A DNA stretch of 36,326 nucleotides from an uncultured Ignavibacteria bacterium. Its GTDB lineage: Bacteria > Bacteroidota > Ignavibacteria > Kapaibacteriales > Kapaibacteriaceae. The DNA lies in assembly GCA_903939735.1 (NCBI GenBank), contig CAJAIA010000045.1:1-36326 (forward strand), written 5' to 3'. The notes beneath the pieces were generated by a model. That model ran no database searches and had not been told where the DNA came from. It saw only the letters and a program-made list of their open reading frames with translations. Within the stretch, counting starts at the first letter, position 1. Each line of letters begins with the position of its first letter. Of the stretch, positions 1 through 36,326 are shown piece by piece. The translations under genes were made by a program, and so were the position numbers.

Positions 1-546
1 AGTGTCGCCGCTCGGTGTGATTCCCTCGTGGCTGATCGTGCAGCGGGACGCAGCGAACTCTACGGAACCCCCGTCGTTTGGTCTGATTCAATGCAGCTTC
101 ATGCAGACACCATCGTTGCGTACGGCGAACAAGACGCCCTGACGTCGGTTGTAGGTCGTGGTTCGGCGATCCTCGTTGCACAGACGGACTCGCTCCGGCC
201 GGACCGTATGGATCAGATTGCTGGTCATCGTGTGACACTCTCGATCGAGCACGACACGCTCCGCAGTCTTGAAGCCTTGGGCGACGCACAGAGCATCACC
301 TTCCGTGCCGAAGAGCAACGTCCAGAAGGACTTGCGAAGGTAGCGTCGGACACCATCCGTGTGCTTTTTGATCAGGGGCAGCTATCGGATGTGGTATGGC
401 TTGGCGGCGTTGAAGGCGAGCATCATCCAGAGCCAGTTGTTGCCGGACGAGCAGAGACCTACCGCTTGCCACAGTTTCGTTGGCGCACGGATCGCCCGAA
501 GGCGAACGCTCTTCCATCGGCTCCCGCGTTTCGTCAGCGGAAGTAA
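1..546 (+). CDS. OstA/LptA-like LPS-transport family protein, 3' part only
   Basis: The reading frame is open from the first base and ends at TAA 544-546, so the 5' end of the gene lies outside the window. The visible residues include the stretch YGTPVVWSDSMQLHADTI followed by short alternating beta segments. This is the repeat style of OstA-like proteins, the periplasmic beta-jellyroll family of LptA and the LptD N-terminal domain, which carries LPS to the outer membrane. The window also encodes WaaA, so an LPS pathway is expected. The last ~25 residues are a basic, proline-containing tail. An internal GTG at 28 could start a shorter protein, but homologous-looking sequence continues upstream of it, so I treat the gene as partial. 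The family call is by pattern recognition. The exact role, periplasmic bridge or other OstA-fold protein, is inferred. Confidence 0.62.
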   Translation, partial: SVAARCDSLVADRAAGRSELYGTPVVWSDSMQLHADTIVAYGEQDALTSVVGRGSAILVAQTDSLRPDRMDQIAGHRVTLSIEHDTLRSLEALGDAQSITFRAEEQRPEGLAKVASDTIRVLFDQGQLSDVVWLGGVEGEHHPEPVVAGRAETYRLPQFRWRTDRPKANALPSAPAFRQRK

Positions 547-595
547 CCTATTTTACCGCGCAAGGTCTTCCTCGTTCCACTAGCGGTTTCGGAAT

Positions 596-3500
596 ATGAG
601 GTGTCGACACAATTGCGCGATCCTCTTCGCACTTACCTTCTTCGTTGCACACGCTGCAGCGCAGATTGAGCGCGTGCTTCCCCGACGTGGCGGATCGTCG
701 CTCGAGGGCACCTCGTTCGTTGTAGGATTCATGGCAAATGAGATTCTCGAAGTCGGTGAGGATCCGCGCGTTCAGATTTTCATTTCGTCGCAGGTTGACG
801 CAACGGTTACGATCAGCTCGCCATTGTCGAGTCCGTATACCTACGTGATCCCTGCGAACACCGTACGCGTGTTCAGTATGAACGCCATGCACGTCGTAAA
901 TGCATCCGAACAGATTGCACCGAAGGCAATCTTCGTTGATTCTGATGTGCCCATCGTTGTGTACACACTCAACTCACTCGCATTGTCAACGGATTCCTAC
1001 ACTGCGATCCCCACCAAACACTGTGGCACAGACTACTTCACAGTCAATCGTCCGACAGATTGGTACAAACCGGGGAGGACGATGAATCCGCTCGATCGGG
1101 CACCTCGCGTTGGTGAGTTTATGGTGATGGCAACTGAGGATGCAACCGATGTCGTTATCCAGCCACGCGTGCGAACGCGTGGTGGCCGCTCGGCAGGTCA
1201 GCAGTTTTCTGTGCGTCTGAACAAGGGCGATTGCTATCTCGTCCAGGCACAAGCAACACGGCACGGTGGTGATGATCTCACGGGTTCGTCGATCAGCTCA
1301 AACCTTCCTATCGCAGTGATCTCAGGTCACATGCGTTCTGGTGTTCCAACGGACTCCACACTCAGCAAAGATCATCTCGTCGAGCAGCTGCCGCCTGTCA
1401 CAAAATGGGGCCGAACCTATGCAACCGCACAGTTCGCACAGATCGTGCGTCCTGATGTATTTCGCATGGTCGCCTCACGTTCGAATCAGACAGTACGACT
1501 GACAACGAGCGCCGGTACGTCAACATTCACGCTGTCAGCGCCCGGGAGTTGGCGAGACACTTCACTCAAAGAGCCAGCCTATTGGACAAGCGATGAGCCG
1601 TTTCTCCTGACGCAGTTCATGAGTAGCTCCACATCCGGAGCTTACGGCGATCCGGCCATGGTTATCGTTCCGCCGGTCGAGCAGTTCGTCAACCAGTCAA
1701 TGTTTCAATTCCCCGTGCTTGAAACAACGGGACTCGACAACCAGCAGTTCTTCTACTTCATCAATGTTGTTGCTGAAGCATCAGCACTTTCGTCATTGCG
1801 CGTCAACACAACGCCCGTAACGACGATTGCTCCACAGATTCGAACACAGACCATTCCGGGCACAACGCTTCATTGGGCTACGCTTCAATTGAGTGAGGGG
1901 GCGTTTCAACTTCAAGCCGATACAGGACTCTTCAGCGGCGTGATGTACGGAACCTCGATCGTCGATTCATATGCAAACATGGTCGGCGTGGCATACGATA
2001 GTATCCGTCCGGATGATGTATCACCACCACGATATCGCGTGTCGGTTGATTGTGGCGAGATAACGGGTGTCGTCACGGACTCATCAGCAACTACCGCACG
2101 GCTCGATAATGTGCACGTGATTCAGTCACGGACTGTGAACTACCGATGGTCAATCGCGCCACCCGCTGACGACTCAAGCACGGTCGAAATCTGGGCACAA
2201 GTCAAAGACCTCTGGCGCGATGCGCGCATTGTGTTCCACGCCTACGATGATCAAGGGAATGGGAGAGAACTCCTCTATACCTACGATGCACCCAACGTAA
2301 GCGTTCCACCCGACGTTGTGATTGATGCTACTGGTGCAGGACTTCAGTGCACTACCGCAGTGCTCTACAACCGAGATTCGACGCCGACGACAATCGTGCG
2401 AGCTACCATAACGGGTGATGCTCGGCTGAGCATTGCTGCGCCAGTTATTCGTGACACAATCCTTGCACCGGGTGACTCGCTAACGATAACCGTGTGTGTG
2501 CGTCGTACGAGTGACACATCGCAGGCACGTGGTACCATCATTGTTGAGTACCCATGCCGCTTGCAACGGTTTATCAATGTGCGAACGGCGACCGTTGCCG
2601 CGCTATCAACCGTACCTCTCGACGTTGGTGATGTGCGCATAGGCGATACTGTGTGTCGACGATTGCCCGTGATCAATACCGGTCCGTCAACGGTAATAGT
2701 GACGGCGCTTCTGCTCCAGAAGTCCATTCCGAATTTCCTCATCGACGCCTCGCGTCTGCGTTTGCCAGTAACGTTGCAACCAAACGACACGCTCTGGATC
2801 GATGTCTGCTTTACGCCAGATCGTCTCGGTCCATTCGAACGAAGCGATACTGTTCGGTCATTGCCCGACTGTGGACTTCGAACCACGATGCGCGGAAGGG
2901 GCGTTGCGCCGGAGATCGCGTCGATCGTCATCGATTGGCAGCAGCGGCGCGTTGGTGGAGCCTATGACACCACAGTTGTGTTGCGGAATACTGGAAGTGG
3001 CTGGGCCGTTCTCGATGGATGGACTGCTTGGTCAGACTCTAGTGTCACGACACGTGGGCCATCAACATCGCAACGCATTGCGGCAGGGGACAGTCTCGTG
3101 CTACCCGCCAAGCTCATGCCCCGCAGACGCGGACGTATCGATCATGTGGATACGCTCGCGGTTGACTGGAAACTTCATCCCACGCTAACTGTGCGACATG
3201 TCGCAGTGGGAGTTCTGCCCGATGTGCGCGGAATTGACTGTGACTTCGGACCTGTTGATCTTGGTCGCAACAAAGATTCGCTCGTTGACCACCTTGTTAG
3301 CGGAAGCGATGGTGGAAATGTAGAGGTCGATGTGCGTTCCGTTCGTGTGCTGGGTCCTGATTCCTCGGCGTTTGACATTCCAGCATCTCTTCGCGACCTA
3401 CGATCGATCCCGTCGGTTGATACCATTCGCGCACGCACACAATTCACGCCTGTTCGCTCCGGACTACACGTATGTGCCATTGAGGTGCGTCACAATGGCC

Positions 3501-4576
3501 GCATCGGTGATGCCGACTCTGTGACGCAGTACGTGCTAAAGGGCACGGGAGTTATTCCAACGTCTGCGCGTCTCAACGCTCGACTTTCCGCGACGGCATC
3601 TGCTGTTGCGTGTCAACGAGAGCGTATCGAGGTACTGATTCGCAACGAAGGGGATGGTATAGGCCGTATCGACACTGTCGAGCTAACCGATGGGCAGCGA
3701 CGTGAAGTCCTTTATGCTTCAGCAGCCGGACAGAACATTCTGCCAGGGGGCGAGCAGCGCTGGAATCTCGACTGGATCTTTGATCGGGCCTCGCCCACAC
3801 GGCTCTGGATGCGAGTGGTCGACTCTGTAGGTTCGGTGACAATCGACGCTGTTGATGTCCAGGTGACGCTGCCACAAGTTGCGCTTGCTCTGAACATCCC
3901 CGATGCACCGAGTCTCGTTGCGGGACCAACGGAGCTCCTGCTACAAGCTTCCCTGCAGATGCCGCAAGCAGTATCGACAGCGCCAGCCGTTGTTCTTAGC
4001 GTGCCCCACGAGCGTTTTGCCGCAACAAGCCAAGTCGTTCGGGTGATGGGCGTATCTCAGTTCGGATCAATCGACACATCCGTTTTCGCACAACAGACGG
4101 CTGACGGCATTCGGTTAACCTTGCCAGAGTGCCACGGCGCATGGGAAGTAACTGTTCGTGTGCCGGGAATGTGGCTCTGGCGCGACCCAGCACCATTCTC
4201 GTTTTCGGCCGCAATTGAAGCCTCCGAATGTTATGACGGAGCTGCAACCGTGCTCGATCAACTCCAAATTGCCCCCTGTGGAGCAGCAGCTCGAGTCATT
4301 CGGCTATCGAAATTGCCCTCGGTCACGGCTACCGTTGTGCGCATGCCCGTGCAAGAAGAGCTACATTTACGCCTTGAAACAACCGCTCCAACCACCGTCA
4401 GCATAGCTGTAGAGTCCCTCACAGGACAAAGTTTTCAGCTTGTTGAAGGTTTCTCTTTGCAAAAGGGGGTCGAGCATTGTAATTTTTCGTGTTCCGGGTG
4501 GGCATCTGGAGTTTACCTTGTGAGAATACAGGGTAGTTCTGGAGAGACGGATTGCAAAGTCATCATCGTCAACTAG
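596..4576 (+). CDS. Giant T9SS-exported surface protein, IgGFc-binding-like N-terminus, choice-of-anchor-D-like repeats
   Basis: The protein has 1326 residues. Residues 1-22 form a signal peptide (hydrophobic core ILFALTFFVAHAAA, cleavage before Q23). Residues ~30-480 resemble the IgGFc-binding N-terminal domain found in large secreted bacterial proteins: beta-rich, with the block NLPIAVISGHMRSGVP. The middle (~480-1230) is a string of Ig-like beta-sandwich modules of the ASPM/choice-of-anchor-D type, with phrases such as DVGDVRIGDTVCRRLPVINTG. The last ~75 residues have the layout of a T9SS type A sorting domain, ending GVYLVRIQGSSGETDCKVIIVN-like. Export across the outer membrane and surface attachment follow from that family knowledge. 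The gene begins 49 bp after the OstA-like gene without a strong Shine-Dalgarno. It is paralogous in plan to the protein at 8012-12529 but uses mixed codons. Ligand and function are unknown. Confidence 0.75.
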   Translation: MRCRHNCAILFALTFFVAHAAAQIERVLPRRGGSSLEGTSFVVGFMANEILEVGEDPRVQIFISSQVDATVTISSPLSSPYTYVIPANTVRVFSMNAMHVVNASEQIAPKAIFVDSDVPIVVYTLNSLALSTDSYTAIPTKHCGTDYFTVNRPTDWYKPGRTMNPLDRAPRVGEFMVMATEDATDVVIQPRVRTRGGRSAGQQFSVRLNKGDCYLVQAQATRHGGDDLTGSSISSNLPIAVISGHMRSGVPTDSTLSKDHLVEQLPPVTKWGRTYATAQFAQIVRPDVFRMVASRSNQTVRLTTSAGTSTFTLSAPGSWRDTSLKEPAYWTSDEPFLLTQFMSSSTSGAYGDPAMVIVPPVEQFVNQSMFQFPVLETTGLDNQQFFYFINVVAEASALSSLRVNTTPVTTIAPQIRTQTIPGTTLHWATLQLSEGAFQLQADTGLFSGVMYGTSIVDSYANMVGVAYDSIRPDDVSPPRYRVSVDCGEITGVVTDSSATTARLDNVHVIQSRTVNYRWSIAPPADDSSTVEIWAQVKDLWRDARIVFHAYDDQGNGRELLYTYDAPNVSVPPDVVIDATGAGLQCTTAVLYNRDSTPTTIVRATITGDARLSIAAPVIRDTILAPGDSLTITVCVRRTSDTSQARGTIIVEYPCRLQRFINVRTATVAALSTVPLDVGDVRIGDTVCRRLPVINTGPSTVIVTALLLQKSIPNFLIDASRLRLPVTLQPNDTLWIDVCFTPDRLGPFERSDTVRSLPDCGLRTTMRGRGVAPEIASIVIDWQQRRVGGAYDTTVVLRNTGSGWAVLDGWTAWSDSSVTTRGPSTSQRIAAGDSLVLPAKLMPRRRGRIDHVDTLAVDWKLHPTLTVRHVAVGVLPDVRGIDCDFGPVDLGRNKDSLVDHLVSGSDGGNVEVDVRSVRVLGPDSSAFDIPASLRDLRSIPSVDTIRARTQFTPVRSGLHVCAIEVRHNGRIGDADSVTQYVLKGTGVIPTSARLNARLSATASAVACQRERIEVLIRNEGDGIGRIDTVELTDGQRREVLYASAAGQNILPGGEQRWNLDWIFDRASPTRLWMRVVDSVGSVTIDAVDVQVTLPQVALALNIPDAPSLVAGPTELLLQASLQMPQAVSTAPAVVLSVPHERFAATSQVVRVMGVSQFGSIDTSVFAQQTADGIRLTLPECHGAWEVTVRVPGMWLWRDPAPFSFSAAIEASECYDGAATVLDQLQIAPCGAAARVIRLSKLPSVTATVVRMPVQEELHLRLETTAPTTVSIAVESLTGQSFQLVEGFSLQKGVEHCNFSCSGWASGVYLVRIQGSSGETDCKVIIVN

Positions 4577-4587
4577 GGTGCAGGATT

Positions 4588-5403
4588 ATGAGGAGATTCG
4601 CTACCGCCGTTCTTGCGGTATTCCTCGCGGCAACGGGGAGCATGGTTGCACAGCAGGAGCTTGGTGCTCGTTCGAATCCGCTTGTTCCGGAGCGAAGCGC
4701 GCCGCGCATCTACCTGGGGCCAGTAGTTGGGTACAACAGGTCGTTGCACTCCTCCGGCTTCCAGTCGGTGGCGGGTGACGTTCTTTGTCCTCAATTCGAG
4801 CAGGGAACCGACAACGGCTTCTATGTGGGCATGTCGTTCGAGTATTTGCTCGGCAAGCCGCGTGATTCGAAGTCGTCGATCATTGCTCGTGTCCTCTACA
4901 ACAATCTGCCTGCCGCCTACACGGTGCCTGGCGATACGCTGCCGTCGCTTAGCGCTGCTGGCGAGGTAGTGACATCGGTAGTGGACCACACGGCTGACAT
5001 CAAGTATGCCTTGCTCGATGTTGAGGTGATGTATAAGCTGAACCTCTTCAACTCGAACTTTGGTATCACGGTCGGCCCAGCGGTTGGATATGTCCTGACG
5101 TCGGAGCGTGTGCAGGCGATGAACCTCGTGCAGCCCCTGAACGCTCAGTTCGACCCAACGTTCTGCCCTGAGTGCGAATACATCAATGATGGCCGTACGG
5201 TCATCACTGGTCGGGATAACATCCCGAATCACTCGGCGATTCGCGTAGCGATCAAGGCTGGTGCACAGTATGAGATCCCAGTAGGCCGTCTGCTTCTTGT
5301 TCCAGCGATTTACTACAACTTTGGTGTTACCGAAGTAAGTGCTGCGGACAACCTGCGTATCAACGCATTCCAGGCTGGTATCGACTTGCGCTTCGCGCTG
5401 TAA
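4588..5403 (+). CDS. Outer-membrane beta-barrel protein (PorT/OMP_b-brl-like)
   Basis: This is a 271-residue protein. The ATG at 4588 is chosen because it immediately opens a signal peptide (MRRFATAVLAVFLAATGSMVAQ). An in-frame upstream ATG at 4552 would overlap the preceding gene and add a hydrophilic stretch. The mature part alternates hydrophobic and polar residues in strand-sized blocks (IYLGPVVGYNRSL, GFYVGMSFEYLLG, FGITVGPAVGYVLTS, LVPAIYYNFGVTEV, FQAGIDLRFAL). This is the pattern of small 8- to 10-strand outer-membrane barrels common in Bacteroidota. It lies 11 bp after the T9SS surface protein, so the two are probably co-transcribed and the barrel may assist or anchor that protein (inference). 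A CxxC-like pair sits near residue 190 (CPEC). A perfect hairpin follows. Confidence 0.65.
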   Translation: MRRFATAVLAVFLAATGSMVAQQELGARSNPLVPERSAPRIYLGPVVGYNRSLHSSGFQSVAGDVLCPQFEQGTDNGFYVGMSFEYLLGKPRDSKSSIIARVLYNNLPAAYTVPGDTLPSLSAAGEVVTSVVDHTADIKYALLDVEVMYKLNLFNSNFGITVGPAVGYVLTSERVQAMNLVQPLNAQFDPTFCPECEYINDGRTVITGRDNIPNHSAIRVAIKAGAQYEIPVGRLLLVPAIYYNFGVTEVSAADNLRINAFQAGIDLRFAL

Positions 5404-5430
5404 ACGAACTCAACGACACAGTCAATGTGA

Positions 5431-5458
5431 AACGATGCCCGCCTTGGCGGGCATCGTT
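5431..5458 (+). terminator. Perfect 13-bp inverted repeat, likely terminator
   Basis: AACGATGCCCGCC is followed by TT and its exact reverse complement, 28 bp downstream of the beta-barrel stop codon. It probably ends the 596-5403 transcript. There is no T-run after the stem. The HIT gene starts 18 bp later, so either its promoter overlaps this hairpin or some read-through feeds the next operon. Confidence 0.6.
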
Positions 5459-5476
5459 GTATTCAGAAGGTGCTGT

Positions 5477-5980
5477 ATGGATCAGCTCTGGTCTCCATGG
5501 CGTGCAGCCTATGTAACTGACGAACACAGGCATGCCTCCTCAGAGTGCTTTTTGTGTTCTGCTGCTGATCAAACGTCGAACGACGAGGAATGGTTAGTGG
5601 CAGCACGGTTTGATGCATCGATTGTTGTGGTCAACAGGTTCCCGTACAACGCAGGTCATGTCTTAATCGCGCCACTGCAGCACGAGGGTAATCTTGCCGT
5701 TCTGCCGGAAGAGCATGCGATCGAACTCATGAAGGTTACGCGCATTGTTGTGCGTGCCCTTGAAGACGAGCTACGCCCACATGGTGTGAACATTGGTGTC
5801 AATATGGGATCAGCTGCGGGTGCAGGTGTGCCGAATCACTTGCACATACATTGCGTTCCTCGGTGGAGCGGCGACACGAACTTCATGCCTGTACTTGCTG
5901 AAACAAAAGTGATTTCGGAACTGCTCCCAGAGATGCGTCATCGTCTGGCGAGTGCAATTGCACGAGTGCGCCAACAATGA
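5477..5980 (+). CDS. HIT-family nucleotide hydrolase/phosphorylase
   Basis: The protein has 167 residues. The start at 5477 follows an AGAAGG Shine-Dalgarno (5465-5470). It gives the N-terminus MDQLWSPWRAAYV typical of the bacterial Ap4A-phosphorylase-like branch of HIT proteins; the open frame further upstream is spurious. A CxxC (residues 24-27) may help bind zinc, and the histidine triad HxHxH is at NHLHIHCVPRW (residues 120-130). HIT proteins hydrolyse or phosphorolyse nucleoside phosphate linkages such as Ap4A or AMP-lysine; the substrate here cannot be fixed. The stop overlaps the rsmA start in ATGA, indicating translational coupling in a HIT-rsmA-PAP2 operon. Confidence 0.88.
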   Translation: MDQLWSPWRAAYVTDEHRHASSECFLCSAADQTSNDEEWLVAARFDASIVVVNRFPYNAGHVLIAPLQHEGNLAVLPEEHAIELMKVTRIVVRALEDELRPHGVNIGVNMGSAAGAGVPNHLHIHCVPRWSGDTNFMPVLAETKVISELLPEMRHRLASAIARVRQQ

Positions 5981-6804
5981 AGTCGTTTGCTCCACGCCGA
6001 GAGTTAAGTCAGAACTTCCTCACTGATCGCGGCATTGCTGATAGGATCGTTGCGTCAGCAGAGCTTCGCCCTGGAGATCATGTGTTCGAGATCGGTCCGG
6101 GGAAGGGCGTACTAACCGAACGGTTGGCTACGTCGACATGCGATCGAGTGCTCGCTGTTGATCTCGATGAGCGTGCAATTGCATTCCTTGCCGCGCAGCC
6201 GTGGAATAAATCTCCGCGCTGCGAAGCGCGCTATGGTGATGTCTTGCGCATACATGTGGAGCAGGAGTTTCCATCGTGCCCGCGCGTCAACCGTGTGGTG
6301 ATCGGGAATATCCCGTACTCCATCACAAGCGAATTGATCTTCTGGGCATTCGAGCAACATCGCACAGTAGATCGCGTTGTGATGATGATGCAGCGTGAGG
6401 TCGCTAAGCGCTGTGTCGCTGTGCCGCGCACAAAGGAGTATGGCATACTTACCGTTGCCACGTGGTTCTATGCCGAAGCCAAGGTGTTGTTTCATGTCCA
6501 GCCAGGATCGTTCTTCCCACGGCCTGATGTCACATCTTCGGTAATCCGCTTTAGGCTCCGAGAACGTCCGGCTGCAGATGTCGATCCAGTAAGCTTCATG
6601 AAGTTTGTCCGTGCGGCGTTCTCGCAGCGTCGCAAGATTCTGCGCAATAGCCTGCAGCAATGGCTGGTAAACAATCGTATTGTCCTTGATGATGACGGTG
6701 CAGCGCTCGTCACGTGCGACATCAGTAAAGCTCGTGCTGAAGAGTTGCTTCCGCATCAACTCGTCGAACTGTACTCCGAACTTCGGGCACGAGTCCAATC
6801 TTAG
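5977..6804 (+). CDS. rsmA: 16S rRNA (A1518/A1519-N6) dimethyltransferase RsmA/KsgA
   Basis: The protein has 275 residues, the usual length for the family. It dimethylates two adjacent adenines in the 3'-terminal hairpin of 16S rRNA during late 30S assembly. Visible motifs are SQNFL (11-15), the SAM-binding EIGPGKG (38-44), acidic VDLDE (61-65), GD (87-88) and the catalytic motif IV variant NIPYSIT (111-117), normally N-[LI]-PY. The C-terminal region carries the RRKxLRNSL-type element (QRRKILRNSL). It overlaps the HIT gene by four bases and is followed after 11 bp by the PAP2 gene. Confidence 0.95.
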   Translation: MKSFAPRRELSQNFLTDRGIADRIVASAELRPGDHVFEIGPGKGVLTERLATSTCDRVLAVDLDERAIAFLAAQPWNKSPRCEARYGDVLRIHVEQEFPSCPRVNRVVIGNIPYSITSELIFWAFEQHRTVDRVVMMMQREVAKRCVAVPRTKEYGILTVATWFYAEAKVLFHVQPGSFFPRPDVTSSVIRFRLRERPAADVDPVSFMKFVRAAFSQRRKILRNSLQQWLVNNRIVLDDDGAALVTCDISKARAEELLPHQLVELYSELRARVQS

Positions 6805-6815
6805 ATCCACCAGGT

Positions 6816-7775
6816 ATGAATTCCTCGCCATCAGTACATCTTCGCGATGTTTGGGACCGGCTTCGTTCGAACGCGCTATCGGTCGACGTCTACACTCTTG
6901 CGATCATCACGCTCTACTCCGCCGCTGCGATCGTACTCTACACGAAGATCCCTCTCGCAACAAGCATCCTCTTTCAGAACGCCTTGATAGTTGGCGTCGC
7001 AGGAGCGTCGATTCTGCTTACGTCGATGACAGGGTTGCAGTTGTTCCGAATGGTGAGATACTTCTACGTTGTTCCCGTGATTTACATGATGTACAATCAA
7101 ACGCACCTGATTGTACACGCTGTGTATCCAAATCTCCTGTTCGACGATCTCCTTATTGCAGCAGATCGGTTCCTCTTTGGTGTCGATCCCACGATCTGGC
7201 TCGGGAATCTCGCGAGTCCGCTGCTCACGGAGTATCTGCAGATATGCTATTTCATGTTCTATCTCATGCCGATTCTTCAGGCAGTCGAGCTATGGAGACG
7301 CGGCGACCTCGACGCGCTGGCCTCCTTTGCCAGAGCTATGGCTTTCTGCTACTTCATCTCGTATCTCCTGTACTTTGCAATGCCGGCCATCGGACCCCGT
7401 TTCACGCTTCACGCATTCGATGCCATCTCCACCGAAATGCCGGGTCTGTTTATCACCGAACTTCTCAGAGGACTCGTCGATGCCGGCGGGGGAATCCCTC
7501 CTGGTTCGATCCAGCCTGATCGCTGGGTAAATAGAGACTGCATGCCTAGTGGTCACACAATGCTCACCATCACGAATGTGATCCTAGCATTTAGAAACCG
7601 AAGTTCACTTCGATGGGGCTTTGCTGTCATTGGTGGAAGTCTCGTATTCTCAACGGTTTATCTCAGGTATCACTACGCTGTCGATGTTGTCGTTGGCGCG
7701 GCACTCGTGGCCCTCTGTTTGCCCCTAGAGCCGACCGTTAATCGTCTGATCAGCAGATGGATAAAAACCTCATGA
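6816..7775 (+). CDS. PAP2-superfamily membrane phosphatase/phosphotransferase, Aur1-like branch
   Basis: This is a 319-residue integral membrane protein with six or more hydrophobic segments (e.g. residues 25-45, 55-72, 82-100, 140-157, 172-190, 266-300). PAP2 catalytic motifs are visible: CMPSGHT (242-248, motif 2) and STVYLRYHYAVD (279-290, motif 3 with Arg, His and Asp). The block MPAIGPRF (189-196) resembles the PAP2_3 group, which includes inositol-phosphorylceramide synthase (Aur1), rather than classic motif 1. Members remove phosphate from, or transfer head groups onto, membrane lipids. Substrates could be a phosphatidate, an undecaprenyl pyrophosphate or a sphingolipid; the sequence does not decide. 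It is the last gene of the HIT-rsmA-PAP2 run. Confidence 0.82.
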   Translation: MNSSPSVHLRDVWDRLRSNALSVDVYTLAIITLYSAAAIVLYTKIPLATSILFQNALIVGVAGASILLTSMTGLQLFRMVRYFYVVPVIYMMYNQTHLIVHAVYPNLLFDDLLIAADRFLFGVDPTIWLGNLASPLLTEYLQICYFMFYLMPILQAVELWRRGDLDALASFARAMAFCYFISYLLYFAMPAIGPRFTLHAFDAISTEMPGLFITELLRGLVDAGGGIPPGSIQPDRWVNRDCMPSGHTMLTITNVILAFRNRSSLRWGFAVIGGSLVFSTVYLRYHYAVDVVVGAALVALCLPLEPTVNRLISRWIKTS

Positions 7776-7799
7776 AGTTCACGTGGAAAAGTGTGAAAT

Positions 7800-7827
7800 G
7801 GAACTGTGTAACCTTTTTCACGGTTCC
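7800..7827 (+). terminator. Imperfect stem-loop after the PAP2 gene, possible terminator
   Basis: GGAACTGTG (7800-7808) and CACGGTTCC (7819-7827) pair over nine positions with one G-T pair, around a pyrimidine-rich loop, and are followed by GTGTTTTCG. It lies 24 bp past the PAP2 stop and could end that operon. It could equally be part of the regulatory leader of the next gene. Confidence 0.35.
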
Positions 7828-7847
7828 GTGTTTTCGTACTGTGGGGT

Positions 7848-8006
7848 GAACACTGTTCGGCCGTAACCCCATGGGAATATGTAGTCTACCAACATATCTT
7901 GGATATGTCTGGAATTGTACTATTTTACGCCCGTGCGCCACGTGCGCAATCAACCTGACAATTGACGTTGACGTAAACAAACCCATTTTTTACACGCCAG
8001 GAGAAA
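7848..8006 (+). promoter_or_regulatory. Leader of the giant surface-protein gene with dyads, tandem repeats and strong Shine-Dalgarno
   Basis: This is the largest non-coding stretch in the window (7776-8011, 236 bp). It contains the palindrome GAACACTGTTC (7848-7858) and three copies of an ATATGT-type half-site: ATATGT 7877-7882, then the dyad ACATATC-ttg-GATATGT 7892-7908. The AT-rich box CTATTTTAC (7920-7928) is also present 40 bp upstream of the gene at 596. Tandem repeats CGTGCGCCA/CGTGCGCAA (7932-7949) and TTGACG x2 (7962-7973) follow. AGGAGA (7999-8004) is a strong Shine-Dalgarno 7 bp before the ATG at 8012. The AT-rich box is a candidate promoter core; the dyads are candidate operators. 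No experimental start site can be inferred. Confidence 0.45.
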
Positions 8007-8011
8007 GTCCG

Positions 8012-11000
8012 ATGAGACTTGTTTCCACCACGATGAAATCGATGATCGCTGTCGTCATGATGACGATCCTCGGTATTGGGGTGATTTCGGCCAATGATGT
8101 GACCGAACGCCGTGGTACAATGGTTCTTACTGAGGGTCGCAAGTATATCGTTGCGTTCCCACAAGTATTGGCCAGCCCAACTGAGAAGCCGATGCCGCAG
8201 CCAATGCAGCTGCTCATCTCTTCGAAGACAAAGACAACCGTGCGCGTCCAAACACCTGCAGGCATCAACGATGCTGCACGTATGGACAAAGAGTACACCG
8301 TAGAGGCCAATAAGGTCCTCAAGATTCCGGTGTCCACGGCATACATGAACGTGGAGTCGGAAACCCGTAAGGGCTACGGCATCATGGTAACGTCGAAGAA
8401 GCCGATTTCGGTCTCGACGTATCAGGCGTGGATGGGTAATGGTGAAATGGCTCGTCACCTTCCAGTTGAGGGATGGGGCAAGAACTACTACTCAATGAAC
8501 TTCTATCAGGATCGCTACGGTAATAGCTCTGGCTACAAGTACCGTCCAGCACAGATCCTTCTGATCGCTGATAAGGACAACACTGTTGTTTCATACACAC
8601 CAACAGTTGATACTGAGGGTGGCGTCGAAACACCGAGCGTTCGCAAGGGTGCAACGCAGACGATCACGCTTGAGAAGGGTGAAACATTCCTGATCAAGGC
8701 GAAGATCAACGAAGACCAAAACAAGGAATGGTCAACTGACCTTTCGAGCACACTCATCCGCGCGAACAAGCCGGTAGGTGTCGTCTCTGGTCACGTGAAG
8801 GTGGCCATCATGCGCTACCCAGACGTGCTTCCTCCAACAGGTATGTTCGCTGCGGAAGCTCACTTCGTTCGTAGCAACGTTCACGACGCTATGCTTCCGC
8901 TTGAAATGGCTGGAAAGAAGTTCGTGACAACTCCATGTATGTACACACCAACACGCGTTGTTGGTCAGGCATCTGTTGAGTTCGGTATCGATGACGATCG
9001 CGGCGACGTGATCCGCGTGATTGCTCTCGAAGATGGTACAACAGTCAAGGCTATGCGTCAAGACGGTAGCGGACTGCTGAACAAGTGGATCCTCAAGAAG
9101 GGTGAAACACGTCTCGAGACTGCACTTGAAGTTGCAACGTACTGGGAATCAGACAAGCCGATCCTCATGGGTCAGTATGGCAAGTCATATGCTAAGATCC
9201 TTCCTCCGGCGTTCCTCCGCGATCGCTCAAAGGGAAGCAAGGATGGCGACGAAGCACAAGGACACCCAACTGTTGAGTCGGGTATGCCAATGTTGCAGTA
9301 CATCCCATCTGTTGATCGTTGGGCAGATTACGGTGTGTTCCACGCTCCAGAAGGCATGGACAACTTCTTTAACATCGTCTTCAAGTCATCTGAAATCGGC
9401 AAGATCAAGGTTGACGGTCGTTCGCTCACATCTGCGTTCGGTGGTGCAATGCGCCTCCTGAAGGGTACAGAGTATGCGTTCATCCGTACGCCAATCGGCG
9501 CTGGTGATCACTTCATCGAAACAACAGATCCAAACGTCCGCTGGGCTGCTTGGAACTACGGTTCGCTTGATGGTCTTCAGCAAGGTCGTGCATATGGCAC
9601 ACCTATCTCGATTGACATGACGATCCCATGTGATGATTCTCTTGCTGTCACAGAAGAACTCCTTTGCGGTGATGTTAAGGGTGAAGGCAAGATCCTTCCA
9701 GAAAACACTTCATGTGGTTCAATCTTCGCGGTCTATCCAGAAGAAATGAACAACTACGAACTCATCGTTGATGAAGAGTTCACAAGCGGCGACAAGAAGG
9801 TTACGTTTGAAGTCAAGGTCCTCGACAAGACAAAGGATGCGACAGCTACAATCAAGATTGTATCGCGCTCTGGCAAGTTCGTCGAGAAGACATACACGTA
9901 TATCGCTGACAAGATCAGCTGGACTCCATCGAAGCTTGAATTCGGTACGATTCCATTCAACACGCCAACGTCGATGACGTTCACAATCAAGAACGAAAAG
10001 ACTGATCGTCCAGTAAACATCCGCAAGATCCGCGTGATGGGTGGTGATCAGATCTTCTTGACAAATCCTACTGGCCCGATCACACTTGGTCCATCGGAAT
10101 CACGTGAAGTAACAGTTACAGCACAGATCAAGACAGCTCCACTTGTTGTTGACACAGTGATCTGTGAACTTGATTGCTATGACCAGAAGACAGTTGAACT
10201 CCGTGTTCGTGGTGAAGAGCCTAAGATCTACGTCAGCGACGTTGATTGGGGTACTGTTCCAGCAAGCACAGCTGGTATCGAGCGTACTGTCTCGATCCAG
10301 AATGGTAGCCGTGTTGTATTGAACGTGACTGGCTTCGATGAGAAGCTCCTCGACGGCAGCAACAACGGTAAGTTCTTCAACCCTGTCACGATGGACGGCA
10401 AGCCACTTAAGTCGGCATTCCCACTTGCAATTCCTGCAAATGGCTCGTACGACTTCAAGGTGACATACAGCCCTAAGGGTGAAGTAGCTGTTCCACACCG
10501 CGTGGATGTGCCATTCTACTCGAATGCAACTGGCGTTGACAACATCGCTGTTCTGACTGGTTCAGGTAACGATGTAAACGTTCAAGCGTACTCAACACCA
10601 TGGATTGAGCGCGTCATCGACAAGGTTCAGACATCTCAGAATATCAACGAGTACACACAACGTATCTCGTTTGAAAACCTCGGTGATCAGCCTGTCACAT
10701 ATGAAGCACCGGTCATCCGCGGTACAGACGCATCGAACTTCCGCCTGGTTGACAACGGTAACGTAGGTACGTTCCCAGTTCAACTTGTCAAGGGTTCTGT
10801 AAATCAAACGCGTTATGTCACGGTCGCATTCGTTCCAACGGAACTCGCAAACCGTGCTGCAGAGCGCAAGTACAATGCAGAAATCGTCTTCACGACAACA
10901 GGTGCTGATGGCGCGAAGAAGGATGTTGTTGCTGCTCTTGACGGAACAGCATGGCAGCCACAAGTCAAGGGCAATGATCTTGACTTCCCAGGTACAATGA

Positions 11001-12529
11001 ATGTTGGTGATGCTGCGAAGGTTCTCACAATCGCAATCTCGAATGAGCACTTCAACAATCAGTCAAACCCAACATCAGGTACACCAGCGGGTACATACAA
11101 CGTTGTGGTCACAGACATCAAGATCACAGACGCAGCAACGAAGTTTGAACTCCTGAATGCACCAACACCAGCAAACCCTTGGGTTATCAAGCCAGGTGAT
11201 GCTCCGGTTGAACTCCAAGTTCGCTTCGACCCATCTGTCTCTGGTACATTCGAGTCGCCATATGTGATCAGCACGAACGTTGGTACAAAGGGACAGGCGA
11301 CATACGAGCCTACCTATAAGATCACAGCACGTGTTCAAGGTGGTGAGTTCACGGTAACAGATGCAGATGCAGAGCAGTATGTCTTCAACACGAAGGACAT
11401 GGCTATCCGCATCAAGCACACTGAGAACCAGACAATTCGCTACAACATTGCTCAGCCAACAGGCCCTGATGCTTCACGCTTCGTCATTGTTGACCAATTC
11501 GTCGACGTTGCTCCAGGCCAAGAAGTTGCAGTTCCTGTGATCTTCATGCCTGACTTCGTTACAAAGCTCCGTAATGGTCAATCAGACCTCAAGGACGCAA
11601 ACAACGAGTGGACAAAGAAGGCGAAGACACAAGGCATCATGTGGCGTGGCAATAGCTTCGCAGCTGAAGTCGTTATCTCTGACGACCGTAATTCAGCGAA
11701 GACAAAGACAGCAACGCTTACAGGCAACGGTCTCTTCCTTGAGACAACGAACCTGATCAAGGATACATACACGGTGGCACCTGGTGCATCAGTTGACATC
11801 CCGGTTGAACTCAATGCAACACCTGAATCTGTTGATGCAGTTGGCATGACAGAACTCCGTGTGCGTCTGAGCTGGGATCCGAAGCTCATCAAGCCACGTG
11901 TAAATGCTGCTGACTTCATCACAGCTGGCCTCCAAGCTGAAGGCTGGACTATTCGCGCAACACCAATCAATGGCAAGCCTTCAGATGCATCGAACTCAGT
12001 TGAGATCGATCTCTGGGACGAGCGCGCAAATCCAGTTGCTATCAAGAACAACGGTACACCAGTAATCAGCGTGAAGTTTGATGCATTCCTTGATAAGGGT
12101 GTAGCGGGCACATTCACATCACCGCTGAACATCTACACGTACACTGTTGACCACGACAAGTCTGGTGATCGTAAGGATTACACGCTCTTCCGCGATATTC
12201 CTGGCAAGATCACAATCACGATGCCATGTGCTTCAACGACACGTCTCGTAGCACTTGGAAACTTTGAGTACGCTGTCAAGCCAATGCGTCCGAACCCAGT
12301 TTCGAACTCAGGTATCATCAGCTACTCAGTGGGTCTTACAGCGAACACACGTATCGTTCTCTTCAACAGCATGGGCCAAGAAGTTCAAACACTCATCAAC
12401 GATAAGCTCCAAGCTGGTAGCTATGAGATGACAGTTGACTTCTCGAATCTCCCTACTGGTACATACTTCTATCGCGTCATCTCTGGTCCGTTCTCGAGCG
12501 AACCACAAACTGTGACAGTAGTGAAGTAA
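8012..12529 (+). CDS. Giant T9SS-exported surface protein with IgGFc-like, choice-of-anchor-D-like and cohesin-like modules; strongly codon-biased
   Basis: The protein has 1505 residues. The ATG at 8012 is preferred over an in-frame ATG at 7871 because it follows AGGAGA and opens a signal peptide (MRLVSTTMKSMIAVVMMTILGIGVIS, split by no charge). The upstream extension is Cys-rich with atypical codons. Residues ~25-580 match the IgGFc-binding-like domain of its paralogue at 596-4576 (shared block NKPVGVVSGHVK). Residues ~680-1270 are several choice-of-anchor-D-like beta sandwiches (e.g. SKLEFGTIPFNTPTSMTFTI). Residues ~1280-1410 look like a cohesin-type fold (VAPGASVDIPVELNATPES). The end is a T9SS type A domain starting around KPMRPNPVSNSG, with LPTGTYFYRV. 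Codons are unusually uniform (AAG for Lys, ACA for Thr), as in very highly expressed genes. It is probably an abundant surface or matrix protein; its ligand is unknown. Confidence 0.8.
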   Translation: MRLVSTTMKSMIAVVMMTILGIGVISANDVTERRGTMVLTEGRKYIVAFPQVLASPTEKPMPQPMQLLISSKTKTTVRVQTPAGINDAARMDKEYTVEANKVLKIPVSTAYMNVESETRKGYGIMVTSKKPISVSTYQAWMGNGEMARHLPVEGWGKNYYSMNFYQDRYGNSSGYKYRPAQILLIADKDNTVVSYTPTVDTEGGVETPSVRKGATQTITLEKGETFLIKAKINEDQNKEWSTDLSSTLIRANKPVGVVSGHVKVAIMRYPDVLPPTGMFAAEAHFVRSNVHDAMLPLEMAGKKFVTTPCMYTPTRVVGQASVEFGIDDDRGDVIRVIALEDGTTVKAMRQDGSGLLNKWILKKGETRLETALEVATYWESDKPILMGQYGKSYAKILPPAFLRDRSKGSKDGDEAQGHPTVESGMPMLQYIPSVDRWADYGVFHAPEGMDNFFNIVFKSSEIGKIKVDGRSLTSAFGGAMRLLKGTEYAFIRTPIGAGDHFIETTDPNVRWAAWNYGSLDGLQQGRAYGTPISIDMTIPCDDSLAVTEELLCGDVKGEGKILPENTSCGSIFAVYPEEMNNYELIVDEEFTSGDKKVTFEVKVLDKTKDATATIKIVSRSGKFVEKTYTYIADKISWTPSKLEFGTIPFNTPTSMTFTIKNEKTDRPVNIRKIRVMGGDQIFLTNPTGPITLGPSESREVTVTAQIKTAPLVVDTVICELDCYDQKTVELRVRGEEPKIYVSDVDWGTVPASTAGIERTVSIQNGSRVVLNVTGFDEKLLDGSNNGKFFNPVTMDGKPLKSAFPLAIPANGSYDFKVTYSPKGEVAVPHRVDVPFYSNATGVDNIAVLTGSGNDVNVQAYSTPWIERVIDKVQTSQNINEYTQRISFENLGDQPVTYEAPVIRGTDASNFRLVDNGNVGTFPVQLVKGSVNQTRYVTVAFVPTELANRAAERKYNAEIVFTTTGADGAKKDVVAALDGTAWQPQVKGNDLDFPGTMNVGDAAKVLTIAISNEHFNNQSNPTSGTPAGTYNVVVTDIKITDAATKFELLNAPTPANPWVIKPGDAPVELQVRFDPSVSGTFESPYVISTNVGTKGQATYEPTYKITARVQGGEFTVTDADAEQYVFNTKDMAIRIKHTENQTIRYNIAQPTGPDASRFVIVDQFVDVAPGQEVAVPVIFMPDFVTKLRNGQSDLKDANNEWTKKAKTQGIMWRGNSFAAEVVISDDRNSAKTKTATLTGNGLFLETTNLIKDTYTVAPGASVDIPVELNATPESVDAVGMTELRVRLSWDPKLIKPRVNAADFITAGLQAEGWTIRATPINGKPSDASNSVEIDLWDERANPVAIKNNGTPVISVKFDAFLDKGVAGTFTSPLNIYTYTVDHDKSGDRKDYTLFRDIPGKITITMPCASTTRLVALGNFEYAVKPMRPNPVSNSGIISYSVGLTANTRIVLFNSMGQEVQTLINDKLQAGSYEMTVDFSNLPTGTYFYRVISGPFSSEPQTVTVVK

Positions 12530-12551
12530 TCGAGCACTAGCACGTAACCTC

Positions 12552-12587
12552 AACAGCCTCCTTCCGGAACTCCGGGAGGAGGCTGTT
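12552..12587 (+). terminator. 17-bp near-perfect hairpin terminator
   Basis: AACAGCCTCC (12552-12561) pairs exactly with GGAGGCTGTT (12578-12587). The inner TTCCGGA/TCCGGGA arms extend the stem with one G-T pair, leaving an AC loop. It starts 22 bp after the stop of the giant surface-protein gene and is followed by TCGTTG rather than a clean T-run. Confidence 0.75.
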
Positions 12588-12654
12588 TCGTTGTGGTAAC
12601 TATGATGCATGTTCTAAGTCTCACGATACTCTACGCGCCCCTTTTGGAGTTCCG

Positions 12655-14169
12655 ATGAAATTGTTCGTTCAGTTGCTGGTTGTAGTGAGCTGCGGCTCGT
12701 ATGTGATTGCTCAAGAACCGGGAAGTATCCCATGGACCCCAAAGGTGTCTGGAGGACTTGTATCGACCGCGATTGCTGTCCCAGAGAGGTTCCGAGCTAT
12801 TGCGATCGATTCAGTGAAGCAGCGTCTGAACATTCCGGTTGGATGGACGGTCAGCGTTTTCGCTGCAGGCACAGAACTGCTGAAGCCACGGTTTATGGTG
12901 TGGGGACCCGACTCGGTGTTGTTCGTCGCAAACATGAATCGTAACAACATTCTTGCTCTGCCTGACCGTAATCGTGACGGTATCGCAGACACGGTTGTCA
13001 TTGCTGCGCGTGGGTTCACGACTGGACATGATGTGCGGTTCTGGCGTGATACGATGTTTGTGGCGCAGGAAGCTAGCGTCGTGAAGCTATGGCGCTCAAA
13101 TCCAGCCACGTTGATATATGACCAGCGCGTTACGGTGATTGATAAGTCATCGCAACCGAATCAGATTGGTGGTGGACATAGGACGCGCACGCTCGTAGTT
13201 GACACAAATGCGATGAAGCTCTACGTTAGCGTGGGATCTCGCGGTAACGCTGATCGAGAGACGAATCGTGCGGTGATCGAGGAGTACAACTACGATGGAT
13301 CAGGACGCCGCGTGTTTGCCAGCGGGGTTCGAAATGCGGTAGGGATGACGCTTCATCCGCGAACGGGTATGCTCTGGGCGAACAACAATGGCAGTGACAA
13401 TCAGGGAAACAACATCCCACCCGAGTGGGTTGACATTGTTCGAGAAGAGGGATTCTACGGATATCCGTTTGCCTACCATTTCCGTCGGATCTTCAATCTC
13501 ACCGGTGAATACGGCGATCTCCTTCCGCTAACACGCAACGATACACTTGCTCTCGCACGTATGCAGCCTCCTGCTGCGCTGGTCGATGCCCATAGCGCAC
13601 CTATGGCGCTTGTGTTTGTCGAGCAAACTCCTATCGCCGCCCATCGATTCTCAGCCTTTATGGCATTGCGCGGTTCGTGGAATCGCACGCCCCCTAGTGG
13701 TGCGAAGATCGTCCGCTTAGAATTCGACAGTGATGAGGATACGGTCGCAAATGCTGTCCATGACTTTTGTACTGGCTTTATCACGGATACAAATGATGCA
13801 GCCACACGTTGGGGTCGTCCGGTCGGTCTTGCACTAGCAGCCGACGGCAGTGTCTACATCTCATCTGATGATATCAAGAACATGATCATCAAGTTGACAC
13901 CGCCTCGCGTAACGTCGGTTGGTGATGGTGCGACGATGTCTCTGCCAACCGTCACACCGAACCCCGCCTCTACATCCGTTCGAATCGATAACGTCGCGCC
14001 AGGCGATCATGTCTCCGTCGTTGATCTGCAGGGGAACTCTGCTCTGGAAGAGACCGTCACATCAGATCGAGTAACTGTTTCGGTGGCCACACTTGTGGCC
14101 GGAGTCTATGCAGTGCGGATTACAGGTGTTCGCCGGACCGTTACCTTGCCGCTTGTGATAACGCGGTGA
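12655..14169 (+). CDS. Secreted PQQ-dependent sugar (sorbosone-type) dehydrogenase-like beta-propeller with T9SS domain
   Basis: The protein has 504 residues. The ATG follows GGAG (12645-12648) and starts a signal peptide (MKLFVQLLVVVSCGSYVIAQ). Residues ~55-425 form the beta-propeller of the GSDH/PQQ-dependent sugar dehydrogenase family, with GWTVSVFAAG, FVANMNRNNILALPDRNRDG, GGGHRTRTLVVD, SVGSRGNADRE, RNAVGMTLHP and WANNNGSDNQG. The NRDG/NNNGSDN segments are the usual metal- and cofactor-side loops. Residues ~430-504 are a T9SS type A domain (LPTVTPNPASTSVRI...GVYAVRITG). The protein would oxidise an aldose at the cell surface if PQQ is available; many relatives have no proven activity, so the substrate is open. 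The last 29 bp overlap the convergent waaA 3' end. Confidence 0.82.
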   Translation: MKLFVQLLVVVSCGSYVIAQEPGSIPWTPKVSGGLVSTAIAVPERFRAIAIDSVKQRLNIPVGWTVSVFAAGTELLKPRFMVWGPDSVLFVANMNRNNILALPDRNRDGIADTVVIAARGFTTGHDVRFWRDTMFVAQEASVVKLWRSNPATLIYDQRVTVIDKSSQPNQIGGGHRTRTLVVDTNAMKLYVSVGSRGNADRETNRAVIEEYNYDGSGRRVFASGVRNAVGMTLHPRTGMLWANNNGSDNQGNNIPPEWVDIVREEGFYGYPFAYHFRRIFNLTGEYGDLLPLTRNDTLALARMQPPAALVDAHSAPMALVFVEQTPIAAHRFSAFMALRGSWNRTPPSGAKIVRLEFDSDEDTVANAVHDFCTGFITDTNDAATRWGRPVGLALAADGSVYISSDDIKNMIIKLTPPRVTSVGDGATMSLPTVTPNPASTSVRIDNVAPGDHVSVVDLQGNSALEETVTSDRVTVSVATLVAGVYAVRITGVRRTVTLPLVITR

Positions 14170-15385
14170 GGTACGCCATGATTGCATTTGCATAGTACCT
14201 GCTCGATCCGGTTTGGGATGTGAGATACTCTCGGGCAACAGTACCACGTTGCTCACGCTCTACCGCAGAGAGCACGGTGTTGTGTATCCATGCGCTCACC
14301 TCAGATACTGAGGTGACGATAGTGCAAGCCTCAGACGCAACCAGAGCTACCGCATCGCGAGATCGTTCAATGCGCGGACCGCATGCAAGGGGCAAGCCGT
14401 ATCCCGCGGGCTCGAGTACGCTATGAACGCCGGCACCAAATCCGCCGCCAACATAGGCAGCGTCTGCTAGTCGATAAAGCGAGAGAAGCATTCCCACGGA
14501 GTCAACAACAATTGGGCCTTGCGTTGTTGCTGTGGCGTTCGAAAGCCGGGTGCAGGGAAGTTTCGTCTCGATAGATGCAAGCGTTGACTCCGTCGGCTCG
14601 TGCGGCACAATGATCGCACGCAGGGCATCTGCAGGAAGAGACGTGATCGCAGGTATGATGATCTCGAGATCTTCATCCCACGAGCTGCCAATCACGATTG
14701 TCGGAACGGATCTGCGCAGATACGTAAGCGACGTACTCGCGTTGTCGACACGATCAAGAATTCGATCGATGCGCGAATCAGGTTGGGTTTCAACCGTTCG
14801 CTCAAGCAACTCGGATAGTGCTGACGCATCATCAGCAGTGACCGAAGTGATCGACGAGAGCATCGCGTATGTTGCCGCAACTGTACTGCTCATCAGCCGT
14901 GTGCGACCAGCCGATGGAAATGTCGCATTCATCAGCACCGTCGGGATGCACCGTTCATGTAGTTCGTCAATGAACATTGGCCAGACATCATAGCGATCAA
15001 TCACAACAACATCCGGCTGTACGATGTCGATCGTTCGACGTATCTCGTTGCGATTCTCGAATGGATGGTAAACCACCCCCACACACATCGGCAATGTTGC
15101 TGCATGCCGGATACCGGATGGGGAAGAGCATGACACGATGATTTCAATGTTCGGCGAATGGGTGCTCAGCAGGTTCATGACGGGCACGCACTGCTCTAGT
15201 TCTCCCATCGAAGCGGCATGAATCCAGACACGTGACGACCCCTGCTTACGCTGCGGAAGCCCCTTGAGAAGCATGTCTGCATCGCGGACGCGTTGCTGCA
15301 GTTTTGGGATGAACGGACGCGCCACTGCTCGCGCAACACGCAAGAGTGCTGGCGCGAGAAGATTGTACGTCGCCGGAAGTGACAC
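14141..15385 (-). CDS. waaA: 3-deoxy-D-manno-octulosonic acid (KDO) transferase
   Basis: The protein has 414 residues. WaaA/KdtA is a membrane-anchored GT-B glycosyltransferase that adds KDO from CMP-KDO to lipid IVA in LPS core synthesis. The N-terminal hydrophobic anchor (residues ~5-25) is followed by WIHAASMGE (54-62), which contains the catalytic Glu, and by the donor-side block VGGGFGAGVHSVLEP (312-326) with GPRIERSRDA. The usual ExE[IL]WPN-type motif reads DRYDVWP (130-136). It lies six bases downstream of the enoyl-CoA hydratase on the same strand, and its 3' end overlaps the convergent sugar dehydrogenase by 29 bp. Confidence 0.88.
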   Translation of the reverse strand: MSLPATYNLLAPALLRVARAVARPFIPKLQQRVRDADMLLKGLPQRKQGSSRVWIHAASMGELEQCVPVMNLLSTHSPNIEIIVSCSSPSGIRHAATLPMCVGVVYHPFENRNEIRRTIDIVQPDVVVIDRYDVWPMFIDELHERCIPTVLMNATFPSAGRTRLMSSTVAATYAMLSSITSVTADDASALSELLERTVETQPDSRIDRILDRVDNASTSLTYLRRSVPTIVIGSSWDEDLEIIIPAITSLPADALRAIIVPHEPTESTLASIETKLPCTRLSNATATTQGPIVVDSVGMLLSLYRLADAAYVGGGFGAGVHSVLEPAGYGLPLACGPRIERSRDAVALVASEACTIVTSVSEVSAWIHNTVLSAVEREQRGTVAREYLTSQTGSSRYYANAIMAYLTALSQAAR

Positions 15386-15391
15386 GTGGGG

Positions 15392-16171
15392 TTACTTCCC
15401 AGTGAATGATGCGCTGCGCTTTGCCAAGAACGCATCCGTACCTTCTTTGAAATCCTCTGTGCCGCAGATGCGGCCAAAGAGGTTCGCTTCTGCGTGAAGA
15501 CCTTCGAGAAGGGAAGTGTCACCGGAGATCTGCACGGCTTCGAGACATGCTGTTAATGCAAGAGGTGCCTTAGCTGCCAGCGCAGAGGCAAATGCAACTG
15601 TTGCCGTAAGTAGCTCATCCTGCGGATACACACGATTGACAAGTCCGATCCGATGTGCTTCCTGGGCCGCGACCATTTCGCCCCCTAGCACCAACTCGTA
15701 GGCCTTCGCGATTCCAACGAGGCGCGGAAGACGTTGTGTTCCACCATAACCCGGGATGATACCAAGGTTGATTTCGGGTTGTCCAAACTTCGCGTTCTCC
15801 GATGCGAAGCGCATATGGCATGCCATGGCAAGCTCGCAGCCACCACCGAGGGCAAATCCATTGACAGCAGCGATAACGGGCTTCGCACTCCGTTCGAGCG
15901 CTGCAAACACACGCTGGCCGCGCTCCGCAAAGAGACGTCCGGCATATGCATCGTTTGTGTGCAGCTCTGCGATATCGGCACCTGCGGCAAAGGCTTTCGG
16001 ACCCGAACCAGTGACAACGATGCAGCGTACAGATCGATCCTCGACGGCTGTCGCAATGTGCGCTTCAAGCGCGGTGAGGACGTCGCTGTTGAGCGCGTTG
16101 AGTTTATCTGGGCGATTAATTGTGAGGATTGCTACGCCATCCTCACGCGAGAGAAGTACGGTATCGTTCAT
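15392..16171 (-). CDS. Enoyl-CoA hydratase (crotonase family)
   Basis: The protein has 259 residues, standard crotonase length. It shows LTINRPDKLNALN, the CoA/oxyanion segment AFAAGADI (60-67), and GFALGGGCELAMACH (105-119) with Glu113. GQPEINLGIIPGYGGTQRL carries the second Glu, 133. Both glutamates needed for water addition across trans-2-enoyl-CoA are present, so hydratase activity in beta-oxidation or a related acyl-CoA route is likely. It is clearly paralogous to the gene at 22836-23618. It heads a two-gene transcript with waaA, an odd metabolic pairing. A promoter-like TAATTTTG box ends four bases before the ATG. Confidence 0.92.
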   Translation of the reverse strand: MNDTVLLSREDGVAILTINRPDKLNALNSDVLTALEAHIATAVEDRSVRCIVVTGSGPKAFAAGADIAELHTNDAYAGRLFAERGQRVFAALERSAKPVIAAVNGFALGGGCELAMACHMRFASENAKFGQPEINLGIIPGYGGTQRLPRLVGIAKAYELVLGGEMVAAQEAHRIGLVNRVYPQDELLTATVAFASALAAKAPLALTACLEAVQISGDTSLLEGLHAEANLFGRICGTEDFKEGTDAFLAKRSASFTGK

Positions 16172-16175
16172 GTCG

Positions 16176-16183
16176 CAAAATTA
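16176..16183 (-). promoter_or_regulatory. Bacteroidota-type -7 box (TAATTTTG) for the enoyl-CoA hydratase-waaA transcript
   Basis: On the minus strand the sequence reads CGTAATTTTGCGAC just before the ATG at 16171. TAATTTTG fits the TAnnTTTG -7 consensus known for Bacteroidota sigma factors. No TTTG element is visible at the expected upstream spacing. The start site would fall on or next to the ATG, implying a leaderless mRNA. The same 10-mer CGTAATTTTG lies upstream of the TonB gene. Confidence 0.45.
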
Positions 16184-16209
16184 CGATGCGTTTGTGTGAA
16201 TAACTCAGG

Positions 16210-16240
16210 TTGGCTCCTCGGCCGAGGATCGTAATATTTG
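16210..16240 (+). promoter_or_regulatory. Putative promoter with palindromic spacer for the phosphodiester glycosidase gene
   Basis: TTGGCT (16210-16215), a 16-bp spacer and TAATAT (16232-16237) resemble a sigma-70-type promoter. The overlapping AATATTTG is one mismatch from TAnnTTTG. The spacer contains the perfect 12-bp palindrome CCTCGGCCGAGG (16216-16227), a possible operator. The start codon GTG is at 16248, so the leader would be a few bases at most. Confidence 0.4.
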
Positions 16241-16247
16241 TTGGTTC

Positions 16248-17738
16248 GTGCCAGAGTTACGCCCCATATCGCTCCATCGCTCCCTCCTGTTCCTCATCAG
16301 TGTTCTTCTGATGGTCGCCCTTGGTGGTATGCAGGTACATGGAGCCGTTCAGCGAAGCCCCAAGCGGACAAAAAAGGCTGGGAAGACGATAACAAAGGCG
16401 TCTAAGCAGACTACCTCCAAAGGCTCCCGAAAAAAGGGGAAGCGAGCAAGTACTCGTTCTCGCAAACGGGCACGTGAGGTTCCGATTTCAAGTCTGTCGA
16501 GTATTCGCGAGCGCGACCTCGCACCAGGCGTTCGGTATACGATGTATCGATCCAACGGATCACGTCCGGTGGTAGCACACGTGATTTCTATGGATCGAAC
16601 GCTTCCTGGTACGGCGGTCCGATTGGTGAAGGGTGAAGATCATGGTGCTGGACTTGAGCGATTAGGCGAGCTCTATCGACGGTACGAAGCGTCGACCGAC
16701 AACAAGCTCTTCGCGTTGGTCAATGGAAACTTCTGGCGTGCTGTACGTAACACCATGATCGGTCCATGTGTGATCGACGGTGAAGTTGTTGAATTGAATC
16801 GATACAAGCGCTGGACGAGTGGCTTTCTGGACGTCAGGAATCAGCTGATGATTGATACGTTCTCGATTTCGGGAACGGTTGCGTTTGCTGGTCGCGCATT
16901 CACAGTATCATCGGTCAATCGCCGGGACGACGACGGTGTCGTCGTCTACAACAGTTATGGCGGTGAGCGCATACCGCATGTTAACACAAAGGAAATCGAG
17001 AAAGCCTTCTACGAAGCCGTAAAAGACTCCGTCTTTGCCGAGCGAGATTCGACGGAGCTTGCCTTGACGAAGGAGGTACTTCGCGGAGAAGTAGCGCGGG
17101 CGCAACGTGAAGCGTCCACCGAGTATCCAATGGTCAAGATTCGGGTACGCTACCTTCGACTGCCGTCGATCAACACGCAGATTCCGTGTGCAGTTCTGGG
17201 TGTAGATTCGGGTACGGTAACGATGCCTTTGCGAGGCGCAGTGATTTCGATGCCACGCTCGATGTACGTCTCAGGACAAGCTCCGCGTGTCGGCGATACA
17301 CTCATGCTGTCGTACAACACCAACGTGCATGCTACGACGCGTTTCATGAATGCGATGTGTGGCACACCTCGACTCGTTCGTGATGGGGTGGCAAAGCATG
17401 AGGCGCAACTCGAGGGTTCAACAGGGAAGCGCTTCATCAATCATAATCTGGCGCGCACGGCAATTGGTACCGACCGCAGTGGGAACCGTATAACCTTGGT
17501 GGCAATCCAAGCAGACGATCCTGGTCGTGGTACATCGGGCGCATCGCTGCAACAAACGGCGAAGGTGATGGTGCTCCTCGGGTGCTATCAAGCAATGAAT
17601 CTCGATGGAGGGGGCTCAACGGGCATGGTGGTCGAGAACGACCATGTCTTCTTTGATGGACAGGATCCTCTCACGCGACGTGTCGGTTTGGGAATCGGCG
17701 TCGTGCAGCTATCGAAAATCCTCCGGACGCCCCGTTAA
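16248..17738 (+). CDS. Exported phosphodiester glycosidase (NAGPA-domain) family protein
   Basis: The protein has 496 residues, with a GTG start. It is chosen because the hydrophobic signal/anchor (LLFLISVLLMVALGG, residues 13-27) directly follows; the internal ATG at 16311 would cut into it. Residues 36-77 are an exceptionally Lys/Arg-rich low-complexity linker. Residues ~95-490 match the NAGPA/DUF2233 fold: FALVNGNFWR, NTMIGPCVIDGEVV, ARTAIGTDRSGNRITLVAIQ and NLDGGGST (about 451-458), with GIGVVQ near the end. The family includes the human uncovering enzyme that removes GlcNAc from phosphodiesters and bacterial enzymes acting on envelope glycans. A cell-wall or exopolysaccharide substrate is inferred. 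It converges on, and overlaps by four bases, the NamZ-like gene. Confidence 0.82.
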   Translation: MPELRPISLHRSLLFLISVLLMVALGGMQVHGAVQRSPKRTKKAGKTITKASKQTTSKGSRKKGKRASTRSRKRAREVPISSLSSIRERDLAPGVRYTMYRSNGSRPVVAHVISMDRTLPGTAVRLVKGEDHGAGLERLGELYRRYEASTDNKLFALVNGNFWRAVRNTMIGPCVIDGEVVELNRYKRWTSGFLDVRNQLMIDTFSISGTVAFAGRAFTVSSVNRRDDDGVVVYNSYGGERIPHVNTKEIEKAFYEAVKDSVFAERDSTELALTKEVLRGEVARAQREASTEYPMVKIRVRYLRLPSINTQIPCAVLGVDSGTVTMPLRGAVISMPRSMYVSGQAPRVGDTLMLSYNTNVHATTRFMNAMCGTPRLVRDGVAKHEAQLEGSTGKRFINHNLARTAIGTDRSGNRITLVAIQADDPGRGTSGASLQQTAKVMVLLGCYQAMNLDGGGSTGMVVENDHVFFDGQDPLTRRVGLGIGVVQLSKILRTPR

Positions 17739-18967
17739 TCGTAGAGGAGAAACTGGCGTCGTTGCTCAACAAAAACGTCTACTCCGCGACGTCCAATTCG
17801 CTCGAGCTCGCCCAGTGTTGCGCCACGAATGAGTGCTTGAACAAGATCAGCACTGCCGCATGCCTTTGCAAACATTACCCCATGCTTCTGTGCTGGTAGT
17901 GAGTCTGGAAATGCCTCGGGAAATCGCGCTCGTATGCGCCACAATACGGTGAGTGCAGCATTGTACGGCGACCATGTACGCTGGGGCAGAAGATGGTAAC
18001 CATCGCAGATGGCGGATGCGAATTTGCCTGTTGTAGGACGGAATCGAGCTCTGGCAGCGATAACGCCGTAGCGTCGCAGATGCACCACGAGAAGTGAGTC
18101 GTCTGCGAACGATGCCGATCCTAGCAACGTGAACGGTGTTGATGTGCCCATGCCAATGGAGCAGGCACCAAGCTCGCCTACCATTCCCGTCAGAACATAT
18201 CCGCGAATGGCGTGAACGCTCGGAATGTTGGGAGATGTAGGATACCATGGACGTTCTATGTCTTCCCATGTCATGGAGCGCTTCCATCGTTTACATCTCA
18301 CAACGGTCAGACTGCATTCCCGCGCAGTACCGGTCGGACCCGGTGTAAGCCAGCCCTTTTCGTTCACCATTGTGGCCAGCTCACCCATGGTCATTCCATG
18401 GATGTAGGGGATTGGAATTCGTCCGATGAATGATCGAAGCTCATCGTCGGGAAGGTTGCCGTGCACAAGAACCCCGCCGAGTGGATTTGGTCGATCGAGG
18501 ATCATGCAAGGTTTGCCAGCCTCGGCGCACGCCTCGAGTACTTCAACCATCGTGGAGATGTACGTGTAGGAGCGGACACCGATATCTTGGAGGTCGACAA
18601 CGACAACGTCAGCATCAACAATCATAGCGCGCTCAGGACGACGAAGGCGTCCGTACAACGACACAACAGCCGTGCCCATGACGCTGTCGTCGGCCACGCT
18701 CACGCCTGCAGGAACAACGCCAAAGAAGCCATGTTCGGGCGCAAGCAGTCGCAGTGTCGTTACGTCGCGCCGTTGCAGAAACTCCTCCGCTGTATTCGTA
18801 CCGCGATAGGTCCGTGCGGCAGCGTGCGTTACAAGCACGACGCGTTTCCCACGCAGAAGAGAAAAGTCGGTGTCAATGAGATTGTCGATGCCAAACTTCA
18901 CTTGTGCAGACACACCAAGGGTGGACCACACAACGAGGGACAGAAGGATTGCGAAGCGAGGCGTCAT
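17735..18967 (-). CDS. namZ: Exo-beta-N-acetylmuramidase NamZ-like protein (DUF1343)
   Basis: The protein has 410 residues with a signal peptide (MTPRFAILLSLVVWSTLGVSAQ). DUF1343 hallmarks appear in order: GIDNLI, GKRVVLVTHAA (40-50), LAPEHGFFG (75-83), VVSLYG, DLQDIGVRSYTYISTM (125-140), MILDRPNPLGG (155-165), GRIPIPYIHGMTMGELA and WYPTSPNIPS. Members cleave terminal N-acetylmuramic acid from peptidoglycan fragments during turnover, in the periplasm or outside the cell. The usual THxTG-type segment reads THAAA here. Its ATG overlaps the xerD stop in ATGA, so it ends the minus-strand operon. The neighbouring exported glycosidase on the other strand suits a shared envelope-glycan theme. Confidence 0.9.
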   Translation of the reverse strand: MTPRFAILLSLVVWSTLGVSAQVKFGIDNLIDTDFSLLRGKRVVLVTHAAARTYRGTNTAEEFLQRRDVTTLRLLAPEHGFFGVVPAGVSVADDSVMGTAVVSLYGRLRRPERAMIVDADVVVVDLQDIGVRSYTYISTMVEVLEACAEAGKPCMILDRPNPLGGVLVHGNLPDDELRSFIGRIPIPYIHGMTMGELATMVNEKGWLTPGPTGTARECSLTVVRCKRWKRSMTWEDIERPWYPTSPNIPSVHAIRGYVLTGMVGELGACSIGMGTSTPFTLLGSASFADDSLLVVHLRRYGVIAARARFRPTTGKFASAICDGYHLLPQRTWSPYNAALTVLWRIRARFPEAFPDSLPAQKHGVMFAKACGSADLVQALIRGATLGELERIGRRGVDVFVEQRRQFLLYD

Positions 18968-19887
18968 GCAGTCCGTTGATGTGAGCGTGGATGAAACAAG
19001 GTGTGCACTTCTTTTACGTAGTCGCGATCGATATGCGTATAGATCTGCGTCGTTGCGATATCGGCATGCCCAAGCATCTCTTGGACAGCACGGAGATCTG
19101 CGCCGCCCTCAAGCAAATGCGTTGCAAACGAATGCCGGAACATGTGTGGGTGCACATGCTGGGTGATGTTTGCTCGCGTACAAGCTTCCTGGATGATCTT
19201 CCACACAGACATTCGTGAGAGTTTCGACCCACGAGACGAAAGGAAGAGAACGTCGTCGGTTTGCGCATGCTTGATCAGTGCGCCACGGCCATGCTGCTGA
19301 TACTGGGCGATCCATGCCAACGCTTCCGAGCCAATTGGCACGATGCGTTCTTTTGACCCTTTGCCAAATACACGGATGATTTCAACATCATGCAGCACAT
19401 CACGTTGGCGAAGCGTGATCAGTTCACTCACGCGAAGGCCGCACGCATACATCGTTTCGAGCATAGCACGGTTTCGTACTTCATAGGCCGACGAATCGTT
19501 GAATGCGGCAAGGATGCGAATCATCTCATCGACAGAGAGGCAGTCGGGTAGAATGCGACGTGATCGCGGTAGCTCCATCGACTCCGTGATATCGGCAGTA
19601 ATGCGTCCGTTCGTCAGGAGATACCGGTAGAGGTGCTTGATCGATGACAGATACCGTGCGCGGCTCGTTGTGCCAAGACCAGCATCGGCAAGTGTCGAGA
19701 AAAAGCTGCGGAGCAATGAAAGTGTGCAATCAGCAAACGACGAGCATCCCTCGGCATGAAGATGCTGTGCGAGCTGCGTGATGTCGTGCGTATACGCACT
19801 GCGTGTCGTCTCGGCCAAACCGCGCTCAAGGTTGAGGTACTGCAGAAACTGCCGCATGTCTCGTGCAAAGAGCGGAGGAAGTTCCAT
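18964..19887 (-). CDS. xerD: Site-specific tyrosine recombinase XerD
   Basis: The protein has 307 residues, within the XerC/XerD range. The N-terminal SAM-like core-binding domain (~10-95) precedes the catalytic domain with all active-site residues: Arg152 (ACGLRVSE), Lys176 (GKGSKER), His248/Arg251 (HPHMFRHSFAT), His274 (LGHADI) and nucleophile Tyr283 (TTQIYTH). XerD resolves chromosome dimers at dif with XerC and FtsK. The XerD rather than XerC call rests on overall similarity (LRxSELxxL, GGADLRAVQEMLGHADI). No phage or integron genes are nearby, so a housekeeping role is favoured. Its start overlaps the preceding stop by one base (TAATG). Confidence 0.9.
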   Translation of the reverse strand: MELPPLFARDMRQFLQYLNLERGLAETTRSAYTHDITQLAQHLHAEGCSSFADCTLSLLRSFFSTLADAGLGTTSRARYLSSIKHLYRYLLTNGRITADITESMELPRSRRILPDCLSVDEMIRILAAFNDSSAYEVRNRAMLETMYACGLRVSELITLRQRDVLHDVEIIRVFGKGSKERIVPIGSEALAWIAQYQQHGRGALIKHAQTDDVLFLSSRGSKLSRMSVWKIIQEACTRANITQHVHPHMFRHSFATHLLEGGADLRAVQEMLGHADIATTQIYTHIDRDYVKEVHTLFHPRSHQRTA

Positions 19888-22025
19888 TACGATTGCGATG
19901 ATGAATCGTTCGCATCCGGCACGTCACGATAGCGCACGCGTTGATGCGATGAACCGAGAAGGCTCTTGATGAACGATTCGCGTACGAGGTCGAGGTCAGC
20001 AAGTGTCAGAGGGGTTTCGCTCAACTGACCGTCAGTGATGCGATCGAGCACCACCTGTTCCACTGCACGCTCAATCTCTTCGCGATGTGATGTGTCGACC
20101 AGACGTGAGATAGCCTCGCATGCATCGGCAAGCATCACGATGGCAGCCTCCTTGCCGTCGGGCTTTGGTCCAGGATAACGGAAGTCGGCCTCGTCCACAA
20201 CGATATCTGTCCCCTGTGCATCGGCCATGGCCTTAGCGTAGAAGTGCTTGATAACGATGGTCCCATGGTGCATCGGAATAAACTTCCATATCCGTTCAGG
20301 CAGACGATACTCGCGGGCCAGCTCGATGCCATCTTGCACGTGCTGGCGTATGATAGCAGCGCTCCGCTTTGCCGGTAAGCGATCATGCTTGTTGTCGATA
20401 TCGATCTGGTTCTCGATGAAATACTCTGACTTCTCAATCTTGCCGATATCGTGATACATCGCTCCTACACGCGCAAGTAGTGCGTTCGCGCCGATTGCAG
20501 CAGCCGCTGATTCACTCAGACGAACCACAGCCATTGTATGCTGGTAGGTTCCTGGTGCACGTTCGTTGAGCTGTTGCAAGAGCGGGTGATTGATGTTGTC
20601 GAAATCTTCCAAGCGAAGATCCGTTGCGATGTTCATGCTGCGTTCCATAACGAGGATTACAGCGATCGCCAGCAACGGACTTACCACGGCATTAACAGCT
20701 ACGCCACCGAGTTCGAGCAGCACAGTGAGGAGTGGTGTTGCGCGCTCTAACGAAATGGATGCTGTCACCACAGCGAGTCCGACGAAGATGGCGGCGATTG
20801 ACGTGAACACTTGTGTTCGTGATCGCAGGTTCGTTGCTGAATACGCTGCCATCGCACCACCAACGACGAGCACAACGGCAATCACGTGGTCGTTTCCGCG
20901 AGCTGCTGCCACAGACAGCGAGCACACGAGCGTTACGACGATCGCAGTGCGCGCATCATAGAGAATCGAAATCAGCATGGCAAAGCCAGGAACAACGATG
21001 CTGTACTCGAGTGGAAGATCGGTTGGAAGAACAATCGTCAGCCAGCCAAGTCCAGCAGATACAACGGGCAACATCGTGAGTGTTGCCAGCTGTCCGTTTC
21101 GCACGAACGACGTCCTGCGTATGAAATACAGGTACAAAACGATGATGCTGATGAGCACGGCCGCGTGACCGAGTGCGCCAAGGGCGACGAGGAGCGAGAA
21201 CGGTGTTGTTGAGCGGAGGAGCTCACCAAAACGATATGCGGCAAGGCGCCGAACGCTTGCATCGTCAACGCGTTGACCCTTGCGGATCAGCACGTCACCC
21301 TTCTGGACGATATCAGATGTTGTCGCGACGTTTTGAATAGCTACTGACTGTGCTTCTTGCCACGCGCGCTCGTCGATGCGAAGTGTCGGGACGATGCACT
21401 TGTGTAGTGCTTCGACAATCATTCGTCGGTCATCTGCTGGTACGTCGGTGAGCCGTGCATCGATGGTCATCGCAGCATCAATAGAATCGCGGACATTATC
21501 GCGTGCTATGATCTGTTCCGAGCCAGACGGGCCGAGTTCGAGAAGAACATCTCCAGAGATACGAGCATCATCGCCGTCGAGGATCTCACGTTGGTACATC
21601 TCATTGAGAAGAGTTCGTCCTCGCGAGAGCACAATAGAGGCTGCGTTCGAAGGGAGTCGCACGGCAACATTCGACAGGCGCGCAAGGGCTATCTCCTGTC
21701 CGTTAGCTGTTCGACGAACACGTGCTGGCTCTGATGACTGGGCGCGTGCTCGCTCCACTGCAAGAGAGTCGGCATCCTTCAGCACTGGGAACGGGTACTC
21801 GGCAATCACTGTCTCGTCGGTCCATGTACTTCCGATGCGTGAGCGATCGTATTGACTGCCCTGCGTATCGCCGAGTGCACCAGGTAAGAACGCAGCAAGC
21901 AGAAGCGTGGCGACAACAATGATGCTGATTCGGAGCGCGCGCGATGTTGCAAGACCCCCTTGCTGTTGCTGTGTGCGGTCTTCCTCGCGGATTTGCTCGA
22001 AAAGCGTCTGCTTCGCTGTTGCCAT
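19887..22025 (-). CDS. 7TM-HD family phosphohydrolase (PgpH-like, possible c-di-AMP phosphodiesterase)
   Basis: The protein has 712 residues. After a cytosolic stretch there is TM1 (~33-50), then an extracytoplasmic 7TMR-HDED-type domain (~55-270). A multi-span membrane block follows (~275-470: VALGALGHAAVLISIIVLYLY and further hydrophobic segments), and then a C-terminal HD domain. Metal ligands visible are His496 (YQHTMAVVRL), His525-Asp526 (MYHDIGK), His586/587 (IPMHHGT) and Asp634 (MLADACEA). PgpH of Listeria hydrolyses c-di-AMP; members elsewhere are less studied, so the nucleotide is inferred. It sits 19 bp after the PaaG-like gene and one base overlaps xerD, placing it mid-operon. Confidence 0.9.
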   Translation of the reverse strand: MATAKQTLFEQIREEDRTQQQQGGLATSRALRISIIVVATLLLAAFLPGALGDTQGSQYDRSRIGSTWTDETVIAEYPFPVLKDADSLAVERARAQSSEPARVRRTANGQEIALARLSNVAVRLPSNAASIVLSRGRTLLNEMYQREILDGDDARISGDVLLELGPSGSEQIIARDNVRDSIDAAMTIDARLTDVPADDRRMIVEALHKCIVPTLRIDERAWQEAQSVAIQNVATTSDIVQKGDVLIRKGQRVDDASVRRLAAYRFGELLRSTTPFSLLVALGALGHAAVLISIIVLYLYFIRRTSFVRNGQLATLTMLPVVSAGLGWLTIVLPTDLPLEYSIVVPGFAMLISILYDARTAIVVTLVCSLSVAAARGNDHVIAVVLVVGGAMAAYSATNLRSRTQVFTSIAAIFVGLAVVTASISLERATPLLTVLLELGGVAVNAVVSPLLAIAVILVMERSMNIATDLRLEDFDNINHPLLQQLNERAPGTYQHTMAVVRLSESAAAAIGANALLARVGAMYHDIGKIEKSEYFIENQIDIDNKHDRLPAKRSAAIIRQHVQDGIELAREYRLPERIWKFIPMHHGTIVIKHFYAKAMADAQGTDIVVDEADFRYPGPKPDGKEAAIVMLADACEAISRLVDTSHREEIERAVEQVVLDRITDGQLSETPLTLADLDLVRESFIKSLLGSSHQRVRYRDVPDANDSSSQS

Positions 22026-22044
22026 GATCGCCCCCTAGGTTAGC

Positions 22045-22833
22045 CTAGCGTCCGGTAAATGTTGGTGGACGCTTCTCGATGAATGCACGGACACCCTCGG
22101 CGTAATCCGAAGAGTCTCCAGCTCGCTGCTGATACACTGCTTCTGCATCGAGCATTTCGTCAAGTGACGATTGAAGTCCTTGCTGGAGAAGCTGCTTAAC
22201 AAAGCCATAGGTCTGTGTTGGACCCGACGCATACTGTTGTGCAACGGTTTGGAGTGCCTGCGCAAATGCCTTTGGATGCACGACGCTATTGACCATGCCC
22301 AGTTCAAGTGCCTGTTCGGCCGTCATCGGCTTATTCAGTGTAGCGAACTCGAACGCCTTCGCATATCCGAGCATACGAGGATAGAACCACGTTGCACCTG
22401 AATCAGGGATGAGCGCAATGCCGATAAACGCCTCGACAAGGCGTGCAGAAGAGCTCATGATGCGCACATCAGCGGCAAGAGCGAGTGACAACCCCGCACC
22501 AGCTGCAACGCCATTGATGCCGCAGATGATTGGCTTCGGCATCGACCGCATTGCACGGATGATCGGGTTGTAGCGACGCTCAAGGGAATCCTTCAGGTCG
22601 CGCTTGTCGCCTGACTTCGGTGCATCCTTCAGATCCTGACCCGAGCAGAAGGCTTTGCCTGCGCCCGTGAGCACAACGCAGCGCACGGCATCGTTGTCGC
22701 GAGCATCGGCCAGTGCTTGCTGAAGTTCTGATGTTAGCTGTTCGTTGGCTGCGTTGTACGAATCAGGGCGATTCAACGTGATGGTGCCAACGCCGTCGGC
22801 TACCGTGTAGAGGATGGTTTCAAACGCACTCAT
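22045..22833 (-). CDS. Enoyl-CoA hydratase/isomerase, PaaG-like
   Basis: The start at 22833 gives 262 residues, the length of E. coli PaaG, and lies two bases after the preceding stop; an ATG at 22851 would overlap that gene. Crotonase features are ITLNRPDSYNAAN, AFCSGQDL (61-68), GINGVAAGAGLSLALAADV (106-124) and EAFIGIALIPDSGATWF (135-150). The first catalytic Glu of true hydratases is absent (AGAGLSLALA) and the second is replaced by Asp144 in PDSGATW. This matches PaaG, which isomerises ring-epoxy or unsaturated acyl-CoAs in phenylacetate catabolism. No paaABCE oxygenase is in view, so a general cis/trans enoyl-CoA isomerase role is equally possible. Confidence 0.88.
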   Translation of the reverse strand: MSAFETILYTVADGVGTITLNRPDSYNAANEQLTSELQQALADARDNDAVRCVVLTGAGKAFCSGQDLKDAPKSGDKRDLKDSLERRYNPIIRAMRSMPKPIICGINGVAAGAGLSLALAADVRIMSSSARLVEAFIGIALIPDSGATWFYPRMLGYAKAFEFATLNKPMTAEQALELGMVNSVVHPKAFAQALQTVAQQYASGPTQTYGFVKQLLQQGLQSSLDEMLDAEAVYQQRAGDSSDYAEGVRAFIEKRPPTFTGR

Positions 22834-22835
22834 GC

Positions 22836-23618
22836 TTATCGGCCCTTCCATTCAGGTTTACGCTTTTCAACAAATGCGGCCATGCCTTCTTTCTGATCAT
22901 CCGTGGCAAAGAGCATGTAGAAATTCTTGCGTTCAAATTCAAGACCACCCTCGAGCGTTGTAGAGAACGCCTTGAGAACGGCTTCTTTTGCCAGACGTGA
23001 CGCAACAGGGGCCTTTGATGCAACATCGCCGGCGAGTGCGAAGGCTTCCTGCAGGTAGTATTCGATTGGTGCAACGCGGTTGACAAGTCCTGCCGTCTGG
23101 GCTTGCTGTGCAGAGATCATTCGACCCGTAAGTACGATCTCCATGGCGAGAGCTTTTCCAACGGCGCGTGTGAGACGCTGTGTTCCGCCTGCGCCTGGCA
23201 TCACGCCGATGTTGATCTCGGGCTGTCCGAACTGTGCGGTATCGCTGGCGACAATCATGTCGGCATGCATAGCGAGCTCGCAGCCGCCTCCAAGAGCGAA
23301 GCCGCTCACGGCGGCGATGATTGGTGTCTTTACCTGGCGAATGCGTTCCCAACGCGCGAACTGATCGCGCTCGAGCATCGTCGTCAGTGTTGCATCCGAC
23401 ATCTCCGTGATGTCAGCGCCAGCGGCAAAGGCTTTGTCGCTTCCGTGAATCACAATACAGCCGATAGCGGGATCCGCGTCGAAGGTTTCGAATGCTTGGA
23501 CGAGTTCAATCATTGTCTGCAGACTCAAGGCGTTGAGTACGGCAGGACGATTGAGTTTGATGGCTCCTACGCCGCGCTGTGGGACGTAGGTTTCAATGCA
23601 TGTAAATGTGTGTGTCAT
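22836..23618 (-). CDS. Enoyl-CoA hydratase, PaaF-like
   Basis: The protein has 260 residues. Visible features are IKLNRPAVLNALS, AFAAGADI (63-70), SGFALGGGCELAMHAD (105-120) with Glu114, and GQPEINIGVMPGAGGTQRL with Glu134. Both catalytic glutamates are intact, so hydration of trans-2-enoyl-CoA is expected. The overall pattern resembles short-chain hydratases such as Crt/PaaF. It is the first gene of a minus-strand operon running through PaaG-like, 7TM-HD, xerD and NamZ, with gaps of 19 bp or less throughout. It shares long blocks with the hydratase at 15392-16171, suggesting an old duplication. Confidence 0.92.
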   Translation of the reverse strand: MTHTFTCIETYVPQRGVGAIKLNRPAVLNALSLQTMIELVQAFETFDADPAIGCIVIHGSDKAFAAGADITEMSDATLTTMLERDQFARWERIRQVKTPIIAAVSGFALGGGCELAMHADMIVASDTAQFGQPEINIGVMPGAGGTQRLTRAVGKALAMEIVLTGRMISAQQAQTAGLVNRVAPIEYYLQEAFALAGDVASKAPVASRLAKEAVLKAFSTTLEGGLEFERKNFYMLFATDDQKEGMAAFVEKRKPEWKGR

Positions 23619-23643
23619 ACCAGACCAGTGATTGCTAAGAGCT

Positions 23644-23651
23644 CGAAAATA
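23644..23651 (-). promoter_or_regulatory. Putative -7-like box upstream of the crotonase-xerD-namZ operon
   Basis: The minus strand reads CGTATTTTCGAGC. TATTTTCG is one mismatch from TAnnTTTG and lies 25 bp upstream of the first ATG (23618). The divergent rsmE starts at 23669, so regulation of both must fit within 50 bp. Support is limited to position and resemblance. Confidence 0.3.
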
Positions 23652-23668
23652 CGCATGTTCGAATCCCT

Positions 23669-24343
23669 ATGGATCATCTCTTCATCCCCGGTTTTACCTC
23701 TGAACAGTCCATCGTTGCGTTGGACGAGCCAGCTCGCCGACATGTCGCAGCGCTTCGACTTCGCGATGGCGAACAGATTCGCATACTCAATGGCAAGGGG
23801 CTGGTTGGTCTCTGCCGCGTTGCTCGCAACGGGGTTGATGTCCAGCTCCACGTCGTTGAGCGCGATCTACGCCCGCGGCCTGCATCTCTCACCCTTGTGA
23901 TGTCCAACCTTGACAACCGTGATCGATTCGAGTTTGCCCTCGAAAAGGCTACAGAGCTCGGAGCCACGCGCTTCGTGCCTCTCCTGGCCGATCGCAGTCA
24001 GCATCAGCGTGTGAGTATGGATCGGTTGCGGGCAAAGGCTATTGCTGCGATTACACAGTGCGGTGTAGCATGGCTTCCGGAGATACTCGAGCCATGTACA
24101 TTGGAAGCTATTGAATGGGGCAGTACAGTCATCGTTGGCGACGACCGTGGCTCGCGTGCGTCCAATGCTGTGGTTGCGACGGATGTGACGGTGGTGGTTG
24201 GCCCTGAAGGAGATTTCTCTGATCGGGAGAAAGACTATCTCGCGGCACTCCCACAGACGCATCGATGGGCGATTGGCTCAACGCGGCTTCGTGCGGAGAC
24301 CGCTGCGATAGCCCTCGTGAGCACCGTGGTAGCCCTGCGATAA
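23669..24343 (+). CDS. rsmE: 16S rRNA (U1498-N3) methyltransferase RsmE
   Basis: The protein has 224 residues, slightly short for the family. The N-terminal PUA-like part (MDHLFIPGF..., RRHVAALRLRDGEQIRILNGKG) is followed by a SPOUT domain. That domain has FALEKATELGATRFVPL, QCGVAWLPEI (normally Q-S-GR), the knotted SAM-binding GPEGDFS (178-184) and STRLRAETAA (204-213). It methylates U1498 of 16S rRNA near the decoding site. It is transcribed divergently from the crotonase operon, 50 bp apart, and ends at a perfect hairpin shared with the converging nuclease-type gene. Confidence 0.93.
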   Translation: MDHLFIPGFTSEQSIVALDEPARRHVAALRLRDGEQIRILNGKGLVGLCRVARNGVDVQLHVVERDLRPRPASLTLVMSNLDNRDRFEFALEKATELGATRFVPLLADRSQHQRVSMDRLRAKAIAAITQCGVAWLPEILEPCTLEAIEWGSTVIVGDDRGSRASNAVVATDVTVVVGPEGDFSDREKDYLAALPQTHRWAIGSTRLRAETAAIALVSTVVALR

Positions 24344-24348
24344 ACGAA

Positions 24349-24384
24349 CAGCGGGATGTAGACATGACTGTCTACATCCCGCTG
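24349..24384. terminator. Perfect 16-bp hairpin, bidirectional terminator
   Basis: CAGCGGGATGTAGACA, a four-base loop TGAC, then the exact reverse complement. It lies between the converging rsmE (stop 24343) and the secreted phosphoesterase gene (stop at 24406) and can act on both strands. Neither side has a T-run. Confidence 0.78.
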
Positions 24385-24405
24385 AATGATGTCTTCTGCG
24401 ATCGC

Positions 24406-26184
24406 TTATCGAGTCACGACTACACGCGATGTGCTTACAGCGCCGTTAAGACGCACGACAAGTGAGTATGATCCCGTTGCCAGTTGATCAACTGGGAGTG
24501 ATACGAGGCGAATCGACGGTGCAAGCGTTTCAGACACAACGTTGATCTGCTCGCCAGATGTTGTGAAGAGGTCAACACTCAACGTGCCACCCTGTTCAGC
24601 AACCACTTCCACCAGGCCTGATGTAGACATTGGGTTTGGCGAAACACGGACAGCCGAGGCCGAGAGAACGTTCTGTTCATTCACACCAACGGTTCCATCT
24701 GACCACAAGCGAAGTGTGACAGGACGGTGATCCGAGACAGTCGATGAGTAAGACGTGAGGTAGCGTTCTGGCGACTCGAGGTATGCGCGATAGTAGACAG
24801 GAACAAGGTTGCGGTTGATGATGATGTGATCGATGAACGAACGATTGAACCCGAGGTACGACGAAAGACCTTCTTGTTCGAGAGGAAGCGTAGTAGCCTT
24901 CCAACCTTGCGTGTCGTTGGTAAACACGCCATAGCATGAGGGAAGCGTTGAATCGATGTTCGTGCCGACGAGACGATCGTTAAAGTCGCCAAGGACAACT
25001 ACGGATGAGTCGTTGTAGAAGTCGCCCAGGTACGCATGGAATGTCTCAGCATCGGTCTTGCGTCGCTGATAGTCATTCTGTGCCGTCGCTGAATCTGTAG
25101 CCTTCGCATGAATGTTGAAGACGACCATTCGCTTACCACCGGCAATATCAAACGTCATACGCAGTGGGAAGCGTCCGTTTGCCCACGCTTGTGACCCGCC
25201 GTTTACTGCCAAGCCTGTTGATACAGGAGTGACTGTCGCTGGGTTGTAGATATAGGCCATCTTCTGATCAGAAGGAATGTCTGAATTGAAGATGCGACGG
25301 TAGCCACCAACGATCGAGTCGCTCAATGATGCAAGAGCTTCGTCTGTAAGTACTTCCTGCAGCGCGTAGATGTCTGCCTTAATCGTGTCCATGATCGTGC
25401 GAACGCGCTGGCGCTGTAGATCCTTGTTGAATGGACCACGTGTTGAATCCGCCCAGCCAAACCACTCGAGATTCCATGTTGTGATATCGATCGTGCGATT
25501 CTTGCTAACGGTATCAGCAACGATCGGAGGAAGTCCGACATCTTGTGCCAGACGTGGAAGAAGTTGGTATGTGCCACGGAATTGGCTCACGACGCCGATG
25601 ACGTCGATCTCACCAGTTGGGATCTCGAGATTATTGACACCGATCTCACATGCACGGTCGATACGGATAACGATGTCGTTCCCAGAGTTGTCCATCGCAT
25701 TGTAGCTGCGATTACCTTCGAAGCGACCGCTTTCAATCATCTTCAGGCGACGAATACGGACAAGTTGTCCCTCTACACCTTCGCCGATGAGTGGGATCGA
25801 GATTGAGCGAGCAGCTGGTTCGACGCGGGCGCCCGGTACGACTGTGAAGCGAAGAGCATTGCCTGTGAGCTGTGTAAGGCCCGTTCCAGGAGCTCCGGTT
25901 GTGTTGCCGAATTCAGCCAACGTGCCACTTTCAACAATCACTGAGTCGCCAATCTTCACGCCAAGCCGCATGTTCTCGTTGAACACCGCAATACCGCCTG
26001 TGCGGTCTTGCATGTACACAACATTCGAAAGCTCGATCGACGACGTAACACGTCCTGCGATCTTCGAGACTGTTGCACCGAAATCCAACTTCTTTGCATC
26101 AGCGATGGTTATTGGATCTTGCGCCAGCACAGCGATGCTCGTTAGGCAGAGCAGTGCGACGTAAAGAGAAAAGCGTTGCATCAT
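24406..26184 (-). CDS. T9SS-exported endonuclease/exonuclease/phosphatase-family protein
   Basis: The protein has 592 residues. The signal peptide ends near AQ22. Residues ~23-220 form an OB-fold-rich region (VVYMQDRTGGIAVFNEN, GDSVIVESGTLAEFGN...VIGVVSQFRGTYQLLPR), as in extracellular nucleases of the YhcR/DUF5689 style. Residues ~232-495 are a DNase-I-like EEP domain with WNLEWFG (Asn238), ALQEV (Glu277), NIHAKA (His359), LGDFND (Asp400, Asn402), SFIDHII (Asp452) and VSDHRPVT (Asp485, His486), a complete metal and catalytic set. Residues ~512-592 form a T9SS type A domain (VSPNPMSTSG). A surface or released nuclease or phosphodiesterase is expected. It is the last gene of the TonB-DUF4397 operon, 21 bp after the lipoprotein gene. 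Confidence 0.88.
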   Translation of the reverse strand: MMQRFSLYVALLCLTSIAVLAQDPITIADAKKLDFGATVSKIAGRVTSSIELSNVVYMQDRTGGIAVFNENMRLGVKIGDSVIVESGTLAEFGNTTGAPGTGLTQLTGNALRFTVVPGARVEPAARSISIPLIGEGVEGQLVRIRRLKMIESGRFEGNRSYNAMDNSGNDIVIRIDRACEIGVNNLEIPTGEIDVIGVVSQFRGTYQLLPRLAQDVGLPPIVADTVSKNRTIDITTWNLEWFGWADSTRGPFNKDLQRQRVRTIMDTIKADIYALQEVLTDEALASLSDSIVGGYRRIFNSDIPSDQKMAYIYNPATVTPVSTGLAVNGGSQAWANGRFPLRMTFDIAGGKRMVVFNIHAKATDSATAQNDYQRRKTDAETFHAYLGDFYNDSSVVVLGDFNDRLVGTNIDSTLPSCYGVFTNDTQGWKATTLPLEQEGLSSYLGFNRSFIDHIIINRNLVPVYYRAYLESPERYLTSYSSTVSDHRPVTLRLWSDGTVGVNEQNVLSASAVRVSPNPMSTSGLVEVVAEQGGTLSVDLFTTSGEQINVVSETLAPSIRLVSLPVDQLATGSYSLVVRLNGAVSTSRVVVTR

Positions 26185-26205
26185 GAACGTGATCCTGGGA
26201 GAGAA

Positions 26206-26883
26206 TTAGAAAATGCCGAGGAGAAGTTCGCCTGCTGTCGGTGCATCGTAGCTATACAGCATGTACGATGTTCCGGCTTGCAGCTGAACGTTGGTAAGTG
26301 TTGCCAGAACGGTTGTCGTGCCGCTTTCACGAATCTCAAAGGAGTAGGTTCCTGGCGCAAGTTGGGAATACTGCGCAGAACTTTTTCCGGGATCGAAGAA
26401 GTCTGGTGTGAGCTTGGTTTGACCATTCACCCAAACGTCGACTTCGTAGAATCCCACGCCTGTTGACCCGCCCATGTGCGTAAAGCGCACGAAGGCTTGC
26501 GCCGTACCAGCGGGTAGTACGGTGTCTTGAATCTCGCGACGGTATTCAATCACACTTGACGAATCACCCCATACAAAGAGCAGCACGCGTGCACTCCCAC
26601 CAAGTGTGAAGCGCAGGTCGGTGCGGTAATTGCGTGATGGTGAACCAAAAAAGAACTTCACCTGACGTCCTGCAGGAACAGAGGTAAAGTCTGATGCAGC
26701 TCCACGTGCGACATCGACATACGATGAACTGTCGATGGTGACGCGAAGTTGAGGCACGTTGTACGTTGTGTTAACAATGCGAAGTTGAGCCGGTTCTGGT
26801 GTTGGAAACGAGATCACACCGTCGCTGCATGCAACCAACGCAAGACACGAAGATGTCAGCAAGAGTCGAACAAGAAGCTTCAT
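26206..26883 (-). CDS. DUF4397-type outer-membrane lipoprotein
   Basis: The ATG at 26883 gives 225 residues opening with a lipoprotein signal MKLLVRLLLTSSCLALVAC, lipobox LVAC with lipidated Cys19. The longer frame from 26931 would overlap the TonB gene and bury the signal. The mature part is beta-rich with AQLRIVNTTYNVPQLRVTID, SDFTSVPAGRQVKFFF, AFVRFTHMGG...VDVWVNGQ, LAPGTYSFEIRESG and TYMLYSYDA-like phrases. These are typical of DUF4397, which carries two such beta-sandwich halves. Function of the domain is unknown. Its place between a TonB receptor and a secreted phosphoesterase suggests a substrate-binding accessory on the cell surface, by analogy to SusD-type lipoproteins though not homologous (inference). 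Confidence 0.75.
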   Translation of the reverse strand: MKLLVRLLLTSSCLALVACSDGVISFPTPEPAQLRIVNTTYNVPQLRVTIDSSSYVDVARGAASDFTSVPAGRQVKFFFGSPSRNYRTDLRFTLGGSARVLLFVWGDSSSVIEYRREIQDTVLPAGTAQAFVRFTHMGGSTGVGFYEVDVWVNGQTKLTPDFFDPGKSSAQYSQLAPGTYSFEIRESGTTTVLATLTNVQLQAGTSYMLYSYDAPTAGELLLGIF

Positions 26884-26894
26884 GGATGATGCCG

Positions 26895-29800
26895 TTAGAA
26901 CGTGTAGCGAACGCCAAGCTGCATTCGCCACCGTGAAAAGAAGTTGTCGGTGATATACACGCCAGGCTGATTGTTTGTTACTGGCTCGGTGTAGGTCATG
27001 CGCAGTCGACCTTGTGCATCGAACGGCTTGCCGTTGTTATCGAGCACCAGGCCGAACACATTCGCGCTCTGGAAGTCGACGAAGCGCTGCAAGCCCCATT
27101 CCGAGTTGAAGAGATTGAGCACATTCTGAACATCGAGTGAGAACTGAATCGTGTGGTCAGAGAATGCCGGGATCTGCTGTAGGATGCGGAGGTCGAGCAG
27201 GTTTACCCATGGTTCGCGGAGAACGTTGCGTGGGAGGATCTGACCTTGATACTGCTTGATCATAGGGTTGGCATCGATGAAGGCCATGATCTGCTGCCAG
27301 ATCTGATCTGGTGAACGGAGGTCAGTCGCATCGGTTGGTTGTGGGATGACGATCTTGGTGCCGTAGTCTTCTGGCTTTGGCACGTAGACCAGGTCGTTAC
27401 CGCCAGCTGCGTTATCCCCGTTGTAATCCTGCGCATACGATAGTGAGTAGGGACGTCCGCTATTGCCTGAGTAGAAGACGCCGATCGATGTCCAGATGTC
27501 CTTGTCCCACGTGATGCGATACGAGCCGGATACCGATATGCGATGGAGCATGTCGAAGCTTGAGTTACCCAGTGTGACGTTGTTTGGATCGATGGCGTCG
27601 GTGCTGGTCCACTGCGAAGTAGCGGTTGCTGCTGTCGATGAGTTAAGATCTTGCGTGCGACCGTAGGTGTACATCAGCATCACGCCGAGTCCTGGAATGA
27701 TACGATTTACTTCGTCTACGCGAAGCTGACCTGAGGCGCTGTACTGATAGCCAGCTGATCGGCTGCGTAAGAGGATTACCTGCGTGAATCGGCGATCAGC
27801 CAGAGAGTCTGCTGAGCCCCCTGCATACAGCGGACGTCCATCGAGAGGGGATACACCGATCAGCGTATCACCACCGCTAACAAAACGCAGCTTTGAGCGA
27901 CGGAGGTTGAGGTTGGCGTAATCGACTTGATTCAAGAACGATCCGTACATCCCTTCAACCGTGAATGTCACGCCTTGTGTGAGCTTGAGGTCTGTAGCCA
28001 ATGTCGATCGCCAGACTTGCGGTAGACGAAACTCTGTGTCGGTGATGTTGATTGCTGATGTATTGATGGGTAGGCCGGGATATCCCGGAGTACCTGGGCG
28101 AGGTGCTGGCACACGCAAGTCCCACGTGACGGGAATACCACCTGATGTGATTGGGTTCGGGAGGTTGTTACCGCCAAGCTCTGCGCGGAACAAATCAATG
28201 CCAGTGTTCGAGTATTGATTCGACAACCACACGGCCGCAACACGGCCAGTAAACACGCCCGTACCGCCACGCAGCTGCCATGTCTTGTCGCCCGAGATGT
28301 CATAGTTGAAGCCTACACGTGGCGAGAACATCAAGGTTCCACTTGGAACCTCACGCGTTGAGCGACCCGGGAATGCGCTCGCAAAGGCAGTGTTCTCGTA
28401 GGGAGTTGAAAGGTAAAGCGGCACATCAACACGGACGCCGCCCGTGAGTCGCAACAGGTCGGTTACTTGCCATTCGTCCTGCGCATAGAAGCCAAGCTGA
28501 AGCATGTTCCATGCAGCGCGTGGTTGCGGATTGCCTCCCGTGACGCTATCGTTAGCGTAGCTCACGCGGTAGTAGTTCGCCTGACCAACTTCGTATGCAT
28601 CAATCGTTGGGAACTGGTAGCTACCGTAGTAGTCCTGGATGAACAGGTTGTTGAAGCGCGAAAACTCGTTGTGCGTTCCAACGGTCACGGTATGATCACC
28701 AAGGAACCACGTAAGATCGTCGGTCAGAGCGATGAGTGTTTGGTCGAGCGCATTGGCTTGCGAGCTACGTTCTGGACCAAGGGCGACGTTCAGACCCGAC
28801 CCCACTTGGATGCGGACTTCGGGGAACGGGATGGGATTGCCCGATCCATCGGCAGGAAGGATTCGTCGATCATTCGTTTGTGTGTAGGATACCCGGAGCT
28901 CATTACTGAACTCTTGCGACAAAACGCTATTGAGCTGGAGCACTGTCTGATTGTTCACGCTCTCGAAGGTATTCATGCGGCTGAGAAGCGAGTAGTTCAG
29001 ATTGTTGCGCAGGAGATTACGATCCTGAATTCCGTAGGTGAAGTTGTGACGGAGCTGCAACTTGTGCGCATCATTGATGTTGTAATCCAATCGTGCAATC
29101 ATGTTGATTGTGTTGTTGCGCGTATTGGTGATTCCATACCCGCCCGCATCATATCCATACTTGCTGCGCGTTATGGCGATAATGCGGTCGAGATCCTGCG
29201 ACGGGACAGGGAAGTTGTTCAGAGCAGTAGGATCGTTGAGAGATACTTCAACAGGCGTCGAGCGCAGGCGCGCTTCGGCAGTTACGTGAAACAGCAGCTT
29301 GTCTTTGATCATGGGGCCACCCAAACGTCCGCCGAACTGGTAGTCGTAGAACTTGTCGAACGGACGCCGCGCAGCATCGGGGCTAACGCCAACCAGACTC
29401 TGATTGCGGCCATAGGCAAAGACCGATCCTCGGAACTCATTTGTACCGCCACGTGTGATGGCATTCACCAAGCCACCCGTAAAACCGCTCTGACGAATGT
29501 CGTATGGAGACACGTTCACGCGCAGTCGTTCAATAGCATCGAGCGAGAGGAAGTTTGAGTTTGCCTGTGATCCAGCAGTGCCTGCCGAACCAAGTGCGAA
29601 CACATCGTTTGCAACAGCACCGTCGATCTGGAAGTTGTTGAAGCGTGAGTTCACGCCCATGATGCTGATGCCTTGTAGTCCATCGCTACCAGCAGTTTGC
29701 GTTTGATTCGCATACGGATTGATGCGTGCGATGTCGCTGATGCTGCGGTTGATGGACGGCGCGGCAGAGATGGCTTGTTCGCTTATCGTTGAACCCGAAC

Positions 29801-30203
29801 CAGTGCGTCCTGGATCAAACAGCGGATCGCGATCAGCCGCGATCACAACTTCACTGCGCTTGCGCGTTGATGTACGAAGCTGGATGTTGACCGTTGTTGC
29901 TTCGCCCACATCGACTAAAATGTTGCGAAGGGTGTCGGCTTCAAAGCCGACGTACGTCGTGACGATCGAATAGGAGCCGGGCCGCATGCCGCGAATAAGG
30001 TACTGTCCGCGAGACTTCGAGATGGCTCCATAGATCGAGCCCGTGGATGTCGAGATAGCCTTGACCGTTGCTCCAACGAGGGGTACATCACCTTTTACGG
30101 CGCCTGTGATCGACCCAGTGGTTACACCTTGTGCATGTACGAGCGTATGTGCGCACAGAAAGAGAGCTGCAAGGACAACAGCGAAACAACGGGGCATGGG
30201 CAT
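26895..30203 (-). CDS. TonB-dependent outer-membrane receptor with carboxypeptidase-regulatory-like domain (Oar-like)
   Basis: The protein has 1102 residues with a signal peptide (FAVVLAALFLCAHTLVHAQ). Residues ~28-112 are a CarboxypepD_reg/Ig-like domain (GSITGAVKGDVPLVGATVKAI...GSYSIVTTYVGF). Residues ~125-260 form the plug (SINRSISDIARINPYANQTQ, ISIMGVNSRFNNFQIDGA, GGLVNAITRGGTNEFRGS), and the rest is a 22-strand-type barrel ending RMQLGVRYTF with terminal Phe. The layout matches Oar-like receptors, which import or export large substrates with TonB energy. An ATG two codons in (30197) is an alternative start. It heads the operon with the DUF4397 lipoprotein and the T9SS phosphoesterase and is divergent from the PP2C gene. 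Substrate unknown; nucleic-acid products are a context-based guess. Confidence 0.9.
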   Translation of the reverse strand: MPMPRCFAVVLAALFLCAHTLVHAQGVTTGSITGAVKGDVPLVGATVKAISTSTGSIYGAISKSRGQYLIRGMRPGSYSIVTTYVGFEADTLRNILVDVGEATTVNIQLRTSTRKRSEVVIAADRDPLFDPGRTGSGSTISEQAISAAPSINRSISDIARINPYANQTQTAGSDGLQGISIMGVNSRFNNFQIDGAVANDVFALGSAGTAGSQANSNFLSLDAIERLRVNVSPYDIRQSGFTGGLVNAITRGGTNEFRGSVFAYGRNQSLVGVSPDAARRPFDKFYDYQFGGRLGGPMIKDKLLFHVTAEARLRSTPVEVSLNDPTALNNFPVPSQDLDRIIAITRSKYGYDAGGYGITNTRNNTINMIARLDYNINDAHKLQLRHNFTYGIQDRNLLRNNLNYSLLSRMNTFESVNNQTVLQLNSVLSQEFSNELRVSYTQTNDRRILPADGSGNPIPFPEVRIQVGSGLNVALGPERSSQANALDQTLIALTDDLTWFLGDHTVTVGTHNEFSRFNNLFIQDYYGSYQFPTIDAYEVGQANYYRVSYANDSVTGGNPQPRAAWNMLQLGFYAQDEWQVTDLLRLTGGVRVDVPLYLSTPYENTAFASAFPGRSTREVPSGTLMFSPRVGFNYDISGDKTWQLRGGTGVFTGRVAAVWLSNQYSNTGIDLFRAELGGNNLPNPITSGGIPVTWDLRVPAPRPGTPGYPGLPINTSAINITDTEFRLPQVWRSTLATDLKLTQGVTFTVEGMYGSFLNQVDYANLNLRRSKLRFVSGGDTLIGVSPLDGRPLYAGGSADSLADRRFTQVILLRSRSAGYQYSASGQLRVDEVNRIIPGLGVMLMYTYGRTQDLNSSTAATATSQWTSTDAIDPNNVTLGNSSFDMLHRISVSGSYRITWDKDIWTSIGVFYSGNSGRPYSLSYAQDYNGDNAAGGNDLVYVPKPEDYGTKIVIPQPTDATDLRSPDQIWQQIMAFIDANPMIKQYQGQILPRNVLREPWVNLLDLRILQQIPAFSDHTIQFSLDVQNVLNLFNSEWGLQRFVDFQSANVFGLVLDNNGKPFDAQGRLRMTYTEPVTNNQPGVYITDNFFSRWRMQLGVRYTF

Positions 30204-30222
30204 TCTCGGATTCAGATGGTCC

Positions 30223-30230
30223 CAAAATTA
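30223..30230 (-). promoter_or_regulatory. Bacteroidota-type -7 box (TAATTTTG) for the TonB receptor operon
   Basis: The minus strand reads CCGTAATTTTGGGACC, an exact TAnnTTTG match whose last base lies 19 bp before the ATG at 30203. The 10-mer CGTAATTTTG is identical to that preceding the gene at 16171. No TTTG element is seen at the usual upstream distance. Confidence 0.45.
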
Positions 30231-30261
30231 CGGTTTTCCCGTCGCCTGCGGTGCCCGCCCG

Positions 30262-30269
30262 TATATTCG
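30262..30269 (+). promoter_or_regulatory. Putative -7-like box abutting the PP2C phosphatase start codon
   Basis: TATATTCG is one mismatch from TAnnTTTG and ends three bases before the chosen ATG at 30273. This would give a leaderless transcript. It supports, weakly, the downstream start over the long open frame that begins inside the divergent TonB gene. Confidence 0.3.
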
Positions 30270-30272
30270 CTT

Positions 30273-31967
30273 ATGGCAACGCCACACATCCATCCACCCT
30301 CGCCTGCTCGTTCTGCTCTCAACCTGACATCGGTTCTGGATGTTGCCACACGCGCGGGCGAGTACGAATCGGCTGAACCGATCCTGAACGCCGCAGTTCT
30401 GAGCGTCATGGGGCGTTGCAAAGTGCTACGTGCGTGCGTTCTGCGTCCGTCTGGCGGCATGTTCGAGCCAGTGCTTGTGAAGGGGCTTCAAACGCCACAT
30501 GTTCCGGTATTCACGTGTGTGGAGCCAGTCCCTGCTCGTGAATGTGAGGGGGCAGGAGCACTTGCGGCTGCAGGGGTCGAGTGGATCATTCCTATCCAGC
30601 ATCAGGGCGAGATTACGGCGCTCATGTGCCTTGGCAAGAGCATCGACGTCATAGGCGATGAAGAGTCTCTCCTGTACCTCGATGTGATGCGTGCAATCGT
30701 TGCTGTGGCCGTGCATAATGCCGAGGCGATGGTCGCTCTGCGACTTTCACGAGTTGCAGTCGAACGCCAGGCGTTGTTGCTGCGGTCGCTGTTTGAAGTA
30801 TCACGAGATTTCACTGGTGTCGTTGACGATGACGCAATTCTTCGACTGACGTCGTTGCGCCTCATGGGGCAACTCATGACGTCGAGCTTCGCGCTTATTC
30901 TCGATCCATCGTTTGGCATGGAGACGGTGATTGTCAATAGGGCAGACGCGCAGCATCTGGCCGACCTCTTTCCTCGGGTGCTCTCGTTGTCAGCTCCTGT
31001 TCGCATAGATGATCTGGACGATTCCGACCCGCTACACGAGCTGTTTGCCCAGCATAATGTCGGCATGGCAGCTCCCATGGTGCTGCACGGAAAGAACGTC
31101 GGAGCGCTTGTTGTCTGTCGAAAGCTCACCGGGCAAGCATACACGCTCGACGAACGGTCCTTCTTGGAATCGGTGGCATCGATCGTGATCACGGCGCTTG
31201 AGAATGAGCGTCTCGATCGTGATCGTCGCGAGCGCGAACGCCTGGAAAACGAGCTTGACATTGCGGCCACGATTCAGTCGGGATTGCTCCCGATGGAACT
31301 TCCGGATACGCCCGGACTCGACATTGCGGCTTCGATGTTAACGAGTCGTCGCATTGGTGGCGACTATTATGACGTGATCCCACTTGACACCGAGCGTGTC
31401 CTCGTTGCAATAGGAGATGTCTCAGGTAAAGGCGTCCCGGCTGCACTTCTCATGGCAAACGTACAAGCTGCGCTGAACGTCATGGCCCCATTGGATCTTC
31501 CACTGCCATTGCTCATGGAGCGCATGAACCATCTCGTGTGCGCCAATACCGAGCCTGATGTCTTCGTTACGATGTTCGTTGGCGTTGTCAATACTGCTAC
31601 GAAGCGGATCGACTATGTCAATGCCGGACATAATCCGCCGATCGTGCTTCGTAATGGGACGGCTGAGCAGCTTCGCACCGGTGGTGTGCTTATCGGTGTA
31701 CTGCCCGACGCGCCGCCATACGTACAAGGATCGCACGACCTGACTACAGGTGACGTCTTGGTACTCTACACAGACGGAGTCACGGAAGCTATAGATGAGC
31801 AACGCCGTGAATATGGAATTGAACGATTAACAGCGTGGCTTCACACGCACGCAGCAATGAGTCCGACGACAATTGTTGCGGAACTTCGCGACGAACTTAC
31901 TTCGTATCGTGCGTCGGATACTCCCGATGACGATACATCACTCCTTGTGATAAAGGTCAACGAATGA
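30273..31967 (+). CDS. GAF-GAF-PP2C (RsbU/SpoIIE-type) serine phosphatase
   Basis: The start at 30273 gives 564 residues. Upstream ATGs (30129 and others) lie within or against the divergent TonB gene and add a basic, non-conserved extension. Two GAF-like sensor domains (~15-155 and ~165-311) are joined by a charged helix (308-340, ENERLDRDRRERERLENEL) to a PP2C-type SpoIIE domain. That domain has GGDYYD (362-367), GDVSGKG (381-387), FVTMFVG (431-437), AGHNPP (451-456), LYTDGVTEA (498-506) and DDDTSLLVI (552-560), all metal-binding Asp included. Such proteins dephosphorylate anti-sigma-factor antagonists in partner-switching pathways. No partner (STAS or HATPase) is in the window. It overlaps the methyltransferase gene in ATGA. 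Confidence 0.9.
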   Translation: MATPHIHPPSPARSALNLTSVLDVATRAGEYESAEPILNAAVLSVMGRCKVLRACVLRPSGGMFEPVLVKGLQTPHVPVFTCVEPVPARECEGAGALAAAGVEWIIPIQHQGEITALMCLGKSIDVIGDEESLLYLDVMRAIVAVAVHNAEAMVALRLSRVAVERQALLLRSLFEVSRDFTGVVDDDAILRLTSLRLMGQLMTSSFALILDPSFGMETVIVNRADAQHLADLFPRVLSLSAPVRIDDLDDSDPLHELFAQHNVGMAAPMVLHGKNVGALVVCRKLTGQAYTLDERSFLESVASIVITALENERLDRDRRERERLENELDIAATIQSGLLPMELPDTPGLDIAASMLTSRRIGGDYYDVIPLDTERVLVAIGDVSGKGVPAALLMANVQAALNVMAPLDLPLPLLMERMNHLVCANTEPDVFVTMFVGVVNTATKRIDYVNAGHNPPIVLRNGTAEQLRTGGVLIGVLPDAPPYVQGSHDLTTGDVLVLYTDGVTEAIDEQRREYGIERLTAWLHTHAAMSPTTIVAELRDELTSYRASDTPDDDTSLLVIKVNE

Positions 31968-33262
31968 CATTCGAACAATGCATGGCGGATGCCGCCCAAC
32001 ACCACCGCGTCTCGCTTGGGAATGGGGTAGAGCCATTTGCTCGAATCGCCTACGACGCCGAATTGTTGATCAAGCGTGATGCTGTGGCGAAATTCACTGC
32101 GTCACTTAAGCTGCCGTCGTCGCTTGTTGATGCGATCGTACCTGCGCCTATGCCGCGGGGATATCGCACGACATCGCGCCGTCGTGTTCGTGTACGCACC
32201 GGTGCAGTAGAACTTGTGCATGGTGACGGAAGTACGGCAGATGGTGCAAGTCCGCTCGAACCAGAACTTCATTCGAACATCTATACGCACCTCACGGCGG
32301 CGATTAAGCGTCTGACACCACCAATGCGGCAGGTGCTGAACCACATGATTCTGCGTGGGTCGTACGAGGAGATCGTACTGATTATCAACGTCACAGAGTT
32401 GAATGCTGGTGTGGTTCGCTCGCTACGGACAATGTCTGAGCATCTTCGAGACGCATTCCCGCAGGTGCAGCACGCATGGATCTATCACGATCCCAAGGGC
32501 AGTCGCTACTACCTTGATCTGGAACGTCCCGCAACGGGTGTTGGTGCCAAGAAGCTCTTCGGAGCGTCAGCTTGGAAGTACGCAATTGGACCCGTGCAGT
32601 ATCAAGTTGGTGTGTTCTCGTTCTCGCAAGTCAACCTTTCAATGGTGGAGAATCTGGTCGCCGTTGTGCGGGATCACGCTGAATGCACGACTGATGACGT
32701 TCTGTACGATATCTACTGCGGCTACGGACTGTTTGGTGCAGCGTTGGCCTCATCCGTGCAGCGCGTCGTGGCAGTCGATGGCGACGAGGCTACGGTCGAT
32801 AATGCACGGTACTCGATCCGTCGTGCTGGCGGTACGTGCACCGCGCTCACACAGGTTATCCGCAGTGGAAACGACATTGATGCGATCGTTCGGTCGCTCT
32901 ATCGCATCGCACGAAAAGATCCCGCTGAGGCATCGAACGTCGTTGTGATCGATCCGCCACGGTCGGGTACGGCCGAGCGGGTTATTGCTGAAATCGCGAG
33001 CGGACTCCAACCACGTCGAGTTGTAGAGGTCTATTGCGGTCCGGACGAGATTTATCGCAGCACACGTGAGTGGCGACAGGCTGGATACGGCGTAACACGT
33101 GTCACTCCGGTTGATCTCTTCCCAGGAACAACAAGCATGGAATTCGTGATTACCTACGATCAGGGTGCTGTCGTTGCCGCTCCAGAACCACGTTCTTCCC
33201 CACGTCCAACCTCACGGCAAGGTCAGCCTCCACGACAGGGTGGGGGACGCTGGCGACGCTAA
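31964..33262 (+). CDS. TrmA/RumA-family RNA (uracil-5-)-methyltransferase-like protein
   Basis: The protein has 432 residues. The C-terminal Rossmann methyltransferase shows SQVN (221-224), DIYCGYGLFG (249-258), VVAVDGDEATVDNAR, VVVIDPPRSG (326-335), VVEVYCGPD (353-361, with the catalytic Cys in place of the usual SCNP) and the C-terminal FPGTTSMEFV (386-395; family FPxTxHVE). It forms 5-methyluridine in tRNA or 23S rRNA by covalent catalysis. The N-terminal half has the YRxxxRxRVR element (67-77) but no TRAM domain and no four-Cys iron-sulphur motif. The last ~25 residues are a basic Pro/Arg/Gly tail suggesting RNA contact. It is translationally coupled to the PP2C gene. Confidence 0.83.
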   Translation: MTFEQCMADAAQHHRVSLGNGVEPFARIAYDAELLIKRDAVAKFTASLKLPSSLVDAIVPAPMPRGYRTTSRRRVRVRTGAVELVHGDGSTADGASPLEPELHSNIYTHLTAAIKRLTPPMRQVLNHMILRGSYEEIVLIINVTELNAGVVRSLRTMSEHLRDAFPQVQHAWIYHDPKGSRYYLDLERPATGVGAKKLFGASAWKYAIGPVQYQVGVFSFSQVNLSMVENLVAVVRDHAECTTDDVLYDIYCGYGLFGAALASSVQRVVAVDGDEATVDNARYSIRRAGGTCTALTQVIRSGNDIDAIVRSLYRIARKDPAEASNVVVIDPPRSGTAERVIAEIASGLQPRRVVEVYCGPDEIYRSTREWRQAGYGVTRVTPVDLFPGTTSMEFVITYDQGAVVAAPEPRSSPRPTSRQGQPPRQGGGRWRR

Positions 33263-33275
33263 CAACGTGTGGAGG

Positions 33276-34124
33276 TTATGCTGCCGTGAATGGCGAGCAG
33301 AGGCGCGTCTCGAGATCAGACAGGTTCGAGATGGCAGACGTTGCGTTGTCCACAGTTGTGTATAACCCAAACATCGTCGACCCACTTCCACTCATTGCAG
33401 CGTACGTAGCCGTAGTATCAAGCAGGCGCTGCTTGATTGTTGCAAGTTCAGGGTGTTGCTGAAAAACTGCTCGCTCAAAGTCATTTGTGAAGTCTTCTTG
33501 CATAGAGCTATTGTCTACCAGGGACTTGCGGTACTTTTCCACAAGATCAGTCTGCGCTTTTCCACCGGTAATCCCCAATGTGGAATACGCCTGTGCTGTG
33601 TTCACGTGAATGCCTGGTAGGACGAGAACCACCCACCATGGAGATGGCACATCGATAGGGGTGATGATCTCGCCACGTCCTTCGACAAGGGCTGCCGACC
33701 GCGTAAGAAAGAACGGTACGTCGGATCCGAGCGATAGTGCGATCTCGGCGAGACGGTGGTGTGAGTCGGCATCGTCGCGACCGTTGAGCGATGCCACGGC
33801 CATGAGTGCCGATGCTGCATCACTTGAACCACCTCCGAGACCACCGCCGGTCGGTATGCGCTTCTCCACTGTTATCTTTGCGCTCCATTGATCAGCAGGA
33901 AACGCTTCTGCGTACCGAACGAGTGCTTGGTACACAAGATTTTGGTCGGGTGTGCCAGTCACTGGAGGTATGCAGGTGCACGAGGGCGTGCGTGATCGTT
34001 CGACGGTCAGTGTGTCCGAAAGTGCCACAGGCAGGAAGATCGACGCGATATCATGATATCCGTCGGGACGCTTGCGGAGCACCTCGAGACCGAGGTTGAT
34101 TTTGGCGGGTGCGTGAACGATCAT
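33276..34124 (-). CDS. ispE: 4-diphosphocytidyl-2-C-methyl-D-erythritol kinase
   Basis: The ATG at 34124 gives 282 residues and the canonical N-terminus MIVHAPAKINLGLEVLRKRPDGYH. The frame upstream reads into the divergent gene. This GHMP kinase phosphorylates CDP-methylerythritol in the MEP isoprenoid pathway. Visible features are Lys8 in PAKINL, the ATP loop PTGGGLGGGSSDAA (91-104), catalytic Asp135 in GSDVPFF and the C-terminal AAMSGSGSTMFGLY. It converges on the methyltransferase gene with a 13-bp gap and is divergent from the polyprenol-kinase-like gene, with 34 bp between start codons. Confidence 0.95.
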   Translation of the reverse strand: MIVHAPAKINLGLEVLRKRPDGYHDIASIFLPVALSDTLTVERSRTPSCTCIPPVTGTPDQNLVYQALVRYAEAFPADQWSAKITVEKRIPTGGGLGGGSSDAASALMAVASLNGRDDADSHHRLAEIALSLGSDVPFFLTRSAALVEGRGEIITPIDVPSPWWVVLVLPGIHVNTAQAYSTLGITGGKAQTDLVEKYRKSLVDNSSMQEDFTNDFERAVFQQHPELATIKQRLLDTTATYAAMSGSGSTMFGLYTTVDNATSAISNLSDLETRLCSPFTAA

Positions 34125-34158
34125 GGAGTCTAGGGTAGATGAGGAGACACACGAAGTT

Positions 34159-34800
34159 ATGACAGTAACATCAGCGCAGATCACGTACGCGAGTGAGATT
34201 GCCCGAAAGGGGATCCATCTCGCGTCACTGTTGATCCCGATCATCTACCTCCAGCTTGACCACTGGACAGGGATCGTGATTCTGTGCGTGATGACAGCGA
34301 TTTCGTTGCTCATCGATATGCTCTTGCACGTGCATCCGGGATCGCGGCGTCTATTGTTGTCGCTGGTTGGCCCCCTGCTCCGACAGCACGAACTGCGTGA
34401 GGATCGCTTTCACCTAACGGGCGCTTCATGGGTGCTGATCGCTGCTACACTGACGTTCCTGGTGTTCCCAACGACGATTGCTGTGACAGCGTTTTCAGTC
34501 TTGATCGTCAGTGACACGTTTGCGGCGCTCATCGGCCGGCGCTATGGACATCGTGAGTTTATTGATAAGAGCCTTGCGGGGTCTATGGCCTTTGCTCTGA
34601 GTGCATTCGGCGTTGTTGCGGCATGGCAGACGGTGTTCTCATTACCGATGTCGTTCTTCATTGCTGGTGCCATTGCTTCCGTTGCGGCAGCGATTGCCGA
34701 GGCGGCTTCGTCGCGCCTTCGACTTGACGATAACATTGCAATTCCATGCAGTTATGGAATTGTTCACTGGCTTGTGAGTGTTCTTCTTCCATCGTTTTAA
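34159..34800 (+). CDS. Dolichol/polyprenol kinase-like or CDP-DAG-synthase-like membrane protein
   Basis: The protein has 213 residues from the ATG at 34159, which follows GAGGAGA (34141-34147). The upstream ATG at 34123 overlaps the ispE start codon and is less likely. Six to seven membrane segments are evident (~20-32, 36-54, 89-103, 106-126, 142-158, 164-183, 198-211). Conserved-looking blocks are ARKGIHL (15-21), VSDTFAALIGRRYG (117-130), KSLAGS (137-142) and LDDN (189-192). These match the SEC59/VTE5 family of CTP-dependent polyprenol, phytol or diacylglycerol kinases. The lipid substrate is not determinable. Proximity to ispE hints at isoprenoid lipid metabolism. Confidence 0.78.
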   Translation: MTVTSAQITYASEIARKGIHLASLLIPIIYLQLDHWTGIVILCVMTAISLLIDMLLHVHPGSRRLLLSLVGPLLRQHELREDRFHLTGASWVLIAATLTFLVFPTTIAVTAFSVLIVSDTFAALIGRRYGHREFIDKSLAGSMAFALSAFGVVAAWQTVFSLPMSFFIAGAIASVAAAIAEAASSRLRLDDNIAIPCSYGIVHWLVSVLLPSF

Positions 34801-34819
34801 CGCACCAGGACAACGCAGT

Positions 34820-35320
34820 ATGTCGGCAAAGAAACTCGTCCCAATGATCTTGCTGGGTATCGGACTCGGTATCGCTGCTGTCTTTGTATGGCGGACGCTG
34901 GATTCGGCTTCCCTTGAGGGCTTTTATGTGATCACGGACACGATTACGTACGCTAACGATGATGCTGCCACCACGATCCTCTACGTCCAGGTGGAGTCTG
35001 CCGACTCTGCAAAGATTGTGCGGACAACGCGGGAACTCGCTGAGCGCACCCTTACATCGGATACATCAACGGCGAAGCGCCGTGTTGTCGAGCTGCGTTG
35101 CTACGTGCCGAGCGATACGCAAGCACTCTCGCAGGAGATGGTGGATGAATTGGCGTACACCAACCCGTCGATTGAGGACCCGCAATCGACACTGTATGTA
35201 GTGCCAAACGGTGTGCTTGCGCGCGTGTGGAGTACGCAGCGACCAGCAGTCGTTGACAGTATCGACATGATTCGTACGCTCTTCTACCGTCCGCGCGGTG
35301 GTTCACACGTAGCGCCGTAA
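34820..35320 (+). CDS. Membrane-anchored protein of unknown function
   Basis: The protein has 166 residues. The start at 34820 follows CCAGGA; a longer frame from 34778 would overlap the preceding gene. One N-terminal membrane segment (residues ~6-24, VPMILLGIGLGIAAVFVW) leaves a ~140-residue domain outside. It has alternating strands and helices (ATTILYVQVESADSAKIVRTT, AKRRVVELRCYVPSD, STLYVVPNGVLARVW). No motif was recognised. It begins 19 bp after the polyprenol-kinase-like gene, so co-transcription is likely. The 18-bp gap before the convergent acyl-CoA synthetase holds no hairpin. Confidence 0.7.
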   Translation: MSAKKLVPMILLGIGLGIAAVFVWRTLDSASLEGFYVITDTITYANDDAATTILYVQVESADSAKIVRTTRELAERTLTSDTSTAKRRVVELRCYVPSDTQALSQEMVDELAYTNPSIEDPQSTLYVVPNGVLARVWSTQRPAVVDSIDMIRTLFYRPRGGSHVAP

Positions 35321-35338
35321 GAGCGTCTGCCAGCCGCA

Positions 35339-36326
35339 CTACCCGCGAAACTGTGTGTCCTTCCAGGGCGCGAAGATGTGTTTGACGGAGTTGCGCTGAT
35401 ACTTACCCGTTGAGGTTACTGGTAAGGCGTCGGTGAACACCACAACCTTCGGTGCTTTATGGAATGGTAGGTGTTCCCTGCAATAGGCCAACACATCACC
35501 TTCCCGTACGTCGGGTCCGGTCGGGATGACCAACGCCCCGACTTCCTCGCCGTACATCGTGTGTTCGAAGCCCACGCAGATGCCAGCCTTCACACCGGGT
35601 GCGCGCGAAATCACTTCGTCGATTTCGAGGGGGGCGAGGTTAACGCCACCACGAATGATGAGCTCCTTCAGCCTTCCCGTGATGAAGTAGTAATGCCGTC
35701 CGTCGCTCCCAAGCACGCGAAAGCCTTCGTCGCCCGAACGGAACCACCCGAACGCAAACGCTTCCGCATTAGCGCGTTCGTTGTTGTCGTAACCACGCAT
35801 CACATTTGCTCCGCGGATGACGATCTCTCCACGGTCACCATCTGCCACAGCGTTGCCCTCTGCATCATGGATTGCCATCTCGTTGCACGGTACATCTGTG
35901 CCAATGGATGGGAAACCAAAGTCGTACATCCAGTGACGGTAGTCGCTCTCGCTGAGGTCAATTGGCAGAAACGACGAGTAACACGTGGTCTCGGACAACC
36001 CGTAGCCATGAATGATGCGCGTCGCATATGTTGACGTGAACCGGTCAGCGAGTTCGCACGTGAGTGGTCCTGCCCCACATATGATGTGGCGTAAACTTGT
36101 CGCAGCGGCACGGTGCTCAATCACATTTGCTTCAAGCAGAACAGCGAGAAGCGTTGGTACAACACTGACGATATGAACCTGTTCGGCAGCGATTGTTGTG
36201 AAGAACTTCGAAGGCGAAAACTTGCGCTGGAGTACAACTGATGCACCCGCGATGAACGGTGTTGCATGTGTGACAAGCGCACCGTTAACGTGATGCACAG
36301 GCAGTACGCACATCATGCGTGTCGAT
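35339..36326 (-). CDS. AMP-dependent acyl-CoA synthetase/ligase, 5' end beyond the window
   Basis: The frame is open to the right edge (residues STRMM precede the first in-window Met), so the N-terminal part, including the usual P-loop-like Thr/Ser/Gly motif, is missing. Visible ANL-superfamily motifs are CVLPVHHVNG, VVPTLLAVLLEAN, ICGAGPLTCELADRF, HGYGLSETT (adenylate motif), RGEIVIRG, FRSGDEG, GRLKELIIRGGVNLAPLEIDE (hinge) and TSTGKYQRN with the catalytic Lys. It activates a carboxylic or fatty acid as acyl-AMP and then acyl-CoA. It could feed the crotonases encoded elsewhere in the window (inference). The chain length or substrate is unknown. Confidence 0.9.
   Translation of the reverse strand, partial: STRMMCVLPVHHVNGALVTHATPFIAGASVVLQRKFSPSKFFTTIAAEQVHIVSVVPTLLAVLLEANVIEHRAAATSLRHIICGAGPLTCELADRFTSTYATRIIHGYGLSETTCYSSFLPIDLSESDYRHWMYDFGFPSIGTDVPCNEMAIHDAEGNAVADGDRGEIVIRGANVMRGYDNNERANAEAFAFGWFRSGDEGFRVLGSDGRHYYFITGRLKELIIRGGVNLAPLEIDEVISRAPGVKAGICVGFEHTMYGEEVGALVIPTGPDVREGDVLAYCREHLPFHKAPKVVVFTDALPVTSTGKYQRNSVKHIFAPWKDTQFRG

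Follow-up and report, generated by a model that had tools for sequence, protein, structure and literature searches.

The window analysed here (the whole stretch of 36,326 nucleotides) is part of a 2.47 Mb MAG of Candidatus Kapabacteria. Three genes are arranged head to tail on its minus strand, to which all coordinates of the trio refer, coding for an Oar-type receptor (henceforth REC, 26895..30203, 1102 aa), a DUF4397 lipoprotein (26206..26883, 225 aa) and a protein with an EEP domain (henceforth the EEP protein, 24406..26184, 592 aa). The intergenic gaps are as small as 11 bp (REC/lipoprotein) and 21 bp (lipoprotein/EEP), confirming the description of three closely spaced same-strand genes in an earlier note on this DNA. 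The start of the lipoprotein was placed at the ATG at 26883, the mechanical ORF beginning further upstream at a GTG. That the trio is a true, conserved operon we regard as practically certain. A scan of the window against Rfam gave no match, so the ligand is not named by a riboswitch or any other RNA ahead of REC.

REC comprises a signal peptide, a CarboxypepD_reg domain (PF13620, 56.7 bits), a plug and a barrel of the family PF25183 (OMP_b-brl_4), the latter scoring 194 bits against a Pfam gathering score of 30, which identifies the protein as an Oar-type receptor. The plug match is weak (23.4 bits, slightly below the Pfam value of 23.9). Comparison with NCBIfam gave no SusC/RagA model among the matches, and PF25183 remained the best family. 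Inspection by eye located a candidate TonB box at residues 117-123 (SEVVIAA, 29835..29855, minus strand), after CarboxypepD_reg and before the plug; EVVVTA is the consensus at this position across 11 REC orthologues. Only two PF25183 proteins are encoded in the source genome, REC and one other. This second Oar-type receptor (positions 7139-10483 of locus L119, G000:C11:4000-22000) has neither a DUF4397 nor a DUF5689 gene adjoining, and a SusD-like lipoprotein is found some kb away (2-1369 of the same locus).

The second gene of the trio codes for a protein with a lipobox (LVAC, with Cys19) and a DUF4397 domain (53.5 bits). The lipidation residue C19 is invariant across 25 orthologues, most of which also carry an acidic residue at the second position after the cysteine. 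Acidic residues following the lipidated cysteine recall the surface-export signals of Bacteroidota lipoproteins. The structure model (mean pLDDT 91.3) is all-beta, with two predicted Ig-like domains and not helical, ruling out a SusD fold as far as the prediction goes. Its best fold match was the extracellular domain of PepT2 (Z 15.4, rmsd 3.5, 179 aligned residues), followed by AlgF domains; matches to the modelled fold point to no ligand. The role of substrate binder that the earlier note had proposed for DUF4397 was therefore not borne out, and a literature search on DUF4397 returned nothing on its function. Pairing of DUF4397 with receptors does not hold as a general rule either, since the genome's two further DUF4397 proteins are located away from receptors.

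The EEP protein carries, after its signal peptide, a DUF5689 part (residues 41-216, 25537..26064, Pfam 43.4 bits), a catalytic EEP (DNase I-like) domain (residues 232-496, 24697..25491, Exo_endo_phos 38.2 bits in Pfam) and a T9SS type A C-terminal sorting domain (residues 514-590, 24415..24645). The sorting domain passes TIGR04183 narrowly (25 bits, cut-off 23), and Pfam's own model of the T9SS tail scores below its cut-off; in a profile search against solved structures the tail matched that of mirolase (8qb1). Together with the presence of SprA in the source genome (894.6 bits), the tail marks the protein as T9SS type A cargo. A set of catalytic residues (N238, E277, H359, D400, N402, D485 and H486) is invariant in 33 EEP homologues; we take these to correspond to N7, E39, H134, D168, N170, D251 and H252 of DNase I. 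The model built from the 33 homologues (mean pLDDT 86.7) has DNase I among its best structural matches for the EEP domain (Z 24.7, rmsd 2.6, 235 aligned residues). By fold and catalytic residues the protein belongs to the EEP superfamily, and what had been read from the letters alone, a DNase I-like T9SS cargo with a full catalytic set, stands. The fold by itself leaves the substrate unfixed, since TDP2, the mannosyl-6-phosphatase Bt3783 (Z 23.8) and sphingomyelinase (Z 22.7) match nearly as well as DNase I. The single-sequence search against solved structures gave no match, and the profile search added to the T9SS tail only one EEP protein (9sf9) near E 0.01. No paper was found in a literature search on T9SS nucleases.

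The DUF5689 domain, absent from the earlier note, proved the most informative part of the protein. In the secondary structure of the model, the element order b-b-b-a-b-b appears twice in succession, which, as a reading of topology only, resembles two OB-fold-like units. No fold match in the structure search covers this part; related DUF5689 proteins match the OB family PF01336 weakly, below the cut-off. A tandem OB-like part followed by an EEP domain is also the layout of ExeM/NucH, secreted or cell-envelope nucleases. In ExeM of Shewanella, two putative OB units precede the EEP domain and are required for activity (PMC6085458). The model for this group (NF033681) gives the strongest sub-profile resemblance of the EEP protein, but with 44 bits against a cut-off of 300 the protein at most works like ExeM/NucH. 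It differs from these nucleases in having no lamin-tail domain, in the T9SS tail that replaces their C-terminal membrane anchor and in sharing an operon with a receptor. Nucleic acid is more likely to be bound by this OB-like DUF5689 part than by DUF4397.

EEP orthologues are present in most of the 60 relatives that were compared. Family f1 shows the full trio in every case that the contig permits, with the same neighbours (RsmE, a SpoIIE-type phosphatase and ECH). The exception is G018 (locus L041), which has kept the EEP gene and lost REC and the lipoprotein between intact neighbours. Because f1 conserves the flanks too, finding the trio intact there proves little on its own. More telling are families f3 and f9, in which the trio occurs in the same order (REC-lipoprotein-EEP) amid other neighbours than in f1 (SpeA, for example, comes after EEP in f3), and the persistence of this order despite unlike flanks indicates that the linkage is selected. 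The gene linkage on which the earlier note had built its reading thus holds in relatives of f1, f3 and f9. The lipoproteins of f3 and f9 share only 16–25% identity with that of the window, but they occupy the same slot and are picked up by the family profile, and lipoprotein orthologues with E < 1e-60 occur only in the trio. The EEP gene is more widespread than the trio. It stands alone in f4, f7 and f10, and, considering also G018, it does not depend on this receptor. A REC-like gene without the lipoprotein is located elsewhere in f4 and f7, and in the loci retrieved for f2, f4 and f7 the more distant homologues of REC had no lipoprotein beside them.

Comparison with the near relative G005 revealed a divergent tract inside the operon. 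In a sliding comparison, identity drops between about 26.25 and 29.3 kb, sparing the plug part of REC and the EEP gene; the tract (26250..29300, minus strand, ends approximate) takes in the whole lipoprotein as well as the barrel of REC. Synonymous divergence from G005 is 0.22 for EEP and 0.25 for RsmE, against 0.96 for REC and saturation in the lipoprotein. We considered positive selection on the lipoprotein, but its high divergence comes with saturated synonymous sites, which recombination explains better. The tract is likely a replacement of the receptor-lipoprotein unit by a divergent allele, either in the window genome or in G005. The joint exchange of barrel and lipoprotein, seen in one genome pair, fits a physical partnership of the two.

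To place DUF5689 in a wider context, we used a phylum sample of 80 genomes, 38 of which encode the domain, with 49 DUF5689 proteins counted by hand. Nearly half of these (23 of 49) carry a nuclease-type domain belonging to one of three unrelated folds: EEP (18), PLD (4, each with two HxKxxxxD motifs) and Endonuclease I (1). Several DUF5689 proteins carry carbohydrate-type (starch- or chitobiase-type) domains. An operon-like arrangement with a receptor was found for 17 of the 49 (nine flavobacterial-type genomes, G098, G101, five trios and one different receptor in G076), and 27 have no receptor nearby. In the nine flavobacterial-type genomes a CarboxypepD_reg barrel of ~940 aa precedes the DUF5689 protein, eight times directly and once with a gene between. 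Receptors of the same barrel family (profile scores of 197 and 222 bits, hhalign E 1e-74) also occur in G098 and G101. The G098 receptor is paired (L190, 2104-7170) with a DUF5689-Endonuclease I-T9SS tail protein whose gene begins 3 bp further on, and in G101 a DUF5689-PLD-T9SS tail protein follows after 12 bp. A search of 395 genomes for the DUF5689-Endonuclease I fusion recovered it at full length only in G098, the other matches covering the nuclease domain only; with two candidates scored per genome, this count is a lower bound.

Receptors at these loci can also change. Family f15 has an Oar receptor two genes away from DUF5689-EEP, SpeA lying between them. This receptor shares 38.8% identity with the source genome's other Oar protein and 35.8% with REC, and as it is about equally close to both, its orthology with REC is not established. 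G070 is a congener of G065 and G075, and its locus, which includes SpeA and DUF5689-EEP, is otherwise syntenic, but the Oar receptor is gone and a member of the flavobacterial receptor family (252 bits; L184, G070:C33:14000-32000, 1403-4024) occupies its slot. This locus is a natural receptor replacement.

Among characterised systems, a pair of genes from Riemerella anatipestifer comes closest. The two share an operon: RA0C_RS04915 encodes an outer-membrane protein with CarboxypepD_reg, RA0C_RS04920 a DUF5689-DUF5017 protein. Markerless deletion of either abolishes natural transformation; in the speculative model of the authors the pair provides a DNA binder and a DNA channel (PMC8459023). The gene order is that of the nine flavobacterial-type genomes above. 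Mutation of tonBA in the same species inhibits transformation, and iron acquisition is not reduced (PMC8383284). As in the trio, a CarboxypepD_reg barrel shares an operon with a DUF5689 protein, although here a lipoprotein gene lies between them. The Riemerella pair, however, has no DUF4397 lipoprotein and no nuclease in RA0C_RS04920, whereas DUF5689 is here fused to EEP and a T9SS tail. The barrels belong to different families: REC was not matched by the A5 profile (built from flavobacterial receptors, and standing in for the Riemerella barrel by domain make-up and gene order), and in hhalign only 66 N-terminal columns align. Even so, the pair is a better precedent for the trio than the SusCD systems, whose operons likewise combine a receptor with a surface lipoprotein and a hydrolase that is exported, but whose SusC and helical SusD are replaced here by an Oar barrel and two predicted Ig-like domains, and whose glycan enzymes are absent. 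Homology of the trio to Sus-type systems fails on the same two points, the Oar-type barrel and the predicted Ig-like lipoprotein.

The reading that we prefer is that the operon makes a cell-surface unit for processing and uptake of DNA. The EEP protein would cross the outer membrane via the T9SS, its DNase I-like domain would cut nucleic acid on the cell surface or close to it, and the two OB-like DUF5689 units would hold the strand. The Oar-type receptor and its putative surface lipoprotein partner would then move the DNA pieces into the periplasm with energy from TonB, either for nutrition (phosphorus, nucleosides) or as a first step of transformation. Nuclease activity, DNA binding, the receptor-lipoprotein complex and DNA import are all steps that we infer. 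Three unrelated nuclease folds attached to DUF5689, the adjoining receptors and the need for a DUF5689 protein in Riemerella make nucleic acid the likeliest substrate, and we are fairly confident that the EEP protein acts on it. Being kept together and resembling the Riemerella transformation pair, the trio probably handles extracellular DNA. Import of DNA pieces by the receptor and lipoprotein, argued by analogy, has an even chance of being right, and we place the reading as a whole (surface nuclease plus TonB-powered import) at the same evenly balanced level. The earlier proposal of surface degradation and import of DNA or phosphodiesters survives in part, the Riemerella genetics pointing by analogy to DNA uptake (PMC8459023), without DUF4397 as the binder. 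Given that a nuclease would cut transforming DNA, feeding on DNA seems likelier than transformation. The source genome does encode TonB, ComEC and a short HhH protein, but these are widespread and no proof of competence.

Several observations speak against parts of this reading: by profile comparison the barrel family of REC is not the Riemerella type; the EEP fold, as modelled, also covers phosphatases and lipid phosphodiesterases with similar structural scores; the EEP gene persists alone in some relatives; and among the DUF5689 proteins, more than half lack a nearby receptor and some carry carbohydrate-type domains. Alternatively, the EEP protein might be a secreted nuclease for biofilm or defence, with the receptor and lipoprotein importing something else and the genes merely co-transcribed. 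ExeM, a cell-associated nuclease of EEP plus tandem OB layout, does serve biofilm formation (PMC6085458), orthologues without the other two genes occur in f4, f7, f10 and G018, and the likely recombination tract stops between the lipoprotein and EEP. Mere co-transcription sits poorly with a trio order that survives three different genomic settings and with receptor-DUF5689 pairs that recur across the phylum, and we consider this explanation possible but rather doubtful.

The breadth of the EEP superfamily, in which phosphatases and sphingomyelinase reach similar Z, and the starch- or chitobiase-type domains of several DUF5689 proteins would also suit a phosphatase or a lipid or sugar phosphodiesterase whose product is imported by the receptor. 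Such an activity seems unlikely to us: DUF5689 occurs with Endonuclease I and PLD as well, the shared theme being cleavage of phosphodiesters, mostly in nucleic acid; the strongest sub-profile resemblance is to ExeM/NucH; and transformation of Riemerella requires a DUF5689 protein (PMC8459023). The adjacency of the REC and EEP genes also brings to mind Oar of M. xanthus, a CarboxypepD_reg and Oar-type receptor that needs TonB to secrete the protease PopC (PMC6434023), in which case REC would export the EEP protein as cargo. For the M. xanthus exporter no operon with a lipoprotein or T9SS cargo is reported. The EEP protein has a T9SS tail of its own in a genome with SprA, and EEP genes persist without this receptor, which makes export through REC highly improbable.

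On the passage of DNA through the outer membrane of Bacteroidota, a genetic screen pointed to a barrel with CarboxypepD_reg together with a DUF5689 protein (PMC8459023). The operon and its relatives link DUF5689 with outer-membrane receptors and with nucleases that have three unrelated folds, so that DNA becomes the most likely cargo, a proposal that can be tested in cultured relatives. The operon is a new form of a barely known kind of system, and both DUF5689 and one group of DUF4397 lipoproteins gain a testable role. More tentatively, Bacteroidota and Kapabacteria might hold a family of TonB-powered DNA importers, made of a CarboxypepD_reg barrel and a DUF5689 surface protein with an exchangeable nuclease (EEP, Endonuclease I or PLD) or none. 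Forms without a nuclease would serve transformation and forms with one DNA feeding, and the Kapabacteria form would use a fast-changing DUF4397 lipoprotein as receptor partner.

Other genes of the window may be mentioned here. A NamZ-type exo-beta-N-acetylmuramidase (DUF1343; 17735-18967, minus strand) is encoded ~5.4 kb away from EEP, a position retained in f1; RA0C_RS09020, which Riemerella requires for transformation, belongs to the same DUF1343 family. On the plus strand there are a protein with a phosphodiester glycosidase (NAGPA) domain (16248-17738) and two very large proteins with IgGFc-binding-like domains (596-4576 and 7871-12529), the second of which has a T9SS tail.
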